A DNA stretch of 64,000 nucleotides from the NCBI RefSeq assembly GCF_032050975.1, contig NZ_CP116967.1, positions 2,601,001 through 2,665,000 on the forward strand. Reading direction: 5' to 3'. Of this stretch, positions 1 to 64,000 are shown one piece after another. The stretch comes from Candidatus Nitrospira allomarina. Its GTDB lineage: Bacteria; Nitrospirota; Nitrospiria; Nitrospirales; UBA8639. The first letter of the stretch is position 1; every line of letters starts with the position of its first letter. The notes beneath the pieces were generated by a model that saw only the letters and a program-made list of their open reading frames with translations, made no database searches and was not told the DNA's origin. Both the position numbers and the translations under genes were made by a program.

Positions 1-260
1 TATGAATAAACTCCTGTGATTGAGAGGGCATGGATGATTGGTCTGCCTTTTCGGTAGACAGGACAGTATAGATTTCGTTCCCTTTCTTAATATTGGCTTT
101 GACCATATCTCCCTCCCTGAAAGATTTTCCTTGAAGTGCGCTCTCCTCCATGTGCACACGCACTTGCCACCCATGTCCGTCTTGGTTGGTAGACACATTC
201 CCATCGATTTTCTGAATTTCCTTTTCGATCGTCCAGTCCTGGAGTTCAATGATCTTTCAC
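1..260 (-). CDS. Partial exported-type protein, 5' end unclear (possibly broken)
   Basis: An open frame runs leftward off the window edge. From about 258 it reads through a GDMVKANI-like stretch typical of small exported beta-barrel/OB-like proteins that alternate charged and hydrophobic residues. The style resembles the protein encoded at 691-1560. No convincing start is visible: an in-frame stop lies near 262, and the first in-frame ATG is at about 150, with no ribosome site and no signal peptide. The gene may be truncated at its 5' end, may use a rare start, or may be a pseudogene. The product is not identified. Confidence 0.35.
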
Positions 261-690
261 CTGTTGTAACTGATGTAAGAAATATAAAACGGGTGGAAAG
301 GCTGGCACTCCCTAATAAAAAATCTTAGAAAAGATGGGGTATTGTCAGTCGAAGATGCAGAAGTCGCCTATATTATTGTCCTCCCCCATTAATGTTCGGC
401 CAGTACCTCATCAGTCAGCCTGACTTGCAATACATTGTCAATCCATCAACCGATCCCACAGTGCGAAATGCCCTGGGGTGGGGTGCGTTTCGAGATTAAT
501 TTAAATTGGTTTGAGGCCCACACCACATCCGTTGAAATTCAAATATAAGTTGGAGGCTTAGAGCTCTTACGTGCCGAATTTGACAATCTTCACTCAAGAA
601 TACTCCGCCCTTTACCTCTCCAATCGCCTTATGGAGCTATTGTGGAAAGAACGGAGATTCGGCTTCCACGTTCTAAGCAACTGCGAGACC
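261..690. other. Intergenic, no gene supported
   Basis: About 430 bases between the edge fragment and the gene at 691-1560. Short open frames exist on both strands, but none has a ribosome site or a protein-like composition. I see no clear hairpin or repeat. Confidence 0.5.
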
Positions 691-1560
691 TTATTTCCCG
701 TTTTGAGGGACATGGGCAATATCGACGATTTTATCATCGCTATCTACCAATACTGTTACCGGGGTGCCTTTGGAAAGGTCTGTCATTTCCCCTTGTAAAT
801 AGTCCCAGACAGGTAACGTGAGAGATTCCTTGTCCTTTGTTTGAATAGTCAATGATTGTTTTTTTGGCTCGTCCTGTACCACTCCTTGAATATGGCGGTA
901 CACATTATAGGCGGTGGAACGCGCCCAATCGTCTTCGGCAATCACGTCATTGGTCAACGTCGCACTCGCAATTTTATTTGTCTCATCGATGAGAAATAGT
1001 CCATCCGTATCGAATGGAATAGCCGCAACCTCACTTCTGGCCAGCGGGCGTACCGGAAACGATTGTTCTTTGCCCTCTTTGGTTTTAATCACGGCATGGT
1101 CCTGTCCGACCTTCAGCGGTTGCGCAAGTCTGCCCTTGATGACGTTGTGGTGACTCTGGCCTTTCTCTTTCGAGAGGTGATAATCGACAACGTGATTCTT
1201 AGCGTTTACCACAATGGTGACCTTATCGCCCTCTTTCAACGTGAATCCTTTTTCTTTCGCACGTTCAATGGAGAGATATCTCGGACTAATTTCTCCGGAA
1301 TCCCCGGAATTAACTTTAGCTTGATCCGCTGCCACTCCTTCCACAACGCCGGTGATGACCCGATGCCCGGGAAGTAGAGTAAACTGGTGGTGTTGCTCGC
1401 CGTCCTGTTCCACTTGTTCCATGGTGGACTGGTGTTGAGAGGTTTCTGTAGAGTCCTTTTCCCCTCCTGACGCAACCGTCATCCCCGCCAAAAGGTATAC
1501 ACATGACCCGAGAAGCACAGTGGTTTTCCAGTGTGAGGGAACTTTTATGGAAAGTGACAT
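691..1560 (-). CDS. Exported hypothetical protein
   Basis: 289 residues. The ATG at 1560 is chosen because AAGGAGA stands seven bases before it. A start 19 codons upstream would add an unlikely leader. Residues 1-31 form a signal peptide (SLSIKVPSHWK, then a hydrophobic core ending ASGG). The mature protein is polar and has at least three similar segments of about 60 residues, each ending in a pattern like 'EGDKVTIVVNAKNHVVD' or 'KGTPVTVLVDSDDKIVD'. These suggest repeated small beta-barrel (SH3 or OB-like) modules. It is probably periplasmic. No enzyme motif is visible, and the function is unknown. Confidence 0.75.
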   Translation of the reverse strand: MSLSIKVPSHWKTTVLLGSCVYLLAGMTVASGGEKDSTETSQHQSTMEQVEQDGEQHHQFTLLPGHRVITGVVEGVAADQAKVNSGDSGEISPRYLSIERAKEKGFTLKEGDKVTIVVNAKNHVVDYHLSKEKGQSHHNVIKGRLAQPLKVGQDHAVIKTKEGKEQSFPVRPLARSEVAAIPFDTDGLFLIDETNKIASATLTNDVIAEDDWARSTAYNVYRHIQGVVQDEPKKQSLTIQTKDKESLTLPVWDYLQGEMTDLSKGTPVTVLVDSDDKIVDIAHVPQNGK

Positions 1561-1684
1561 GGTTTCTCCTTTCAAGTGAGAGCAGTGATTGTGTTCCGGT
1601 ATCCGGGCTTCCTGCATGAAGATTGAACGGAAGTCCGACTACAAGCAATGAGTAAATAGCTTTAAAGGTCTGAAGGTCCTGTAG

Positions 1685-1724
1685 AAAAAAGAGACGAAGC
1701 CGTGGGTACTCAGCCTCGTCTCTT
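1685..1724 (-). terminator. Rho-independent terminator
   Basis: AAGAGACGA at 1689-1697 pairs with TCGTCTCTT at 1716-1724. Read on the minus strand, the stem is followed by six T residues. It lies 41 bases after the stop of the 31-residue peptide gene at 1765-1860, so that peptide gene has its own transcript end. Confidence 0.75.
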
Positions 1725-1764
1725 CCTTGGAACCCTTTTTCGGCTTATGAGCGAAGGCATAACA

Positions 1765-1860
1765 TTAGATTGCCAAGACGAATGGGCGAACGAAGACAAA
1801 AAAATCGATCAATTGCACAATAACCATTAAAACTCCAAACACCGTGTGTAATAACTTCAT
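1765..1860 (-). CDS. 31-residue hydrophobic membrane peptide
   Basis: ATG at 1860 follows a perfect AAGGAGG at seven bases' spacing. The product starts MKLLHTVFGVLMVIVQLIDF and ends FVFVRPFVLAI, so it is nearly all one transmembrane helix with a single Asp and a single Arg. A good terminator follows. The codons are ordinary and no longer frame competes. It may be a stress-related or regulatory micropeptide, or the toxin part of a type I toxin-antitoxin pair. I saw no antisense RNA signal. I do not recognise the family. Confidence 0.6.
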   Translation of the reverse strand: MKLLHTVFGVLMVIVQLIDFFVFVRPFVLAI

Positions 1861-1970
1861 GATTTGTCCTCCTTATTTTTGGAAGGCGATTGTTCCAAAA
1901 AATAAATTGTAAAATAACCTCCTTCATACTCAGGCAAATTATGAAGGGGATTCAGTTAACCACTAACTGG

Positions 1971-1980
1971 TAAAAACCCG
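1971..1980 (-). promoter_or_regulatory. Variant of the CCAGGGTT motif (CGGGTTTTTA)
   Basis: On the minus strand this reads ACGGGTTTTTACCAGTTAG, resembling the copy at 34365 (CCAGGGTTTTTGTTAGTTG). It points toward the 31-residue peptide gene, about 110 bases before its start. A near match only. Confidence 0.25.
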
Positions 1981-2180
1981 TGAATCTTCATTATTTACCC
2001 CTAACGTTGAACTTCTATTGAGTCATGTTGACGAATTCCTTCCTGTACCGCTCCAAAAATTTAGAATCACAGGCTGGTGTGATGGTTTGTCAATTCTAAT
2101 GAGGGTCCCTGAGTAATGATGATTTTTTGTATGCTGAATGAAATCCAACCGTGGCACAATTCACATTCGGAAATTGAATG

Positions 2181-3965
2181 TTAAGTCGATAAAGGGAAAG
2201 GAGATAAAGGGGGCGGATGAGAGGAAGGGGGCGGATGAGAGGAAGGGGAGGGATGGTGTGGAGAGAGGACATAACGGGATTCAATGGCGGCTTTGATGTG
2301 AGCGAGACTTTGCCGATGTTCTACCGATTCAATGGATTCTATTTTCCAAATCTCGGCGGACAGCGTTTTGTCTTTAATGCAGTCTCGAGCCCATGAAGAA
2401 TAATCATGCCGCTTCAAATGATACATCCACGTTTCAGAATCCAGCCCTTCTGCCAGTTGAAGAAAGAGCATAAGATTTTGGGCTCGAAGGTTCAGCTTTC
2501 CTTCCGGACCTTGAAAGTAAAAACTGCGATCAGGGCCCAATTCTCCTTCCGCATACTTCCGACGATGACGCCTCCGCTCGCTCCTATTGGGGTGAATCCG
2601 GAATCGAACCGGAAGAGCTCCTCCGGACCGTTTCCAGAACATCGCCTCCCCCGGTTGGACGGGATGGTCCTCGAAGGAAGGCAGAGATTCCCCCACCAAA
2701 TTGGTGAAAGCCTTCAATCGCTGGCCTGGAGATTTTCCAATTACTACGACACAATCAATTGCGGTAAGGGCATCGGCAGCCATTTGATCGGGATGCACGG
2801 TGATCATCAGCAGGGAATGTGGTGTCGGGGTGAACAAGGAGGAAGGGGTATCCCATTCTGCCGGCATCAGATGATGAGTCTCATCCAGTACAATCCAATG
2901 GGGGCGTCCCGTTCGGTCTCTGAAGTCCTGAAGATCCTTAAAGATGTTTTTAAAAAAAGAAGGACGTTCCTGTATCGCCAGTCCCACCAGATTGATGACC
3001 AGGTTCGTATCCGGATTTTCCAGAATGTCGATGACTTCCTTTGTGTTGGGGGTGTGATTCATGTCACCCAGGACCACAGCCTGTTCCAACGATTCATAAT
3101 CGCCTTCGGGATCGATAATACAGCATTGATAATGTTTATCCGTGAGACGCTCAATGATGCCGGTTGAGAGCGTGGATTTCCCGCTTCCCGATGAGCCGGC
3201 CAGAAGGAGGTTCGGGCCATACGGACTGATCCGGACTTCCTGCTCCGTCTCTGTGGATCCCAGCACCACATAATGCCGGTGAAGGGACGGGTCAATTGAT
3301 TGTAAGTCGTCAGCCAGAAGATGCCGGATAAATTCCACTACTCCGTCTCCTTGCTCTCCTTCCGTCACGATATCGGCCCGTTCCTTGATGGCCGGGATGG
3401 CATTGCCCACTGCCGCGGAACATTCCACCATTCCCAGAAAGGAGAGATCATTCTCGGCATCGCCAATTCCGGCGACATTGTGTGGTGATAGGCCCATCTT
3501 GCGTAGCGCTTTCTCCAGGCCGGTCGCTTTACTGAAGCCGGCGGGAAGCATCATGACGGCTTCTTTGTTGAAGATCAGTTGGATATCCAATCCGAGATCA
3601 CGGACCACTTCCAATACGACAGTTTCATGCGGGCGGACGGTGGAGACGATATTTCGTCCGACTGAAATTGGAATGCCCCGGGAACGAAGCCCCATGATGA
3701 AATCTTCAGACGGCATATCCGCCAGTGTGATCGTTTCTTTGGAAGAAGGTTTGTACAACACAAGCCCATTTTCCGCGACTATCCAATCAAATAAATGAGG
3801 GTGAGGAAATACATTCAGTAGATCATCCAGTTCCCGGCCTGTGACCAGAAGAAGCTTGCGATTAGTGGTTAAGACTTTTTCCAGACTTCGAACGGTCGAT
3901 TCGTGAACGCGCCCATGAAGGGCAAGAGTGCCGTCATAATCGGTAGCCAGCGCTAAATATCTCAT
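2181..3965 (-). CDS. HAD-IIB phosphatase fused to HerA/DUF87-like ATPase
   Basis: 594 residues in two domains. Residues 1-225 are a HAD hydrolase with a type IIB cap: DYDGTL near the N-terminus is motif I, LLVTGR is motif II, and GIGDAENDLSF is the metal-binding motif IV. Sucrose-phosphate and trehalose-phosphate phosphatases belong to this class. Residues 245-500 are a P-loop ATPase, with GSSGSGKST as Walker A and IVLDETHH as Walker B, like DUF87/HerA proteins. The C-terminus is a Pro/Ser/His tail encoded by an 18-bp tandem repeat. The fusion suggests ATP-driven work linked to phosphate removal from a sugar phosphate, but the substrate is unknown. The ribosome site is weak. Confidence 0.8.
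   Translation of the reverse strand: MRYLALATDYDGTLALHGRVHESTVRSLEKVLTTNRKLLLVTGRELDDLLNVFPHPHLFDWIVAENGLVLYKPSSKETITLADMPSEDFIMGLRSRGIPISVGRNIVSTVRPHETVVLEVVRDLGLDIQLIFNKEAVMMLPAGFSKATGLEKALRKMGLSPHNVAGIGDAENDLSFLGMVECSAAVGNAIPAIKERADIVTEGEQGDGVVEFIRHLLADDLQSIDPSLHRHYVVLGSTETEQEVRISPYGPNLLLAGSSGSGKSTLSTGIIERLTDKHYQCCIIDPEGDYESLEQAVVLGDMNHTPNTKEVIDILENPDTNLVINLVGLAIQERPSFFKNIFKDLQDFRDRTGRPHWIVLDETHHLMPAEWDTPSSLFTPTPHSLLMITVHPDQMAADALTAIDCVVVIGKSPGQRLKAFTNLVGESLPSFEDHPVQPGEAMFWKRSGGALPVRFRIHPNRSERRRHRRKYAEGELGPDRSFYFQGPEGKLNLRAQNLMLFLQLAEGLDSETWMYHLKRHDYSSWARDCIKDKTLSAEIWKIESIESVEHRQSLAHIKAAIESRYVLSPHHPSPSSHPPPSSHPPPLSPFPLST
2211..2246. repeat. Two tandem copies of an 18-bp unit
   Basis: GGGCGGATGAGAGGAAGG occurs at 2211-2228 and again without change at 2229-2246. 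It lies within the 3' end of the HAD/ATPase gene and encodes a repeated SSHPPP in the tail. Length variation by slippage is likely. Confidence 0.85.
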
Positions 3966-4335
3966 GTAATTGTCTCTGGTAAAAATGAAATGACTTTTTG
4001 GTAAACTATGCGGTGCAATTGATTAGGCCTATTAATTCTTCCACGAACCTGAACGACACGTGTTCGGCATTGTGTCTCAATTTTCTATAGCCAAAGGGGT
4101 GTGCTTAAAAGATTCTCCTCAGCATCTCCGCACGATTATTTCCGATGGCTCTTGTTGTGAGGTCATATTCCATTCTCTTGTAAAAAACCCGGAGTTAGAA
4201 TTACCTCTCATCTGTACCGTCCCTGTACCGTCCCTTTTCCTTCAACCATCGTGGATCTTTATTGTGGGGGAAGGGCCGAAGAACGCCTTCCCCCATAAAC
4301 TCTGCTTTGATTTCACAGATCGGGGCTCTGACATC
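3966..4335. other. Intergenic between HAD/ATPase gene and katE
   Basis: 370 bases. They hold the upstream region of the HAD/ATPase gene, a hairpin after katE (4265-4295) and a motif-like CCGGGTTTTTTA (minus strand, 4181-4192). No gene is supported. Confidence 0.5.
4265..4295 (-). terminator. Hairpin after katE
   Basis: TGGGGGAAGG at 4265-4274 pairs perfectly with CCTTCCCCCA at 4286-4295. It stands about 40 bases after the catalase stop. There is no strong T run, so this is a probable rather than typical terminator. Confidence 0.5.
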
Positions 4336-6465
4336 TTATGAAGCAGCGGCGCGATCCCAGAAACGAAGCTTTCGGCACGCCTCAAGAAATTGAGTTGATC
4401 CCTTCCCCTTATCAAGGGCAATGAAGCCAGCGTCTCGACTCTCCTGCACTCCGGCCTTCTGGAACAGGGGAGTGACGGCTTCGACGTATCCAATAAACTT
4501 CATGTGAGCAAAGGCATCAGCCACAAAATCTCTGGCGGCAGGAACCTTGGCCAGGGCCAGCACTCCTTCCTCGGAAGGTAAAAGTGCCACTGCGTCGTAC
4601 AGCACCGATGGCCCACCATCAATTTTTTGGTCCGCTTCAATCCACGTCCCGTCGCTGGCTTCCACTCCGCCCACACCGGGGGCCACAATCTCCATGATTG
4701 CCCCTTCCGACTTGACGGCGGATTTGAGTGATTTAAATAATTTTATATCGACTCCGTCGGTGATGAGCACTCCAAGCTTTCGCCCTTTGAAGGTTTTGGG
4801 ACTATTGAGAAGAATGCTGAGCGCGGGTGATTGCTCAAGGTCCTCTCGTGTGGGTTTTGCCGCATCCGCAGGCTTAGGCATGTCCTTCAGGCGCAGACCC
4901 TTGGCCACTTGTTTAGCCAAATCCTGGTGAATATTTAGCAGATGAGAAACCATACGAGTCCGGATTTCAGGATGTTCCACTTTGCTTAATTCAAAGACTA
5001 AGGCATTTGCAATGTGGGTTTGTTCGACTTCGGTCTGGCTGATATAAAATTGTCGGGCCTGGCTGTAATGATCGGCAAAAGTTTCGGACCGGACCCGTAC
5101 TTTTGGCCCTTCCTCATCGGCAGGGTATGAGGTAAATCCCTTCTCCGGGGATTCTCGGGGACCTCCCGCTTCGCCGGGCCAAGAATTTGGTTCATAGTTG
5201 GCTCGGCCTTTCGGATTCTGCATGGCCATATGGCCGTCCTGTTGAAAATGGCTGAACGGACACTTGGGCGCGTTGATGGGGATGTGAGTAAAATTCGGAC
5301 TGCCAAGCCGTTTGAGCTGAGTGTCGAGGTAGGAAAAGTTCCGCCCTTGTAGTAATGGGTCATTTGAAAAATCGATGCCCGGCACAATATTTTGCGTACA
5401 AAAGGCAACCTGTTCGGTCTCAGCAAAGAAATTGTCCACACAGCGATCCAGAACGAGCCGGCCGACACGTCGAACTGGTAGAATTTCTTCTGGAATCAGT
5501 TTGGTCGCATCAAGCACATCAAAATTGAATTGTTGAGCAAAATCATCATCAAAAAGCTGAAGGCCCAGTTCCCATTCCGGATAATCACCCTGCTGAATGG
5601 CACTCCATAAATCCCGGCGATGGAAATCCGGGTCGGCTCCATTAATTTTTACGGCTTCGTTCCATACCACGGATTGCATCCCCAGTTTGGGTTTCCAGTG
5701 AAATTTCACGAACGTCGATTTTCCCTGACCATTGATAAGCCGGAATGTGTGAACGCCAAACCCTTCCATGAAACGAAACGATCGGGGAATAGCCCTGTCG
5801 GACATGATCCACATGATCATATGCATACTTTCAGGGGTCAGGGAGATAAAGTCCCAAAAGTTATCATGCGCGGTTTGCGCCTGGGGAAAGCCACGATCCG
5901 GTTCCGCTTTGGCTGCGTGAACGAGGTCTGGAAATTTCATGGCGTCCTGAATAAAAAACACGGGCATATTATTGCCCACAAGATCCCAATTCCCCTCTTT
6001 GGTATACAGCTTTACGGCAAATCCCCTGACGTCTCTTGCCAAATCGAAGGAGCCCTTATTACCGGCTACCGTAGAAAAGCGGACGAACGCCGGAGTTTTA
6101 TCACGTGGTCGTTGAAAGAGGTCGGCTTTGGTAACATCTGCCAGAGATTCGTAGTTTTCAAAATATCCATGAGCCCCGAACCCGCGGGCATGCACAACCC
6201 TTTCTGGAATCCGTTCATGGTCAAAGTGAAACATCTTCTCCCGAAAGTGAAAGTCTTCCAATGCGCTTGGACCCCGCTCTCCGATTTTCAGCGAGTTTTG
6301 GTCATCCGCGACAGGAATACCCTGCTGAGTCGTCAATACCGGATTGGTTTTTCCGCTTGTCTGGTGGACTTCCCCTCCTGTGCCGATCTCGACAGTTTGG
6401 TCTGCATATTTCGCGGTTTTACGTGTGGAAGGAGGAGAAGATTTAACGGGTTGCTTTTTGGCCAT
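4336..6465 (-). CDS. katE: Large-subunit catalase HPII
   Basis: 709 residues, the length expected of clade 2 large catalases. It converts hydrogen peroxide to water and oxygen in the cytoplasm using haem. Visible features are the catalytic His in [11 protein letters not shown], the distal Asn in VGNNMPVFF, the haem-proximal Tyr in [12 protein letters not shown], and a C-terminal flavodoxin/DJ-1-like domain (about 560-700) beginning [22 protein letters not shown] precedes the ATG at good spacing. It is divergent from the peroxiredoxin-like gene at 6759, so the two may share control. A CCAGGGTT site (6571-6578) points toward katE, with a TATAAG box about 30 bases farther on. Confidence 0.95.
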
Positions 6466-6570
6466 GCGAATCGCTCCTTTTTATTAATGATTTCGTGATG
6501 AATAGGTGAGTAACATATGACGCTAAACTATCTATCTTATAGGACCAATTGAAGAGGCCATACTGTCAGA

Positions 6571-6578
6571 AACCCTGG
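6571..6578 (-). promoter_or_regulatory. CCAGGGTT motif upstream of katE
   Basis: Exact octamer read on the minus strand (AACCCTGG on plus), 105 bases before the katE start. TATAAG follows in the same direction. It is one of six exact copies I saw in intergenic DNA. Confidence 0.35.
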
Positions 6579-6758
6579 TAAAAAAATTCAGAAACTGGTA
6601 TGGGGTTACAGGAGTTCACGCAAGGGTTACGGCAGTCACAACCTTTTGCATTCCGGGATAAGATTTGTTTAAGTAACTTGAAAGTTGGAGTTCAGAGACA
6701 CACGCCAAAATATCTGCTCTGAAACACTTGTGCTAAACATTAAAGGAGGTCGAAAAGC

Positions 6759-7325
6759 ATGATGATGCAAATTGGACAAACGATCACGGATGGCACCTAC
6801 CAGGCTTTCCACAAAGAACAAATCCGTTCACTGACCTTGTCGGAATGTCGGGGAAAGTGGTTGGTGCTGGTGTTTTATCCGGGAGATTTCACGTTTATTT
6901 ATCCAACCGAATTGCAAGAACTGGGAGAATTGTATACGGAATTTCAAAAACTCGGGGCTGAGGTTCTTAGCGTCAGCACCGATTCGGTCTTTGTGCATAA
7001 GGCCTGGCACGATACCTCGCCTGCTATAAAAAATATTCAATTCCCCATGGTAGCTGATACGACGGGCCGGCTAAGCCGGGAGTTTGGAACCTATTTGGAG
7101 GATGAAGGGGTATCGTTACGCGGGAGCTTTCTTATCGATCCGGATGGTGTGCTAAAAGTTGGAGAAATACACGATAATAGCATTGGACGAAATGGTCGAG
7201 AGCTCTTACGAAAGCTTCAGGCTGCTGTCCATGTTAGAGAAGGAAAAGGCGAGGTATGTCCCGCCAGCTGGTCCCCCGGCGATAAGACCTTGAAGCCAGG
7301 CTTGGATCTGGTCGGAAAAATTTAA
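6759..7325 (+). CDS. AhpC-like peroxiredoxin lacking the peroxidatic cysteine
   Basis: 188 residues with the full AhpC/2-Cys peroxiredoxin fold. The signature FYPxDFTFxCPTE reads FYPGDFTFIYPTE, so the catalytic Cys is Tyr48 (codon TAT at 6900-6902). The C-terminal VCP motif with the resolving-type Cys167 is kept. The surrounding motifs are well preserved (STDS, FPMVADTTGRLSREFG, RGSFLIDPDG), so the gene is not simply decaying. As written it cannot reduce peroxides by the normal thiol chemistry. It may act as a chaperone, sensor or decoy, or the base may be a recent mutation. AAAGGAGG lies ten bases before the ATG. Confidence 0.9.
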   Translation: MMMQIGQTITDGTYQAFHKEQIRSLTLSECRGKWLVLVFYPGDFTFIYPTELQELGELYTEFQKLGAEVLSVSTDSVFVHKAWHDTSPAIKNIQFPMVADTTGRLSREFGTYLEDEGVSLRGSFLIDPDGVLKVGEIHDNSIGRNGRELLRKLQAAVHVREGKGEVCPASWSPGDKTLKPGLDLVGKI

Positions 7326-7384
7326 TCCAAAGGCCATGGTCCATCAACCATTTCATCTGGAGTAGGGATCGGCGTCATCCAGCC

Positions 7385-7421
7385 AGGTGACTCTCGCTTC
7401 TTTCACAAGCGAGAGTCACCT
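7385..7421. terminator. Bidirectional hairpin between convergent genes
   Basis: AGGTGACTCTCGCTT (7385-7399) and its perfect 15-bp complement (7407-7421) enclose a 7-base loop. It sits between the peroxiredoxin-like gene and the convergent FG-GAP gene. There is no clear T run on either side. Confidence 0.65.
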
Positions 7422-7454
7422 ACAGCAGGCCTCTTATTCGACCGGTCTCTCAAG

Positions 7455-8335
7455 CTAAGGTTGAATTTCCCAGGCCGTCGACGCCGTGCCGGGGAAGCCC
7501 ACGGAAGTCCTGGTCACCCCGTTCATCAACCACACCGCCACCGCACCGCTCGAGGTATTGCGCCAGATAATATCCGCGTTGCCATCGGCATCGGTGTCGC
7601 CTACTTGCCTCAACCGCCAGACCGAGCCCACCACACCTAAGGAGGCGGTAGAGGAGGGCGTTGCGGTCCCATTCAGCAACCAGACCGCCGCGCTGCCATT
7701 TGTGTGTCTAAAGACCAGGTCGGCCTTACCATCCCCGTTTAGATCCCCGACTCCCTGGATGGTCCACGCGGTCGACGCCGTGCCGGGAAAGCCCACAGAG
7801 GTCCGGGTCAACCCATTCATCAACCACACCGCCACCGCGCCGTTCGTGGTGTTGCGCCAAATGATATCCGCATTGCCGTCGGCATCGGTGTCACCCACCC
7901 CTGAAATCTGATAGTCGGAGCTCACCACACCTAAGGAACCGGTTGAGGAGGGCGGCGCAGTCCCATTCAGCAACCAGACCGCCGCGCTGCCATTCGTGTG
8001 TCTAAAGACCAGGTCGGCCTTGTCGTCCCCGTTCAGATCCCCAACTCCCTGAATCGTCCATGCGGTCGACGCCGTGCCGGGAAGGCCAGCCGAAATCCGG
8101 GTTCCTCCGTTCATCAACCACACCGCTACCGCGCCCGTCGTGGTATTGCGCCAGATGATGTCTGCGTTGCCATCGGCATCGGTATCGCCTACTCCCGCTA
8201 CCTCCCAGTCGGAACCCACTCCGCCGAGAGAGACCGTGGACAAGGGAGCTGCTGCCCCATTCAACAGCCACACTGCAGCATTACCATTCGTATTCCTAAA
8301 GACAAGGTCAGCTTTGCCATCTCCATTCAAATCCT
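7455..8335. repeat. Three 294-bp tandem repeats inside the FG-GAP gene
   Basis: A landmark (CGCCAGAT or close) recurs at 7561, 7855 and 8149, exactly 294 bases apart. Copies differ by scattered substitutions. Each encodes one double FG-GAP unit. Confidence 0.85.
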
Positions 8336-9104
8336 GTCCACCTGAACCTGATGATTCAATCAGCCGAACCGCGCTGCCATACTTTCCCTTATATTGCTCA
8401 CTCACGCTTCCATCAAAACTGATAGTTAGCACCACCGTCCCATCGCTACCGGGATCAATGCCACTAAACTGGGCTACATAGCCATTATCATTGTCCGCTG
8501 GCAATCTTGTAGAAGCACTTGTCGGTCCCGTAAACAGCACACCCCCAGGATACGTTCCCGTATTAGGATTATCAGTCGCAACGGAACTTGTATTCGTAAA
8601 GGCGTCCTGCCCGGAAAGGGTCACCAGGGAAGCTCGATCCCACCCGTTATTGTTTCGATGAGCATAGAAGGTCAGATTATATGTTTTGCCAGGGTTTAGC
8701 CCGCTAAATGTCAACACCAGGGAATTATTCACATCATCGATATAGGTAAGCACGCCCTTCCCGTTAACCTTCCCATCAAAGATCGCAAAGGCATCACCGG
8801 TAGTCGGGTCTGTCCCTTGCAAATCATTGACCCCTGCAACAAATAGGCCGCCGGCCACGGTCATGGTCACGCTCGTATCAAGGCCGGTAGCAAAATCTTT
8901 CAGTAGGCCGGTGGCGGGAAGGCCAGAGCCCCCATTCGGGGAAGTGAACTTCGTGATATTGGTTTCCAGTTGACCAGTTCCCCAAGCCAGATCATTATAG
9001 GCGGTAAAACCAGCTGCCTGAGCCATTGAGGCCGTCCCCATGGTCAAGACCACCGCCGCGAGGCCCACTATCCACCCGCCAGTCCGAGACGCATTCATTT
9101 TCAT
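7455..9104 (-). CDS. Exported FG-GAP/VCBS repeat protein
   Basis: 549 residues. A signal peptide ends at about residue 30 (SMAQAAG). Residues 31-250 form a beta-rich domain with no clear match. After it come three repeats of about 98 residues, each with two calcium-binding FG-GAP-like loops (DLNGDGKADLVFR and DTDADGNADIIWR) and the refrain AVWLLNG/AVWLMNG. These probably form part of a beta-propeller on a secreted or surface protein. The repeats are 294 bp at DNA level and nearly identical. AAAGGGGA precedes the ATG. A 20-codon frame overlaps the start (see 9101-9163). The ligand is unknown. Confidence 0.85.
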   Translation of the reverse strand: MKMNASRTGGWIVGLAAVVLTMGTASMAQAAGFTAYNDLAWGTGQLETNITKFTSPNGGSGLPATGLLKDFATGLDTSVTMTVAGGLFVAGVNDLQGTDPTTGDAFAIFDGKVNGKGVLTYIDDVNNSLVLTFSGLNPGKTYNLTFYAHRNNNGWDRASLVTLSGQDAFTNTSSVATDNPNTGTYPGGVLFTGPTSASTRLPADNDNGYVAQFSGIDPGSDGTVVLTISFDGSVSEQYKGKYGSAVRLIESSGSGGQDLNGDGKADLVFRNTNGNAAVWLLNGAAAPLSTVSLGGVGSDWEVAGVGDTDADGNADIIWRNTTTGAVAVWLMNGGTRISAGLPGTASTAWTIQGVGDLNGDDKADLVFRHTNGSAAVWLLNGTAPPSSTGSLGVVSSDYQISGVGDTDADGNADIIWRNTTNGAVAVWLMNGLTRTSVGFPGTASTAWTIQGVGDLNGDGKADLVFRHTNGSAAVWLLNGTATPSSTASLGVVGSVWRLRQVGDTDADGNADIIWRNTSSGAVAVWLMNGVTRTSVGFPGTASTAWEIQP

Positions 9105-9163
9105 AAATTCCCCTTTCTTTTTCCGATTTGAGTGAAACCATTTTTGAGATGAGCGCTGTTCAT
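9101..9163 (-). CDS. Possible 20-residue leader peptide before the FG-GAP gene
   Basis: ATG at 9163 follows AAAGGAG at about ten bases. The 20 codons end in TGA, which overlaps the ATG of the FG-GAP gene (ATGA). That geometry suits translational coupling. The peptide (MNSAHLKNG...GNL) has no recognisable feature, and chance remains possible for so short a frame. Confidence 0.3.
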   Translation of the reverse strand: MNSAHLKNGFTQIGKRKGNL

Positions 9164-9422
9164 TTCACGATACTCCTTTAAAAGTCTACGGGGACTATTG
9201 TTGAGGGGGAATTGGCAAAGAGGCAGGACGCACCCTCTCTTGAGCTCACGTGGATGCGCCGCTTGCGCGAGAGGCCGGCGGTCTTCCAGGAGAAAGAAGA
9301 AATAGGCTGGTGTAAAATTTTCTCTGTCCTTTTTAATCTTCCTCATCTGTTTTAGTAAGGAGATATTCAAAGTTGTAATGACCGAACCTTCGTTTAGTCT
9401 TCCGATTATATTCCGCCAAGTT
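9164..9422. other. Intergenic upstream of the FG-GAP gene
   Basis: Holds the leader region of the FG-GAP gene and the end of the alcohol dehydrogenase gene. I see no strong hairpin or gene. Confidence 0.4.
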
Positions 9423-10616
9423 TCAAGGGAAAAGCACAACTTTTCTAAACTCATTTTGGTGAAACCGAAAATTTTTATAGGCGTCAGGAGCTTCATCAAG
9501 GGTATAGCGGTGTGAGATGATGAAAGACGGATAAATCTCTTCCTTTTGGATGCGTTCAAACAATGGTTGCATATAATTATGCACATGAGTCTGACCGCAG
9601 CGTATGGTAATGCCTTTACCAAAGATGGCGCCAATCGGAAATTTATCGGCAACACCCCCATATACGCCGGGTATGGAGATCGTGCCGTTTTTGCGAACGG
9701 CTCGTGTCGCTTGGCGAAGGACATGAATGCGATCGGTCGCGAGAAGACTTGCCACCTTAACCCGGTCGAAGAGAGCGTCTACGGTTGTGCCGTGAGACTC
9801 GAGTCCCACGGCGTCAATGCAGGCATCAGGGCCCCGGCCACCGGTCGCATTCATGAGGTAGTCATAGACGTCATCCTCATCAAAATTGATAGTTTCTATT
9901 CGATCATCCTCATGAAATTGTCCGGGGTGGGCCTGGCGCGCCAGGGCCAGACGTTGTGGAAAATGATCAATGGCAAATACCCTTTCCGCTCCTAGCATCA
10001 GGGCGCTTCGTATGGCAAATTGCCCCACGGGTCCACAACCCCAGACAGCAATGGTATCGCCTTGCTGAATCCCGCAGTTTTCCGCTGCCTGATATCCAGT
10101 CGGAAAGATATCGGAGAGGAACAACACTTCCTCATCCTTCATACCATTGTGAATTTTGAGCGGTCCCGTATCCGCAAAGGGCACCCGGACATATTCGGCT
10201 TGTCCTCCTGCATACCCGCCGAGCATATGGGAATATCCGAACAGTCCGGCAGGGGAATGTCCATAGGCCGCCTCTGCCATCCATGCGTTGGGGTTGGAAT
10301 TGTCGCAACACGACCACATCTTGCCGGTACAAAAATAACACCTTCCACACGCGATGTTAAATGGGACGACGACCCGATCGCCTTTTCGGAGGTTGTGTAC
10401 GCCGGCTCCGACTTCGACAATTTCTCCCATAAACTCATGACCGAGGATGTCGCCGGCCTTCATGGTCGGAATATACCCGTCATACAGGTGGAGGTCTGAG
10501 CCGCAGATAGCCGTAAGGGTGACGCGAACGATAGCATCACGGGGATTGAGAATTTCCGGGTCCGGAACGTTCTCCATCCGGACGTCATGTGTTCCGTTCC
10601 AACAGACTGCTCGCAT
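9423..10616 (-). CDS. Zinc-dependent alcohol dehydrogenase (formaldehyde dehydrogenase-like MDR)
   Basis: 397 residues of the medium-chain dehydrogenase/reductase family. Catalytic zinc ligands are in [10 protein letters not shown] and LGHEFMGEI. The structural zinc loop is [15 protein letters not shown], and the NAD(P)-binding Rossmann motif is GCGPVG. Overall it looks like the glutathione-independent formaldehyde/alcohol dehydrogenase group, which oxidises small alcohols or aldehydes with NAD in the cytoplasm. The substrate cannot be fixed from sequence. GGAAGGA lies before the ATG. It stands alone between the FG-GAP gene and the SRPBCC gene. Confidence 0.9.
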
Positions 10617-10773
10617 GAGAAGATTCCTTCCAGCCTACAACAGGCATTGACGTATTGTTCAGAAAGAGACACGGCATAGCTATCGACTTTTCCCCGATCT
10701 GGAATTGCCGTTTCGTTCAAGAGTAAAGTCGACAAATTAAGGTCTTACGTCCCCAGGGTCTCTGTATCGCCAC

Positions 10774-11553
10774 CTAGGGCCGTTGCTCCGTAGCCACGGG
10801 GTCGGTAATCCCAAGTTCGTCGCCCACTTCCCGTACCTTCTGCACGAGCCCGGAATGGTCGGAATCGGCCGAAGACTGCTGGTTTCGCGAAATTTCTCCG
10901 GTCTCCATTAATTGGCGAAAGCGTCGAAGGTCCTCGCTTACCTGACGTGCAGGGTCATCGGGAAGCAGCTTCGCCATTGCTGCGCCAAATACTCCTCCCG
11001 GCGGAGTCCATCGACAATCCAGGGAGAGAATCGTTCCGCGATTTCCGGCCGCGCGTCGAAGGGACAAGACTCCCTCGTGTTCAAGATTGGAATGTAGTTC
11101 AATCGTCCGCCATTTGATCAGTTCGTTTTGACGTTCTTCAAGAATCTCAGCTTCCCAATGAAAAATTTTATTGAAGGGGCCACGTGCCTGCCAACGGGAA
11201 TGTCTCTCGTCGAGTTCCTGGACCGCGACGATATTTTGCATGAACCGTGGTAAATTTTTAAAATCCCGCCAAAACGAATAGAGGTCCTCCTGTGATCGAT
11301 TGATTGTAATGGACTCTCGGAAATGCACAGTTCTATTCAGGGGATGCCGTATATGAGATCCATGCAATTCGTCAATTCCAATAGCCTCATACAGGCGGCT
11401 ATGGCTTGTAAGACCATGGATGACTAATCCGCTCCCGAATAACAGGGGTAGAATACCGCGCCTATGTTGTTGCCCTAGGCCATGAACAATTAAACCACTG
11501 CCGATTCCTAAGCAAAGGATCTGCTCCAGAGCCCCGATATTTGTCCTTTTCAT
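10774..11553 (-). CDS. SRPBCC (polyketide cyclase/START-like) membrane-linked protein
   Basis: 259 residues. The ATG at 11553 is chosen because GGAG lies at proper spacing and the 15 upstream codons look unnatural. Residues 1-50 hold two short hydrophobic hairpins (GLGSGLIVHGL, GSGLVIHGL), possibly membrane-inserting. Residues 75-215 are an SRPBCC ligand-binding domain with the family pattern 'FWRDFKNLPRFMQNI' and 'WRTIELHSNLEHEGVL'. This family binds hydrophobic ligands and is common next to stress proteins with DUF2892 anchors. No ligand can be named. It is downstream of, but not tightly linked to, the glucosidase gene. Confidence 0.8.
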   Translation of the reverse strand: MKRTNIGALEQILCLGIGSGLIVHGLGQQHRRGILPLLFGSGLVIHGLTSHSRLYEAIGIDELHGSHIRHPLNRTVHFRESITINRSQEDLYSFWRDFKNLPRFMQNIVAVQELDERHSRWQARGPFNKIFHWEAEILEERQNELIKWRTIELHSNLEHEGVLSLRRAAGNRGTILSLDCRWTPPGGVFGAAMAKLLPDDPARQVSEDLRRFRQLMETGEISRNQQSSADSDHSGLVQKVREVGDELGITDPVATEQRP

Positions 11554-11713
11554 ATGACATCTCCAATACCAATAATTCCGGCCCATATAATCGGGCAATT
11601 GGCAGTCATGCCATCCTGATCACAATACGGGACACCATACACCCTCCCATCCACCTCGGTTACTGGTAATATCCCTGGATATAATCCAGAAACAGAACAA
11701 TGAAGATATTTCT

Positions 11714-13300
11714 TCAATCGCATGAGAGAATCAGCCCTTCATGCCCGCGCAGATCAAGACGGCCATGGATTTTATCGCCTTCCTTGTCCAGAAACGTCGA
11801 AAGACAGACCCGGGCTTGAAACGAAGTGTCCCGATCAAGTATTTGCGGTTCACCACTAAAGTTGAGTACCACCAGATGATCACCGTCGTGACTCTTTCGC
11901 AGGTAGGCCATAAGCGAGTTGTGAACATTGAGAAATTCCGGTCGCTCGTGCAAAAAGAAAGATTTGTCGTGACGGATCGCGAACAGCCGGCGATACAGAG
12001 TGAGGAGTGAGCGTGGATTCCCGCTTTGGGAGGACACGTTTGCCGTCTGAAAATCCTCTGCGATCGGGAGCCAGGGTTCCCGTGAAGAGAATCCGGCGTG
12101 GAGATCCGGGTTCCATTGCATCGGTGTGCGTTCCGGATCGCGGTTTCGCCCGGTCCTCCGGCCCTGAGGATCGATGGCCTGTTCGGCAGGAATCGGGACT
12201 CCACGCATGCCGATCTCTTCTCCATAGTACAGCACCGGGGTGCCGGGCAGCGTGAGGAGCAACATGGCTGCCACGCGCGTCAATTCTCCTTGGAGGCGCA
12301 TGGCCAACCGCAGACAATCGTGCGTGCTGAAAATCCACGAGGGCCATCCGTGAGGCGGCACATCCTGAATATAGGATTGTACCGAGCGAGCCAAATCCTC
12401 AACCGTCCACGGCGTCCACGCCAGTTTCATGGTCAATGGTAAATGCAACTCCCGTGTCTCGTTTCCGTAGTAGGCTGTCACTTGAGGCACGGGCAAATAC
12501 AGTTCACCAGCCAACATCTTGTCGTCACCGAACTCTTCCGCGACCCTGCGCATGGTGGCAACAATTTCATGGATCCCGTCCTGATCCCGTGTGTGATGCG
12601 GAAGCAATCGGCTATCCGGTCCCTGTCCGTCCTCGTACTCCGGATTTGGCGGGTTATCGCGAAACTGATCATCCTTAAGCAGCAAATCGAGAGCGTCAAT
12701 GCGAAATCCATCTACTCCTCTTTCCAGCCAGAACCGCATCGTGTCGAATAGGGCCGCCCGGACATCCGGATTCCGCCAGTTCAGGTCCGGTTGTTTGTCG
12801 AGGAACGTATGGAGGTAGAACTGTGCCGTGGTCGCGTCCCATTGCCAGACGCTGCCCCCAAAGACACTGATCCAATTATTCGGAGGGGATCCATCCGGTT
12901 TTCCGTCTCGCCACAGATACCAGTGGCGCTTGGCACTTTCTCGATTCGACCGTGAATCGAGAAACCAGGGATGCTCGTCTGACGTATGATTGGGCACCCA
13001 ATCCAGGATAATTTTGAGATTCCGGCGATGGGCTTCGGCCACCATTTCGTCAAAATCGTGCAGCGATCCAAATTTCGGCTCGACGTTTTGATAGTCGGTG
13101 ATATCGTACCCAAGGTCGGCCAGGGGGGAGGGATAAATCGGTGACAACCAAATGGCCCGGACTCCCAGCCACTCGAGGTATTCCAGGCGCCGGGTAATTC
13201 CCTGCAGATCCCCGTATCCATCTCCGTTGGTATCAAGGAAGGAAGGGACTAACAGCTGATAAATGGCACCGTCCTGCCACCAGTGCAGGGAGTCTGACAC
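11714..13300 (-). CDS. GH13 alpha-glucosidase/trehalose synthase-like enzyme
   Basis: 528 residues. The GTG at 13300 is chosen because AAAGGAGG stands six bases before it, while the longer frame from 13354 would put that site inside the coding region. The protein is a GH13 (beta/alpha)8 barrel: DWVPNHTSDEHPWF is region I, DGFRIDAL carries the nucleophile Asp, AGELYLP the acid Glu, and FSTHD the third carboxylate (usually NHD). PVLYYGEEIGM is typical of alpha-glucosidases and trehalose synthases. It acts on short alpha-glucans or disaccharides in the cytoplasm. It is divergent from the debranching enzyme at 13511, which fits joint storage-glucan turnover. Confidence 0.9.
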   Translation of the reverse strand: MSDSLHWWQDGAIYQLLVPSFLDTNGDGYGDLQGITRRLEYLEWLGVRAIWLSPIYPSPLADLGYDITDYQNVEPKFGSLHDFDEMVAEAHRRNLKIILDWVPNHTSDEHPWFLDSRSNRESAKRHWYLWRDGKPDGSPPNNWISVFGGSVWQWDATTAQFYLHTFLDKQPDLNWRNPDVRAALFDTMRFWLERGVDGFRIDALDLLLKDDQFRDNPPNPEYEDGQGPDSRLLPHHTRDQDGIHEIVATMRRVAEEFGDDKMLAGELYLPVPQVTAYYGNETRELHLPLTMKLAWTPWTVEDLARSVQSYIQDVPPHGWPSWIFSTHDCLRLAMRLQGELTRVAAMLLLTLPGTPVLYYGEEIGMRGVPIPAEQAIDPQGRRTGRNRDPERTPMQWNPDLHAGFSSREPWLPIAEDFQTANVSSQSGNPRSLLTLYRRLFAIRHDKSFFLHERPEFLNVHNSLMAYLRKSHDGDHLVVLNFSGEPQILDRDTSFQARVCLSTFLDKEGDKIHGRLDLRGHEGLILSCD

Positions 13301-13510
13301 GTCCGTTCCTCCTTTCGCATAACAAGTCTTATCAGCATTCCGGCTCTGTCTCATGAGAGAGGGACTCTGTAAGACGTTGTGTAGACCCGGTCTCCTACAA
13401 TACCAAGAGAGCGGCCATCCGCAGTTTGGCTAATTTGGAAAAGATTCGGGTGAAAATATCCGTTGATGGCGAGTGCAAAATTGTGGTTTTAAAGAGCCGA
13501 CGACCAAAAT
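13301..13510. promoter_or_regulatory. Divergent promoter region of the two glucan genes
   Basis: 210 bases between the divergent GH13 and debranching-enzyme genes. Both promoters must lie here. I see no clear operator or copy of the CCAGGGTT motif. Confidence 0.4.
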
Positions 13511-15580
13511 ATGACCGGAACTCCCGACAACAATATGATTACGCGGCGCCTGATGCGACACACAACCGGCGACGATTGGCGAAACTTTCTGATCGCCCGG
13601 GAATGGCTTGTGACCAATGGCTTAGGCGGGTACGCCTCGGGCACCTTGGCTGGAATCGCCACCCGCCGCTACCACGGATTATTTATTGCCGCACTGCCCG
13701 CTCCCCTTGGGAGGCAGATGACCTTGGCACATCTATCGGAACGTGTCCGCCTGGCAGATGGCACCCTAATCAAACTGAGCGGGGAGGCACATGACCTCCC
13801 AGATTCCTCTCCACACGGAATCGATTGCCTGACGGAATTTCGGCTTGAAATGGGGCTTCCCGTCTGGCGTTATGAATTAGCCGGCGCGACGATCGAAAAG
13901 CACATTCTTATGCCTCATCAACAAAATACCGTGCATATTATCTATCGACTGCTTCATGGGGATTCCGTCCGGTTGAAATTGATGCCATCGGTGCACAACC
14001 GTTCGCATGACGCACCAGTGAACACACCTTTGCCGGGAGTCTTTCGCTTGACAGAAGTTGAGTCAAAATATGAACTGAGCGTGTTGCCGGATCTTCCGAC
14101 GCTCCGAATGCACCTACATGGAGCTCGACAGGCATTTACCGTGAATCGCCAGACCCTGGCCGAAAGGATGTACCCGGTAGAAGAGAGTCGCGGGTATGCA
14201 GAGAGTGGAACACTCTGGTCTCCCGGTTACTTTAGAGCCGATCTTTCACAGGACCATCCTGTGTGCCTCACCGCGTCGACCGAGTCCTGGGAAGTTGTGA
14301 CGGCCTTGCCGGTTGATGAGGTTTGGCGGTTGGAACATGAGCGACGGAGACGCATCCTTGCTGCGGCACCCGAAGGGGCCCGCAGCGGGATAGGTCCGGA
14401 ACTGGTGCTGGCCGCAGACCAATTTATTATCAAGCCCGTCGGTCGTATCGCGGATTCCGCGCGAGCCAGTGCCGAGGGAGACGAAATTCGTACAATTATC
14501 GCCGGGTATCATTGGTTTACCGATTGGGGTCGGGACACCATGATCAGTTTGGAAGGTCTGGCATTGATGACAGGACGCCAGGCCGAAGCAGGGTATACCT
14601 TACGGCTGTTTGCCCATTACCTCCGCGATGGGCTGCTGCCGAACCTGTTTCCGGAAGGCGATCAACAAGGCCTCTATCATACCGCCGATGCCACCTTGTG
14701 GTTCTTTCAAGCCATAGGCCGGTATCTGGAAACCACGGGCGACATGGAGACATTGAATGTGTTACTGCCTCACCTCCAGGCAATCGCCGAACATCACCTG
14801 GACGGTACACGGTTCGGGATTCGGGTTGATCCGGAAGACGGCTTGTTACGGCAGGGGGAAGAGGGCTATCAATTAACATGGATGGATGCCAAAGTCGACG
14901 GGTGGGTCGTCACCCCGCGACGCGGCAAAGCCGTCGAGATCAATGCCCTATGGTATAACGCTCTCTGCCTCCTTGGCCAATGGGTCCGCCGGGTTAGAGG
15001 AAACACTGAGGCCGGGCAATGGGAGGCCCACGCTGAGCGCACACGGGTGTCTTTTAACCGGCGTTTTTGGTACGAACCGGGCGGTCACTTATTCGATGTG
15101 GTGGACGGTGAGCAAGGGGACGATGCGGCCTGTCGGCCCAATCAATTGCTGGCCATTTCCTTGACGCATCCTGTTCTCGATCGCCGATATTGGGACGCGG
15201 TCCTGAATATCGTTCAGGATCGCCTACTGACGCCATTCGGATTACGATCCTTATCGGCCGATCATCCCAGCTACAACGCAAAATATGATGGCAATTTGCT
15301 CGCGCGCGACGCGGCTTATCATCAAGGAACCGTATGGGCATGGCTGATCGGTCCCTTTATCGACGCGTGGCTCAAAGTGCATCCAGAGGATGTCGCAGGG
15401 GCGCGTCAATTCCTCTCAGGATTGAAAGACCATCTGAACGAAGGATGCATCGGCAGCATCAGCGAAATTTTCGATGCTGAAGCGCCCTTTACCCCACGCG
15501 GCTGTATTGCGCAAGCCTGGAGCGTAGCGGAAGTTTTGCGCTGTTGGGTCAAAACAACTCCCGACGTTCATAAGGCATAG
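13511..15580 (+). CDS. Glycogen-debranching enzyme, amylo-alpha-1,6-glucosidase type
   Basis: 689 residues of the bacterial GDB1 type. An N-terminal beta-sandwich (about 20-290) starts REWLVTNGLGGYASGT, the usual opening of this family. The (alpha/alpha)6 catalytic domain (about 310-680) contains WFTDWGRDTMISLEGL, LPNLFPEGD and AYHQGTVWAWLIGPF. It hydrolyses alpha-1,6 branch points in storage glucan in the cytoplasm. The ribosome site before 13511 is weak, and an ATG eight codons in (13535) is an alternative. Its divergent partner is the GH13 glucosidase. No glycogen synthase or branching enzyme is in the window. Confidence 0.9.
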   Translation: MTGTPDNNMITRRLMRHTTGDDWRNFLIAREWLVTNGLGGYASGTLAGIATRRYHGLFIAALPAPLGRQMTLAHLSERVRLADGTLIKLSGEAHDLPDSSPHGIDCLTEFRLEMGLPVWRYELAGATIEKHILMPHQQNTVHIIYRLLHGDSVRLKLMPSVHNRSHDAPVNTPLPGVFRLTEVESKYELSVLPDLPTLRMHLHGARQAFTVNRQTLAERMYPVEESRGYAESGTLWSPGYFRADLSQDHPVCLTASTESWEVVTALPVDEVWRLEHERRRRILAAAPEGARSGIGPELVLAADQFIIKPVGRIADSARASAEGDEIRTIIAGYHWFTDWGRDTMISLEGLALMTGRQAEAGYTLRLFAHYLRDGLLPNLFPEGDQQGLYHTADATLWFFQAIGRYLETTGDMETLNVLLPHLQAIAEHHLDGTRFGIRVDPEDGLLRQGEEGYQLTWMDAKVDGWVVTPRRGKAVEINALWYNALCLLGQWVRRVRGNTEAGQWEAHAERTRVSFNRRFWYEPGGHLFDVVDGEQGDDAACRPNQLLAISLTHPVLDRRYWDAVLNIVQDRLLTPFGLRSLSADHPSYNAKYDGNLLARDAAYHQGTVWAWLIGPFIDAWLKVHPEDVAGARQFLSGLKDHLNEGCIGSISEIFDAEAPFTPRGCIAQAWSVAEVLRCWVKTTPDVHKA

Positions 15581-15857
15581 GACGTAAGTCCTGCGGAGGG
15601 GAAGTTAGAATGCCTCCCACTTTCCTGCATCCTGTTTCTCTCCTGAATCTTCTCATGTTTCACGGCAAACCCCCAGACGGAGGCGAGCTGGAATATCCTG
15701 CTGCCACGTCAACTTGCAAGGGTTATGTATAGTTGCGTTTCCGCTCGATTTCAAAAATCATCTTCTCATAAGCACATGTTTCCGGATACAGAATTTGGGG
15801 TTTACCGCATGGTCTTTTATTTTTTAGAGAAGAAACCAACGAGAAAGGGAAAGTTCT
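15581..15857. other. Intergenic upstream of the DUF2231 gene
   Basis: 277 bases. A 40-codon frame at 15610-15732 has GGAGG ten bases upstream but an unconvincing product. A motif-like AAGGGTTATGTATAGTT lies near 15717, pointing to the DUF2231 gene. Confidence 0.35.
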
Positions 15858-16316
15858 ATGATAACTCCCGCCAGTATTAAAGGGCATCCATTGCACGTCA
15901 TGTTGATTCCCTTGCCTCTCGGTTTATGGATTTTTTCATGGGTGGCCGATCTGATCTATATCAGCGGGTGGGGAGGAGAAGAATGGCGCATCGTGGGCTT
16001 CTATACTCTCAGTGGAGGTGTGGTAGGTGCCTTACTGGCTGCCATTCCGGGATATCTTGATTTTAGGTCGCTCATCAATCCTCATTCAAAAAAAATTGGC
16101 ATCCGGCATATGACCCTTAATTTGATCATCGTGGCATTATTTGGGGTGAATGCCTGGATTCGTGCAGTGGATCCAACATGGGAAGCAGGATTTATTCTTT
16201 CGACGTTGGGAGTCCTCCTTCTGGCAATATCCGGATGGTTAGGCGGAGAACTGGTGTATAAGCACGGCGTGGGCGTTGATACGGGGCATGTTTTGCGCAC
16301 CACGGAAGAACGATAA
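15858..16316 (+). CDS. DUF2231 family membrane protein
   Basis: 152 residues with four predicted transmembrane segments (about 15-33, 45-66, 88-104, 113-132). The N-terminal IKGHPLHVMLIPLPLGLW is the DUF2231 signature, including the paired His and Pro. The family's function is not settled, and it often lies near redox and cytochrome-like genes. The start follows AAAGGGAAAG at short spacing. It is a monocistronic unit between the debranching enzyme and the solute-binding lipoprotein. Confidence 0.85.
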   Translation: MITPASIKGHPLHVMLIPLPLGLWIFSWVADLIYISGWGGEEWRIVGFYTLSGGVVGALLAAIPGYLDFRSLINPHSKKIGIRHMTLNLIIVALFGVNAWIRAVDPTWEAGFILSTLGVLLLAISGWLGGELVYKHGVGVDTGHVLRTTEER

Positions 16317-16641
16317 CACCGGAATAACCGGAGCCAACAAACAAAGCCTTGGACGGTGACAATTCCGGGTGTCGGCCCGGTTTTGGATGTAGCTCAAAGA
16401 TACTTTTCATATTTCAATCTATACTTCAATGACCACCATAGAGCAGAAACTGTGGTTCTCGTGCCTTGGAGAGTTCCATGGACAGGATGATCTTTCCTCT
16501 TATGTGTGCGTATCATTCGGATGCCCTTTCTCATGGCGTGTTTGTTGTGTGACTCGTCCTATTTTCTCCTCCGAAAACGGTTACTGTTCCACCCTTCCTG
16601 CAGACGGAAAACGTTGCATGTTTCTCTGATATGAAGAGGGC
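16317..16641. other. Intergenic, no gene supported
   Basis: 325 bases. A 66-codon plus-strand frame at 16429 is Cys-rich, without a ribosome site, and looks like chance. A weak inverted CCGGGTG/CGGCCCGG stands near 16367 and could end the DUF2231 transcript. Confidence 0.4.
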
Positions 16642-17139
16642 ATGATGAACCATTTGTATGTCGTGTTCGTCTGTCTCTCATGCACTCTTATCGGGTGTGA
16701 CGAGTTCCCCAAGGATACCCACCACACACTTCAGCATATTCAGTCCCGGGGGGTGTTACGGATAGGCGCCATTGACCAGGCCCCGTGGGCCTATCGCGAG
16801 GAGGGGGTGGCGAAGGGCATCGAAATCAAGCTGGCCGTGGCCTTCGCCCGTTCGCTTGGCGCGGAACCTCAAGTTGAGTTTCTCTCCGAAGCCGATGCGA
16901 CTGAATACCTCCGGCAGCATCAGATTGATTTGATGGTAGGGGGACTGACAAATGCCAGTCCACGCAAAGATGAATTGGGTTTGACGAGAAATTATTTTCA
17001 AACAGGGGATGAACAAACGTATGAGCATGTTCTGGCTGTTCCGAAGGGAGAAAATGGATTTCTGGTGAGACTGGAAACGTTTTTGAAGCAGCAGCAAGAT
17101 CGCATCCAACAATTGTGGGAAGCGGAGAGCCGTGCATGA
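16642..17139 (+). CDS. Solute-binding lipoprotein with one lobe missing
   Basis: 165 residues. A lipoprotein signal ends in LIGC (Cys at about 19). The next part matches lobe I of family-3 periplasmic binding proteins: SRGVLRIGAIDQAPWAY, GIEIKLAVAFARSLGAE, and QIDLMVGGLTNASPRKDELG. The sequence then passes straight to the C-terminal return strand of lobe I (HVLAVPKGENGFLVRLETFL). The roughly 90 residues of lobe II are absent, so a normal closing trap cannot form. Its stop overlaps the start of the CDF transporter (ATGA), so the two are probably co-translated. It may sense or deliver a metal or ligand for that transporter. Confidence 0.8.
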   Translation: MMNHLYVVFVCLSCTLIGCDEFPKDTHHTLQHIQSRGVLRIGAIDQAPWAYREEGVAKGIEIKLAVAFARSLGAEPQVEFLSEADATEYLRQHQIDLMVGGLTNASPRKDELGLTRNYFQTGDEQTYEHVLAVPKGENGFLVRLETFLKQQQDRIQQLWEAESRA

Positions 17140-18089
17140 AGCCCGCACCGCAATATGAATTTACTGAAAAGCAGCATGAAGCGGTTCGCCGGTCCCGGCG
17201 GTTGGAGTATACCACATTGGCATATTTGGGAAGTCTCATTCCTATCATGTATGTGGTTTTAGGTTCATCTCAGGCCATGAAAACAGCCTGGGTGGAAGAT
17301 TGTTTGAGTCTGATTCCTCCGCTGTGTTTTCTGATTGGCACGCATATTTGCTGGAAAAAACCTAATAAGCACTTTCCTTATGGGTACCACCGTGTGATTT
17401 CCATCTTATTTCTCTGCGCGGCCCTCGCCCTGTTGGGCATGGGAACATTTCTGATCATCGATGCGTCGATGAAACTGGTCACGCAAGACTATCCGACAAT
17501 CGGGATGATGGAATTGTTTGGCGTCGATGTATGGCTGGGATGGTGGATGATTCTTGTTCTGTCCTGGGGCACCTTTCCTCCTCTTTTCCTTGGACGCGCC
17601 AAGCTGAAATATGCCTGGACGTTGAACGATAAAATTCTCTTGACTGACGGAAAAATGAATAAGGCCGATTGGGAGACCGGCGTCGCGGCTATTGCCGGCG
17701 TGTTAGGAGCCGGAATGGGATGGTGGTGGGCGGATCCTGTGGCCGCCGGGTTTATTGCATTCGGCATCATAAAGGATGGCTGGAGCCAGACAAAGGACGC
17801 TGTGACGGGATTGGTCAATCGCGCCCCTACTTCCCTCGAGAATGAATACCTGAACCTCCCCGACAAGGTGAATGATGCACTTCTCGAGTTCCCCTGGGTT
17901 GGCCGCGCGCAAAACCGGTTATATGAACATGGTCATCTCATTTTTGGAGAAGGGTTTGTTTCCTTGAAGGAACATGAACCTATCTCTCCTGATCAGATAC
18001 AGGATGCCATTCAAAAGATACAAGATCTTGATTGGCGGCTGCAAAACTTTACCTTGACCGTATTGCCTGAGGAGAAGGAACAACAATAG
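17136..18089 (+). CDS. Cation diffusion facilitator (CDF) family transporter
   Basis: 317 residues. The ATG at 17136 overlaps the previous stop by four bases. Six hydrophobic segments lie between about 28 and 220, then a cytoplasmic C-terminal domain of about 95 residues. Acidic metal-site candidates are in WVEDCLSLIPPL (TM2) and in KADWETG with WWWADPVAAG (TM5). CDF proteins exchange Zn, Mn, Fe or Co for protons. The usual HxxxD pairs are not typical here, so the metal is uncertain. Pairing with a one-lobe binding lipoprotein is unusual and suggests regulation from the periplasm. Confidence 0.85.
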   Translation: MKPAPQYEFTEKQHEAVRRSRRLEYTTLAYLGSLIPIMYVVLGSSQAMKTAWVEDCLSLIPPLCFLIGTHICWKKPNKHFPYGYHRVISILFLCAALALLGMGTFLIIDASMKLVTQDYPTIGMMELFGVDVWLGWWMILVLSWGTFPPLFLGRAKLKYAWTLNDKILLTDGKMNKADWETGVAAIAGVLGAGMGWWWADPVAAGFIAFGIIKDGWSQTKDAVTGLVNRAPTSLENEYLNLPDKVNDALLEFPWVGRAQNRLYEHGHLIFGEGFVSLKEHEPISPDQIQDAIQKIQDLDWRLQNFTLTVLPEEKEQQ

Positions 18090-18653
18090 TTGGTTCTTAC
18101 CGGGTCGGATTATTGTGAGGGAAGCCGAAATTACAAATTTGGCCACATATAAACGTATGTTGCATTGCTGGGTGAAAACCGGACACGAGTTCATCGAGCT
18201 TATCATTATCAAATGAAATCATGTGAAAAGGTTAGTGGGGAAGGCGCGGTGGGACCACCGGGCTGGCAGTTCCGGAGGAGGAATTGCCCACTTCCTATTC
18301 CAAGTACACCTGTCAATAAGAATCCAGGCGGCATTGACCATTCGTTGGATCCCAAGACGATTGCGACGCTAAGAAATTCCCTGGCGCCGGGAACCTGAAT
18401 CAATAATCCTACATCGTGACAATGGCTCCGATTGAATGTGAGTTTGTCCTGATAAGCATTCCCCTCTCGAAAGCTTCATTCATGCAGCGGTGAGGTGACG
18501 ATGATCACACCGTGTCAGACGGATGTAGGTGGACATTTTTGCAAGCCCCTTCAGCAATTCGTCCATACCTCACATAATCCGCCCCGTGGTGTACTACGGA
18601 ACATCATATTTATGGTCAGGAGAAAAACTTTTCATTCATAAGGGGAGGGTTCA
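18090..18653. other. Long intergenic region before the hemerythrin gene
   Basis: 564 bases. Overlapping frames on both strands (about 18165-18403) have no ribosome site and unnatural composition. AGGGGAGGG near 18643 is the hemerythrin ribosome site. No repeat or strong hairpin was seen. Confidence 0.4.
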
Positions 18654-19088
18654 ATGGATATTTATCAGGCGCTCAGAGAAGATCATCAAGAAGCTAAACA
18701 ACTATTCAGCCAAATCGAAGCCGCGGGGAAGAACAGTGATTCCCGGGAAAAACTGTTTCTCAAACTTAAGGATGCCTTGGAAGCGCATAGCGAAGCGGAA
18801 GAGCAGGTCTTCTATGCTCCCCTTCAAAAAAAGAAGGAGACAAAACAAAAAATCGAGCATGCCAACAAAGAGCACGAAAAAGTCACCACGTTGTTGAATG
18901 AAATCGAGGCAATGGATCACAATGATGAGAGTTGGTTGAAGAAGGTCACCAAACTGAAAGAAGATGTTCAACATCATATCCAGGAAGAAGAAGGCGAAAT
19001 TTTTAAGAACGCTCAGGGTATTCTTTCACAGCAACAGGCCGACCATATGGGTGAAGAATTCAAGCAGGTCAAGGAACAGAAGGTCTAG
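18654..19088 (+). CDS. Hemerythrin-type HHE cation-binding protein
   Basis: 144 residues, a four-helix HHE protein. Likely di-iron ligands are in REDHQEAKQLF, AHSEAEEQVFY, NKEHEKV and VQHHIQEEEGEIF. Such proteins bind oxygen, nitric oxide or iron in the cytoplasm, and in bacteria often belong to oxidative or nitrosative stress responses. GGGGAGGG precedes the ATG. It is followed 60 bases later by a small Cys-rich protein that may be in the same transcript. Confidence 0.9.
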   Translation: MDIYQALREDHQEAKQLFSQIEAAGKNSDSREKLFLKLKDALEAHSEAEEQVFYAPLQKKKETKQKIEHANKEHEKVTTLLNEIEAMDHNDESWLKKVTKLKEDVQHHIQEEEGEIFKNAQGILSQQQADHMGEEFKQVKEQKV

Positions 19089-19148
19089 GGAAAGAGGACT
19101 TGGACCTGCCTCGAAGACGGACATCTATGACCGGGATGGAGGAAAATA

Positions 19149-19370
19149 ATGGCGGATAAATGGGGATTGTGTAAAAGGTGCCAATGGTGGCAAATCGAAC
19201 CATCAGCAAATATTGAAGATGCTACAATGGGACTGTGTATCGATGAAAACCTTCAACCGTATCGATTGTTGGTCTCCGGCAATAGTGGATGCAATCGATT
19301 CATGAAAGGTAATCCGGCACAAGCGAAAGGGTCCTCTTCGCGGCCTCCGACTGCCGAGCCCACCCGATAA
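19149..19370 (+). CDS. Small cysteine-rich protein
   Basis: 73 residues. GGAGGAAAATA precedes the ATG. Four cysteines form the pattern CKRCQWW ... GLCID ... SGCNRF, suited to a zinc ribbon or small Fe-S site, with conserved-looking aromatic residues around them. The C-terminal 20 residues are polar and probably disordered. The family is not recognised. It lies between hemerythrin and the DUF2238 pair, all on the plus strand. Confidence 0.65.
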   Translation: MADKWGLCKRCQWWQIEPSANIEDATMGLCIDENLQPYRLLVSGNSGCNRFMKGNPAQAKGSSSRPPTAEPTR

Positions 19371-19398
19371 GGGAACGGGATTATGGCCTGCTGGTGAA

Positions 19399-19578
19399 AT
19401 GGGGGAATGTGAAGGCTGTCTCTCATTCGAACACGTCGGAGGGATCCATCAAAGGAAGGAATGGCGAACAGAGTTTGTTACGCCCGGTAGTCATCCATGG
19501 GTTCAACGAAGAATTCAACTCATAATATTGGCGGGAGGAATGGATCGTTCCGAACGCTCTGAGGGAGAGTTGATTTGA
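19399..19578 (+). CDS. Possible 59-residue protein overlapping the DUF2238 start
   Basis: Frame MGECEGCLSFEHVGG..., with one CxxC pair. Its TGA overlaps the TTG start of the next gene by three bases, which suggests coupling. There is no ribosome site before its ATG and the composition is only moderately protein-like, so this is tentative. Confidence 0.3.
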   Translation: MGECEGCLSFEHVGGIHQRKEWRTEFVTPGSHPWVQRRIQLIILAGGMDRSERSEGELI

Positions 19579-20240
19579 AGCTTCAAGTGGAGTACGGATT
19601 ATTGGTCTGGTATTTGGGGTTTTTCGTGTTTATGGGATTGGCTCCCAATGACCCCCAAAGTTGGGCCTTTGCAAATATCCTCCCGCTTCTCTTCGTCGGT
19701 GGGTTAACCATGACTCATCGGCGGTGGCCGTTTTCAATGGCTTCCTATATTCTCCTCACCGTGTTTCTGACGTTACATACGATAGGTTCTCACTATACTT
19801 ACGCACAAGTGCCGTTCGGCCTCTGGCTGGAAGAGTTCTTTGAATTGCCCCGGAACCATTTCGATCGGATTGTGCATTTTTGTTTCGGGTTGCTCTTCGC
19901 CCTGCCATTGCATGAACTCTTCTCCCGGATTTCCGGAATGGCTGCATGGCTCCGCTCCGGCATGGTCCTGATCACTCTGGTGGGGCTGGGGGGGGTGTGG
20001 GAAATTCTCGAATCCTGGGTTACCAGAATTGCCCATCCCGAATTAGGTCTAGCCTATCTGGGTGCCCAGGGAGATATCTGGGATCCACAGAAGGATATGG
20101 CCGCGACATTATATGGAGCATTAGCTTCTCTGGTGATCCTGGTAGGAGCACGGAAAATCACGGGGACCCGTTTCGCGATGACCCGGGAAAGGCCGGTGGA
20201 ACTTCCGCATGCAATTGACCACTGCGATAAGCGTCAATAA
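19575..20240 (+). CDS. DUF2238 (YjdF-like) inner-membrane protein, first copy
   Basis: 221 residues with about six transmembrane helices. TTG start at 19575, with GAGGGAGAG upstream. Family-typical stretches are TLHTIGSHYTYAQVPFG, LPRNHFDRIVHFCFGLL, GVWEILESW and GAQGDIWDPQKDM. These conserved His, Asp, Glu and Asn residues suggest a metal or proton site in the membrane, but the function is unknown. The second copy follows with a 32-base overlap, so the two are co-transcribed. Confidence 0.85.
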   Translation: MKLQVEYGLLVWYLGFFVFMGLAPNDPQSWAFANILPLLFVGGLTMTHRRWPFSMASYILLTVFLTLHTIGSHYTYAQVPFGLWLEEFFELPRNHFDRIVHFCFGLLFALPLHELFSRISGMAAWLRSGMVLITLVGLGGVWEILESWVTRIAHPELGLAYLGAQGDIWDPQKDMAATLYGALASLVILVGARKITGTRFAMTRERPVELPHAIDHCDKRQ

Positions 20241-20871
20241 TCAGAAGTCGTTTAAGGACCGGACTCTCCTTCACGGGTTAATAGCCTGGTATGCGGTGTT
20301 TTGGATATTGCTCGCCATAGAACCGCTCGACCGGCATGATTGGTTTCTCGAAAATATTTTAGCGATAGGACTGGTCATTGTCCTTGTCGCGACGTATCGA
20401 TGGTTTCCCTTATCGGACGTTTCCTATATTTTCCTCACGGTGTTTATGACCCTCCATGCGATCGGAGCCCATTATACCTATTCAAACGTCCCGCTGGGAT
20501 TCTGGATGCAGGATTGGTGGGGATTTGAGCGCAATCATTTTGACCGTATCGCGCATTTTTCATTCGGGCTGCTCCTGGCTTATCCTTTAAGGGAGTTATT
20601 CCTTCGCCGGGTCAATGTGCGTGGGTTCTGGGCTTATTATCTCCCCATTAGCGGAATATTGGCCCTCAGTGGATTCTTCGAAATTATCGAATCGTGGGTG
20701 GCTCTTCTCGTTAGTCCGGAATTGGGGGAGGCCTATCTGGGCACTCAGGGGGACGAATGGGATGCACAAAAAGATATGACGGTGGCGGTCATCGGGGCTT
20801 TTTTCACAATCATGCTGACCTATGTTCTTTCCAAGTTAGCGTCACAAAAATCTCCACCGACTTCTTCCTAG
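20209..20871 (+). CDS. DUF2238 inner-membrane protein, second copy
   Basis: 220 residues, a paralogue of the preceding gene with the same key stretches (TLHAIGAHYTYSNVPLG, ERNHFDRIAHFSFGLLL, GFFEIIESW, GTQGDEWDAQKDM). The two proteins share about half their residues in these blocks but little elsewhere, so the duplication is old. The ATG lies inside the first gene, and later starts would lose little. They may form a heterodimer. Confidence 0.85.
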   Translation: MQLTTAISVNNQKSFKDRTLLHGLIAWYAVFWILLAIEPLDRHDWFLENILAIGLVIVLVATYRWFPLSDVSYIFLTVFMTLHAIGAHYTYSNVPLGFWMQDWWGFERNHFDRIAHFSFGLLLAYPLRELFLRRVNVRGFWAYYLPISGILALSGFFEIIESWVALLVSPELGEAYLGTQGDEWDAQKDMTVAVIGAFFTIMLTYVLSKLASQKSPPTSS

Positions 20872-20888
20872 CATTTTGTCAATTTCCA

Positions 20889-22256
20889 ATGCTTCGACTC
20901 TCCACTGCGCATTTTATCCCGATCCATGCTCAAAGATATGTTTTCAGGGGACCAATCCGGCAGGAGTCTTTTCGCCAAACTCTCAACCATCTAGGCATGT
21001 TGGCCTTGTGCATATGTCTGGTGATGATTTCCCCTCGGTTCGCATCGGGAGAAGGAACCGACACGCCGCTTGCCGGAGAACCCCATCATACGGAAATCTT
21101 TGGACAGGAAATTTATGTCCCTCCACGGGATCGCCGACATGTGACGGCGATCAATATCGGGATGAATTGGATTCCGGACGGACCCAAGCGGTTAGAGCTT
21201 CTCCCTTTCGGTGCGTTGTTTGTCTGGCGCAATTGGGAGGACGAAAACCAGCGGTTTCGGGGGACATTCTCAGGGGTATTCAATGACATCCAGTATCAGC
21301 GGGGTCTGTCATCAACCAGCCCATGGTTTGCCGCCATGACATTTGAAAATGTGATCATTCCATTCGGCCGATATGAATATGTAGAAGGACAGGCTATCAA
21401 GGACGTGGAATTGGAATGGAATTATTTCTTTGGGGGGATTGGTATCGGGTATCGCACGCCGTTATCCCCGGGGGGGCAGGATAATGCCGCTGAATTTTCT
21501 TTAACGTATGAACCCGGTTACCGTTGGTTCGATCGCAGTTCAAAAACCTCCAATAATTTCATTGTGCCCCAGAACACGTATGAAGGCCGAGTCCATGCCC
21601 GGCTTCGGATAGATAAATTCGAACGAAATCTTATGGAGTTGCTTCATCACGGATTCGCTTTCGGAGGCGATGCCCTCTACGGACATCGGGCTCATTGGCG
21701 TCAGTGGGGAGATCCGGCATTCGAGACCCCGGATAACCATGATGACCGCACATTTATGATGGCCAGCTTCTATGCCGCCCTCGCAGGGAAGGTACCCTGG
21801 GTACCGACAGAGCGGCACAGATTGATTGTCACGATGTATGGTGGAATCGGGAAGAACCTTGACCGGTTTTCCACTTTCCGGTTGCCTGGGCGTCCCACGG
21901 GGTATGAATGGGAAGCGCTCTCCCGTCCTCTCATTCCGGGAGTAGCCTTTAATGAATTGTTTCCTCGGAAATACGCGATTGCAAATTTCACCTACCGGTA
22001 TGAGGCGTTGTTTTTTTTGTATCCGTATATTCGAGGAACCTGGTCCGCGATTGAACGAGCCCGTTTCACCGGAGATGGTTCTATTCGTAATCAGGTCGAT
22101 ATGCTGCCGGCGGTGGGAGGCGGAATCGTCAGTGGGGCTCCATGGGGTTCACAAATAGAGATCAATTATAGTTATAACTTTGGCATATACCGTGATCGCC
22201 ATGGGCCGAAGCTGGGAGGAAATAGTGTCGTGGTGTTTTGGTCAAAGCTTCTTTAA
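20889..22256 (+). CDS. Outer-membrane-type exported protein of unknown function
   Basis: 455 residues from the ATG at 20889, 17 bases after the second DUF2238 gene. The hydrophobic signal core is LGMLALCICLVMISPRFASG, so 20997 is a possible alternative start. The mature part is rich in aromatic residues and alternating strands (GYRTPLSPGGQ, FSLTYEPGYRWF, YKYAIANFTYRYEALFFLYPYIRG-like stretches) and ends in a beta-strand with a C-terminal hydrophobic residue (VVVFWSKLL), as in outer-membrane barrels. No specific family is recognised. It is probably in an operon with the DUF2238 pair. Confidence 0.7.
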   Translation: MLRLSTAHFIPIHAQRYVFRGPIRQESFRQTLNHLGMLALCICLVMISPRFASGEGTDTPLAGEPHHTEIFGQEIYVPPRDRRHVTAINIGMNWIPDGPKRLELLPFGALFVWRNWEDENQRFRGTFSGVFNDIQYQRGLSSTSPWFAAMTFENVIIPFGRYEYVEGQAIKDVELEWNYFFGGIGIGYRTPLSPGGQDNAAEFSLTYEPGYRWFDRSSKTSNNFIVPQNTYEGRVHARLRIDKFERNLMELLHHGFAFGGDALYGHRAHWRQWGDPAFETPDNHDDRTFMMASFYAALAGKVPWVPTERHRLIVTMYGGIGKNLDRFSTFRLPGRPTGYEWEALSRPLIPGVAFNELFPRKYAIANFTYRYEALFFLYPYIRGTWSAIERARFTGDGSIRNQVDMLPAVGGGIVSGAPWGSQIEINYSYNFGIYRDRHGPKLGGNSVVVFWSKLL

Positions 22257-22341
22257 CACGACGCGAGACCTTCCCGCATCCGAATGTTTTCATGAGGATC
22301 AGGATGAGAATCCTTGCCTTTTCTTTTTTCTTTCGATACGG

Positions 22342-22545
22342 TCAGTTCCGTTCTTGAGTCGGGACCTGTGGATCGACATGCACTTCTGTTTGAACCACCC
22401 CATAAAAGATCGTCGCCAGGGACAGAATCAACAAAAAATAAAAGGCCACACGCGCCGGTCCTAAAATAGGGGTCGAAACGACTCCGAATCCAATTACGGC
22501 AAAAAGTCCTGCAATGATGAGTAATATGAAACCGATGGTGAGCAT
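22342..22545 (-). CDS. Small two-helix membrane protein (DUF1328-like)
   Basis: 67 residues. The ATG at 22545 follows AAGGAGG at proper spacing, so the longer upstream frame is rejected. Two hydrophobic segments (LTIGFILLIIAGLFAVIGFG and VAFYFLLILSLATIFYGVV) are joined by a short polar turn, then a charged tail. The layout is that of DUF1328/UPF0391 stress-associated membrane proteins. Function unknown. Confidence 0.7.
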   Translation of the reverse strand: MLTIGFILLIIAGLFAVIGFGVVSTPILGPARVAFYFLLILSLATIFYGVVQTEVHVDPQVPTQERN

Positions 22546-22934
22546 GGGTACCTCCTTTTTCGCAGGCAAGTAACCGATTTGAAAAAGTTTTCGGCCAGGG
22601 GTTTCCCCTTCACGGCCTTTCGGAAGAGCTAAATACTTATTCAGCATTTTTATGGCTCTTTGAACGACTTCAGCCGTATGGAGAGCGTTCCGTCCGGTGG
22701 TTTGCACGATTTGTTCGCGACCACTGAATCCATCGACAACGACTCATTCATGTTTTGCCGATGACTCCCGAATCTTCGGAAGAAAATTTCGTTCATCAGA
22801 TATTGTTCCTATCCGCACCACGCCCAGCGTTGTAGAATTCCAGGTTTACGTCCCATCCGATTTTGACATGGCAGCGGAAAAATTCTAGGCCAAAACCTCA
22901 CAGGGATCGATCCTGGTGTCAGCCTGCGGCAGAG
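22546..22934. other. Intergenic, no gene supported
   Basis: 389 bases upstream of the small membrane protein. A minus-strand frame without a start (GREQIVQTTGRNALH...) runs into it, but has no ribosome site. Nothing else was seen. Confidence 0.4.
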
Positions 22935-23114
22935 CTACCATTTATCGACCCCGTTACCAATTACACGCTTCTTTTCACCGGCCTCATCGTTTCCACAAAA
23001 CCCCCGGTCTTGTTTTTTACTTTCAAGGTATTCGTACGCAAGGTAAATGGCCGCCCCCATCGCACGCTTAGGGAGAATGGGGTTGGTGTCTTCGATGTTT
23101 TCATTGATCACCAC
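22935..23114 (-). CDS. Small hypothetical protein, GTG start
   Basis: 59 residues. A GTG at 23114 follows GAGGG at about nine bases. The product reads MVINENIEDTNPILPKRAMG, then AAIYLAYEYLESKKQ, then a polar tail ending VDKW. The mix of an amphipathic helix and a charged tail is protein-like, unlike other frames here. It lies 190 bases downstream of the TPP enzyme on the same strand. The family is unknown. Confidence 0.45.
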   Translation of the reverse strand: MVINENIEDTNPILPKRAMGAAIYLAYEYLESKKQDRGFCGNDEAGEKKRVIGNGVDKW

Positions 23115-23306
23115 AATTTGAATCCCTCACCCAATCCTCATAAAAACACTGATTTTTTCAATAATCGTGCAACTGGACAGAACCCGTGACGAAGAAAAGA
23201 GTGGCCCAGAGAAGAAAGGAGAAGGGAACAAAATTTTCGAGCTCCTGATTTCTGAAGCCTCGCCAGCGTCCTCTTCTCAAGGCTACGAATTTCTCCACCT
23301 TATCTG

Positions 23307-25058
23307 TTACACAAGTTCCCGTACCCGATCTGACAAGGCCGTCATAGCAATTTTCACCCGGTTCGGTTCGCCTCTTACCAACGATTCCGCAAATTTGGCG
23401 GCTTGGCTCATCGTAATGTTGGCAGGCATCGGAGGTTCAAAAGGATCGACGATGGCTTGTACCAATACCGGCCCCGGTGTTTGGAAGGCCTGGTCGATGA
23501 TGGAACCACAATCCGCAGGATCGTCAACGGTTAGTCCGGTTCCTCCGCATGCCTGAGCGACGAGGGCAAAGTCGATGGGATGCAGTTCGCACCCATATTC
23601 GGGATTTCCTAGAAACACCATCTGTTCCCACTTAATCTGGCCAAGCGTATTGTTTTTGATGACGAACACTTTCACGGGCAATTGATATTTGACACAGGTG
23701 GCGAACTCAGCCATGAGCATCGAAAAACCCCCATCTCCCACAAAGGCGATACATTGACGATCCGGATAGGCGATTTGTGCGGCAATTGCATAGGGTAAGC
23801 CACAGGCCATGGAGGCCAGGGTGCCGGATACCGTGTGCTTCTGCCCTCGTTTGGCCGGGATTTGCCTGGCCCACCAGGTCGTGATTGTTCCCGAATCACA
23901 GGAAACGATGGCGTGGTCAGAAAGACGTTTACCGAGTTCCCAGGCCACCACCTGGGGTTTCATGGGTTTGTCTTTTCGAGTTCCGCGTTCTTCCATCAAT
24001 GTCCGCCATTTGGCCATTGCCGTTTGTGCCCGTTCCAAAAATTTCCGGTGTTTATTCCGTTGCAACATCGGCAAGAGCTCCTGGAGGGTTTTTCGGCAGC
24101 CGCCAACCAAGCCGACTTCCACCGGGTACCGCAGCCCGATTCGCGCCGGATCAAGATCGATCTGGACGGCCCGGGCCTGTCCGGGCTTGGGATAAAATTC
24201 CATATAGGGAAAGGACGTTCCGATCAGAAGCAGGGTATCGCAATCCTCCAGGGCCTCCTGAGAGGGTGCGGTTCCCAGCAATCCGATGCCCCCCGTTGTA
24301 TAGGGACTGTCATCAGGCACCGAGGCTTTGCCTAACAACGGTTTAATAATCGGGGCTCCAAGAGTCTCTGCTAATTGTTCCAATTCATCTGTGGCCTCAA
24401 GTGCCCCGGCTCCGGCCATAATGGCAATCCGTTTTCCGACATTCAGCACTTCTGCGGCTTCATACAGGTCCGACTCATTGGGCAGGCGGGCGCTACGGGA
24501 AAAAACCTCCATCGAATGGTGCGGAATGTTTCGTTGGGAGTAGCCTTTGTCGGCTTTTGTTTCCTGAAGATCCACCGGGAAATTAATATGAGCCACCCCA
24601 CGATATCCCAGGGCGGTCCGACATGCGAGATCCACCACATTTTCAAGATGTGTCGCGCTCATCACGCGGGTGTTATAGACCGAGACATCTTCAAAGACTC
24701 TGGTGAGATCGACATCCTGTTGGGCATGGGTATCAATCAAATCGTGAAAATGATGACCGGTAATAGCCAGTACCGGTTGTTTCTCCATTTTGGCATCATA
24801 CAAACCATTCAGCAGATGAAGCCCTCCAGGCCCTGATGTGGCCAGGCACACGCCAAGCTTTCCCGTGTATTTAGCATACCCGCATGCCATCCAGGCCGCT
24901 GATTCTTCGTGGCGCACCTGTATGAACCTCATCACTTCTTTGCGTTGCCGCAGAGCTTCCATAATTCCATTAATGCCGTCTCCGGGAAGACCGAATATGA
25001 CCTCTACCCCCCAATTTTGAAGCTTCTCTATCAACACGTCCGCGGCGGTTTTTGTCAT
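23307..25058 (-). CDS. Thiamine-diphosphate enzyme, pyruvate oxidase-like
   Basis: 583 residues, close to E. coli PoxB. The N-terminal pyrimidine-binding domain has the catalytic Glu in RHEESAAWMA. The central domain is about 190-340. The C-terminal domain has the Mg-TPP motif GDGGFSMLMAEF...NN. Related enzymes decarboxylate pyruvate to acetate (with FAD and quinone) or form other acyl products. The exact reaction is uncertain, although the ordering GLPGDGINGIMEAL and SGPGGLHLLNGLYDA is typical of PoxB. GAGGAA precedes the ATG. It is the last gene of a four-gene operon with the ASRT protein (54-base gap). Confidence 0.85.
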   Translation of the reverse strand: MTKTAADVLIEKLQNWGVEVIFGLPGDGINGIMEALRQRKEVMRFIQVRHEESAAWMACGYAKYTGKLGVCLATSGPGGLHLLNGLYDAKMEKQPVLAITGHHFHDLIDTHAQQDVDLTRVFEDVSVYNTRVMSATHLENVVDLACRTALGYRGVAHINFPVDLQETKADKGYSQRNIPHHSMEVFSRSARLPNESDLYEAAEVLNVGKRIAIMAGAGALEATDELEQLAETLGAPIIKPLLGKASVPDDSPYTTGGIGLLGTAPSQEALEDCDTLLLIGTSFPYMEFYPKPGQARAVQIDLDPARIGLRYPVEVGLVGGCRKTLQELLPMLQRNKHRKFLERAQTAMAKWRTLMEERGTRKDKPMKPQVVAWELGKRLSDHAIVSCDSGTITTWWARQIPAKRGQKHTVSGTLASMACGLPYAIAAQIAYPDRQCIAFVGDGGFSMLMAEFATCVKYQLPVKVFVIKNNTLGQIKWEQMVFLGNPEYGCELHPIDFALVAQACGGTGLTVDDPADCGSIIDQAFQTPGPVLVQAIVDPFEPPMPANITMSQAAKFAESLVRGEPNRVKIAMTALSDRVRELV

Positions 25059-25111
25059 GCTCTGAGTTCCTCTCTGGTTTACTCAGCGTTGAAACAACGG
25101 GATTGACGTCT

Positions 25112-25492
25112 TTACGAATGGTCGGTATATGCCATGGTAGACAGGAGAGCATTCTCGGCCTGTCGGGAATCCAGCCTGGTGTGTTGCAATACAATTGGCA
25201 CATCGGACTCGAACATGCTTGCGAAATCTGTATCCCTGGGTATGGGTTCAGGGTCTTCCAAATCATTAAAACGGATATGACTCGTTCGACGAGGGGGGAC
25301 GGTGATATGATAGGGCCCCACCGGGTCCCGGTCTGTATAAAAAATTGTGACAAGCACATGCGCCGGATCGTCGGAAACATTCAAGAGGCATGCGGTTTCA
25401 TGACTCGTCATCTGCGGCTCCGGTCCATGGCTTTCCGCAGGGATATATCCTTCAGGAATAGCCCATCGTTTAGCCCCCATGGATTGACTCAT
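25112..25492 (-). CDS. Sensory rhodopsin transducer (ASRT) family protein
   Basis: 126 residues, matching the Anabaena sensory rhodopsin transducer family nearly end to end: WAIPEGYIPAESHGPEPQ, VGPYHITVPPRRTSHIRFND, IPRDTDFASMFESDVPIV and QHTRLDSRQAENALLST. ASRT is a small soluble beta-sandwich tetramer that binds sensory rhodopsin in Anabaena. Most homologues occur without a rhodopsin, as here, and may bind carbohydrate. The start at 25492 is fixed by the ATGA overlap with the upstream 59-residue gene. Its operon partners are a sugar-type oxidoreductase and a TPP enzyme, which points to a metabolic role rather than light sensing. Confidence 0.9.
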   Translation of the reverse strand: MSQSMGAKRWAIPEGYIPAESHGPEPQMTSHETACLLNVSDDPAHVLVTIFYTDRDPVGPYHITVPPRRTSHIRFNDLEDPEPIPRDTDFASMFESDVPIVLQHTRLDSRQAENALLSTMAYTDHS

Positions 25493-25668
25493 GACATTAT
25501 GTCTTCTTCTGCGGAAGTTCCTTGAGCTTTTCCAACATGTCCTTGCCGATGGCGACGTTCCCATTCCCTATCTAATGCCGCCTCAACAAGATAGGAAGGT
25601 AAAGACGGATCGATATTTTCCGAGGAATGTGACCCTTGAGAACCAATGGTGTTCGACTGTTCATTCAT
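25489..25668 (-). CDS. 59-residue protein translationally coupled to ASRT
   Basis: ATG at 25668 (AAAGGAAAGG upstream); its TGA overlaps the ASRT start (ATGA). The product begins MNEQSNTIGSQGSHSS, is disordered and polar at first, and then has a helix (YLVEAALDREWERRHR). The tight overlap and the conserved-looking helix support a real gene. The family is unknown. It could be a partner or regulator of the ASRT protein. Confidence 0.6.
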   Translation of the reverse strand: MNEQSNTIGSQGSHSSENIDPSLPSYLVEAALDREWERRHRQGHVGKAQGTSAEEDIMS

Positions 25669-25716
25669 TGAATAAATTCCTTTCCTTTTATTTATAGGAT
25701 GAATGAAAATGGTTCA

Positions 25717-26850
25717 TCACGATCCTGAGGGACTCTGAGCATGGATGAGTCGGGGCTTTTTAACCGGCGGACGGCGAAGGCTTTGCCGAAGCGTTGGACG
25801 CCGTTTTCGCTCCACGCCTTTGAGCGGGACCGGTTGGCCTTTGTGGGCTGAACGATACAGAGCTTCGATAATGCGGACATCATGGAGACCCTCATCACCT
25901 GCCGGTTCAGGAACCGTATCATTTACAATGCAATCCGAAAATTTCAAAAGTTGTGGAGCAAATTGATCACGTTTGGAAAAGGTGTGCTTGTTCTCTTTCC
26001 CGTTCACCGTAAGGTAATGAGTAATGGGGTCGACATATTCGTAGGCCGATGTCACCCGCAGTTGCCCCTTGGTCCCCACAATCCGAAACTCGGAAACGTC
26101 AGCGGCTCCAAAACTACAGATGAAGGTGGCCAACCGATCATCGGGAAATTGAAGCGTCACCGCGCTCATTTCTTCCACTTCGTCGAATCTGCCGGTACCC
26201 TGTCCGGCGGTGTGGGCAAATACCTGAATAGGTTCCGCCTGAAATAGATTCCGGGCGGCATTCACACAATAAATGCCGATATCCCACAGCGTTCCTCCAC
26301 CGGTCTCTTCCCGTAACCGGATATTATTTTTATCTTTGACCGGAAGGCTAAATGCAGATTGAAAGTACCGGGGTGTGCCGATTTTCCCTGATTGAACCAT
26401 TTGTATGGCCCGAAGGTTGGCCTCTTCAAAATGAAGCCGATAGGCGACCATTAATTTGACATCATGATGGTCCGCTGTGCGAATCATGGTTTCACATTCC
26501 TTGACTGATAAGGCCATGGGTTTTTCGCACAATACATGGACGCCCGCTTTGGCAGCTCTGATGGTATATTCGCAGTGCAAATGATTGGGAAGCGCAATAT
26601 ACACCGCATCAATTTCTTCCTTTTCCAGGCATTCTTCATATTGTTCATAGGAATAGAGACCGTTGATGCCGTATTTTTTTCCCAATTCCTTCAATTTTTT
26701 GGGATCATCGGAGATTAAAGCTGCCAATGCCGAGTTTTTCTTTGCATGTCCAAATGCCGGAAGTACGGCGACTTGAGCGATATAACCCAATCCCACCACC
26801 GCGTAACGAATTTTCCTGGTGGGAAATGTCCTTTTGAGCGATCGTGCCAT
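25717..26850 (-). CDS. Gfo/Idh/MocA family oxidoreductase
   Basis: 377 residues. The N-terminal Rossmann domain starts YAVVGLGYIAQVAVLPAF, and the catalytic signature CEKPMAL follows at about 110. The C-terminal alpha/beta domain contains GGGTLWDIGIYCVNAARNLF, as in glucose-fructose oxidoreductases. It probably oxidises or epimerises a sugar or cyclitol with NAD(P). The C-terminal 35 residues are Arg/Pro/Lys-rich and unusual. AAGGAG precedes the ATG. It is the first gene of the operon, and a CCAGGGTT site (26942-26949) lies 91 bases upstream and points toward it. Confidence 0.9.
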   Translation of the reverse strand: MARSLKRTFPTRKIRYAVVGLGYIAQVAVLPAFGHAKKNSALAALISDDPKKLKELGKKYGINGLYSYEQYEECLEKEEIDAVYIALPNHLHCEYTIRAAKAGVHVLCEKPMALSVKECETMIRTADHHDVKLMVAYRLHFEEANLRAIQMVQSGKIGTPRYFQSAFSLPVKDKNNIRLREETGGGTLWDIGIYCVNAARNLFQAEPIQVFAHTAGQGTGRFDEVEEMSAVTLQFPDDRLATFICSFGAADVSEFRIVGTKGQLRVTSAYEYVDPITHYLTVNGKENKHTFSKRDQFAPQLLKFSDCIVNDTVPEPAGDEGLHDVRIIEALYRSAHKGQPVPLKGVERKRRPTLRQSLRRPPVKKPRLIHAQSPSGS

Positions 26851-26941
26851 CTGGGAGCTCCTTGAAATCGTGTCAAAAGAGTAAGACCGACCAATTACCT
26901 AAAGCTTGTATCAGCGTTTTTATCGAAAATGAACTGGAAAG

Positions 26942-26949
26942 AACCCTGG
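26942..26949 (-). promoter_or_regulatory. CCAGGGTT motif upstream of the Gfo/Idh operon
   Basis: Exact octamer on the minus strand within the palindrome GAACCagGGTTC, about 91 bases before the oxidoreductase start. GATAAAAACG follows downstream in the same direction. Confidence 0.35.
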
Positions 26950-27038
26950 TTCCAAGAAATATCAGCCGAGATTGACAATACAGGCCTGGAAGAGAGTCCA
27001 AAGAGAGAGGAAGGGTTGCGAAGGGGGGAACAAAGTCA

Positions 27039-27071
27039 AACGGGAAAAAGCCCAGATGGCTTTTTCCCGTT
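27039..27071 (-). terminator. Hairpin after the PRC-barrel gene
   Basis: AACGGGAAAAAGCC (27039-27052) pairs with GGCTTTTTCCCGTT (27058-27071) as a perfect 14-bp stem with a 5-base loop. It begins about 20 bases after the stop of the PRC-barrel gene. The run of T inside the stem could help pausing on either strand. Confidence 0.65.
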
Positions 27072-27090
27072 GACGGAGGATGAGGTAATT

Positions 27091-27891
27091 TTATTTATTT
27101 CCGGAAGAGGTCTTACTATGGATTCCACCCTCTTTGTTCCATTTGGGAGTGCCGTCATCCTTCCGGACCGCCAAAACTTTTCCATTTTCTTTCAGGGTAA
27201 CTTTGGAGGCGATAACCAGACTTTCCCCATCCCGCATGATTCGTGATCCGGTCACCTCCACTTTATCGCCTTCCTTAATTTCGATTCCCTGCTCCTTAAG
27301 ATAGTTATCAGGGGCGATGCGCACCCGTTCTTTTCCCGATGGGGTTTTGACATCCACCACTATTAAACTATCGGTAGTGGTCACTCCGGGCTCAAACATG
27401 TCGTGATCCACATTTTCCACAGTCCCTTCTACCGTTTCGACTGTTGCAGGATTGAAATCCTTACTCTGGACGGTAGAAGCTTGCTCACGGCGCATAGCTG
27501 CGTGGTCTTTTGTTGTTCGTTTTTCGCCAATAGGGGCCTCGGCTACCTGAACCAACATTTTATCATCCTGTTTGGTCAGCTTCACCTCCGCCCAGGGAAT
27601 CGAATAATTTTCCGCCCCGATCCCGAGAGTCCCGCCAAATGTCCCTCCATATGAGAGTACAATGTACGATATTTGGCCTGTGGTTTGATCGATCAGTAAA
27701 TCTTTGACTGTCCCGAGTTCTTTGCCCGCCTTGTCAATAACCGTATTCCCGATAAGGGTGTTGGCATTGAGAAGAAGTTCCCTGGATGGTTGGCCTGACT
27801 CGCTCAAGGCTAAGGACATACCTCCTCCTATAAGAGCAAAGGCTAATGCCATCCCGAGAGTGCCACTATTTTTGCGTCTGGTATTCATCAT
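27091..27891 (-). CDS. Exported PRC-barrel domain protein
   Basis: 266 residues. A signal peptide runs to about residue 30. Residues 45-120 are a PRC-barrel (IGNTVIDKAGKELGTVKDLL ... GQISYIVLSYGG ... IPWAEV). Residues 155-250 form an OB-like module (VEGTVENVDHD ... VRIAPDNYLKEQ ... GDKVEVTGSR). It is periplasmic and probably involved in envelope or metal-ion stress binding. PRC-barrels are protein- or ligand-binding folds without catalysis. AAAAGG precedes the ATG pair. A decayed copy of its barrel lies next to it at 28171. Confidence 0.85.
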   Translation of the reverse strand: MMNTRRKNSGTLGMALAFALIGGGMSLALSESGQPSRELLLNANTLIGNTVIDKAGKELGTVKDLLIDQTTGQISYIVLSYGGTFGGTLGIGAENYSIPWAEVKLTKQDDKMLVQVAEAPIGEKRTTKDHAAMRREQASTVQSKDFNPATVETVEGTVENVDHDMFEPGVTTTDSLIVVDVKTPSGKERVRIAPDNYLKEQGIEIKEGDKVEVTGSRIMRDGESLVIASKVTLKENGKVLAVRKDDGTPKWNKEGGIHSKTSSGNK

Positions 27892-28170
27892 GATAATTTT
27901 CCTTTTGTAAGAGTTTGGTAAACGATGGTGATTAAATTTGGTTTTTTTGATTCATGAGATTATGTGGTCACGAGCCGAAGAAACGTGCATAGTTTTCTCC
28001 CTTTGGTTATGAGAAATAATTCTTACGTTTGGATTAAGTTCATCCACTGCGTTTTCAGATGATTATTATTCTCTCCTCCCGCCCCGTCTTCAGCCTCAGC
28101 TTCCTAATAGACTTACGCACGCGACTCACGAGGGTTTACCTGTTCAAGCCTTCCCGCAGCGATTCTTAGC

Positions 28171-28455
28171 TTATCTTTCTCTTGAAAAAGGTATAGATTT
28201 TCCACGTGAATCTATTTGGTTTTGAAAGTGTTCAGTAATGGGAAATGATATATAGGAAATTTGTCCGGGGTTCTGATCCCTCAACAAATCATGAACCGTT
28301 ACCGTTTCCACTGGACCAGTCGTGCCAAAAATAGAAAGAAGCATCACTATTGTGCCTCCTGCCAGGCTAAGGGTTAACGCCAGTCCGACTAATTCTTTGG
28401 TGGTCTTGAGTGAGTTCATAAATGTTTTCCTAAAAGTGAGATTCTGAATGTTCAT
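28171..28455 (-). pseudogene. Truncated, divergent PRC-barrel paralogue
   Basis: 94 residues from the ATG at 28455, which has GGGAGGGGGG upstream. A membrane segment (LVGLALTLSLAGGTIVMLL) is followed by VHDLLRDQNPGQISYISFP. This aligns with VKDLLIDQTTGQISYIVLS of the neighbouring PRC protein, and the downstream GKSIPFSRER aligns with its ENYSIPWAEV. The first barrel strand and everything after the barrel are missing. It may be a remnant after duplication, or a minimal anchored barrel. The frame is intact. Confidence 0.55.
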
Positions 28456-28585
28456 AAGGCCCCCCTCCCATTTTCTTCTATTCAGATTGTAGAGGATCGA
28501 AAAAGAAATGGGACTGAACAAAACCCTTGCATCGGATGCTATCTTCCCTTAAAAATTCGACCGGACTGTAAATAAATCCTTTTTC

Positions 28586-28593
28586 CCAGGGTT
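28586..28593 (+). promoter_or_regulatory. CCAGGGTT motif upstream of the 28676 gene
   Basis: Exact octamer on the plus strand, 83 bases before the proline-rich anchored protein, followed by GATAATGTC. Confidence 0.35.
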
Positions 28594-28675
28594 CTTGTTA
28601 GATGCTTTTGTTTTTTTTTCGGACGATAATGTCTGGAGGGAGTATGGAATCAAATTAAGAAAAGAGGTGAAAACC

Positions 28676-29050
28676 ATGAACCAACCAAAAATGGATATGT
28701 GGCCGGTGGTTTTGGGAATTATTGTGATTCTTCTGATGAGTGCCTCTCATCTTCCCCAGGGGATGTCAGGGTCAGGTGTTCCAATGCCGTCACTTTCAGT
28801 TAAAACAGTTGAGCAAAATTCACCGGGATTGAATAATGGACCTCAGGACACACAGCCGATCATTCCACCGAATGATTCGGAGATGGTTGTGAAGCCGGCA
28901 ATTCCACCAAATCCTGATGCGGTGGTGACTCCACCTGTGTTGGATTCGGAGATGGTGGTGGATCCGACCACCGGAGAGCCCATGTCCGAAGAAAAATTGG
29001 AACGGCTGACCCCGGAGGCATTGGAGAAAAACGCTCCCGAGGAGAAATAA
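28676..29050 (+). CDS. Proline-rich anchored or secreted protein
   Basis: 124 residues. The start at 28676 is set by AGAGGTG at proper spacing. Residues 8-26 are a hydrophobic anchor or signal (MWPVVLGIIVILLMSASHL). The rest is polar, Pro-rich and acidic with a twofold repeat (SEMVVKPAIPPNPDAVVTPP and SEMVVDPTTGEP). It is probably a disordered periplasmic spacer or stalk. No family is recognised. Confidence 0.6.
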   Translation: MNQPKMDMWPVVLGIIVILLMSASHLPQGMSGSGVPMPSLSVKTVEQNSPGLNNGPQDTQPIIPPNDSEMVVKPAIPPNPDAVVTPPVLDSEMVVDPTTGEPMSEEKLERLTPEALEKNAPEEK

Positions 29051-29097
29051 CGGCAGATTCCTCATTAGCAGAGGAAGAATTCTCCATTGGGTCTGTT

Positions 29098-30042
29098 TTA
29101 TATTTTTTTCAGGACCACCCTCTGCAATAAAGATTCAATTTGGCGTCGGGTGGGATAGGAAGATTGGGAGCCATAACCGGTGACAGCGTGGGTTGAGGCG
29201 GCAACCGCATATACGGCGGCTTGCTCTGGTGGTTGATGTTCCAACATCGCCACACTGAAAGCTCCCGCAAACGCATCACCCGCTCCGGTGGTGTCCACCG
29301 CGTGGACCTCCGGAGCGGATATGACAAACTGGTCATCCGCCGTGGCAATTGCGCATCCCCCTGTTCCCAATTTGACACAAACTCCTTTATTTCCGTGTTG
29401 TCTAATTCTCGAAGCCGCTTCCAACGCGTGGTCATGATTTTCAATTGGGATTTTTGTCAATCGCTGAGCCTCTGATTGGTTGGGAGTCAAATAGCAGCCG
29501 GATTTCAATAATTCCTCATCCAATCTCTCAGACGGTGAAGGATCCAGGACAATGACCATTCCACATTCCTCAGCTTGTCGAACTGCCTGCTTGACAATGG
29601 GCAGGGGGACTTCCAAATCCACAGACAATACGGATCCGGTTGGAGCCGTGTGTATGGCGTTTTTGACAAACTCTTCATCCTCTTCGGACCAGACGGCATT
29701 GGCATTCGGTGCCATGATTATCCCTTTTCGGCCGTTTGGTTGAACCATGATGACTGACACTCCTGTGGATTCATTTTTAATACTTCGGATAGTGGATAAA
29801 TCGACCCCAAGTGTCCGTAAGGGGTGAAGGGCGATTTCCTGAAGGGAATCAGATCCAATACGAGCAATCAATTGAGCCTCGATGCCCAGATTGCGGGCTA
29901 GCCAGGCCACATTGGCGGCCTTTCCTCCACCAGCCATAAGAAAATCCTGACCCAATAGTGTTTCCCCCGCTTCCGGCCAGCGATCCGCACGAAGTTGGAT
30001 ATCTACATTCACGCTTCCCAGGGATATGATTCGAGCGCTCAT
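29098..30042 (-). CDS. PfkB-family sugar kinase, ribokinase-like
   Basis: 314 residues of the ribokinase fold. GGGKAANVAWLARNLG is the N-terminal substrate signature, and DTTGAGDAFAGAF is the ATP/catalytic signature with the base Asp. It phosphorylates a sugar or nucleoside in the cytoplasm. Its start overlaps the stop of the GH65 phosphorylase by four bases. Co-translation suggests it acts on the free sugar released by that phosphorylase. The usual partner, beta-phosphoglucomutase, is absent here. Confidence 0.9.
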   Translation of the reverse strand: MSARIISLGSVNVDIQLRADRWPEAGETLLGQDFLMAGGGKAANVAWLARNLGIEAQLIARIGSDSLQEIALHPLRTLGVDLSTIRSIKNESTGVSVIMVQPNGRKGIIMAPNANAVWSEEDEEFVKNAIHTAPTGSVLSVDLEVPLPIVKQAVRQAEECGMVIVLDPSPSERLDEELLKSGCYLTPNQSEAQRLTKIPIENHDHALEAASRIRQHGNKGVCVKLGTGGCAIATADDQFVISAPEVHAVDTTGAGDAFAGAFSVAMLEHQPPEQAAVYAVAASTHAVTGYGSQSSYPTRRQIESLLQRVVLKKI

Positions 30043-32420
30043 AAAGGAAAATCCTGTTGTGTCGGTGTTCCAAAAACATGGCGTGTTCCACGAACGTTGA
30101 TGACGAGAGGAAAGCTCGGTCCTGCAGATACGTCAAGACGCAGGCTTTTTGGGGAAATTTGCACCTTGATGTGATGTTGTCGAAACTGAACCTTCATCGC
30201 TAACCCCTCAAGGGTTTCCGGAAGACGAGGGTTCACCGTTAACACATTATTTTCACAATCAATTCCACCATAGCAACGTTGCATGAGATCAATGGTTCCT
30301 GCCATGGCTCCTAAATGGATGCCTTCGCCCGTCGATCCTCCCTGGATGTCATGAACATCCTGTCCCAAGGCCTCAGCCAGACAATTCCATGAGCCGCTTC
30401 TGTCGGAACGCGCGTGAATCCAGCCAAACACGACGCGACTGAGCGTCGAACCATGCGTGGTGCGTTGTTGATAATAAGCGATATTCTTTTGCAGCAGTTT
30501 GAGAGAAAACGGATATCCCAAATTCGAAAAGATTGATTCGAGTTCGGTCACGGTCAGGAGATAGCACAACATGAGGACATCAGGCTGTTTGGAAATCTTG
30601 TACCGATTAACCGCATCTCCTTCGGCTTCGAGAATTTGATCGATTCGCCGGATATCTTTGTACCGGGCTTGATACGCGTTCACATCCAATTCGTGAAGTT
30701 TTTCATAACCCGCGAATTGGCTGATGAGATCGTCCTCATGATAAGGGACGAACATCTGGCGGGTGATGTTCTCCCAATGTTCCAGGTCCGTGTGATCAAT
30801 TGAAAGAATTTCCATCAGTTGTTGGCGCGAATAGTCGGGGAGAATCTGAAGAACCTGTCGGGCGCATTGCAGGGTCCAAACAGCCATGACATTGGTATAC
30901 GCATTGTCTTGAAGTCCGGGCGTGGGGCTATCCGGATATCCGGTATGAAATTCATCGGGTCCCATGACCCCGCGAATATGATATTGCCCGCTCATGGCAT
31001 CGAGTGTTGCCAGACTGGACCAGAATCGGGCGATTTGAAGTGTGAGCAGTCCGCCGTGGGACTGAAGAAATTCCAGGTCAGCTGTTGCCTGATAGTATTT
31101 CCATATTTGATAGACAATGGCGGCATTCTGATGGCATTGCAGATGGGTATGGTCCTCAATCCAATGGTGGGAATAGGGGTTCCATTGAAATCGGGGAGTT
31201 TGCTCGGAGCCGTCACTGCCACTTCTCCAGGGAAACCGGATGCCCTGAAGCCCATGCTGCTGTGCCTGAGCTCCGGCTTGCTGTTGACGTCGTGACCGAT
31301 ACAGGAGCATGGCGCGGGCAACCCGGGGCACTCGCATAATCAGAAACGGTAAGGCAAATACATCATCCCAGAATATGTGGCCTTGATACATTTCGCCGGT
31401 TAACCCTCTTGCCGGAAGGCTCGCATCGAGGTCTGTCAGATGGGGAGAAGCCGTTTGCAGGAGATGAAAGAGGTGGAGACGGAGCATCAATTGATCCTCC
31501 GGACGGTTTTGAATCCGGATGTCGGTCATATCCCAGATCCGCTCCCATGCTTTTTGATGGGAGCGAAGCAACTGTTCGAACGATCCGGCTGAAGCCAGGC
31601 TGTGATGCACGGCCTCAAGCGGCTCGGAAATGCCACGGTCGCGTGAATGGTACAGTGCGACGGTTTTGTCAACCTGTAGGGGAGTTTGCTCTTGAATATC
31701 AAGAACAAATTCTTCGATGGTCATATCCATTTCTTGAAGATTCCGTTGAAGGAGGAGGTTGCCGCCTGAGACTTGCGTTCGAAGTCCTTGGGCCAGCCGA
31801 ATGTGAGATTGGAGGGTTTCCGTGACGGCATAGAGCCATCCCTGCTGATGGAATCCCGAGTCGAGCAATCGAAAATGTTTGGCGTTCATCTCCCGATACC
31901 GTTCAACATTCCCATTGCTGATCATGGAATCCAAGGCCGATCTCACATGCAATCGACCAGCCCAGTTCAGGGGAATAATGGTCCATTGTAGGGCTGCAAT
32001 ATGGGGATGCTCCATATGCACCATCCTGATGGATTGGAGGATGGTTTCTCGTCCTTTAGGTTCCGTAAATTGTATGTACCGGCTGAGCACCCCCCGTTGC
32101 AGGTCCAATTCCTGGCGATAGATATGTACCTGAACCTGGTCCATCGAAAACCATTGGCCATTATCCATGGCATATGTCAGGTACAGCCAATTGGGCCAGT
32201 TTACGATCGTTTCATGAGAGACCGTTTCTCCCGCGATGATTCTTTCGCATCGATCATAGACGCCGGCTATATAGGTTCCGGGATAATGGCCGTGGTCTTG
32301 TGTGGCTTCTTCACACGCTCCTCGTGTGGCCCAATACCCGTTACCCAGTGTGCAGATTGCTTCACGGGCTTGTTGGTTTTTGATATCCCAATTGTCAAAT
32401 ATCAGTTTCCACTCATTCAT
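30039..32420 (-). CDS. GH65 disaccharide phosphorylase (trehalose/maltose/kojibiose type)
   Basis: 793 residues. GH65 (alpha/alpha)6 enzymes split an alpha-glucobiose with phosphate to beta-glucose 1-phosphate plus glucose. The general acid Glu lies in VMGPDEFHTGY. The substrate-site block is GHIFWDDVFALPFLI, and the phosphate-binding Ser/Thr loop THGSTLSR is intact, which favours phosphorylase over hydrolase. The N-terminal beta-sandwich is about 1-250 and the small C-terminal sheet is about 735-793. The disaccharide cannot be named. It is followed by the PfkB kinase and preceded by the alpha/beta hydrolase (61-base gap). Confidence 0.88.
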   Translation of the reverse strand: MNEWKLIFDNWDIKNQQAREAICTLGNGYWATRGACEEATQDHGHYPGTYIAGVYDRCERIIAGETVSHETIVNWPNWLYLTYAMDNGQWFSMDQVQVHIYRQELDLQRGVLSRYIQFTEPKGRETILQSIRMVHMEHPHIAALQWTIIPLNWAGRLHVRSALDSMISNGNVERYREMNAKHFRLLDSGFHQQGWLYAVTETLQSHIRLAQGLRTQVSGGNLLLQRNLQEMDMTIEEFVLDIQEQTPLQVDKTVALYHSRDRGISEPLEAVHHSLASAGSFEQLLRSHQKAWERIWDMTDIRIQNRPEDQLMLRLHLFHLLQTASPHLTDLDASLPARGLTGEMYQGHIFWDDVFALPFLIMRVPRVARAMLLYRSRRQQQAGAQAQQHGLQGIRFPWRSGSDGSEQTPRFQWNPYSHHWIEDHTHLQCHQNAAIVYQIWKYYQATADLEFLQSHGGLLTLQIARFWSSLATLDAMSGQYHIRGVMGPDEFHTGYPDSPTPGLQDNAYTNVMAVWTLQCARQVLQILPDYSRQQLMEILSIDHTDLEHWENITRQMFVPYHEDDLISQFAGYEKLHELDVNAYQARYKDIRRIDQILEAEGDAVNRYKISKQPDVLMLCYLLTVTELESIFSNLGYPFSLKLLQKNIAYYQQRTTHGSTLSRVVFGWIHARSDRSGSWNCLAEALGQDVHDIQGGSTGEGIHLGAMAGTIDLMQRCYGGIDCENNVLTVNPRLPETLEGLAMKVQFRQHHIKVQISPKSLRLDVSAGPSFPLVINVRGTRHVFGTPTQQDFPL

Positions 32421-32481
32421 ACACGGCCTGCAGGATGAGGAGTCGATGTGGTCTTAATTTCAGATTTCACTATGCCCCGGT

Positions 32482-33336
32482 CTAGACCATGAGGTGCCGG
32501 GATGGCACGGTACGGTCGAAGAAATCCAGCAGATGCGTTGTCACGATTTCCGGTTGATCCCACATGAGGAAGTGTCTCGCATCTTTCACGCGAATCAGTC
32601 TCGAATTGTGGATATCGGTGGCCAGCCTTTCCCCGTAATGGATCGGCTGAAATCGATCTTCCACCCCCCATAGGACAAGTGTGGGAACTCTGATACCCGA
32701 CAGAAGATGAGTAATCTCCGTCGTGAGATTGGTATTCAGCGCAGCAGCATTTCGTATGAGGGATAGTTTCCCCGTCTCGGTGGTGTAGGGGGCCAACATC
32801 CCCTCCAGTATTCTCCGGTTAAGGGATGACGCAAATCCGCGTTTTAACGCTTGCCGAAGCAAACCCACCGCAAGTGAGGCCGATAATTTCCGGTGAGCTT
32901 CAGGGTGTCCAAACTGGAGCATCAATTCAATTGGCCAGGAGTCATAACAGACAGTATTCATGAGGATCAGCGCTTCCACCCGGGAGGGGAACAGGGTTGC
33001 CATCCTCAAAGCCACTCCGCCTCCGATATCATGTCCGATGATCGTGGCCCGGCGAATTCCTAATTGTGTCATCCAGGCGGTGATCATGTGTGCCTGGGAG
33101 GCAATGGAACGGTCAAAACAATCGGCCTTATCACTAAAACCAAATCCGAGTAAATCGGGAATCAGGACGCGACGGGTTCGGGCCAACTCAGAATAGATAC
33201 CGTGCCACAGATAACCCCAGACCGGAATCCCATGAATGAGAATGGCAGGGGGACCATCTCCCGCCTCCACATAACTGACAAAACGGTTATTGACCCGGCT
33301 GACCATTTGTAGCCGTTGAAATTCGCGCCAGGTCAT
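32482..33336 (-). CDS. Alpha/beta hydrolase with Asp nucleophile
   Basis: 284 residues. The oxyanion loop is HGIPVWGYLW. The nucleophile elbow is GHDIGGG, with Asp rather than Ser, as in epoxide hydrolases and dehalogenases. Acid and base are in WGVEDRF and ARHFLMWDQP. True haloalkane dehalogenases usually have Trp right after the Asp, which is lacking here, so an epoxide hydrolase or dehalogenase-like activity is possible but unproven. Its start overlaps the end of the frameshifted dehI gene by four bases. Confidence 0.8.
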   Translation of the reverse strand: MTWREFQRLQMVSRVNNRFVSYVEAGDGPPAILIHGIPVWGYLWHGIYSELARTRRVLIPDLLGFGFSDKADCFDRSIASQAHMITAWMTQLGIRRATIIGHDIGGGVALRMATLFPSRVEALILMNTVCYDSWPIELMLQFGHPEAHRKLSASLAVGLLRQALKRGFASSLNRRILEGMLAPYTTETGKLSLIRNAAALNTNLTTEITHLLSGIRVPTLVLWGVEDRFQPIHYGERLATDIHNSRLIRVKDARHFLMWDQPEIVTTHLLDFFDRTVPSRHLMV

Positions 33337-34230
33337 GTTGATGGCTCCAGGACCGGTGAGGAGAATTCAATGGGAAAGGGGGATCTTTCCAAATCCTGAC
33401 GAGATCGCCAGTCCATGGATATCAACACGATATTGACAATCAGGGGAGGTAAAAGTTGGGTAAAGTGAGCGGTCGTTTCAATGAACTGTGTTCGTTTCCT
33501 TCCGAGAATCCTCAACTGATCCTCAGACAGCGTCAGTCGAGGAAGTACCTGGCTCGCCATCTGTTGAGCCGCTTCCCGTAAAGCCAGCGCGGCTTCCAGG
33601 TAAAGGGGGTGGTTGATCACAGGCTTTAACCGATTCCATACGGAATATAAATATTCCGGCCACAATGCCAGCGTTCGATAATCGCTGTTTATTCCGGGTA
33701 AACCCAATGTGCGTTGGATATCCCGAAAGGTTCTCCGGAGAGTGACATCGTCGGGGGTTTCGTCGATCATTTCCATGGGATACATGTGAAGGGGAATGCC
33801 TCGCGGAATAAGCTCGTGATCCTGTCGTTGGGACTGGAAGGCGGATATGGTCGGGTGTTGGCAGGCGTCCTCCACCATGGCCGTGCTGACCAGGAGCTTG
33901 GGATTGATATAAATGATAGAGGTCAAGCGCCGCTTGTATCTGAAAAATCTGACTATCCCCCAACCCGACGGACGTGGCCGCATCTAACCGGGGAAGTTTC
34001 TCAGCAAGGCGAGCAGCTAACGACCGGAGTTGATCGGATGATTCCTCAAATAGACGGGTTTCAGCGACCGGTCGAATTGACTCCCATAAGACAGGGAAAA
34101 AGGTCGGGTAGGTGGCCCATGTGCGAAAATTGAGATTAACTCCAGACACACGAAAGACCTGTTTAATCTCATGAAAAATGTTGTCCAGGTCTTTCTCAGC
34201 CTCTTCTTCCGGTATGGGATGGTTTTTCAT
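33333..34230 (-). pseudogene. dehI: DehI-type 2-haloacid dehalogenase, frameshifted
   Basis: Two frames together give about 298 residues, the length of DehI. The first frame runs from the ATG at 34230 to about LYHLYQ. The second resumes with YINPKLLVSTAM and continues to SPFPIEF, the usual DehI end. The two halves are the DehI tandem repeat (NLNFRTWATYPTFF and NSDYRTLALWPEYL). The second carries the Asp expected for catalysis. Removing one A from AAA at 33911-33913 (plus strand) restores LYHYINPK. The length 898 is one base over a multiple of three. DehI hydrolyses 2-haloacids to 2-hydroxy acids. The gene is inactive as written, unless this is a sequencing error or programmed slippage. Confidence 0.75.
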
Positions 34231-34364
34231 AACACACGAAAATGAGAATCTGGAGTGTGTGGCTGATTCCGTTCGCGGGTCATCTTCTCTGCCCCAAATA
34301 ACCCAAGTGTGTCCCACGCGGCCTGAATTGACTACTAGCAGAAACCCTGAAGTTTCAAGGGATG

Positions 34365-34372
34365 CCAGGGTT
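34365..34372 (+). promoter_or_regulatory. CCAGGGTT motif upstream of the DUF2892-type gene
   Basis: Exact octamer on the plus strand, 108 bases before the start at 34480. A second, inverted near match (AACCCTGA) stands 22 bases upstream at 34343-34350, so the pair faces both divergent genes. Confidence 0.35.
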
Positions 34373-34479
34373 TTTGTTAGTTGTTGACTCTTTTGTCTTT
34401 CCGTATCTTCGGAAAGACACAGAGCGATCGCCCACGGCATGGGAGTGCGTCGTTCCACAGAACAAAATGGAGGCCATAT

Positions 34480-34968
34480 ATGATTACTTCAGCAACGACC
34501 ACACGAGTTGAGGAACATACCGACGCTGACATCAATGAGGAAATTTATAACCGCACAAAAAATAACGTCCTGTTGTATGCCTCGGCCGGACCTTCGGCCA
34601 TTGATCGACGGTTAAGGGAGCTAGAGATGGAATGGGATATCGAAAGAGTTTTGGAAGCCAATGCTGCCTCGTTTTCCCTCATGGGTCTGACACTGGGCGC
34701 GTTTATTGATCGACGGTGGTTCATATTTCCCGCCGCCGTAGCCGGTTTTCTCCTGCAACATGCTATACAGGGTTGGTGCCCGCCGGTTCCCCTGTTCCGG
34801 CGAATGGGAATACGGACCGCACATGAGATTCAACAGGAGCGTCATGCGTTAAAGGCATTGCGGGGAGATTATCGGGATGTGGCCGAATTCAAGGCCGAAG
34901 TCAATGGGGCGGACGCTCTGCAGGTGACTCGAGCATTTGAGGCGGCCGGAAATAACTCCTCCTCCTGA
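34480..34968 (+). CDS. DUF2892 (YgaP-like) membrane protein
   Basis: 162 residues from the ATG at 34480 (GGAGG upstream). A polar N-terminus of about 60 residues precedes a membrane hairpin (FSLMGLTLGAFID, FIFPAAVAGFLLQHAIQGW) and the typical CPPVPLFRRMGIRTAHEI end of this family. Proteins of this type often accompany rhodanese or sulfur genes, and here an MBL/rhodanese gene follows 42 bases later. Confidence 0.75.
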   Translation: MITSATTTRVEEHTDADINEEIYNRTKNNVLLYASAGPSAIDRRLRELEMEWDIERVLEANAASFSLMGLTLGAFIDRRWFIFPAAVAGFLLQHAIQGWCPPVPLFRRMGIRTAHEIQQERHALKALRGDYRDVAEFKAEVNGADALQVTRAFEAAGNNSSS

Positions 34969-35010
34969 AGACGTTAGGAGCATTTTCGGAACATTCATCA
35001 GGCACAACTC

Positions 35011-36405
35011 ATGATCATTAAACAATTTCATGTGGAAAGTCTGGGGCACGCCTCCTATCTTCTCGGTTCGGAAGAAACCGGAGAAGCTTTCGTGGTGGAT
35101 ATCCAGCGGGACGTGGAACCCTATCTTAAAGAATCCCGCACACAGGGGATGTCGATTGCCTATGCCCTGGAGACCCATCAGCACAACGACTATGTGACGG
35201 GAATTCGTGAATTAGCCGAACGGATTCCTCTCCAATGCTTAGCGGGTCGACATGCCAAGCTCGGATATGACGCGCGCCCCATGGCGGATGGAGAGCGGTT
35301 AACAATGGGAGAAATAGATTTTCAAATTCTGCATACCCCGGGACATACCCCCGAACACATCAGCGTTCTGGTGACAGACCGCTCGCGGGGTAAGGAACCC
35401 GTTCTGCTCCTTTCCGGGGGAGCCTTGTTGGTTGGGGATGTGGCCAGACCCGATCTTTTGGGTGGAACGGAAGAAGCGGCTCATCACGCAGAGGTCATGT
35501 GCAAAATGCTCCAGGAAAAAATTCTTCCGCTTCCGGACTTTGTGGAGGTCTATCCCACGCATGTGAGTGGTTCCCTGTGTGGGGGGAATATCGGGAGCAG
35601 GTTGTCCACGACGATCGGGTACGAACGCCGGATGAATCCTCTTTTAGCCGACCTGGACAACAAAGACCATTTCGTCAAACACTGCCTGGATTTAAAGCAT
35701 CTTCCCGGTGTGCCGCCCTATTGGCCCAGGATGCGGAAAATGAATACTGAAGGCCCCCCACTTCTTGGAACCTTGCGCGAACCGCCTGCACTCACCCCGG
35801 ATCAGTTTGCCCGACAACAGGAAGAAGGATGCCTTGTCATTGATTGCCGCCAAGCGGAAGGGTTTACGACTCACATTCCCGGTGCGCTGAACGTTGGCCT
35901 GGGATCGTCGTTTGCGACATGGGCGGGTACGGTCATCCCGGAGAATTCCCGTGTCTTACTTGTTTTAGATCATCCGGCAGACCTGTGGGAAGTGTGCTGG
36001 CAGCTTCTCCGAATCGGATATCCTACACCGGCAGGTTGGCTGTCAGGGGGGATGTTCGCATGGCGCACGGCAGCCAAACCCCTTCATCAGTTAACGCAGT
36101 GGTCCGTGTGGGATCTTGAGGCGCAACTCGAGACAGATTCGGACCTGGAGGTATTGGACGTTCGCCAGCCGGGGGAGTGGGCTGCCGGGCACATCAAAAA
36201 CGCGCGATTTGTGACGGGCAGCGAACTTCCGCAACGTGTTCAGGAAATCGGAACAAATCTCCAGGTCGCGGTCATCTGTGGAAGCGGATACCGCTCGTCG
36301 GTTGCGGCAAGCTTCCTTCAACATCATGGGTATCGGAACATCGTGAATGTGTTGGGAGGAATGAGCGCCTGGAAAGAGGCTAACCTTCCGATTGTCAAGG
36401 ATTGA
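35011..36405 (+). CDS. MBL-fold hydrolase with two rhodanese domains (persulfide dioxygenase-like)
   Basis: 464 residues. Residues 1-240 are a metallo-beta-lactamase fold with the metal motif THQHNDY and LHTPGHTPEH, as in ETHE1/CstB persulfide dioxygenases. Two rhodanese domains follow (about 265-355 and 370-462). The second has an active-site loop CGSGYRSS. The first lacks the Cys (VLLVLDHPADLW) and is probably structural. It would oxidise glutathione or protein persulfide to sulfite in the cytoplasm. It lies in an operon with the split YeeE transporter, which is consistent with sulfane-sulfur handling. Confidence 0.88.
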   Translation: MIIKQFHVESLGHASYLLGSEETGEAFVVDIQRDVEPYLKESRTQGMSIAYALETHQHNDYVTGIRELAERIPLQCLAGRHAKLGYDARPMADGERLTMGEIDFQILHTPGHTPEHISVLVTDRSRGKEPVLLLSGGALLVGDVARPDLLGGTEEAAHHAEVMCKMLQEKILPLPDFVEVYPTHVSGSLCGGNIGSRLSTTIGYERRMNPLLADLDNKDHFVKHCLDLKHLPGVPPYWPRMRKMNTEGPPLLGTLREPPALTPDQFARQQEEGCLVIDCRQAEGFTTHIPGALNVGLGSSFATWAGTVIPENSRVLLVLDHPADLWEVCWQLLRIGYPTPAGWLSGGMFAWRTAAKPLHQLTQWSVWDLEAQLETDSDLEVLDVRQPGEWAAGHIKNARFVTGSELPQRVQEIGTNLQVAVICGSGYRSSVAASFLQHHGYRNIVNVLGGMSAWKEANLPIVKD

Positions 36406-36445
36406 TCCGCCATTCCGGCCGGTAGAAGGCGCCACAGAATTCCCC

Positions 36446-36982
36446 ATGAATGTTCTCTTTCAAAAAGCCTGGTCGCCCTATGTGGTTGGTGGTGGTATTG
36501 GGGTGTTAAGTTGGTTTGCCTTCGCCACTGCCGATCATCCTCTTGGGATCACCACACCGTTTGAGCATTCGGCGGCTCTTGTCATGGAAGCCGTTGATCC
36601 GACCATCACAACCCATCATGCGTATTTTCTGAATCCGGAACATTCTCCAATCATTGGTTGGGAATGGATGTTGGTGATCGGGGTATTCGTGGGGTCCGGC
36701 CTGAGCGCCTATCTTTCAGGTGATCGTGCACGCGAGGTCGTTCCACATCTTTGGAAGTGGCGATTCGGTCCAAGCATTCTTACTCGGGCAATCGGCGCGT
36801 TTGTGGGCGGAGCATGCATGATGTTTGGCGCACGTCTGGCCAAAGGCTGTACGAGTGGCCATGGTATCAGCGGCACCCTGCAGTTAGCTGTTTCCAGCTG
36901 GTTCTTTGTGATCGTGATCTTCATTGTGTCCATCCTCACGGCATTATTGATCTTTGGGAAAAGAGGTCGGGATCATGTTTGA
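36446..36982 (+). CDS. YeeE/YedE sulfur transporter, N-terminal half
   Basis: 178 residues with about four transmembrane helices. The ATG at 36446, 40 bases after the previous stop, gives MNVLFQKAWSPYVVGGGIG. The conserved cysteine motif is KGCTSGHGISG. In YeeE this motif forms the thiosulfate path. The second half is a separate gene overlapping by eight bases, so the transporter is split. It probably imports thiosulfate or moves sulfur compounds linked to the MBL/rhodanese enzyme. Confidence 0.85.
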   Translation: MNVLFQKAWSPYVVGGGIGVLSWFAFATADHPLGITTPFEHSAALVMEAVDPTITTHHAYFLNPEHSPIIGWEWMLVIGVFVGSGLSAYLSGDRAREVVPHLWKWRFGPSILTRAIGAFVGGACMMFGARLAKGCTSGHGISGTLQLAVSSWFFVIVIFIVSILTALLIFGKRGRDHV

Positions 36983-37550
36983 ATCTCCTGGTCGGTTGCT
37001 CCTGGGGCTGATCACGGGCATGATATTCGGCTTCCTGCTTCAGAAGGGTCGAGCGGCCAAATATCAGGTCATTCTCGGACAATTGCTTTTGAAAGACTGG
37101 ACTGTCTTGAAAATTATGTTGACCGCTATTGCCGTTGGGGCTATCGGCGTCTATGGCCTGGTGGGTTTAGAGCTGACGGGGCTGCACATTAAACCGCTGT
37201 TGGGGGGAGGAGTAATTGTGGGTGGTATTTTTTTCGGTGTGGGTATCGCCATATTCGGGTATTGCCCCGGCACCGGTGTAGCAGCGTGTGGAGAGGGGAG
37301 AAAAGACGCGGTAGTCGGGGTGGTTGGAATGTTGGCGGGCGCCTGGGTTTTTGTGGGGATGTATCCGCTCTTGGTACCTCTTATTCGCGATTACGGAAAT
37401 TGGGGAAACATCACCCTTCCTGATGCAACAGGTATCCCCGCATGGGGGTGGATTTTGTTGATTTGGCTGGTTACCGTTTGGGTCAATGTCGCTTTGCCGC
37501 ATTCTCGTCCCACTATACAAGAAAAATCTGCAAAGACCGCGTTGCACTAA
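36975..37550 (+). CDS. YeeE/YedE sulfur transporter, C-terminal half
   Basis: 191 residues. The ATG at 36975 overlaps the previous gene by eight bases. It has about five hydrophobic helices. The second conserved cysteine motif is FGYCPGTGVAACGEG, equivalent to that of YeeE. Together the two halves supply the two Cys motifs needed for a transport path. The C-terminus is short and polar. Confidence 0.85.
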   Translation: MFESPGRLLLGLITGMIFGFLLQKGRAAKYQVILGQLLLKDWTVLKIMLTAIAVGAIGVYGLVGLELTGLHIKPLLGGGVIVGGIFFGVGIAIFGYCPGTGVAACGEGRKDAVVGVVGMLAGAWVFVGMYPLLVPLIRDYGNWGNITLPDATGIPAWGWILLIWLVTVWVNVALPHSRPTIQEKSAKTALH

Positions 37551-38008
37551 TCGAAAGCGGGAATTCCAGGAGATACGTCTATGACAGTCGAAGCCGGCTG
37601 CCATCGGCCTAGGAGTCGGGCGAGGCAGAAGCGGTATACCTGTGGGCTAGTTTAGGAGGCAGATGAAAATTGAAAAGCGTTTGTAAGCCACATTTATTTG
37701 GAGATCTGTCTTACTGCACGCTCGGGAAGGATGCCGGCTGATATCTTGTAAAAGAAAAAGTGGATATCGTACATCCGGGAGGCGCAGGCCATAGAGAGTT
37801 GGATGTCTCGGGAACGGGATGGACAGTCGTGAACAAGAAAATATATAGGAATTGAGACTTGATAGGAACAAAGGACCCCTTCAATAATGGGTGTTGGCCG
37901 ATCGTCCGATCTCCCCTTCGTCCGATCGGCCCCTACCCCTCACTAGATGGCATTCCCTGTCCCCTAGTGATTCTTGTCTGTCATGGAGCTGTCCTTATTT
38001 TAATCTCA
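37551..38008. other. Intergenic, convergent region
   Basis: 458 bases between convergent genes. No good open frame, no strong hairpin and no copy of the CCAGGGTT motif was seen. Confidence 0.4.
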
Positions 38009-38356
38009 TCACATACCTTGTTGACGTTTTTCCCTTTCTTCTGCCTTTTTATCCTCACCCGTATATCCGGGCGAAGTTTCGCCTGGTGGTAAGCTGCTTG
38101 GACTACCAAAGCTGGATCCTTCTTCGCCGACTCCGCCGGGGCGTGCAGCCTTTTGTTCCTCCGATTCAAAAGGTTCGGTATTTTGGCTAGAGGGACTTTT
38201 GGACTCTATTGAAGATCCCATGTTTTGATTATCCTGCATAGCCGGATCATTAGATTGGTCACCCTGTCGGTTCATCTCCGATTGTTCTGCATACACAGAG
38301 ACACTCGTAAGAACAAGAAAAGCTGAGAGTCCAACCATTTTCATTAGTTTTTTCAT
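38009..38356 (-). CDS. Small exported low-complexity protein
   Basis: 115 residues. Clear signal peptide (KKLMKMVGLSAFLVLTSVSVYA). The mature part is Ser/Gln/Glu/Gly-rich (SSIESKSPSSQ, FGSPSSLPPGET) and disordered. GGAGAATTAAA precedes the ATG. It resembles the protein at 48287 in style (signal plus polar tail). The function is unknown and there is no domain. Confidence 0.65.
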   Translation of the reverse strand: MKKLMKMVGLSAFLVLTSVSVYAEQSEMNRQGDQSNDPAMQDNQNMGSSIESKSPSSQNTEPFESEEQKAARPGGVGEEGSSFGSPSSLPPGETSPGYTGEDKKAEEREKRQQGM

Positions 38357-38418
38357 TTTAATTCTCCATTTTTATTAATTGTGATTTTTGTACATCTAAG
38401 TTAAGGGTGTGAAATTTA

Positions 38419-38443
38419 CCCCTGGGCCCCAAAGACCCAGGGG
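38419..38443 (-). terminator. Hairpin after the 38456 gene
   Basis: CCCCTGGG (38419-38426) pairs with CCCAGGGG (38436-38443). It begins 13 bases after the stop of the large exported PRC gene. There is no long T run. Confidence 0.5.
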
Positions 38444-38455
38444 TTGACGCGTTCC

Positions 38456-39886
38456 TTATGGTCGATATCCATCAGGTCGATAATCATAATCCTTCCCGCT
38501 GGAACGCCGGGATTGATACTGATCGGCCCCCTGCCTCTGAGGATCATACTGCCTTCTTGAGGTGGTGGTATTGTACCGGTCAGCCGACCGATCTTTGGAA
38601 TCCTGGTAATTCCGTTCACGACTTTGAGAATACATGGACCGCTGATTTCCGCGATTCCGGTCTTCCCCCTCATCGTAGTCCCGTGTGTTTGACCGGGACT
38701 GGTTCCGATAGTTCCCACGATCCCGGTTGCTTCGGTTATAGGAATTTTGCTGATCAGCCCCTTCATACTGAAAGGCACGATCATGAGGAGGGAACTCGGT
38801 CGGGCTGAAACTGTCTCTTCTTGTTCGAAAATCCTCCGCATTTTGATCCTGGTACTGCCGTTGTCGGTCATCTCCGGAGCGGCTCATCCGCGACCGATCG
38901 GAATCGTATCGGTCATAGCCTTTCCGATTCCCTTCAAATGTGGGCGTATCCTCATAATACCGATCGCGATCGGAATAGAATTGATCAAGATTTTCATTCC
39001 ATTTTGCTAAATTCTTTCGTTGCTCTTCGGTTAAATCCCAATGTTTTTGGACGTGTGCCCCGGCATTTTCCCCCTCTTCCAGAATAGGAAGATTGCCGAT
39101 TTGATTCTGAGTCACTTTCAGCTTAAAGGACTTATTGCCGGATCCTTCCAGGGCCTGCCATGGAACCGAAATTAATTGTCCATCTGCTTTTCTCACGATG
39201 GCATAGGTCAGATCTCCATTATTGTTCGTCATCACTCGATACACACTTCCGATTTCCTGGCCATCAGAGGATTTAACCGAATAATTGGCATCCTTGTCGG
39301 AAATATCCAGGCCGCCTAATTGACCGGCCGGGAGGACAAAATAGTCATCTCCCATTCTTCCGGCATTAAAATAATTTTCGTCGTTTTGGCCCATCGATCG
39401 GACAAAGGTGGCCTTCCCATCTTCATCGATTTTCGCCTTGACCAATTCTCCCTTTTCAAAATTACACTCGCCAAATGTAAATCCGGCCTTGGAAGAACTT
39501 TCCTGCGACCCCGATGAAGTCTGACTTGAGCCCTGCCCGCTTGCACTTCCGAACAGACTGCTACTTGAAGTTTGTTCCGTGCTTGATGAATCCTGACTTG
39601 AGGATTCTTGACTCATCTTGGATGTCTTCCCTTGTGGACACAATCGGTTGGTTTCGCCAGTAATGCGAAATGTAATGCGTTCTCCATTACTGGCGCGAAG
39701 GGTGATTTGGTCGCCGTTCTTCTTTGAAATTTCTCCCTGGATGATTTGTTCCATGGCATTTGTCCGGCCCGATTCCGACCGATCCGATCGATCGCGTGAC
39801 ATGCCGGCTTCGGCCAATAACGGTAATGTCAGCAATGGAATGCCGGCAAGAATGACTGATCTGGCCATGTTGTTCCGCGTGAACAT
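38456..39886 (-). CDS. Exported PRC-barrel protein with Arg/Asp/Tyr-rich tail
   Basis: 476 residues. Signal peptide to about 28 (LLTLPLLAEAG). Residues 45-80 are an OB-like strand set (QGEISKKNGDQITLR). A Ser/Gln-rich linker is at about 90-135. A PRC-barrel is at about 190-265 (SVKSSDGQEIGSVYRVM ... ISVPWQAL). The last 160 residues are a strongly biased RDxR/Ser/Tyr/Gln tail without order. Such tails can condense or bind polyanions. GGAGGTG precedes the ATG by about ten bases. A CCAGGGTT site at 39977-39984 points toward this gene. Function unknown. Confidence 0.75.
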   Translation of the reverse strand: MFTRNNMARSVILAGIPLLTLPLLAEAGMSRDRSDRSESGRTNAMEQIIQGEISKKNGDQITLRASNGERITFRITGETNRLCPQGKTSKMSQESSSQDSSSTEQTSSSSLFGSASGQGSSQTSSGSQESSSKAGFTFGECNFEKGELVKAKIDEDGKATFVRSMGQNDENYFNAGRMGDDYFVLPAGQLGGLDISDKDANYSVKSSDGQEIGSVYRVMTNNNGDLTYAIVRKADGQLISVPWQALEGSGNKSFKLKVTQNQIGNLPILEEGENAGAHVQKHWDLTEEQRKNLAKWNENLDQFYSDRDRYYEDTPTFEGNRKGYDRYDSDRSRMSRSGDDRQRQYQDQNAEDFRTRRDSFSPTEFPPHDRAFQYEGADQQNSYNRSNRDRGNYRNQSRSNTRDYDEGEDRNRGNQRSMYSQSRERNYQDSKDRSADRYNTTTSRRQYDPQRQGADQYQSRRSSGKDYDYRPDGYRP

Positions 39887-39976
39887 AATGTGGCACCTCC
39901 TTTTACAAAGTTAAAAATTTGTACAGTGATTACTTTCCTCAGGATAATTGATTTATGCACCCGTACAACTGGAGAA

Positions 39977-39984
39977 AACCCTGG
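39977..39984 (-). promoter_or_regulatory. CCAGGGTT motif between the divergent PRC genes
   Basis: Exact octamer on the minus strand in AAACCagGGTTT symmetry, 91 bases before the start at 39886 and followed by CATAAAT in that direction. A looser AAGGGTTTGTC on the plus strand (about 40012) faces the other PRC gene. Confidence 0.35.
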
Positions 39985-40098
39985 TTTGGGAATCCTCTTT
40001 TACAAGGGTTTGTCCCAGTTTGGTCATGTAGAAAGAACATGTAATATCCCGTCAGATTGTTTCTTTTATTATCCATGCCGGTCCACAAGGAGGGTGTT

Positions 40099-40458
40099 AT
40101 GACCACTAAAATTCGTCAGGTTCTTTCATCAAGTTCTATTGTCGGTACCACGGTCCAGAATATGGGAAGAGAAGACCTGGGAGAGATTAAAGATCTTATG
40201 ATCGACCTCTCAGGCGGACGCATTGCCTATGCGGTGTTATCGTTCGGCGGATTTTTAGGAATGGGAGATAAACTTTTTGCGATTCCCTGGGAGGCATTTC
40301 AGGTCGTACAAGAGGAGGAAGTGTTGTTATTAAATGTGGCAAAGGAAAAGTTGGAACAGGCTCCCGGTTTTGACAAAGATAACTGGCCTGATATGGCGGA
40401 TGTCACCTGGGGAAAAAGTATCCATGCCTATTATGGTTATGACCCTTATTGGGATTAA
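40099..40458 (+). CDS. PRC-barrel domain protein (YlmC/YmxH-like)
   Basis: 119 residues from the ATG at 40099, preceded by AAGGAGGG at good spacing. Barrel stretches are IVGTTVQNMGREDLGEIKDL, GGRIAYAVLSFGGF, DKLFAIPWEAFQV and EEVLLLNV. The C-terminus is polar with His and Tyr (HAYYGYDPYWD). It has no signal peptide, so it is cytoplasmic, unlike the other PRC genes nearby. It is divergent from the exported PRC gene. Confidence 0.8.
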   Translation: MTTKIRQVLSSSSIVGTTVQNMGREDLGEIKDLMIDLSGGRIAYAVLSFGGFLGMGDKLFAIPWEAFQVVQEEEVLLLNVAKEKLEQAPGFDKDNWPDMADVTWGKSIHAYYGYDPYWD

Positions 40459-40496
40459 TCCCTGAACACAATCTGGAAGTGATGGAAGGCTGTCCT

Positions 40497-40527
40497 GCAA
40501 GAACCCGCCATCCCGGCGGGTTCTTGC
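40497..40527. terminator. Hairpin between convergent genes
   Basis: GCAAGAACCCGCC (40497-40509) and its perfect 13-bp complement (40515-40527) flank a 5-base loop. It lies between the PRC gene and the convergent hpnR gene and may serve both. Confidence 0.7.
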
Positions 40528-40576
40528 TGCGGTACTCCACTCCTCTTCACAACGCGACTCTTCCCCGTTTGAAAAC

Positions 40577-42121
40577 CTATTGACTGACCCCATTCCGGGT
40601 GGAATTGACAAATTCTTCCGTTGTGTGATCTAGAGCCCGTCCTGCGCGGCCTTTTCCTTTATGGATAAATATCAGGGGGTGGCCCTGAGACGGTTGGCTG
40701 GAAGAAGGAATAGACAACTCATAGGCAACAGGCCGTTGATGATCCGAGATTTGCAATTGGGGATTGTAGACACTGTTAAATTTCCACAACATTTTCACAA
40801 AATTGGTCTGCCCGCGAAGGAGGTGGCCGGCTGCAATCCGCATGGTGCCTTTTAGGGCACTCCAGCCGAGATGTTTGTGGTTGAGAATTCGTTGGGTTTT
40901 AACCAGCTCTTCATAAAATTCCGGCAATGGCAAGCGGGTAGGGAGCACCGCATGTTGGATGTCGTAAAGCCGGTAATCCCGCGTCTGAACTCTTCGAGAT
41001 TCCTGGTGCCACGTCTCCGTCCCGGGATAGGGTGTGTTGACACTTATATTGACAACCTCCGGGACCTCCAAACACCATTGACGTACGGTTTTAAATCGAT
41101 CCTTATCCCAGGTGGGATCGGCAATGATGTTAATGGCCACGGTGATACCCAGAGAGCGGGCAAATTCCAGGGCTTCAAAATTTTTGCCAAGTGAGATGCG
41201 TTTTCGATGTTGGATCAATCCATCCTGATCTATGGCCTCCAGCCCTATAAACATATATTTCATTCCCAGTTCTTTCCACAGGCGGAAGACTTCTTTATTT
41301 CTCAACAGGACATCCCCACGGGTTTCCAGATAATAGGACTTTTTAATACCCCGGCGGGCTATTGCTTCACCAATGGCCATGCCATGCTCTGCCTGAATGA
41401 AGGCCACATCATCCACCAAAAACACTCCAGGTTCACGAATGCCCGCCAGATCTTCCACGACCACCTCAGGACTAATTGGACGATAACTTCGGCCATAAAA
41501 TGTCCAGGCACTACAAAATGAACAATCCCAGGGGCATCCGCGAGTTAATTCAATGGATGCGCATGGGTCCAATACACCAAGAAAATATTGGCTCCGGTGA
41601 CGAAGTAAATGCCTGGCCGGCCTCACCTCATCCAGAGACTTGACGAATTCAGGAGGGGGTCCCTCGGCTTCTCGTGTGACCACACCGGGAAGCCGGTGAA
41701 CATTGGAGCGGTCATGTTGAATTGCATTAAGCAGTGGCCCGATTACCGGTTCGCCTTCCCCTTTGACAATGGCATCGATAGCTCCGTCTGCATGCTCCAG
41801 AACCTCTCTGGCGACAAAGGACAGGCTGTGTCCCCCGGCCACGATAACAATATTGGCAAACGAGGCCTTGGTCATTTTGGCGAGATCGATGATCTCGGGA
41901 ACATTCGGCAAATAATTACAAGAGAGCGCCACGACATCGGGGCACCATTCTTTCAATATTCTGAAAAAATCCCGGTGTGTTTCCACCTGCAAATCGATGA
42001 GCCGCACGTCATGACCGGCCTGTCTGGCTGCTCCCGCGACCAGTTCCAATCCCAAGGGCTCCAAACGCAGAAAAATTTTGGTATACATCAACGGACCGGG
42101 ATGAACGGCGAGAATTTTCAA
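40577..42121 (-). CDS. hpnR: Hopanoid C-3 methylase, B12-binding radical SAM
   Basis: 514 residues. The N-terminal B12-binding domain is MKILAVHPGPLMYTKIFLRL ... GHDVRLIDLQ, with VAGGHSLSFVAREV. The radical SAM cluster motif is GCPWDCSFCSAWTFYGRSY. The central and C-terminal blocks (VFLVDDVAFIQAEHGMAIGE, YYLETRGDVLLRNKEVFRLW, VAINIIADPTWD, VNTPYPGTETWH, LRGQTNFVKMLWKFNSVYNP) match HpnR. It adds a methyl group at C-3 of hopanoids, stiffening the outer membrane. It is isolated, with no other hopanoid gene beside it. A CCAGGGTT site lies 70 bases upstream, facing the cupin gene instead. Confidence 0.9.
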   Translation of the reverse strand: MKILAVHPGPLMYTKIFLRLEPLGLELVAGAARQAGHDVRLIDLQVETHRDFFRILKEWCPDVVALSCNYLPNVPEIIDLAKMTKASFANIVIVAGGHSLSFVAREVLEHADGAIDAIVKGEGEPVIGPLLNAIQHDRSNVHRLPGVVTREAEGPPPEFVKSLDEVRPARHLLRHRSQYFLGVLDPCASIELTRGCPWDCSFCSAWTFYGRSYRPISPEVVVEDLAGIREPGVFLVDDVAFIQAEHGMAIGEAIARRGIKKSYYLETRGDVLLRNKEVFRLWKELGMKYMFIGLEAIDQDGLIQHRKRISLGKNFEALEFARSLGITVAINIIADPTWDKDRFKTVRQWCLEVPEVVNISVNTPYPGTETWHQESRRVQTRDYRLYDIQHAVLPTRLPLPEFYEELVKTQRILNHKHLGWSALKGTMRIAAGHLLRGQTNFVKMLWKFNSVYNPQLQISDHQRPVAYELSIPSSSQPSQGHPLIFIHKGKGRAGRALDHTTEEFVNSTRNGVSQ

Positions 42122-42190
42122 GATAACCCTCCTTCACATTTACTCTGTGACCACGATTTCGATTCTTTTTGCATGGGTTGCTGATTTCAG

Positions 42191-42198
42191 CCAGGGTT
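42191..42198 (+). promoter_or_regulatory. CCAGGGTT motif between hpnR and the cupin gene
   Basis: Exact octamer on the plus strand, 79 bases before the cupin start. Confidence 0.3.
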
Positions 42199-42276
42199 TT
42201 GGTGAGTGTCTGCCATTGGTGCAATCAGTTATGGTCTCTCCAGACAACCATCTACACACAGGAGGCGTGGGAACCT

Positions 42277-42627
42277 ATGGTCGATACGAGTATTAAAAAA
42301 GTCCAATCAGATCATTCTCCCAAGGGTTCAATGGGGCAGAAATATTTAGCCACCGGCGTTGGATTAGCCATGCGACTATGGGAACAATTGCCTGTTGGGC
42401 AAACACAGGAATCTTCATCCAGGGATTACGAGACTATCGGATATGTGATCCACGGTCGTGCTGAGCTGCAGCTGGAAGGTCAAACAATTTTGCTGAATGC
42501 GGGAGATTGTTGGGTGGTCCCCAAAGGCGCGAGTCACAGCTATACCATTCTTGAAACATTTACCGCCGTTGAAGCGACCCACCCTCCAGCCCATGTGCAT
42601 GGTCGCGATGAAATCCCCCCCTCTTGA
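42277..42627 (+). CDS. Cupin-domain protein
   Basis: 116 residues from the ATG at 42277 (GGAGGCG about 12 bases upstream). A single cupin barrel: YETIGYVIHGRAELQLEG is motif 1 and AGDCWVVPKGASHSY is motif 2. One metal-site His is replaced or shifted in motif 1, but His in motif 2 is kept. The end is AHVHGRDEIPPS. It probably binds a small ligand or metal. Its place in a pathway is unknown. Confidence 0.8.
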   Translation: MVDTSIKKVQSDHSPKGSMGQKYLATGVGLAMRLWEQLPVGQTQESSSRDYETIGYVIHGRAELQLEGQTILLNAGDCWVVPKGASHSYTILETFTAVEATHPPAHVHGRDEIPPS

Positions 42628-42667
42628 TGGGTCGGCTGTCCCTGCGCCAGGAAACGAGCGTGAGCTA

Positions 42668-43540
42668 TTACTGATTGACACCGGGAAGCTGGTGTTCGGG
42701 AGCATGTTCCACCTTCTGGAAAATTTTTAAGGCCTCAGGCATTTGTTCCTGAAGACGTGTAATTCGCGTCTCATGGCTTGGATGGGTGGAAAGAAATTCA
42801 GAGGGGGCTCCCTCACTTCCTTGTTGCATTCGTTGCCACACCCGAACCGCTTCTTGAGGATCATATCCAGCTCGGGCGGCCAGAATCAGCCCAATAGAGT
42901 CGGCTTCGGATTCGTGCGTTCGACTGTAGGGGAGGAGGATGCCGACTTTTGTTCCCAAACCTAAGGCGGCCATCGTGGCCTGCCCCACAAGAGGGCCCGC
43001 ACCACTTGCGCCCAGACCCACCGCAGCAGCAGAGAGCCCGGCTTGAGCAAGCACCTCCTGACTCATACGCTCCGAACCATGCCGCGCGAGGGCATGGACG
43101 ACCTCGTGTCCAAGAATGGCCGCCAGTCCGGCATCGGTTTTCGCTACGGGGAAGATTCCCGTATAGACGGCAATCTTCCCGCCCGGGAGGGCAAAAGCAT
43201 TCTTGGTCTGGTCATCTTTGATCACGGTGACCTCCCATTTAAAGGCCTTGGCGTCTTCCGCAAATTTGGATTCTTTTGCCGCTTGGATGATCCTTTCCGC
43301 CACACGTTGAACCGCTTCTTGTTCCTCAGGAGATTGAGAGAGCTGAACCTTCGGATCGGATAGAATTTGTTGAAAGGCCTGTTCTCCCATCTCTGTGGCC
43401 TGGGATTGCGGAACCACGACAAGTTGGGAGCGATCGGTATACGGAACGGTTTCGCACCCTACCGCCATGCCTATCAAAATACACACAATACAGAAATGTT
43501 TAACCTGCTGAAGACGAGTATTCCTAACTTGGTTATGCAT
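42668..43540 (-). CDS. M48-family metalloprotease lipoprotein (BepA/LoiP-like)
   Basis: 290 residues. The ATG at 43540 is chosen because it gives a lipoprotein signal ending GMAVGC. The protease has the zinc motif GHEVVHALARHG and the third ligand in HESEADSIGLILAARAGYDP. The substrate groove block is NAFALPGGKIAVYTG. M48 lipoproteins of this type degrade misassembled outer-membrane proteins in the periplasm. It fits the envelope-stress theme. Confidence 0.85.
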   Translation of the reverse strand: MHNQVRNTRLQQVKHFCIVCILIGMAVGCETVPYTDRSQLVVVPQSQATEMGEQAFQQILSDPKVQLSQSPEEQEAVQRVAERIIQAAKESKFAEDAKAFKWEVTVIKDDQTKNAFALPGGKIAVYTGIFPVAKTDAGLAAILGHEVVHALARHGSERMSQEVLAQAGLSAAAVGLGASGAGPLVGQATMAALGLGTKVGILLPYSRTHESEADSIGLILAARAGYDPQEAVRVWQRMQQGSEGAPSEFLSTHPSHETRITRLQEQMPEALKIFQKVEHAPEHQLPGVNQ

Positions 43541-43810
43541 GGATGTTCTCACTTTTTTCGGAAAAATTTTTCGTTCGTTCCCTCGGTTTTGTTTGAAAAT
43601 GTAATAAGATGATGACGGTACAGGACAGGAAAATGCAAAAGACAAGTGACTTGTGACTGGTGGAGGAAATGTCCAGATTGTCGACAATCAGTCTCCTTTC
43701 CCGAAGCGTGTGATGTGAAGGCAGTTGGGCAACTACTATGATTTCAGAATTCCGGACGGCAGGGATGGTGGCGTATTCAGGTCAGGATGTGTGATCTGTT
43801 GGAATGGGGC
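43541..43810. other. Intergenic, no gene supported
   Basis: 270 bases upstream of the M48 gene and downstream of the ATP-grasp gene. Nothing notable was seen. Confidence 0.4.
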
Positions 43811-44752
43811 TTAGGCTGGAAAATGACGAATGGCAAACTCAATACGATCCTGGACCGAGGTGAGACCTTGTGCAGATTGTTCTACCAGGTGCAAGCGGGG
43901 AAGAAGTCCGGAGCGATTCGCAATTTGAATATTCAACCCTGGGCGGGCGTTCACCTCCAACAGTAAAGGGCCCTGATCTCTATCCAGGACAATATCAACT
44001 CCCAGATATCCCAATTTAAAAATATCGTAACATTGGGACGCCAATGCCAGAAGATTCCTCCAATTGGGAATGACAAGACCCGTGACGGAATTATTCGTAT
44101 CAGGATGTTCGCCGACGATATCATTCAAAAACACCGCGGTTGAAGTTGTGCCGGTTGCCATATTCACACCAACTCCTAAGGCACCCTGATGCAAGTTGGC
44201 TTTTCCATCTGACATCCGGGTGGGCAGGCGAACCATGGCCATGACAGGCACCCCGAGAAGGACAATGATCCGGATGTCCGGAACCCCCTGATAACTAATA
44301 GATTCGAATATAGGGTCAAAATTTACGCAATATTCTATGAGGGCAGTATCGGTCGCTCCACCTAGGCTATACATTCCACTTAACACGTTGGAAATATGAT
44401 GCTGCAGTGTATCCAAGGAGAGGATCACCCCATTGGCTTTTCGATATTTATCCTTAACCAGGCCCTTGATGACCACGATCCCATCGCCTCCGCTTCCATG
44501 AGCGGGCTTAATCACAAATTCGGTATGTGTACGTAATAATTTGGGAAGATCGCGGATTTGTCTTTCAATTTCGATTTTTCCGTAAAGTTCTGGAACAGCC
44601 ATGCCTGCTTGGGAGCAGAGTGTTTTAGTTTGGGCTTTATCGTCGACTAAGGGATAAAACCGGCGTTGATTGAAACCCAGGGTATAAACGGCATTCCGTT
44701 TGTTCAGACCCAGAATGCCCTGTTTGGATAAGTTGCGGAATCCCTTGAACAT
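43811..44752 (-). CDS. ATP-grasp ligase (alpha-L-glutamate ligase-like)
   Basis: 313 residues, RimK-like ATP-grasp. Visible are the ATP-binding loop FVIKPAHGSGGDGIVVI and the Mg-binding C-terminal block GPLLLEVNARPGLNIQIANR. The N-terminus (GILGLNKRNAVYTLGFN) matches the subgroup paired with a 7TM protein. It would join a carboxyl to an amine. The start is one base after the stop of the 7TM gene. Together with the 7TM and retropepsin genes it forms a known but uncharacterised membrane peptide-ligation/proteolysis module. Confidence 0.85.
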   Translation of the reverse strand: MFKGFRNLSKQGILGLNKRNAVYTLGFNQRRFYPLVDDKAQTKTLCSQAGMAVPELYGKIEIERQIRDLPKLLRTHTEFVIKPAHGSGGDGIVVIKGLVKDKYRKANGVILSLDTLQHHISNVLSGMYSLGGATDTALIEYCVNFDPIFESISYQGVPDIRIIVLLGVPVMAMVRLPTRMSDGKANLHQGALGVGVNMATGTTSTAVFLNDIVGEHPDTNNSVTGLVIPNWRNLLALASQCYDIFKLGYLGVDIVLDRDQGPLLLEVNARPGLNIQIANRSGLLPRLHLVEQSAQGLTSVQDRIEFAIRHFPA

Positions 44753-44753
44753 G

Positions 44754-46292
44754 TTATGAGGATTTCAACAGTCCTTGGAACCGCCGGACCTCAAGTAGGC
44801 GGTAACCCGTGTACCGTCCCAAAGCAATGGTACAGGCTAAAAGGACGAGGAGTAATTCAGGAAAGGTAAAAAACATATAATCCATTGTTTCAAGACTCAT
44901 GAGCAAATAGGTGAGTGAGGCTACCGCCAGGCTTCCTGTTGCCTGCTGAAGAGCTTCACCCGGACCTCGTTCATCCCACACAATCGACATGCGTTCGATT
45001 GTCATGGTGACAATGACCATAGGGAATAAGGCTACGGAGAGCCCTCTGACGATTCCCAGGTGATGAGAGAGGATACTTAACATGCCCATCATTAACACCA
45101 CGACAATGAGGACGGCAGCGAGGCGGGGAACCAAGAGCAGTTTTAAATGTTCCAAATAAAACCGAACCGCTAATCCTAACGCGATGAGCAGTGAAAAAAG
45201 AGTGATCCCCCATAGCAATTGAGTTTCTCGAAATGCCAACGCGATGAGAATTGGCATAAACGTCCCAAAGGTTTTTAATCCGACAACATTTCTCAGGAGG
45301 ACCAGAAGAAACGCGCCAACGGGAATGAGAATAAGGATGTGATAAACGATCTGTTTCTCCACGGGTAGGCTGAAAAGGGAAAATTTCAACCAGCCCGGAT
45401 TCATGACCTTGCCACGGGCAACCGCAGCTTGTATGGCTTTTTCCTGGTTAGGGCTGGCAGAAAGACGAAATTCAAGTTCCTTCCCTCCATCAATATGGAA
45501 CAAGGGGGAATCGCCACGCCACCAGGCAAGATAGTTGTCCGGAATACCGGTTGTGATCTCCTCAAGATCGAAGGGGACCCACGTATCCTTGTCAAAAACT
45601 TCAATCCATGCCTTCAGGTTAACGGTTCGAGCTTCCCTGCTTAGTTCGATTCCATGAACTACACGGGCAGGTGTGCCGTCTAAGGTGATAATTTGAGCGA
45701 TGGCTTGTTCCGGAGGTTGTTGGGAGAGGAGAAGGGCTTCATAGGAATCCGGATTGTTTTTGGTAAATCGTCGAATCAGACTTAATGTTAACGAGTTGGT
45801 CTCCGCAGACTGTTTCTTGACTTCCGAGAGAAGAGCCATGGCAGCTTGAAGAAAGGCACCTTCAAGATCGGGGAGGTTTCCCTGTAAATCTTTGGGCTGC
45901 TGAAGAGCATCCGTAAACTGTTGAAATTCCGTTTCCCAATTCTTCATTTGGCGAATGATGCCGCGATAATAAAGAATCTGGACCCCTTCTGCATGACGTT
46001 TCGACCAGGTGACCACCCGGTTCGGTCCTTCTGATTTTTCCGTGACGCCATATTCCTGCCCAATGAAAGATTCTGTGGTGATGATATACGGCAGAATGGA
46101 TTGCGGGGTAAACATGGACACCTGCACAGGCCCACCTATAGCTTGAAAGCTGATTCGGCTCTCCACGTTCCACACTTCAGATGTACTGTCGGGATTGAGC
46201 GGGAACCCCAGCACGAGGACTTTGTACAGAAAAACGGAAAGGCCCAAAAGAGAAAGTAGGAAGATCAGGGATATGAAATGAAGTCGGTTCAC
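44754..46292 (-). CDS. Inactive transglutaminase fused to seven-helix membrane domain
   Basis: 512 residues. One N-terminal membrane helix (7-30) is followed by a periplasmic transglutaminase-like region to about 300, where the usual Cys-His-Asp triad is not obvious. The C-terminal part (about 315-500) has seven hydrophobic helices (e.g. ILIPVGAFLLVLLRNVVGLKTFG, ALFPMVIVTMTIERMSIVWDERG, YMFFTFPELLLVLLACTIALG). This is the UUP1/7TM type paired with ATP-grasp and retropepsin genes. It probably acts as the membrane sensor or scaffold. The start overlaps the previous gene by four bases. Confidence 0.85.
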   Translation of the reverse strand: MNRLHFISLIFLLSLLGLSVFLYKVLVLGFPLNPDSTSEVWNVESRISFQAIGGPVQVSMFTPQSILPYIITTESFIGQEYGVTEKSEGPNRVVTWSKRHAEGVQILYYRGIIRQMKNWETEFQQFTDALQQPKDLQGNLPDLEGAFLQAAMALLSEVKKQSAETNSLTLSLIRRFTKNNPDSYEALLLSQQPPEQAIAQIITLDGTPARVVHGIELSREARTVNLKAWIEVFDKDTWVPFDLEEITTGIPDNYLAWWRGDSPLFHIDGGKELEFRLSASPNQEKAIQAAVARGKVMNPGWLKFSLFSLPVEKQIVYHILILIPVGAFLLVLLRNVVGLKTFGTFMPILIALAFRETQLLWGITLFSLLIALGLAVRFYLEHLKLLLVPRLAAVLIVVVLMMGMLSILSHHLGIVRGLSVALFPMVIVTMTIERMSIVWDERGPGEALQQATGSLAVASLTYLLMSLETMDYMFFTFPELLLVLLACTIALGRYTGYRLLEVRRFQGLLKSS

Positions 46293-46849
46293 TTTGTCGT
46301 TTGAGAGGAGCAGTCGGATTTTAAAAGATGGGTGGTGGAAGAATCGACGATAAAATGGTGTGCCAAAAACATTCGCCCAATCAATAATGGATATTTGTAA
46401 TTACTGCGATCGGCTAGATTCACTTCCGTGGTTTCAACATGTCCTCCCAGACAGAGATTCAATAGCACAACCGGGCGCTCAGAGGATTCCTGCTTGTGTC
46501 GTTTGATTTTGACAGTCCGGTGAACCTTGCGTTCGAGAGTGACCTGTGTTCCGTCCTGGCTTGTGAGGTCAAATTTGACCCAACGTTCATCATTTCGGGA
46601 AAAAGTGGATAAATTTTCGGCGTGCAAAGAGGCACTCATCGCTCCGGTGTCCAGTTTGGCCTCAAGACGAATTGCATCCGGTAAGAGTATGGCTTCCTCC
46701 ACCCAGCCAGCGCGTATCGGAGAGTCCTTCGCCATAAGGGGTGTGGCAGGTTGGAAAAGGGCTGCCCAGAAGGTCAATATGAATGCCACGGGGAGTGGTG
46801 CCTTCAACAGAAAAACCGTCATGAGCAGAAACCTGCGGCTCAATAGCAT
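46289..46849 (-). CDS. Retropepsin-like aspartic protease (COG4067, 'ATP-dependent zinc protease')
   Basis: 186 residues from the ATG at 46849; starts at 46963 and 46819 are possible, with weak ribosome sites everywhere. The N-terminal hydrophobic signal/anchor (LLMTVFLLKAPLPVAFILTF) is followed by the protease core with catalytic Asp in LEAKLDTGAMSASLHAENL and the conserved TLERKVHRTVKIKR and YPLLIGRMFL. This family trims peptide products, perhaps those made by the ATP-grasp partner. First gene of the module. Confidence 0.8.
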   Translation of the reverse strand: MLLSRRFLLMTVFLLKAPLPVAFILTFWAALFQPATPLMAKDSPIRAGWVEEAILLPDAIRLEAKLDTGAMSASLHAENLSTFSRNDERWVKFDLTSQDGTQVTLERKVHRTVKIKRHKQESSERPVVLLNLCLGGHVETTEVNLADRSNYKYPLLIGRMFLAHHFIVDSSTTHLLKSDCSSQTTK

Positions 46850-47388
46850 GGAAGATTTGGAGAAATCCAAACCTTTATCCTTATTCTCCTGAAATTTGGT
46901 TGCAGATACCGGGAATGTTCTAGAAACGAAATTTCCTTGGTAAACACCAGGGTGTTTGAAATGCATTTGGGGCTGAATTTCCGCATAAGATATCACAATG
47001 TCATATGGAAATATAGTTTGATCTAGGAAAAGGCCATGGAGTGAAGGCAAAGAAATGAAGGGTTTTCCGACATAAATCCTTCCGAGTCCCCTCTTTGATA
47101 AAGGCAAAGGGAAGGTTGTTTCTGCGCTGTTTTGAATACTTGATCCGGTGGTGTTTGCCTGATAACCCACAGAACTTGCCCACCGACACTCTACTTCCAA
47201 AGGAGAGGAATTCCAAGCCTATGCCCATTCAAAAAAGACTACGAGTGGAAGTGCCCATGAAAAATCCCGAAGAACCGATATGAATAACTGGTTGAGGCAG
47301 ATGAGTAGTTCCATGCGCTTATAGAATATGGATGCGGCCTCGATTGTCATCCCTTATCACTGTTTCAGGCTGCACGATGAGTACCGCT
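46850..47388. other. Intergenic between retropepsin and receiver genes
   Basis: About 540 bases. The reading frame of the retropepsin gene stays open upstream to 47200, but the product there is not protein-like. Near 47088-47107, CCCCTCTTTGATAAAGGC resembles the dispersed CCCTTTATCAAAGGGG intergenic repeats of other genomes. No gene supported. Confidence 0.4.
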
Positions 47389-47748
47389 TCACCGCCCGAT
47401 TAGATCAAGGGCTGTTTGCAGATTTTCCAGGGAATAGGGCTTTACCAGAGTGGTGGTCGCTCCGAGGGAGTACGCATGGTCAATCACATTCCGATCAGAA
47501 TGCGTCGTCGTGAAAATAATGGGAATAGTTGCGAGATCATATGTCGTTCTTAAGGTGTGGATGAATTGAAAGCCATTCATTTCCGGCATCCGATAATCAC
47601 AAATCACAAGATCAAATCCTGAGGAGCGCAATATGCAAAGACCTTCGTGACCACCAGCCACCTCATGACACACACATCCTAAGGAGGATAGTCTGGTTGT
47701 TAAAATTTCACGATGATCCGGATTGCCCTCCACGATTAAAATTCTCAT
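47389..47748 (-). CDS. Single-domain response regulator
   Basis: 119 residues, a receiver domain only. Phospho-acceptor Asp51 in ICDYRMPEMNG, the Thr in IIFTTTHS, and Lys103 in LVKPYS are kept. The N-terminal acidic pair is E-G (IVEGNPDHRE) instead of D-D, which may weaken Mg binding. No output domain. It may relay phosphate from the hybrid kinase or act by protein contact. The ribosome site is weak. Confidence 0.85.
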   Translation of the reverse strand: MRILIVEGNPDHREILTTRLSSLGCVCHEVAGGHEGLCILRSSGFDLVICDYRMPEMNGFQFIHTLRTTYDLATIPIIFTTTHSDRNVIDHAYSLGATTTLVKPYSLENLQTALDLIGR

Positions 47749-48286
47749 TTTAAGTAGCCTTTGAGTTATGTGGGGCTTGTCGATTCATTACCCCTCTCCG
47801 TCAGTCGAGGGGAGTGTCAATTCTGACAGCACCTTTCTTCTTCGGCCTCGACTGCTCATGATAGAAGTGTATGGTCTCTTTCTTCATTATCACTATTTTC
47901 ATGTGAATTGCCATGAACAACACAACGGAAGGAATTTTGATTTTCGTCCTTAAGTGGTTGACGGCTGTACGCGACATGGTCTTCTCATGAGCCATTCTGA
48001 CCTATGGCATTGGCACTCGTGGGGGTGTTGCAGTCGTCCGTCCCTCAACAGGGAAGAACCCGGACAAGGAGATTCCGGTGTGACAGCCTGAGTCGAATGG
48101 AGCAAACCTTATACATTTGATTTTTTCTGATTCCCGATTTGTCCATTGGTCGGTTTACGACGATCATGCTACTCATAGGGAACAAGACGGCAATTGAGAA
48201 TCTGGTATGAAGGATTCAACGTTTGATGTTGGACACTCAACAGTTTTTCAATTGAAAATTACATTCACTTCGCGAGGAGGTGTGCG
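47749..48286. other. Intergenic, no gene supported
   Basis: 538 bases. A minus-strand frame at 47801-47995 is not protein-like. GAGGAGGTG before 48287 is the ribosome site of the next gene. No motif copy was seen. Confidence 0.4.
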
Positions 48287-48619
48287 ATGAAAAGATTTTT
48301 AACTGTGTGTATGGCAACCGCGTTCATTTTGGGTACGACAACCCTGGGAATGGCCGGACAGGGAATGAAGGACGTTTCCGCTGAGGAAAATGTCCCTGAA
48401 AACATTCAACGAAGCACGCCATCCGCTGAGCCCTCACTTGGCGAGGGCAGTGGGCCTGGAAGCCGGTCGGATCAATTGACCGAAATGGAAGATGTGGATG
48501 CTAAGAATCCTAATCTGTCCAAGAAGGAAGGGAAGGCCGCACAGGCCGCTAAGGAACTGCAGGACAAGGGTCCTCACGCTCCAATTTCCAGTCAGAGTTC
48601 ATCCCAGAAAAGTCACTGA
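48287..48619 (+). CDS. Small exported low-complexity protein
   Basis: 110 residues. Signal peptide to about 23 (RFLTVCMATAFILGTTTLG). The tail is polar (SAEPSLGEGSGPGSRS, KEGKAAQAAKEL) and disordered. GAGGAGGTG precedes the ATG. It is similar in form to the protein at 38009, but not clearly homologous. Confidence 0.65.
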   Translation: MKRFLTVCMATAFILGTTTLGMAGQGMKDVSAEENVPENIQRSTPSAEPSLGEGSGPGSRSDQLTEMEDVDAKNPNLSKKEGKAAQAAKELQDKGPHAPISSQSSSQKSH

Positions 48620-48656
48620 TGCACTGAGGTGAATTGCAGCGTGTCGCCGTGATGAG

Positions 48657-48692
48657 TTGGCCGTCAATGTGGGTAACCGGATTGACGGCCAA
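48657..48692. terminator. Hairpin after the 48287 gene
   Basis: TTGGCCGTCAAT (48657-48668) pairs with ATTGACGGCCAA (48681-48692) around a 12-base loop. There is no T run. Confidence 0.5.
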
Positions 48693-48813
48693 TTCCTCGG
48701 TATCACAACCTAACTCAATTCGTGAATGTAGGTGCGATGTGCGGAAAGCTGGTGTCAATGGTCGTCTGGACAGGATAAAAAGAATACTGACTTAATTAAG
48801 AAGAGGACATGAC

Positions 48814-49494
48814 ATGTTAAGAGATCTCAATAAAATGAAGAACTGCGTGCTCCAGGGTACAGATGGAATTATCGGTACTGTAGCAGACGTCTATGCCAAT
48901 GATCAGACATGGAAAATACATTATCTCGCTGCTGACACCGGGAATTGGTTGCAAGGCCGACATGTGTTGATTTCTACCCAGAGTTTCGTGCATCCCCATG
49001 AAGACATTGGGTCGTTCCGGGCTTTAGTCAGTAAAGCTCAAGTTGAGGGCGCGCCCCCGTTTGAAATAGAAAAACCATTTTCGTGGGAGAAGGAACGGGA
49101 AATTTGCAACTATTATCGATGGAGCACGTATTTTCCAATTGATGAGAGGGAATTATCGGTGTTTCCCGGCATCCTGACCAGCGCGAACGGGCTTAAGGAT
49201 TTTTCCCTTCAGGCGACGGATGGGGAAATCGGAAAGATTATCAATTTTCTCATTGATGATGCCAACTGGACCGTCCGCTATATGGTTGTGGATACCTCCA
49301 AATGGTTGGCCGGCCGAAAGGTGTTAATCAGTCCAATGTGGAATAAATCCATAAACTGGGCAGAGAGAACAATGGTTGTGGATCTCAATCAGGATCAGAT
49401 TGAAAAATCTCCTGAGTATGATCCCACGGCACCCATTGAACGAGTGTATGAAATAAACCTATATAAGCATTACGGTAAACCACATTACTGGTAG
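48814..49494 (+). CDS. Double PRC-barrel domain protein
   Basis: 226 residues, cytoplasmic, with two PRC-barrels: GTDGIIGTVADVYANDQTW ... GNWLQGRHVLIS and ATDGEIGKIINFLIDDANW ... SKWLAGRKVLISP. The two halves are duplicates with a Tyr-rich linker. AAGAGGACATGAC precedes the ATG. It is followed, after about 210 bases, by zwf. Confidence 0.8.
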   Translation: MLRDLNKMKNCVLQGTDGIIGTVADVYANDQTWKIHYLAADTGNWLQGRHVLISTQSFVHPHEDIGSFRALVSKAQVEGAPPFEIEKPFSWEKEREICNYYRWSTYFPIDERELSVFPGILTSANGLKDFSLQATDGEIGKIINFLIDDANWTVRYMVVDTSKWLAGRKVLISPMWNKSINWAERTMVVDLNQDQIEKSPEYDPTAPIERVYEINLYKHYGKPHYW

Positions 49495-49655
49495 AGATTT
49501 CAAGTGAAACGCATGCCAGGATGATGGAGGGAATGGAGGAACATTCTGCTAGAGACGCCTAATCTTGTTTTCCCATGCGGTGATAATGGACCGTCATCAA
49601 AACAAAGGAATTTTCTCCAGACGTATTCTTGAGTACCTTTACGTGGGATCCGGGA

Positions 49656-49663
49656 ACAGGGTT
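49656..49663 (+). promoter_or_regulatory. Near match to CCAGGGTT upstream of zwf
   Basis: ACAGGGTT on the plus strand, 46 bases before the zwf start, followed by TTGTC. One mismatch to the octamer. Confidence 0.25.
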
Positions 49664-49708
49664 TTGTCGCTCCGATGGTTGTCTTGAAAAGAGGTTCATA
49701 AAGGCCGT

Positions 49709-51160
49709 ATGTTTGAGCATTTGGTCATTTTTGGAGCGACAGGGGACGTCTCGAAGCGCTTTGTTTTTCCTGCCTTAGCTCAGGTGTTCGCCAACCGGGG
49801 TCTTCCCACAGAATATGGAATCACGGGCGTTGGTCGGCGGAATTGGAATACGCCTCAGTTCCAAGAATATGTGTCCGGTTTACTTGCCAACCATCATACT
49901 CCACCCCCTCTGAGATCCCGGGAAGGATTTTTGGAATCTTTGGAGTATGTCCGTGTAGAAGATCTTGGTGAGACTCGACAGATTCAGTCGATCTTTCGTA
50001 AACAGGCAGGATCGACACTTCTATATTTGGGGTTACCTCCCCAGATGTTTCCTCCCGTTTTGGAGTCCCTCGGACGGGTGAATTTACCACCGGAATCCCG
50101 AATCATTATTGAAAAACCGTTCGGGTTAAGCTATTCCCAATCAAAAGAATTAAACCGGCTTGTGCATCAAACATTTCCTGAAGAGTGCATCTATCGCATG
50201 GACCACTTTTTAGGTATGCCGATTGTGCACACCATTTTGGGACTTCGATTTGCCAATCCCGTCTTTATGCCCATTTGGAACCGGCATTCCATCAAAAAAA
50301 TCGAGGTGATCTGGGATGAGACCTTGACGGTGGAAGGGCGTGCGGACTTCTACGATCGCGCCGGAGCCTTGAAGGATATGATTCAAAATCACCTCCTCCA
50401 GTTGTTGGCCGTTCTGGCTCATGAGCCATTGGAAACCATGTGGTCTCCTGATTTTCGGGACAAGAGACTGGAATTGTTCAAGTCCGTGAGAAAACTGTCA
50501 AGGGCTGAGGTTCGAGCACAGACCGTACGAGCTCGTTACCGGTCAGGGGAGATAGGTGGTGTGCGGGTTCCCGGTTATGAAAAAAGCGAAGGTGTGGATC
50601 CCGAACGAAACACTGAAACGTTTGCTCAGGTGATCCTATGGGTCGACAATGAACGCTGGCAAGGCGTGCCTTTTGTGTTACGGTCCGGAAAAGCGTTAAG
50701 TCGAGATCGAAAAGAAATTCGAGTGCATCTTACACCTGGGCAGAACAAGACGGAATTCCCCCTTTCAGAGGAGGGCGGGAACATTTTACGATTGAATCTC
50801 GCGAGTGAAGAAGTCCATCTTGGGATATTTACTATCCAGGAAGCCGGTGGGGTCAGACCGGCACCAATGAGGGTGGACGATCCCATTTCTCCTGAACATC
50901 TTTCCCCCTATGAACGGTTGTTCCTCGAAGCCATGACCGGCCAAACACGACTTTTTGTGCGGGATGATGAGGTCGAAGAGATGTGGGAAATTATTCAACC
51001 CATTGCCGATGCCTGGGCAGAAAACGTGGTTCCCTTACAGGAGTACCCGGCAGGGTCCAACGGTCCACCTTTGGAGGAAACCGGAGGGGTGACAGAGTCC
51101 CGCCAAACACGTACGACAGCGGAGACTCCTGGGAGCGAGCCATTCCCATCCTATCATTAG
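49709..51160 (+). CDS. zwf: Glucose-6-phosphate dehydrogenase
   Basis: 483 residues. GATGDVSKR is the NADP loop, IEKPFG the substrate loop, and DMIQNHLLQLLAVLA carries the catalytic His. The substrate motif, normally RIDHYLGKE, reads RMDHFLGMP, so the phosphate-binding Lys is Met. Activity or specificity may differ. The product would be 6-phosphogluconolactone plus NADPH, feeding peroxide defence. No lactonase or 6-phosphogluconate dehydrogenase lies beside it. The last 50 residues are Pro/Thr-rich and extra. It overlaps the convergent mgtC gene by four bases. Confidence 0.85.
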   Translation: MFEHLVIFGATGDVSKRFVFPALAQVFANRGLPTEYGITGVGRRNWNTPQFQEYVSGLLANHHTPPPLRSREGFLESLEYVRVEDLGETRQIQSIFRKQAGSTLLYLGLPPQMFPPVLESLGRVNLPPESRIIIEKPFGLSYSQSKELNRLVHQTFPEECIYRMDHFLGMPIVHTILGLRFANPVFMPIWNRHSIKKIEVIWDETLTVEGRADFYDRAGALKDMIQNHLLQLLAVLAHEPLETMWSPDFRDKRLELFKSVRKLSRAEVRAQTVRARYRSGEIGGVRVPGYEKSEGVDPERNTETFAQVILWVDNERWQGVPFVLRSGKALSRDRKEIRVHLTPGQNKTEFPLSEEGGNILRLNLASEEVHLGIFTIQEAGGVRPAPMRVDDPISPEHLSPYERLFLEAMTGQTRLFVRDDEVEEMWEIIQPIADAWAENVVPLQEYPAGSNGPPLEETGGVTESRQTRTTAETPGSEPFPSYH

Positions 51161-51624
51161 GATCCCATGTGATCGGGTTTTGATGGTGTGGGCGTGACAC
51201 GTTTTTTAACTAACGGCATGAACCGAAACGTTAAAAAGTTCAAAACGCTTAACACAATGGCAATTTCGTAACGATCCCATGCCACGGCCATTCCGATGGC
51301 TCCGGTGTTCCAAATGCTTGCCGCGGTTGCGGTTCCGGCGACATTCCCTCTGTCTTTGAGAATAGCCCCACCGCCAATAAATCCGATTCCGGTTAGGATG
51401 CCGTAAATCACACGAGCTTCGGCATCGGTAGAACTCAGAACATGGATACCCGTCAACATGTAGGCGCATGACCCGAGGGCCACCAGCGGAAACGTGCGGA
51501 GCCCGGCCCCGTGCGACTCCTGTTCGCGATCCCATCCTAATGGGACAGCCAAAAGAAACGCGATAATAAGATGGTAAAAATGTGACCAAACCTGATGCCA
51601 GTTCAGGGCGATTAATACATCCAT
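51157..51624 (-). CDS. MgtC/SapB family membrane protein
   Basis: 155 residues with four to five hydrophobic helices. Family signatures: AVPLGWDREQESHGAGLRTF, GILTGIGFIGGGAILKD and GTATAASIWNTGAIGMAV. MgtC proteins affect Mg/phosphate balance and ATP synthase under stress. AAGGAAAG precedes the ATG. Its last codons overlap the end of the convergent zwf. Confidence 0.85.
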   Translation of the reverse strand: MDVLIALNWHQVWSHFYHLIIAFLLAVPLGWDREQESHGAGLRTFPLVALGSCAYMLTGIHVLSSTDAEARVIYGILTGIGFIGGGAILKDRGNVAGTATAASIWNTGAIGMAVAWDRYEIAIVLSVLNFLTFRFMPLVKKRVTPTPSKPDHMGS

Positions 51625-51687
51625 TATGAGTCTTTCCTTGATAAGGCGGGGGACGTTGGAGTGGTGATAACCGTCCGGAAAAAAGCG

Positions 51688-52578
51688 TCAGGTATCATGC
51701 GGCACATCCTGGTCTTTCCGGTGGCGGGTGATCAACGTTTCCAAGGGTTCTTTAAATGTTAACGTGCGATAGGGGAACGGGATTTCAATTCCGGCGGAAT
51801 CTAATGCCTGCTTCACGGCAGCCACAACCTTGTCCTTTGATTTTCTGATGTCCACTGGGCGGGATCCCGTCCACCAGGTCACCTCAAAGTCAATGCTACT
51901 TGCCCCAAATCCCTGGGCAAAGATTTGTATGTCTTTCTCTTGATTGACCGTGTCTAATCCTTCCAACGCCTGCCGGATCACATCACGTCCGGCATTGACA
52001 TCCTCTCCATAGGCGATGCCACACATAATGGTGACCCGGCGCAGGTCCCGGTCGGTCCGCACCGTGACAGGATTTTTAAACAGCACGCTGTTGGGAATAA
52101 CCACTCGTTGGCCGTCCGTTTGACGGATATGGGTATCTCGAATGGTGATTTCTTCCACAAACCCCTCCAATCCTTCGCATTCAATGACATCCCCTAATTG
52201 AAACGGCTCGCGAAGCAGGATCAAAATACCGGCCAGAAAATTTTCAAAAATATCCTTGAAGGCAAATCCAATGGCAATGGAGCCCAGTCCCAATCCGGTG
52301 AGAATTTTTCCCGGTGTTAAGCTGGGAAAGATAATGATGGCCGCAATCAATATTCCGACTATCCAAATGCCGATGAACACAAGTTTGCGTAATAATTCTG
52401 ATAGAGATTCCCGTATACCAAAACGAGAAAAAATCCGCCTCAATAGGGTCTCCAGAGCCTTGGTGCTCAACCAGGTCAACCCAAGGATCACGATGGCTGA
52501 AATCACATTCGGAAGGTGAGCCAATGCCTGGCTTCCCATTTCCCGAAGACTGTTCAGTATAATGTTGAGGGGTTCCAT
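51688..52578 (-). CDS. Small-conductance mechanosensitive channel (MscS family)
   Basis: 296 residues from the ATG at 52578; a TTG at 52596 is an alternative. Three N-terminal helices are followed by the pore/beta domain with GLGSIAIGFAFKDIFENFLAGILIL and PFQLGDVIE, then the alpha/beta vestibule (IFAQGFGASSIDFEVTWW). It opens under membrane tension and releases osmolytes. It is adjacent to the AI-2E-type transporter (18-base gap). Confidence 0.9.
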   Translation of the reverse strand: MEPLNIILNSLREMGSQALAHLPNVISAIVILGLTWLSTKALETLLRRIFSRFGIRESLSELLRKLVFIGIWIVGILIAAIIIFPSLTPGKILTGLGLGSIAIGFAFKDIFENFLAGILILLREPFQLGDVIECEGLEGFVEEITIRDTHIRQTDGQRVVIPNSVLFKNPVTVRTDRDLRRVTIMCGIAYGEDVNAGRDVIRQALEGLDTVNQEKDIQIFAQGFGASSIDFEVTWWTGSRPVDIRKSKDKVVAAVKQALDSAGIEIPFPYRTLTFKEPLETLITRHRKDQDVPHDT

Positions 52579-52596
52579 GCGTTTATCCGGCAACAA

Positions 52597-53775
52597 TCAG
52601 GTCAGACCTGACGAGTGAGGGTTAATAATCTTCCCATGCACTTCCGTAATATCTCCCGACTTCAGGCGGGGAATAACTAACTCCTTCGCCAGGATCTTCA
52701 AACAGGCCGCAAGGGGGATGGCCAGAATGAGGCCTAACACTCCCCCTAGCGCTCCGCCGATTAAGACGACGAGCAGAATCGTTGCGGCACTGAGGTCGGT
52801 GGACTGACTTTGAATCCAGGGCGTGAGCACCCAACCCTCAATGAATTGAACACCCAGATAGACTGCGCTGGGCCAGACGAGGACTTGCATCCAATAATCG
52901 TCGATAGAGGAAGGCCCCATGGACATATCCAAATATTTCAACAGTAGAGCAATAGGCCACATCAAGGTGGCGGCATAGGGAATCAGGCTCAGAACGCCTG
53001 CGCAAAATCCCAAAAGAACCCAATAGGGCATTTCTACTAGGAACCAGCCTCCTCCAAACATCACGCTCATTATCAAAGCAATGAGCAATCGTCCTCTGAA
53101 AAATTCTCCAATAGCCGCGTCCATTTCTGTCAGCAGTTTTTCCCAGCGGGCATCGCCTTGAGATTCGACCAAACTCCAAAAAGTTTGCTGAATGGAGGGA
53201 AAACTCCAGGCAAAAAAGAAAAAGTAAATGACGATTAATGAAAGGGAAAAAAGAAAAGAACCCAGTGTCCCGATAATGATATTCGTAAAATAAAATACCT
53301 GCCCGGTTCCCGAGAAAAAAGTTTTCAGCGTGGCGAAGGGATTACTCTTAATATTGGTGGAAACTTCGTAAAGCCTGCGGGAAATGTCTTCGAGGTCCAC
53401 CTCATACCGGTGAGCCAAAATGGAAAGATATGTCGGGACTTTTTCAAAGAAATTTCGCAGTTGATCGACAAGAAGTGGTCCTATCCACAGGACGAGGCCA
53501 CTGAACAGCACGCACATGATCATGGCCATGAAGGCCACGGCGACCCATCGCGGCAACCTCCAGGCCTGTTCCACGTAATCCAGAGTTGGGTCAGCCAGGT
53601 AGGCCAAACCCAGACCAATTAAAACCGGTACAAGAATGGCCTGTAATTGCAAACATAACCAGAGGAACCACACAACCACCCCGAGTATACACAATTCACG
53701 AACGGCCACGACTTCCCAGAGATGGAGGTTCCTGGAAAGTTTTCTTCTGGTTGTGGAGGGAGCCGGCAATGGCAT
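52597..53775 (-). CDS. AI-2E family transporter (PerM-like)
   Basis: 392 residues from the ATG at 53775; a TTG ten codons earlier is possible. About eight transmembrane helices, a periplasmic/cytoplasmic loop of about 90 residues, and family blocks LIPYAATLMWPIALLL, AATILLVVLIGGALGGVLGLILAIPLAA. These proteins export signals or act as Na+/H+-linked transporters. It forms an operon with the MscS gene. Confidence 0.8.
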   Translation of the reverse strand: MPLPAPSTTRRKLSRNLHLWEVVAVRELCILGVVVWFLWLCLQLQAILVPVLIGLGLAYLADPTLDYVEQAWRLPRWVAVAFMAMIMCVLFSGLVLWIGPLLVDQLRNFFEKVPTYLSILAHRYEVDLEDISRRLYEVSTNIKSNPFATLKTFFSGTGQVFYFTNIIIGTLGSFLFSLSLIVIYFFFFAWSFPSIQQTFWSLVESQGDARWEKLLTEMDAAIGEFFRGRLLIALIMSVMFGGGWFLVEMPYWVLLGFCAGVLSLIPYAATLMWPIALLLKYLDMSMGPSSIDDYWMQVLVWPSAVYLGVQFIEGWVLTPWIQSQSTDLSAATILLVVLIGGALGGVLGLILAIPLAACLKILAKELVIPRLKSGDITEVHGKIINPHSSGLT

Positions 53776-54049
53776 ACATGATGTCCAATACGAATGTCCT
53801 GGCAATTATTTACCATTCTCATCTCTACCAAAGTTCAGGATGCTCCTACATGGATAAAACCTCGCGGACCCTTCGTAACTTGTCTATTTGAATGAACAAC
53901 GTCAGGAGACATCATGGGGAATCAGGAAGAGATGAGTCGACAAAAATTTTTCATTAAAAGATTTTCCATTGAGTGCATGCTCCTTTGAAGGAAGGAGTAA
54001 GTGGCCGGAGATGGCATTGGATTTTTTAACGTGCCGGATGGAGGACAGA

Positions 54050-54436
54050 ATGGTCGGGACATGGGCGGTCAGTCTCACTAAAGCAGGTAGCCATTCTTTA
54101 CAGGGAACCAAAAAACGTTCACCTGTGACACCTCCGCCTGAACCTGAAAAAAAATCTCCGCCCATCGGTCCTCCTAAGCGGGATCCGAAGCCGGAGCCGA
54201 TTCACGATCCACCCATGCCGCCATCGCCGGGATCCGATCCTGACGATGAACCTCTCCCAATTGGTGACCCGCCTGATACGTCGGATCAGCCTATTCGTAT
54301 GAAACTCACGGCAGGCGGCTTCCTTGCTGGACGGCCGTTGAGTTATTCCCTAAACAGGGAGGGGTTCACTGGCATGCACACACGTGATCCCATAATCTGT
54401 GATCCTCTTCAACCTCGTGAAAGGAGGTTTCTATGA
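54050..54436 (+). CDS. Proline/aspartate-rich small protein coupled to the DUF1328 gene
   Basis: 128 residues. GGAGGACAGA directly precedes the ATG. The middle is a Pro/Asp/Lys repeat (PPPEPEKKSPPIGPP, IHDPPMPPSPGSDPDDEP), and the C-terminus is basic. Its TGA overlaps the ATG of the DUF1328 gene (ATGA), which supports real translation. There is no clear signal peptide. The function is unknown. Confidence 0.5.
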   Translation: MVGTWAVSLTKAGSHSLQGTKKRSPVTPPPEPEKKSPPIGPPKRDPKPEPIHDPPMPPSPGSDPDDEPLPIGDPPDTSDQPIRMKLTAGGFLAGRPLSYSLNREGFTGMHTRDPIICDPLQPRERRFL

Positions 54437-54612
54437 CGATATTAAAATGGGCCGCCATTTTCTTTGTCATTGCGCTCATCGCGGGCGGGTTTGGTTTCTC
54501 AGGAATTGCGGAGGGAGCGGCCGATATTGCCCAAGTATTATTTTATATTTTTCTCGTACTGTGCGTGGTGATGGTCCTCATCGGTGTGTTTGTGGCCAAA
54601 AAAATTACATAA
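54433..54612 (+). CDS. DUF1328/UPF0391 small membrane protein
   Basis: 59 residues with two helices: MTILKWAAIFFVIALIAGGF then GFSGIAEGAADIAQVLFYIF and LVLCVVMVLIGVFVAKK. This is the YtjA-type DUF1328 pattern with the central GIAEGAADIA. AAGGAGG precedes the ATG. The family is stress-induced in many bacteria. Function unknown. Confidence 0.85.
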   Translation: MTILKWAAIFFVIALIAGGFGFSGIAEGAADIAQVLFYIFLVLCVVMVLIGVFVAKKIT

Positions 54613-54718
54613 TGTCCTCCTGGGGACAATGATTAGCATGACCGGCCAACAGCTCTATCTCACAAGCTGGCGGGAGGCGCGAACATGAGAAATTATCTTT
54701 CCTGATAAAGAGGATGTT

Positions 54719-55012
54719 ATGACGAATCAAGAAAAAGCCAAATTGATTGCGCCCTGGATCAATCCTGCAGAACGGGTCACGGTGGATTTTAACGATGTGA
54801 CAGGATTGAATGCTGAAGTGTTCGGATGCACCGAAAGCGTGGTTTATTTGTTATTTCAAGAAGCGTTCCCGCATATGAAAGAACAAGTCACCATTCCGTT
54901 GAAAGCGGTCCAGGTGGAAGAGGATGATGGACATTATACCCGGGATCCCGATGCCCCTCTTCAATGGCGATTGCGACTCCGGGTGAATCAAAACCGTCCG
55001 GAAGGAATATGA
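54719..55012 (+). CDS. Small hypothetical protein
   Basis: 97 residues, soluble. AAAGAGGATGTT precedes the ATG. The sequence is beta-rich (ERVTVDFNDVTGLNAEVFG, VTIPLKAVQVEEDDGHYTR), suggesting a small barrel, with a single Cys. No family is recognised. It lies between the DUF1328 gene and the BON gene. Confidence 0.65.
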   Translation: MTNQEKAKLIAPWINPAERVTVDFNDVTGLNAEVFGCTESVVYLLFQEAFPHMKEQVTIPLKAVQVEEDDGHYTRDPDAPLQWRLRLRVNQNRPEGI

Positions 55013-55215
55013 CATCGCTCACACCGCACGCGGAGTAGGTCCAACTCTACTTGATCCATTGGATATGTCGATTAGGAGGAAAGAATTCGGGAGGAAGAAT
55101 TAGACGATGGGCGGACATGACCCCCACAACTTGTCCATTCACAATTTGTTGGGTTTCGGGCTATCGTGAAAGTAAGATCCTCCCAATAATTCTATTTTAA
55201 CGAAAGGAGAAAACG

Positions 55216-55983
55216 ATGAAATTAATAGCAAAGGAACGCATGAAAGTAGGAACTGCCGTGATGGCCTTGTGCTTGGGCATACCTGTCCTGGCGCAGGCGG
55301 ACTCATCCTATGATTACAGGGATCGATCGCATGTCGACACACGCGGGTGGTCGGATTCCCGTTATTATGATGCCGATCATGACCGGAATCGCGATCGAAA
55401 TAATGATAACCGGGGGTATTACACAGACCAATATGGTGATCTGGATACCATGGAGGATCAGGACAATAACCACAGGTATCGGGGAGAGGGATATGTGACT
55501 CAGGACGGATACCGGTCCACCGCTTCCCATCCACGGAACCCGAATGATCTTCGGCGTGCCGACCAAACCATTCGGCGAGATATCCTTGCCGAGCTGGGCG
55601 AGGGCACCGATAGAGTTCACGTTAGTGTAGAAAATGGCGTCGCGACGCTATCCGGCATGGTCTTAAATCGTGAAGCCATGATGGAAGCGGAGGAGGCTGC
55701 TTATGATGGCGGCGCGCGAAAAGTGCGAAACGAATTGCAGGTATTTCGATATGATGAGCGACCGTGGGGAGAGATGAGTGATAGGAGTTTGGCCAAGGCT
55801 GTGAGGGAAGAATTGGCGTGGAGTCCCTATGTGGATGAGGATCCGATTCGGGTGAATGCCCGGCGAGGAGTGGTGACGCTGCAAGGAACTGTTAAGGACC
55901 GATCGCAAATGGCGGCTGCAGTCGAAAATGCCTATGAAGCCGGAGCCCGACGTGTCAATAATCAACTCAGGATTGCCAACTAA
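55216..55983 (+). CDS. Exported protein with two BON domains
   Basis: 255 residues. Signal peptide to about 29. A charged, Asp/Arg/Tyr-rich, disordered stretch (about 30-110) precedes two BON domains (about 112-180 and 188-255), each with the pattern VHVSVENGVATLSGMV or IRVNARRGVVTLQGTV. BON domains bind membrane phospholipids. It is periplasmic and resembles OsmY-like osmotic-stress proteins. AAAGGAGAAAACG precedes the ATG. Confidence 0.85.
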   Translation: MKLIAKERMKVGTAVMALCLGIPVLAQADSSYDYRDRSHVDTRGWSDSRYYDADHDRNRDRNNDNRGYYTDQYGDLDTMEDQDNNHRYRGEGYVTQDGYRSTASHPRNPNDLRRADQTIRRDILAELGEGTDRVHVSVENGVATLSGMVLNREAMMEAEEAAYDGGARKVRNELQVFRYDERPWGEMSDRSLAKAVREELAWSPYVDEDPIRVNARRGVVTLQGTVKDRSQMAAAVENAYEAGARRVNNQLRIAN

Positions 55984-56155
55984 CTCAGTAATCCGGATGC
56001 CTATCAATGGGTTGGGGATGGGCAAATTTCCATGCTCTTTCCCAGGCATCCAAATGCTGAATGGATGTAGAACAATAGTGACGCAAACGACGGAGCAAAT
56101 CATTGAGAATAGATACACATTCATTACGCAATAGTCCAACAGAAAGGGGAGAATT

Positions 56156-56236
56156 ATGCCAATTTTATTGTGGATTTTAGGGGTTCCTTTCAGTCTCGTG
56201 CTGATATTATGGTTGTTCGGAGTCATCGCTTTTTGA
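56156..56236 (+). CDS. 26-residue hydrophobic membrane peptide
   Basis: ATG at 56156 with AAAGGGGAG at proper spacing. The product is MPILLWILGVPFSLVLILWL followed by FGVIAF, a single helix with no charged residue. Similar very short MPILLW-type peptides occur in other genomes near stress genes. A strong hairpin follows at 56324. It is probably a real micropeptide of unknown role. Confidence 0.6.
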   Translation: MPILLWILGVPFSLVLILWLFGVIAF

Positions 56237-56563
56237 GAAGCCATTTCCCGGATTCAATTGGGATAATGAAAGTGAACAACCAAGTGACTTGAGTACCATT
56301 TAATATATTGTTTGTAGGATATGACGGGCCCGGGTATTTCAGTTTAAGGAATGTCCGGGCCCGTTACTATAATGGTGCATCCGTCTTTTGTCTTTCGCAC
56401 ACGAATTCGCGGAGTACCCCGGGTATCCGGCAGACTTTGTCGCGACAGGCTTTACGAAAAACCGAAGCAAATGTCCATTTGTTCATGTGGCGTTATATGG
56501 TAAAGCTGAATCTGAAAATGAAGCGTACGGATTCCTATGAAATTACGGAGAAAGAATAGGCCG
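56237..56563. other. Intergenic with a GC-rich hairpin
   Basis: 327 bases after the 26-residue gene. It holds the hairpin at 56324-56364. A plus-strand frame at 56308 is not protein-like. Confidence 0.4.
56324..56364 (+). terminator. Hairpin after the 26-residue peptide gene
   Basis: ACGGGCCCGG (56324-56333) pairs with CCGGGCCCGT (56355-56364). Strong stem; only a short T-containing stretch follows. Confidence 0.5.
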
Positions 56564-57019
56564 ATGCCAATATCAGAGAAAATACAACAGGCTGAATATG
56601 GAGAAGGGCGTAGCGTCCTGGTTCTTTTTAATGTGGTCGTGGGGGTATTTGCCACAGCTCTCCTCTGGGCATTTCAAATAACGCCTTTTGCGGCAGGCTT
56701 GTCGACAAATTCCATTCAAGGCAATTTGCATCCGGAAATCCGTCAGGAGAACACCATTTCTATGGGGACCCCACCAGGGAGGACCTTAATCTATTCTTTG
56801 GAACCCTGGGGCGGGATTCAGATTGACGCTGCTGGAAAATCTCGCTTCGCAATGCGGGATGTCTCTATTCTGCCTTGGAGGTCGGGTGACAATCTCCTGT
56901 TAACAACCGCACACATGAGCATGGTCGCAGAATTTGAAACGGGCATTCGGCGACGAGACATTCGTCCGTCCGTTCAATATATCCGAGTTCGAAATTTGAA
57001 TTGGATTACGACATCATGA
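56564..57019 (+). CDS. Hypothetical anchored protein
   Basis: 151 residues from the ATG at 56564 (an ATG at 56537 is possible). A membrane segment is at about 20-42 (LVLFNVVVGVFATALLWAF). The rest is polar and beta-rich (GTPPGRTLIYSLEPWGGIQI) and probably periplasmic. The ribosome site is not clear, so the start is uncertain. No family is recognised. Confidence 0.5.
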   Translation: MPISEKIQQAEYGEGRSVLVLFNVVVGVFATALLWAFQITPFAAGLSTNSIQGNLHPEIRQENTISMGTPPGRTLIYSLEPWGGIQIDAAGKSRFAMRDVSILPWRSGDNLLLTTAHMSMVAEFETGIRRRDIRPSVQYIRVRNLNWITTS

Positions 57020-57160
57020 TGAATGGCCTAACTTTCGTTTTTAGCATAGATATTATGAGGCTAACCGAAAGAAAGACAGAAGGCGGGATTGGGTTCTAGG
57101 GATGTGGATTTCTTCTTCGGATAATTCGAAGGTCAAGGGTGTTTGGCTCAATTGGTTCTG

Positions 57161-57547
57161 ATGGGTATTCTTCTTGTTATTGACTCTGATCCTGAATCCC
57201 AAGAGTCCTGGACGCGTCTCGGTGATTCGTGCGGGGTCGAGATAAGGGTTGCAGGAAATATTTCTGATGGAATTCGTCTCTCCACACAACAATCCATCGA
57301 CCTCATTGTCGTAGACTTGTTTCTGCCTCAAAAAAGCGGGTTTTCGTTCATTTCAGAAATCACGTCGAAGGAACACCATCCTCCCATCATTGCAACCTTT
57401 TCAGCACATCAGGCGCCAAAGTTTAATATTAAACGGTTTGCGCATTTGCTGGGAGCGTCCTATACCTTTGAAAAACCTCTTAACCCCAGGTTATTTCTTC
57501 AAGCCTGCAGGGAGTTGGTGACGCATTTCCCATCTAAACCCGGGTAG
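57161..57547 (+). CDS. Single-domain response regulator
   Basis: 128 residues. Receiver fold with Asp52 in IVVDLFLPQKSG and Lys105 in TFEKPLN. The N-terminal acidic residues are D-S-D (VIDSDPESQ). It has no output domain. The ribosome site is weak; a TTG at 57143 is an alternative. It lies divergently beyond the sigma-like gene and upstream of the hybrid kinase, and may take part in the same relay. Confidence 0.75.
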   Translation: MGILLVIDSDPESQESWTRLGDSCGVEIRVAGNISDGIRLSTQQSIDLIVVDLFLPQKSGFSFISEITSKEHHPPIIATFSAHQAPKFNIKRFAHLLGASYTFEKPLNPRLFLQACRELVTHFPSKPG

Positions 57548-57563
57548 AGGGCATATTGCCCTC
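57547..57563. terminator. Short hairpin between convergent genes
   Basis: GAGGGCA and TGCCCTC pair over a 3-base loop (TAT) immediately after the receiver stop. It stands before the convergent 57645 gene. Only seven base pairs. Confidence 0.3.
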
Positions 57564-57644
57564 CACATCATTTTGCATAGCACGGATCTCTTCTACGATA
57601 CTGCGTTTTTGCGCCAAATTCCTTCCGTACCTTGAGAGGGCTGG

Positions 57645-58565
57645 TTAGGCCATCTGAAGGCTCCGATTGAAATTATGACGTTTTTTATCGGTAGAGAAAT
57701 TTTTTAGGGCCGGCCAAAACTCCTCTTCCTCTCTCAACGAATGAGGAGAGACATGAAAATTTAACGTCACGTCGGGGTTGAGAAGGAATGAGTCGCCAAC
57801 TTCCGTAATGACCTTCATGCAGGACAGACAAAGAGGTAAATGCCACATCCGATAATCAAATCCATAGCCTTCTCTAAACATCTCCTGCCATTTCGAACCC
57901 TCCAGGCATGGGTAGTAGGGGGGATCGCTTTTTCGATAAAAGGGCAATAAGGTTTCGAGGTTCTCCCTCACCTGAAGATGAAATAAATCGGGATTAGAAG
58001 CTTGCTTTTCAATCAACGATTGGACCTCTTGGGTGGTTAATCCAACCTCCTCTGCCGCTTGGAACCATCCCTTTTGCCGCCATCGTGCAAAATTTTTATA
58101 GATGCGCTGGGTTTGCCCTTCTTCCAAACCAAGAAGGAATCCGACCTCGACCGGCTTCATGCCGTAAAAGTGGTAAAACAGGCAGATTAAGGCATCCCGG
58201 CTTAAGACGGCTCGGTTAAGCAGGCCATCCAGAAACCGGTACAACACAGGATTAGAGGTTGATGATGCTTTAGGTTCCTGGGGTCTTCCAAAATAATCTG
58301 AGATGAATCCATCCAACAACAGGGAAGGCCGGCAGGGAAGTTGGGAGGGACAATATTCGATAAACCGTTCCACCAGATCAAACGAAAGACGCAACAATAA
58401 CTTTTCATGTGCCGAATTGTCTGCCCATTGCCCCATATCTTGTAAAATACGCCGAATCAGGCCAGAAGAACGTTCCAGGAAATGAGAAAAGTTCCCTGGA
58501 ATGAACTGTTTGAATTCTTCAGGGGTATTAATCACACCGTTGGTTGATGGGGATAATGTCTTCAA
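57645..58565 (-). CDS. Protein with sigma-factor region 4-like helix-turn-helix
   Basis: 306 residues. TTG start at 58565 with AAGGAGG six bases upstream. Residues 120-165 (LSRDALICLFYHFYGMKPVE, VGFLLGLEEGQTQRIYKNF) have the order of sigma-70 region 4: helix, turn, then recognition helix. A Cys pair (CLSCMKV) lies at about 243. There is no evident region 2, so it is not a complete sigma factor. It may be a transcriptional regulator or anti-sigma-like protein. I do not recognise the family. The kinase gene diverges from it. Confidence 0.6.
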   Translation of the reverse strand: MKTLSPSTNGVINTPEEFKQFIPGNFSHFLERSSGLIRRILQDMGQWADNSAHEKLLLRLSFDLVERFIEYCPSQLPCRPSLLLDGFISDYFGRPQEPKASSTSNPVLYRFLDGLLNRAVLSRDALICLFYHFYGMKPVEVGFLLGLEEGQTQRIYKNFARWRQKGWFQAAEEVGLTTQEVQSLIEKQASNPDLFHLQVRENLETLLPFYRKSDPPYYPCLEGSKWQEMFREGYGFDYRMWHLPLCLSCMKVITEVGDSFLLNPDVTLNFHVSPHSLREEEEFWPALKNFSTDKKRHNFNRSLQMA

Positions 58566-58918
58566 GGTCGTCCTCCTTGCTTGGGGGAATGAAAATGAAT
58601 GAAAAAATGAAAAATCTTCATATAGCCATCAGCTGTCTTGTTGTACAAATTTATCGAGATGGCCCCCCCTTCTGTACTGTTAAAATCCCTTGATTCTCAA
58701 GATACCGACCCTAGGGTTGCCATGACCGGACCGCGGACGTTCCACGGGAGGAACCGGAGGACAGTCTCCCCGAAGAGGATGAAAAACCCTGATTTGTCAA
58801 CTGAAAAGACGGGGTAGGTGTGATAAGGTTGAGCCGGCCAAACCAGACTGATTAAATTGGGTTTCACATTACTTCATTGCCAGCCTCCCAGGCTCAATCA
58901 GGTGAAAGGACTGTGTCC
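58566..58918. promoter_or_regulatory. Divergent regulatory region of the sigma-like and kinase genes
   Basis: 353 bases. A near match to the motif (AACCCTGATTTGTC at about 58786) faces the minus strand. GAAAGGACTGTG precedes the kinase start. No gene was seen. Confidence 0.35.
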
Positions 58919-61900
58919 ATGACATCGTCAGGCCGGATGGCAGAAATCATTCGAAATAAAAATTGGCTGGAAACCCCACTCGGGGACATGGCCGAATGGC
59001 CCGTTCAGCTCAAAACCTCCGTCCAAATTATCCTGGATTCGAGATATCCCATGTTTGTTTGGTGGGGGAACCATCTGATTAATATTTATAACGATGCCTA
59101 TATCCCGATGTTGGGAAACCGACATCCCCATGCCTTGGGAGAATGTGCCTCGAAAGTTTGGGCCGATATTTGGGCGGTCATCGATCCGCAAGTGCAAATG
59201 GTGTTTCAAGAAGGGCGAGCCACGTGGAATGAGGAGCTGCCGCTTTTTATGAGCAGATACGGATTTTTGGAAGAAACTTTTTTTTCTTTTTCATACAGTC
59301 CGATCAAAAACGAGCAAGGAATGGTGGGGGGACTCTTCTGTGCTGTGACGGAAGAAACAAACCGGGTCTTAAAAGGGCGAAGACTCGATACCCTCCGGCA
59401 AATTTCCAAGGTCACGGAGCGGTCAGAGTCGGTTGAAGAAGTCTGCCGGTTGGCGACAGATGTCCTCGCCGGGAATCGGCTGGATATCCCTTTCAGCTTA
59501 ATATATCTGTGGGATCCTGAAGAGCGTTATGTACATTTAATGGCCCAATCCGGTTTGGCGTCTGAGTCCCCCTTCGCTCAGAACCGCCTGGCTGTGGATG
59601 GAGATCATCTCAATCCATTGCCGTGGTGGCCGGTGTCATTTTCACCAGGATGGTCGGAGGCCGAGTTTTCCATTCCCATTACTGTTGATTTGGATCCTTC
59701 CGCAGAAGCCTGGCCGGAGCCGTGTCGCCATGGCATGGTCTTACCCTTGCGGTCGTGGGAGCGAGAGAAAAAAGCCGGATATCTGATTGTGGGGACCAGC
59801 CCGAGATTACCGGTGAATGAAAGATATCGTGAATTTCTGAATTTGCTCGCCAATGGGATTTCCGGGTCTATCAACCGGGCGCAGGCGCTGACCGAAGAGC
59901 GAAAACGGAATCAAATGCTGGCGGACCTGAATCGTGCCAAAACGGAATTTTTCAGTAATGTGAGCCATGAGTTCCGAACACCTCTCACACTTATTCTGGG
60001 TTCTCTGGAAGAAGCGATGCAGAACACCACTTTCACCACGGCTCCAGGTGTGGAGGTGGCCCACCGAAATGCCGTGCGGATGCTGAGGCTGGTCAACACG
60101 CTATTGGACTTCTCCAGTCTGGAGGCAGGCCGCATGCAGGCCGTGTTTGAACCTGTGGATCTCTGTGATTTGACCATTGACCTGGCATCATCGTTTGAAT
60201 CCGCCATGAAACATGCCGGTCTGGAATTTTTCGTGTCCTGTTCCACGCTGTCTCAACCGGTCTATGTGGATCGGCCCTCCTGGGAAAAGATTATACTCAA
60301 TCTGCTTTCAAATGCCTTGAAATTTACGTTGCAAGGACGGGTGTCCGTGAAAGTCTGTCCTCATGCGGAGAGGGTGGAGGTCCGGATTGAGGATTCGGGA
60401 GTCGGTATGAGCCGGGAGACGCTTTCTCATGTGTTTGAGCGATTCTTTAGGGCCAAGGAAGCCCTGGGACGAACATTTGAAGGAACCGGAATCGGCCTGT
60501 CCTTAGTGAAAGAACTGGTAGAAATGCATGGCGGGAAGATTCATGTGGAGAGTGAACCCGGAAGGGGAAGTGTGTTTACCGTGACGTTGTCGTACGGGTT
60601 TCATCACCTTCCGCCGGAGCAGGTATGCCACACATCGACCCCCCCCAAGGACGGACGTTTGGCGAAGTCGTTCATTTTGGAGTCCGAGCAGTGGGCCGGA
60701 GCCACGGATCATGAACCGGGCGGTCAAAAAAATTTTCAGGATGAAGCAGTTCCCCTTCAGAAGACGGATCACTCCCGTCCCACCATTTTATTGGTGGAAG
60801 ACAATCGGGATATGCGAAATTATGTGACGCGATTACTGTCTGCCGACTATGAGGTGATTTCTGTCTGTGACGGGCAGGAAGCCTTGGAGCAGATTCACAC
60901 AGTCCGTCCACACCTTATTCTGAGTGATATCATGATGCCCCGGATGGATGGAAATGAATTGCTGACACGTCTTCGGTCCAATCAGGAATTACAATCGACG
61001 CCGTTTATCTTTCTATCGGCCAGGGCCGGGCAGGAGGCCGAAGTAGATGGGCTTCTGACCGGTGCGGATGACTATCTCGTCAAGCCGTTTTCCGCGGGTG
61101 AACTTCTGGCCAGAGTGAAAAAAACTCTAGGATTGGTCACCATGCGTCGTGCCGCGATCGAATATGAATCACGCTTCCAGCATCTGGCCCACCACCCCGA
61201 GATCATGACCTGGATTACGGACGCAGACGGGAACTGTGTCTTTCTCAGTCAAACCTGGTATGACTTTACCGGTCAGACAGAGGCAACCGGCCTCGGGGAT
61301 GGATGGATGTCTGCCGTTCACCCGCACGATCGCCCTTCCATTCAGCAGGCGTTTTACGAAGGGAATAGAAAAAGGCAATCCGTTCGACTGGAATACCGCC
61401 TTCGGAGTGCAAAGGGTGAGTATCACTATGTTCTGGATTCCGCCTCTCCCCGCTTTGAATCGGATGGCAGGTATCTGGGGTACGTCGGTTTGGTGCTGGA
61501 CCTTTCCTATCAGAAAGATATCGAAGAACAACAACGGGAAAGTGAAGAACGATTTCGTACTCTTGCCAATACAATTTCCCAATTTGCCTGGATGGGAGAC
61601 TCCACGGGATGGATTTTTTGGTACAACGCACGCTGGTACGAGTATACCGGGACCACGCTGAAGGACATGGAAGGGTGGGGCTGGAAGAAAGTCCATCACC
61701 CCGATCATGTCGACCGGGTTGTTGAAAAAATGCGCCGCTGTTTTCAAACCGGGCACATATGGGAAGACACCTTCCCTCTCAGAGGCAAGGACGGCGAATA
61801 CCGGTGGTTTCTCTCAAGGGCCGTGCCTATTCTAAATCAGGATGGTGAGGTGGTGCGATGGATCGGCACCAATACGGATATTACCGAATTAAAAACCACA

Positions 61901-63109
61901 CAGGAGCAACTACAAAATCTGACCAGCCAATTAGAAAGCCAAATTGCCAAACGCACAGAAGAACTCCGACAAAATCAATCGCGCCTGCAGGCACTCGTCG
62001 GCGAATTGATTCTGACGGAACAGCGGGAACGACGCAGAATTGCCGAGGAACTTCATGATTTTCTGGCCCAACTCCTTGTGGCCTGCCGTTTGCGAGTCAA
62101 CAGACTGGAGCAGGCGGTAAGTGCCGAAGGACAGGTGCTTCCGGTTCTTCACGAAATTGATCGCATTCTCGACCAATCGTTGGGATATACGCGCTCGCTG
62201 GTGGCCCAGCTGGTCCCATCGGTGTTGTATCAATTCGGGTTAATAAAGGCATTGCAATGGTTGGCCGAGGATATGAAACAATATGGACTCGCGGTGGAAG
62301 TCAGGATGGAGCGCGACCATCTGACGCTCACTGAGAATGAGGCGGTGCTTCTGTTTCAATCCATTCGTGAACTGATGATGAATGTGGTGAAACATGCCGG
62401 CGTGGACACCGTTTCTCTGGCCGTCAGCCTTTCCTCATCGAATGAGATTTGTATTGAAATTTCGGATCGGGGCGTTGGCTTCGATCCCGACCTCATCGAA
62501 CAACACAGTCATACATCCAATCAATTCGGACTGTTCAGTATTCGAGAGCGCATGTCTTTATTAGGCGGCCGGATGGTTATAGACTCGAGTGCCGGGTCCG
62601 GGACACGCATCCGCTTGTATGTAGCCTTATCCGAACAGGACCCATTACATGTGATCCTACCAGTTGCAGATGGTGCACCTTTAATACCCCAGAAAACCAA
62701 GCAGGGTTCGAGTCCGCAAATGTCCTCGGGCTATCGAGTCCTTTTAGTCGATGATCATGCGGTGGTTCGACAGGGATTACGAAGTCTGCTGGATGCCTGG
62801 TCCGATGTCGAGGTCGTCGGAGAAGCCGGGGATGGGATTGAAGCCATCCGTCTGACAGAATCTCTGCAACCGGATGTGGTGGTCATGGATATTAACATGC
62901 CAAACATGAATGGTATTGAGGCCACCAGGCACATTCGACAGAACCACCCAAATATTCATGTGATCGGATTATCGGTTCGTCAGGATAAGGAAACGGAACA
63001 AGCTATGTGTGAAGCCGGTGCGGCCGGATACTTGTCCAAGGAAACTGCCGGACAGGATCTGTATCGCATGATGGCCAATGTCGTCAGATTGCATCAACAC
63101 TTCACATAA
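58919..63109 (+). CDS. Double hybrid sensor histidine kinase
   Basis: 1396 residues from the ATG at 58919 (AAGGA eight bases upstream). Domains in order: PAS (about 7-150); GAF-like (160-335); HisKA with His350 in NVSHEFRTPLTLI; HATPase (455-570; GTGIGLSLVKELVEMHGG); receiver with Asp670 in LSDIMMPRMDG; two PAS (760-1000); a second, NarX-type HisKA_3 with His1046 in AEELHDFLAQLL; a second HATPase; a NarL-type receiver with Asp1324 in VMDINMPNMNG but no DNA-binding domain. There is no membrane segment, so it is cytoplasmic. It carries two separate kinase cores and two receivers in one chain. The signal is unknown. Confidence 0.9.
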   Translation: MTSSGRMAEIIRNKNWLETPLGDMAEWPVQLKTSVQIILDSRYPMFVWWGNHLINIYNDAYIPMLGNRHPHALGECASKVWADIWAVIDPQVQMVFQEGRATWNEELPLFMSRYGFLEETFFSFSYSPIKNEQGMVGGLFCAVTEETNRVLKGRRLDTLRQISKVTERSESVEEVCRLATDVLAGNRLDIPFSLIYLWDPEERYVHLMAQSGLASESPFAQNRLAVDGDHLNPLPWWPVSFSPGWSEAEFSIPITVDLDPSAEAWPEPCRHGMVLPLRSWEREKKAGYLIVGTSPRLPVNERYREFLNLLANGISGSINRAQALTEERKRNQMLADLNRAKTEFFSNVSHEFRTPLTLILGSLEEAMQNTTFTTAPGVEVAHRNAVRMLRLVNTLLDFSSLEAGRMQAVFEPVDLCDLTIDLASSFESAMKHAGLEFFVSCSTLSQPVYVDRPSWEKIILNLLSNALKFTLQGRVSVKVCPHAERVEVRIEDSGVGMSRETLSHVFERFFRAKEALGRTFEGTGIGLSLVKELVEMHGGKIHVESEPGRGSVFTVTLSYGFHHLPPEQVCHTSTPPKDGRLAKSFILESEQWAGATDHEPGGQKNFQDEAVPLQKTDHSRPTILLVEDNRDMRNYVTRLLSADYEVISVCDGQEALEQIHTVRPHLILSDIMMPRMDGNELLTRLRSNQELQSTPFIFLSARAGQEAEVDGLLTGADDYLVKPFSAGELLARVKKTLGLVTMRRAAIEYESRFQHLAHHPEIMTWITDADGNCVFLSQTWYDFTGQTEATGLGDGWMSAVHPHDRPSIQQAFYEGNRKRQSVRLEYRLRSAKGEYHYVLDSASPRFESDGRYLGYVGLVLDLSYQKDIEEQQRESEERFRTLANTISQFAWMGDSTGWIFWYNARWYEYTGTTLKDMEGWGWKKVHHPDHVDRVVEKMRRCFQTGHIWEDTFPLRGKDGEYRWFLSRAVPILNQDGEVVRWIGTNTDITELKTTQEQLQNLTSQLESQIAKRTEELRQNQSRLQALVGELILTEQRERRRIAEELHDFLAQLLVACRLRVNRLEQAVSAEGQVLPVLHEIDRILDQSLGYTRSLVAQLVPSVLYQFGLIKALQWLAEDMKQYGLAVEVRMERDHLTLTENEAVLLFQSIRELMMNVVKHAGVDTVSLAVSLSSSNEICIEISDRGVGFDPDLIEQHSHTSNQFGLFSIRERMSLLGGRMVIDSSAGSGTRIRLYVALSEQDPLHVILPVADGAPLIPQKTKQGSSPQMSSGYRVLLVDDHAVVRQGLRSLLDAWSDVEVVGEAGDGIEAIRLTESLQPDVVVMDINMPNMNGIEATRHIRQNHPNIHVIGLSVRQDKETEQAMCEAGAAGYLSKETAGQDLYRMMANVVRLHQHFT

Positions 63110-63241
63110 GCCAACGCAGTTTCTGAATCCCGGATATTTTCTGTTCATGCCCGCCACATTTGTCAACTGACATTCCCGGTGTTTTTCCTCATTGTAACCA
63201 AGACCACTTCTGCTCATGTTTCAGTTAATGAGGGAACGCAT

Positions 63242-64000
63242 TTGCCGGTTTACACTGCCATACTTGTTTTGGTTTTCGGCCTATTGGCCGGTCCTGGACT
63301 GGCCGCTGAGGATGTGGAAAATACCGCCGAGGTGACCGGAGAAGAGGTTGAGAAGGTTCAGGATATCGGTATAGCCGTGGCCATTAAAAACCGGTTGTCC
63401 CGGGTCGATCGCAAATCTTTTTCCACAATTGAAGTGTCGGTGAAGGAGGGCATAGCCACGCTGACCGGGACAGCCGACAGTCTTTGGATTCAGCAGCGTG
63501 CTACGGAAATTTCCCAGGCTATCCGAGGCGTTCGAGGGGTCATCGATCGCATTACAGTGGGTCCGGTCGGTACAACCAACGATGCTGCCCTGAAAAAATA
63601 TCTTGAATACCTTTTACGAGAGGATCCTGTGGTGGAACGCGACGACATTCATGTGGATGTGGTCAAGGGGGTCCTCACCCTGAAGGGGCGGGTGCACTCC
63701 CGGCAAGAAAAACACACGGCGCTCAGTTTAGGAAAAATGATCAAAGGCATTCGAGAGGTTCGGGACTTTCTGACGGTGGAGAACGTTCGAGATAGGCCCG
63801 ACTCAATCCTGAAGGAGGAAATCACCCATCGCCTGGCATTTGATGTCTGGGTGGTCAACCCATCTCTCTTGCACGTCCGGATAGAACAAGGTCGTGCGAT
63901 TCTGACAGGACAGGTGGGAAGCGTGTATGAAAAAAGTCGGATTGCCGAACTGGCATGGGTCGAGGGTGTCCGGTCCGTGGATGTGAGCGGTATCGTCATT
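63242..64000 (+). CDS. Exported BON-domain protein, cut at the window edge
   Basis: 253 codons are visible to the edge. A TTG at 63242 has GAGGGA six bases upstream. A signal peptide follows (LPVYTAILVLVFGLLAGPGLA). Three BON-type repeats are visible, each with the pattern IEVSVKEGIATLTGTA, IHVDVVKGVLTLKGRV and LHVRIEQGRAILTGQV. It is periplasmic and lipid- or envelope-binding, like the protein at 55216. The 3' end lies outside the window. Confidence 0.8.
   Translation, partial: MPVYTAILVLVFGLLAGPGLAAEDVENTAEVTGEEVEKVQDIGIAVAIKNRLSRVDRKSFSTIEVSVKEGIATLTGTADSLWIQQRATEISQAIRGVRGVIDRITVGPVGTTNDAALKKYLEYLLREDPVVERDDIHVDVVKGVLTLKGRVHSRQEKHTALSLGKMIKGIREVRDFLTVENVRDRPDSILKEEITHRLAFDVWVVNPSLLHVRIEQGRAILTGQVGSVYEKSRIAELAWVEGVRSVDVSGIVI

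Follow-up and report, generated by a model that had tools for sequence, protein, structure and literature searches.

Results

Promoter boxes in the window

The window analyzed in this work is a stretch of 64,000 nucleotides, corresponding to positions 2,601,001-2,665,000 of the single-contig, 4.55-Mb genome of Candidatus Nitrospira allomarina. Among its genes are those for the catalase KatE and a divergent peroxiredoxin, an oxidoreductase, small membrane and PRC-like proteins, a cupin and a large multi-sensor histidine kinase. Many of these genes are faced by a copy of a 19-bp box, usually followed by a -10 element (Table 1). Genes were called with a home-made gene caller, which makes the start codons and some of the distances approximate.

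Table 1. Boxes of the window, with the -10 elements and genes that follow them, and the histidine kinase gene
Feature	Position	Strand	-10 element	Gene faced or description
Box CACGGGTTTTTACCAGTTA	1964-1982	-	CATAAT 1938-1943	31-aa membrane peptide gene (1765-1860) and 691-1560
Box CCAGGGTTTCTGACAGTAT	6560-6578	-	TATAAGAT, -10 region 6534-6541	katE catalase (4336-6465)
Degenerate box CAAGGGTT-N5-AGT	6621-6637	+	TAAGAT 6659-6664	Divergent peroxiredoxin (6759-7325)
Weak box CCAGGGATATTACCAGTAA	11660-11678	-		SRPBCC/YgaP-TM protein (10774-11553)
Box CAAGGGTTATGTATAGTTG	15717-15735	+		DUF2231 membrane protein (15858-16316)
Box CACGGGTTCTGTCCAGTTG	23170-23188	-	Not clear	59-aa ORF (22935-23114)
Box CCAGGGTTCTTTCCAGTTC	26931-26949	-	TACAAG 26905-26910	Gfo/Idh/MocA oxidoreductase (25717-26850)
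Box CAAGGGTTTTGTTCAGTCC	28511-28529	-	TACAAT 28486-28491	94-aa ORF (28171-28455); divergent with 28586
Box CCAGGGTTCTTGTTAGATG	28586-28604	+	GATAAT 28625-28630	Small membrane-anchored protein (likely start, ATG near 28673)
Weaker box TCAGGGTTTCTGCTAGTAG	34332-34350	-		Opposite strand, just left of 34365
Box CCAGGGTTTTTGTTAGTTG	34365-34383	+	TATCTT 34404-34409	YgaP-TM/DUF2892-like protein (34480-34968), then rhodanese/MBL-fold protein
Box CCAGGGTTTTCTCCAGTTG	39966-39984	-	TATCCT 39941-39946	Secreted PRC-like protein (38456-39886)
Box CAAGGGTTTGTCCCAGTTT	40003-40021	+	TAATAT 40042-40047	PRC-barrel protein (40099-40458); divergent with 39966
Box CCAGGGTTTTGGTGAGTGT	42191-42209	+	TATGGT 42230-42235	Cupin protein (42277-42627)
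Weak box CAAGGGATTTTAACAGTAC	58674-58692	-	TAAATT	Unannotated 306-aa protein (57645-58565)
Histidine kinase	58937-63109	+		PAS/GAF multi-sensor, two receivers and HisKA_3

Several of these boxes are retained ahead of the same genes elsewhere: that of katE in six genomes (G003, G004, G010, G014, G017 and G018) and in G027, which belongs to another genus, that of the Gfo/Idh/MocA oxidoreductase in G027, and that of the cupin gene in G010, G027 and G059. The box of the peroxiredoxin is one base shorter between its halves than the full-length versions found in G010 and G017, and it appears to be a natural spacing variant. Divergent pairs with one box per strand, their starts 37-75 bp apart, occur at 39966-40021 and 28511-28604 in the window and at 13419-13497 of L059. 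The 306-aa protein gives no Pfam match, and a stretch resembling a helix-turn-helix can be made out in it by eye.

From an octamer to a 19-bp box

The original prediction singled out an octamer, CCAGGGTT, as an intergenic repeat, and all six exact intergenic copies that it reported are in place. The window contains 11 exact copies, against 2.8 expected from dinucleotide shuffles, none of which (0/100) reached 11, and the six intergenic copies, in intergenic DNA that totals about 11.5 kb, compare with 0.45 expected (P ~8e-6), so that chance is excluded, as had been argued. Copies in coding DNA had been put at about two; we counted five (8689, 12071, 43935, 48340 and 56802), and the composite box is absent from all of them. 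Alignment of the intergenic copies brought out a second invariant block, and the octamer can be read as the upstream half of a 19-bp box, CMAGGGTTttnyCAGTTg. The bare octamer was rejected as the functional unit because the coding copies lack the second half. A full-text literature search for its sequence returned only unrelated papers among the matches listed.

The second half also redefines which sites belong. One of the four near matches originally proposed, at 1971, lies within a box on the minus strand (22.2 bits); those at 4181 (7.7 bits), 49656 (2.3 bits) and 58786 (3.1 bits) were rejected by score and have no second half-box, and with them falls the supposed member near zwf. Conversely, four true members carrying CAAGGGTT or CACGGGTT had been overlooked (15717, 23170, 28511 and 40003); weaker sites lie at 11660, 34332 and 58674.

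Beyond the window, the genome was sampled in stretches amounting to about 1.45 Mb and through whole-genome pattern searches, weak variants being counted within the stretches only. In this sample the intergenic excess anticipated for the octamer was found, although at the modest level of 2.5-fold (0.115 per kb in intergenic against 0.045 per kb in coding DNA), whereas the expected orientation bias was clear, with 22 of the 26 intergenic copies pointing to the next gene. Over the whole genome there are 257 copies of the octamer and 144 of its reversed control. The full box is far more selective. Because a low-threshold EM run, with 150 sites, blurred the motif, it gave way to a strict seed of 20 sites of this genome, from which a matrix was built on columns 1-19 only. 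At 17 bits or more over 1.26 Mb, 22 of its 25 matches are intergenic and three coding, as opposed to two intergenic and two coding matches (2/4 intergenic) for the reversed matrix.

Promoter layout

The first base of a TAnnnT -10 element lies 20 nt past the end of the box. TAnnnT begins at column 40 in 10 of 24 sites and at any other column in 0-2 of them, a signal that is independent of the definition of the box because only columns 1-19 entered that definition. Taken singly, T occurs at column 40 in 15 of these 24 sites, A at column 41 in 19 and T at column 45 in 17. Among the 33 strong sites of this genome, TAnnnT starts at column 40 in 15 and within columns 39-41 in 21, and a G at column 38, the -14 position of an extended -10 element, is present in 43 of 87 sites pooled over four genomes. 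No TAnnnT was found at column 40 in any of 64 weak coding matches. The claim that a -10-like box follows the octamer thus holds, now with a fixed position.

With +1 placed at about column 52, the center of the box falls near -42, and its terminal TTG, weak as a -35 element, lies 17 bp from the -10 element, that is, at the -35 position. Since this position is occupied by the 3' TTG, the octamer is not the -35-type element that had been suggested as one of its two possible roles; it starts 39 nt before the -10 hexamer, whereas a -35 element needs 16-18 bp. The other suggested role, that of an activator site, fits the sequence data well, as does the broader notion of an orientation-specific promoter element ahead of stress-type genes. 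A site that overlaps -35 at a fixed distance from a TAnnnT -10 element is the class II arrangement, and on sequence grounds we interpret the layout as that of an activator-dependent sigma-70-type promoter in which the box reaches over -35 with its AGTTG end. The box could not be sustained as a strict palindrome: direct-repeat signals at shifts of 12 bp (score 0.46) and 10 bp exceed its weak dyad symmetry (0.31 at center 10).

The fixed spacing between box and -10 element, together with the coordination of a stress regulon, might also be explained if an alternative sigma factor (ECF or group 3) recognized the whole array as its promoter, one whose -35 region would be unusually long. We regard this as very improbable, for the sites have features typical of the housekeeping sigma factor (the TAnnnT -10 element, the G at the -14 position and, at a 17-bp spacing, a TTG), CCAGGGTT, 31 bp from the -10 element, is too distant to be contacted by sigma as a -35 element, and the non-TAnnnT -10 element with a -35 element 16-17 bp upstream expected of ECF promoters is not what these sites display. 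No sigma-factor gene was recognized among the annotated or listed genes of the regulon, in an island that is partly annotated.

Genomic distribution and target genes

About 33 strong sites were located in this genome: 23 lie between 2.556 and 2.693 Mb, in a region of about 140 kb to which the window belongs, four at 194-198 kb, and each of the others on its own. The stretches scanned were in part chosen for their matches, and the clustering is seen also in the whole-genome pattern searches of this genome. The same searches reveal like clustering in G010 (472-620 kb), G031 (contig 2, 9-81 kb), G059 (contig 2, 18-124 kb) and G027 (contig 34, 48-131 kb). The targets comprise genes for katE, Fe-SOD, hemerythrin, PRC-barrel proteins, the Gfo/Idh oxidoreductase, cupin, DUF2231 and YgaP-TM/DUF2892-like proteins; for BON, Slp lipoprotein, DUF6335 and LTXXQ/metal-resistance proteins, an L,D-transpeptidase and a Zn-dependent dehydrogenase; and for DksA/TraR-type zinc finger and Zn-ribbon proteins. 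This gene content would correspond to a general-stress profile.

When the matrix of this genome was applied to three other genera (G031, G059 and G027; about 320 kb in all), 58 matches were obtained, 52 of which are intergenic and face the next gene; TAnnnT starts at column 40 in 19 of these 52 sites, at column 39 in 10 and at each of the other columns tested in 0-3. The merely 2.5-fold intergenic density of the bare octamer might suggest that the enrichment is due to chance or that the octamer belongs to a dispersed repeat. Orientation, fixed -10 spacing, replication in three genera and non-repeated flanks exclude this for the 19-bp box, and the likelihood we would still grant it is negligible. 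A dispersed intergenic repeat with a hairpin-forming part, GGACGGGGCGTCAATGGTTTTGGCCACTTTTGccgaaacAAAAGTGGC, does exist outside the window (L005 800-820, L025 3000-3020 and 6206-6226, L044 15287-15307); its matrix score is weak, it has no -10 element and the next gene points away, and it is unrelated to the box.

A candidate regulator

The top composite score (box plus -10 element) in all scanned DNA lies upstream of a gene on the minus strand at genome positions 2685373-2686032 (L059 15373-16032), which encodes a NarL/LuxR-type response regulator with receiver and GerE domains, here termed RR1, whose nearest named relatives come from Nitrospirales MAGs such as NPIRA03. Its neighbors are RR2, likewise a receiver and GerE protein, a B12-binding protein and an ABM-PAS-HisKA_3 kinase. 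The promoter of RR1, compared over seven species, retains 16 of 19 box positions and 5 of 6 -10 positions, whereas only 4/60, 5/20 and 10/60 positions are kept in its flanks and spacer.

Presence of the receiver and GerE protein tracks the box. If genomes with six or more composite sites are termed box-rich, all 11 family genomes with an RR1 orthologue qualify, against one of 28 without (Fisher P 7e-9, a value that overstates independence because the compared genomes are related). Outside the family, composite sites are near the control level. A helix of the form STVA[FY]HK in RR1 is confined to the 11 box-rich genomes with RR1, while RR2 and most compared paralogues have KTVEFHK.

It is unlikely, in our view, that an unlinked activator binds the box and that the RR1/RR2 locus is merely one of its targets. 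Such an arrangement would accommodate a kinase partner that is not strictly conserved, close counterparts of the kinase beside RR1 being limited to five of the tested genomes, and it would accommodate G012, the sole box-rich genome (12 sites) in which RR1 was not detected; the G012 assembly is fragmented, and the contig that carries its SOD box stops short of where RR1 would be expected. It sits poorly with the tight co-occurrence of the box with the RR1 helix type and with the location of the top composite site at RR1. Several box-rich genomes have no close kinase counterpart, and kinase presence was hence rejected as a marker of the regulon.

A somewhat stronger contender, though still a minority position in our assessment, retains the box and the class II mechanism and makes RR2, or an RR1-RR2 heterodimer, the binder instead of RR1 alone. 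RR2 is adjacent to RR1 and accompanies it in all 11 box-rich genomes with RR1, so that the pattern of presence cannot separate the two. Single boxes, moreover, adjoin related response regulators in G001, of the same genus, and in G052 and G058, of other families, where the proteins are RR2-like; the KTVEFHK helix of these regulators suggests that RR2-type proteins may also read the box. Against this, the box stands at the RR1 promoter and not at that of RR2 in seven species, and the helix specific to box-rich genomes is that of RR1. The single boxes hint at an older, smaller circuit; the one in G052 faces a Zn-ribbon protein resembling two targets of the genome studied here.

Two multi-sensor hybrid kinases of the same region, at 58937-63109 of the window and at L059 4399-6381, have HisKA_3 domains 39-42% identical to that of the RR1-adjacent kinase, and the former may possibly be an input kinase of the regulon. 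Just before the ABM-PAS-HisKA_3 kinase, near RR1, a protein with B12-binding_2 and B12-binding domains is encoded on the minus strand (L059 18704-19756), which could serve the regulon as a sensor of cobalamin or light.

Discussion

A main outcome of this analysis is the proposal of an autoregulated two-component stress regulon. Considering the box with its spacing, orientation and conservation, its co-occurrence with the RR1/RR2 locus and its presence at the RR1 promoter, we find it probable that a GerE-type response regulator, most likely RR1, acts on these promoters by class II activation. The histidine kinases of the region would, upon a presumed signal, phosphorylate RR1, and RR1-phosphate would bind the box centered near -42, from where it would contact or recruit RNA polymerase at promoters with a poor -35 element, as class II GerE activators do. 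Some 33 or more stress-protection promoters would in this manner be switched on, activation being a more plausible outcome than repression, and RR1 would drive its own promoter. Several points count against assigning the box to RR1: besides the constant company of RR2, the uneven occurrence of the kinase and the case of G012, the dyad of the box is weak, whereas lux- and Nar-type boxes are usually inverted repeats. More speculatively, and with less confidence than doubt, we suggest that nitrite-oxidizing Nitrospirales run a general stress response that dispenses with a dedicated sigma factor, in which multi-sensor kinases, perhaps with a B12 (light or cobalamin) input, would feed one autoregulated response regulator pair, and in which targets and regulator would travel across genera as a cluster of about 70-140 kb.

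Nitrospira are major nitrite oxidizers and difficult to grow. With a box, a rule for its spacing and a regulator candidate in hand, the regulon can be read from the sequence and put to the test in vitro, and shared control offers functional predictions for numerous small membrane and PRC/BON proteins. The conserved clustering of the promoters of one regulon around its own regulator is unusual. SODs, catalases and photolyases are listed in the paper on the genome and proteome of N. marina, whose text does not mention a sigma factor, a promoter, a regulon or a histidine kinase. Although the kind of system is known, the box, the regulon and the candidate regulator are apparently new: no description of them, or of transcriptional control of the Nitrospira stress response, was found in the literature searched, most subscription papers being beyond reach.

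Several known systems invite comparison with the one proposed here. General stress responses under sigma-factor control (RpoS, SigB, EcfG/PhyR) have similar targets (catalase, SOD, PRC, BON and small membrane proteins) and several sensor kinases. Unlike them, the Nitrospira regulon bears no sigma-factor signature, and combines a housekeeping-type -10 element with an activator box. The Pho box of PhoB and the sites of other OmpR-family activators consist, as here, of direct-repeat-like half-sites at a fixed spacing from the -10 element, but the output domain of that family is a winged helix, whereas that of the candidate RR1 is GerE. In architecture, on which alone the two were compared, there is a likeness to the DevR/DosR dormancy regulon of Mycobacterium, a multi-gene stress regulon under an autoregulated NarL-subfamily response regulator with a GerE helix-turn-helix and one type of box overlapping -35; DevR sites overlap the -35 element next to the start point (PMC3029386). 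The two systems differ in box sequence, in phylum and in the number of boxes per target (one, two or more under DevR, mostly one in Nitrospira), and most Nitrospira targets are packed into a single region of about 140 kb. The class II promoters of LuxR likewise carry a box of about 20 bp that overlaps -35, centered at -42.5 (PMC3376562) and in Nitrospira at about -42. The lux box, however, is an inverted repeat bound by the AHL-binding LuxR, whereas the Nitrospira box is weakly symmetric and its candidate regulator has a receiver domain.

Follow-up and report, generated by a model that had tools for sequence, protein, structure and literature searches.

The closest described systems to the locus treated here are the Anabaena operon of a sensory rhodopsin and its transducer, ASRT, and the rhodopsin-free neighbourhoods of ASRT-like proteins (ASRAH). 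The former pairing (ASR-ASRT) is regarded as peculiar to Anabaena in a passage of one report (PMC3198991). For the latter, De Souza, Iyer and Aravind (2009; PMC2739507) defined the SHExxCxxN pocket signature of the ASRT family, described a His/Cys-lined pocket for TM1070, and interpreted ASRT as a sensor of small molecules, probably sugars, in rhodopsin-free bacteria; they listed pyruvate decarboxylase/oxidase, dehydratase/racemase, and FAD oxidoreductase genes as its neighbours. The idea of a rhodopsin-free sugar sensor, to which the first-pass annotation of the present locus had also come, was thus largely published in 2009 and is not new. Structures of ASRT homologues have been solved and many copies of the gene are annotated; the functions given to it outside Anabaena are proposals.

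Like the ASRAH neighbourhoods, the locus described here encodes a solo intracellular ASRT with the SHExxCxxN signature in a rhodopsin-free host, next to a gene of the pyruvate decarboxylase/oxidase type. It differs from them in having Gfo/Idh/MocA and 59-aa genes and no enolase-like or FAD oxidase gene. What is new here is the apparent placement of ASRT in stress regulons, which is supported by sequence comparison in two unrelated bacterial groups with different promoter motifs.

The operon and its products

The window, i.e. the whole stretch of 64,000 nucleotides that was analysed, contains one minus-strand operon (26850-23307), which is listed here with its surroundings.

25717-26850, minus strand: GFO, Gfo/Idh/MocA oxidoreductase, 377 aa (PF01408, 9e-31), the first gene of the operon
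25489-25668, minus strand: 59-aa protein without a Pfam match, with the core PSYLxEAxLDREWERRHR
25112-25492, minus strand: ASRT, 126 aa (PF07100, 6.4e-55), with an intact pocket signature (SHETACLLN)
23307-25058, minus strand: POX, thiamine-diphosphate (TPP) enzyme of the pyruvate oxidase/PoxB group, 583 aa, with three TPP-enzyme domains
27039-27071, minus strand: intrinsic terminator with a perfect 14-bp stem, belonging to the PRC-barrel gene upstream of the operon
29098-30042, minus strand: PfkB sugar kinase, in a neighbouring unit separate from the operon
30039-32420, minus strand: GH65 family enzyme (disaccharide phosphorylase type), likewise in a neighbouring unit separate from the operon

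The first-pass annotation had described a rhodopsin-free ASRT inside a sugar/pyruvate enzyme operon, with four genes on one strand separated by about 50 b or an ATGA overlap, and with nearly complete family motifs in ASRT. All of this agrees with what was found: GFO and the 59-aa gene are 48 b apart, the 59-aa gene and ASRT share a 4-b ATGA overlap, ASRT and POX are 53 b apart, the pocket signature is complete, and PF01036 has no match. The coordinates given in that annotation (25112-26850) leave POX outside. The hairpin terminator closes the upstream PRC-barrel unit, and GFO therefore opens the operon. All gene starts, in the window and in the comparison loci, are predicted; for ASRT, the mechanical reading frame runs from 25564, and the ATG at 25492, which overlaps the stop of the 59-aa gene, fits the start seen in the family. 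Catalase, AhpC, glycogen-debranching, hemerythrin, MscS, and three PRC-barrel genes are also found within the window.

In the Pfam search, ASRT covers positions 1-118 of the 119 of PF07100 (184.7 bits), and it is ~69% identical to Anabaena ASRT. The residues of the pocket signature (S30, H31, E32, C35, and N38), plus W10, are all present. The predicted single-chain model (pLDDT 84.4) is a beta-sandwich with Z-scores of 16.4-17.0 to 2ii7/1nc7. The fold matches that come after ASRT and TM1070 are carbohydrate-binding modules; at Z-scores of 6.4 or less, in the range of common beta-sandwiches, this likeness is too weak and was set aside. A role in a rhamnose operon by analogy with Thermotoga TM1070 was also dropped: the papers found to mention TM1070 were PMC2739507 and a fold survey, and none was found that connects the rhodopsin transducer with a rhamnose operon.

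GFO scores above the cut-offs of PF01408, PF22725, and PF02894, which correspond to an N-terminal Rossmann domain and C-terminal domains. Its closest solved relatives are members of the same family, aldose-aldose oxidoreductase (5a02) and glucose-fructose oxidoreductase, and its best NCBIfam model is D-xylose 1-dehydrogenase Gfo6, with a score below the cut-off; the activity of GFO is a prediction. The best solved homologue of POX is Escherichia coli PoxB, a pyruvate:quinone oxidoreductase (3ey9, E 4e-103). POX has all three domains in common with PoxB and bacterial pyruvate oxidases, but it falls into a separate TPP-enzyme subfamily, with pyruvate as its putative substrate: its best NCBIfam model, also below the cut-off, is PRK08273 (an uncharacterised TPP-requiring protein), and it reaches no curated equivalog cut-off. 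Seven genomes of the genus, counting the window's, have the operon, and each of them contains the 59-aa gene. These genomes form 21 pairs; both dN and dS could be computed for 20, and dN was the lower value every time. A genome of another genus (G027) has a diverged 71-aa ORF in its place, with a similar core, EAELDKDWERQY. Judged by these comparisons, the 59-aa ORF is a genuine gene.

Distribution of ASRT, its gene partners, and rhodopsins

The window was reported by the first-pass annotation to be free of rhodopsin genes, with the suggestion that the remainder of the genome be searched. The report is borne out, and the profile search with PF01036 gave no match anywhere in the 4.55-Mb single-contig genome, which sets aside a rhodopsin encoded elsewhere, while the identical search was positive in six of 66 ASRT genomes, including haloarchaea, a Rubrobacter metagenome-assembled genome, and Tistlia. 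Among Nitrospirales, the search took in 21 of the 22 genomes with ASRT (the window's and 20 others, with G082 left out), and no rhodopsin was found in any of them. Compared with the Anabaena sensory rhodopsin operon, the window's operon thus has ASRT in common but contains no rhodopsin and has other gene partners. That ASRT serves light signalling here, with a rhodopsin or other photoreceptor encoded elsewhere, draws solely on the family name and the high identity to Anabaena ASRT; the search results, together with the passage that holds the ASR-ASRT pair peculiar to Anabaena (PMC3198991), make such a role scarcely credible, and it is disfavoured.

Conservation of the four-gene order in relatives, to which the first-pass annotation had pointed, held in part. 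The order GFO, 59-aa gene, ASRT, POX is found in all seven same-genus genomes with ASRT (one is cut by a contig end within POX) and, with the 71-aa ORF in second place, in G027, the one genome of a second genus of the family; it is confined to the window's family, outside of which ASRT does not belong to a fixed four-gene unit. In another Nitrospirales family, POX and ASRT are adjacent in the opposite order in eight genomes, seven of which have GFO within ~7 kb. POX lies away from ASRT in six of the 22 Nitrospirales ASRT genomes (G036, G038, G055, G091, G098, and G107).

What recurs across phyla is the POX-ASRT pair. The set behind this statement comprises 66 ASRT loci, i.e. 71 fetched loci and the window less six duplicates (L044-L047, L056, and L057); four alphaproteobacterial loci that had been fetched twice (L146, L152, L153, and L156) and a fragment (L150) were also dropped from locus counts. 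POX is present at 31 of the 66 loci, GFO at 16 (all in Nitrospirota), a short-chain dehydrogenase-type (SDR) gene at 15, an enolase-like gene at 13, a GH15 gene with a trehalase-type N-terminal domain at 10, and a YdiJ-like FAD/Fe-S oxidase gene at eight. By our reading of the locus maps, at least one sugar-type partner accompanies ASRT at 48/66 loci. Fuller clusters are found on plasmids of Nitrobacter hamburgensis (GMC, gluconate 2-dehydrogenase subunit 3, enolase-like, TPP enzyme, and ASRT) and Croceicoccus (GH15, SDR, GMC, gluconate 2-dehydrogenase subunit 3, TPP enzyme, and ASRT), and in two relatives of the window's genome (G017 and G027) the operon is extended by enolase-like and YdiJ-like genes. 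Because of these fuller and extended forms, the window's operon may be regarded as a variant, reduced or alternative, of a broader module for sugar oxidation; the enolase-like gene was not found in the window's genome.

This neighbourhood could also suggest that ASRT is not a sensor but an enzyme (with a lactonase- or mutarotase-like step) or an accessory subunit, for instance of POX. The neighbours seen across phyla together make up a set for sugar-acid oxidation (GMC, SDR, gluconate 2-dehydrogenase subunit 3, enolase-like, and YdiJ-like genes), and the nearly invariant polar residues of the family (R55, R69, H72, R74, N76, D108, and R110) are more numerous than seems necessary for a domain that only binds. 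We regard such a function as decidedly unlikely, given that four genomes without ASRT have both POX and GFO and that the fold matches beyond ASRT and TM1070 are the weak ones to carbohydrate-binding modules mentioned above.

Among 117 Nitrospirales genomes, 22 have ASRT, 31 the POX subfamily, 25 GFO, and eight the enolase-like dehydratase. The POX subfamily was delimited at ≥57% identity, the next matches being at ≤39%, save for one broken fragment at 63% in a genome already counted. POX is present in all 22 ASRT genomes and in 9/95 others (Fisher 6e-17, kinship ignored), GFO in 20/22 and 5/95, respectively; all eight genomes with the enolase-like dehydratase have POX. Within the window's genus, ASRT is present in seven of the eight genomes with POX and in none of the 12 others (P 1e-4). 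The 151 Halomonadaceae genomes give a similar distribution: ASRT occurs in six and POX in 29 (28 at E ≤ 1e-130 and one split over two contigs of a draft genome), all six ASRT genomes have POX (P 3e-5, kinship ignored), and the two genes are ~5.4 kb apart in the five genomes where contigs allow the distance to be seen. Since genomes and loci are related, the counts overstate the number of independent events. As far as gene content can tell, they show that the presence of ASRT depends on that of POX in two unrelated clades. In a further set of 45 ASRT genomes, one POX at E ≤ 1e-100 was found in each of 21 (in 16, at the ASRT locus) and none at that threshold in the other 24, so that POX cannot be the sole partner of ASRT; conversely, ASRT is missing from nine of the 31 Nitrospirales genomes with POX, so that POX does not need ASRT. 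From these distributions, POX looks like the hub and ASRT like an optional partner.

Patchiness of this kind (22/117 genomes) would also be expected if the four genes were neighbours by chance or shared mobility, with no common function. In the ASRT tree, two Nitrospirales sequences (L034 and L036) cluster with a Rubrobacter sequence with a support of 82/69 (not starred), and ASRT in this branch looks horizontally acquired. The POX-ASRT pair nevertheless persists through rearrangement, from GFO-59aa-ASRT-POX to POX-ASRT with GFO kilobases away, and POX accompanies ASRT even where the two are unlinked, which makes a chance grouping very improbable.

Promoter motifs in Alphaproteobacteria and Nitrospirales

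EcfG (RpoE2) is the sigma factor of the general stress regulon in Alphaproteobacteria. Its published promoter motif, GGAAC-N17-20-GTT, is enriched within 100 b of gene starts, as stated in PMC6599016 (see also PMC7083833). In the first 12 alphaproteobacterial ASRT loci, GGAAC-N-CGTT-like sites were noticed just before ASRT; 14 more loci were fetched after this first look, and the published motif was then counted over all 26. It lies within 100 b before the ASRT start in 14/26 loci, compared with 1.0% of background windows (P 7e-22, kinship ignored), with 7/12 among the first loci and 7/14 among those fetched later. Close relatives are included (L076/L077, L085/L088, and L082/L158/L164), and independent cases are accordingly fewer. 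A narrow form, GGAAC-N16-CGTT, precedes 3/26 alphaproteobacterial ASRT genes (background 0.17%). As a control, the EcfG motif was counted before the other genes in alphaproteobacterial loci longer than 8 kb and was found at 7/179, or at 15/179 when each of the eight foremost possible starts was admitted; POX accounts for two of the seven (L069 and L084) and a Ku-like gene for one.

The motif is missing before the other 12 of the 26 ASRT genes. In four of these loci (L069, L084, L155, and L160), it stands 64-101 b before a divergent POX, so that ASRT or its POX is preceded by it at 18/26 loci; at L092, the motif precedes an SDR gene. Second ASRT copies of rhizobia and one sphingomonad (~43% identical) were kept out of the 26, and the motif was found in none of their six rows, in which some genes appear twice. 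Outside Alphaproteobacteria, 2/60 loci have the motif; these are two near-identical Nitrospirota loci with the site inside the 59-aa gene, and we take them as chance. In most of the alphaproteobacterial loci, these counts show, an EcfG-type motif, as a putative stress promoter, precedes ASRT or its POX.

The window's genome belongs to Nitrospirota, not Alphaproteobacteria, and its operon is preceded by a box of a different sequence. In eight genomes (the window's and seven relatives), C[ACT]AGGGTT-N5-CAGTT lies upstream of GFO. A regular-expression scan with a fixed distal element gave no box matches, and a weight matrix, trained on the GFO sites of the seven relatives with the window's own site left out, was used instead. 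The following sites in the window are of note.

26932-26949, minus strand: box CCAGGGTTCTTTCCAGTT, 82 b upstream of GFO; conserved before GFO in 7/7 aligned relatives
6561-6578, minus strand: box upstream of a large catalase gene (4336-6465, catalase Pfam match); also before a catalase-like gene in L028
39967-39984, minus strand: box upstream of gene 38456-39886 (weak PRC-barrel match); also before its counterparts in L028 and L030
40003-40020, plus strand: box upstream of PRC-barrel gene 40057-40458
34365-34382, plus strand: weaker box before conserved gene 34381-34968, the true start of which is probably further in; also before its counterparts in L028, L029, and L129
23171-23188, minus strand: weaker box past the downstream end of POX; a possible small ORF (22935-23114) begins 57 b further on

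The matrix ranks the window's own GFO site first, followed by those of genes 38456-39886, 40057-40458 (PRC-barrel), and 57645-58565, and of the catalase gene. Of the six non-self hits above 14 bits in the window, five lie upstream of a gene on the same strand, at a distance of no more than 200 b (P 7e-5). A slightly shortened matrix with a threshold of 16 bits gives seven hits in the window versus 0.4 in order-1 random sequence and 30 versus 0.25 in 12 loci of the family (six of the 30 are GFO sites, five of which are training sites), whereas a reversed matrix gives none in the window and two in the 12 loci. Elsewhere, 13 hits are found in 447 kb of the other Nitrospirales family and one in 259 kb of other phyla; the densities per 100 kb are 15.2 in the window's family, 2.9 in the other family, and 0.4 in other phyla. 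Hits in the window's family are mostly 57-117 b before the starts of GFO, catalase-like, GAPDH-like, CBS-domain-like (labelled so by us from the N-terminal residues), and other genes. GFO and POX are unlinked in G036; each is preceded by the box there, and the ASRT locus of that genome (L034) has none. In the other Nitrospirales family, six loci of the POX-ASRT cluster have a 116-aa gene between GFO and POX, and a variant of the box, CTAGGGCTTTGCCCAGTTCA or a close form, precedes this gene by 100-109 b. These alignments and scans show a promoter-proximal box, as predicted from gene starts, common to the operon, the catalase gene, and the PRC-barrel genes in the window's family.

The box consists of two GTT-type half-sites ten bases apart. 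OmpR/PhoB-type activators bind direct repeats, of which these half-sites are reminiscent. A TATAAT-like hexamer follows the box by 20-21 b in 11/41 sites, a spacing at which the box would overlap the -35 region. We infer that it is an activator site.

One might suppose that ASRT controls transcription rather than enzymes, by binding DNA at its own operon or at other genes. Anabaena ASRT binds and loops DNA and raises reporter expression, with contacts at R109, Q110, and N113 (a section of PMC8660804), and the corresponding R110, Q111, and N114 are kept in 12/12 aligned sequences. According to the same section, however, the affinity is ~10 uM with weak sequence dependence, and random DNA was looped better than the promoter; the Thermotoga homologue is without the R-Q-N triad. 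The box also precedes many other genes and occurs in a genome that has no ASRT (G031, L116), and it is therefore not evidently an ASRT site. Regulation by DNA binding is thus, in our estimate, unlikely.

A predicted role in sugar and pyruvate oxidation

We consider it somewhat probable, from gene context and motifs, that the operon is a stress- or starvation-induced module for sugar and pyruvate oxidation in which ASRT acts as a ligand-binding regulator. Stress or starvation would induce the operon; GFO would oxidise an intracellular sugar or sugar derivative, an aldose; and POX would oxidise pyruvate or a related 2-oxo acid, feeding the respiratory chain. ASRT, as a putative small tetrameric beta-sandwich, would most likely bind a sugar-type ligand in a His/Cys-lined pocket like that described for TM1070 and tune the module at the protein level, through POX or its neighbours.

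More broadly, and tentatively, ASRT may be a family of stress metabolism in several phyla, reading a carbohydrate signal and gating a PoxB-like enzyme within modules for the oxidation of sugars, sugar acids, and pyruvate that unrelated regulators turn on: EcfG in Alphaproteobacteria and a further activator, of the CAGGGTT-N5-CAGTT box, in Nitrospirales. If so, the pairing of ASRT with rhodopsin in Anabaena would be a late recruitment. The link to stress regulons is absent from the text of PMC2739507, and literature searches, over the main texts of mostly open papers, found none that joins the rhodopsin transducer with the general stress response or the sensory rhodopsin transducer with pyruvate oxidase. 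The first-pass annotation had also missed this link.

The placement in stress regulons suggests conditions to examine, namely stationary phase and osmotic or oxidative stress, and makes the box a candidate stress-regulon element for Nitrospirales. Sinorhizobium meliloti is a genetically tractable host with POX, ASRT, and an EcfG-type motif. In papers traced by the locus tags of its ASRT region, the tags come up in passing and could not be matched to a regulon list. On its pSymB, POX is followed by ASRT near a treS-like gene, and the motif stands 58 b before ASRT.

Stress and carbohydrate genes

Taken as a whole (1-64000), the window reads as an island of stress and storage-carbohydrate genes, among them the following:

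4336-6465, large catalase
6759-7325, AhpC
11714-13354, alpha-amylase-family gene
13511-15580, glycogen debranching enzyme
18654-19088, hemerythrin
30039-32420, GH65
49709-51160, G6PDH
51688-52596, MscS

The window also contains three PRC-barrel genes.

A candidate regulon box

The motif CAGGGTT-N5-CAGTT, which is strongly enriched in the window's family and has a -10-like hexamer about 20 bases downstream, is, judged from sequence, a candidate regulon box. Its sites in the window are:

1965-1982
6561-6578
23171-23188
26932-26949
34365-34382
39967-39984
40003-40020

ASRT and POX loci in other genomes

LigD and/or Ku genes lie in the vicinity of ASRT in Nitrospirota, Novosphingobium, and Ensifer (L035, L037-L042, L060, L069, and L082), and an EcfG-type motif (that of the alphaproteobacterial general stress sigma factor) is also found at the Ku-like gene of Ensifer. 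ASRT is carried by plasmids as well: on a conjugative plasmid of Klebsiella pneumoniae (L162), its neighbours are a sugar MFS transporter, an SDR, a GntR regulator, and an enolase-family gene, with IS elements flanking the region, and on a Sphingobium plasmid (L161) it is adjoined by MarR regulators and by an operon for ectoine synthesis. The contig of L058 is labelled as uncultured Nitrosospira and its ASRT clusters with Nitrospira sequences; the underlying MAG may be misbinned. Finally, a POX locus of the Nitrospirales genome G036 (L117, G036:C2) includes a truncated enolase-like gene together with a GFO copy that is interrupted by three in-frame stops; an intact GFO is located elsewhere in that genome.
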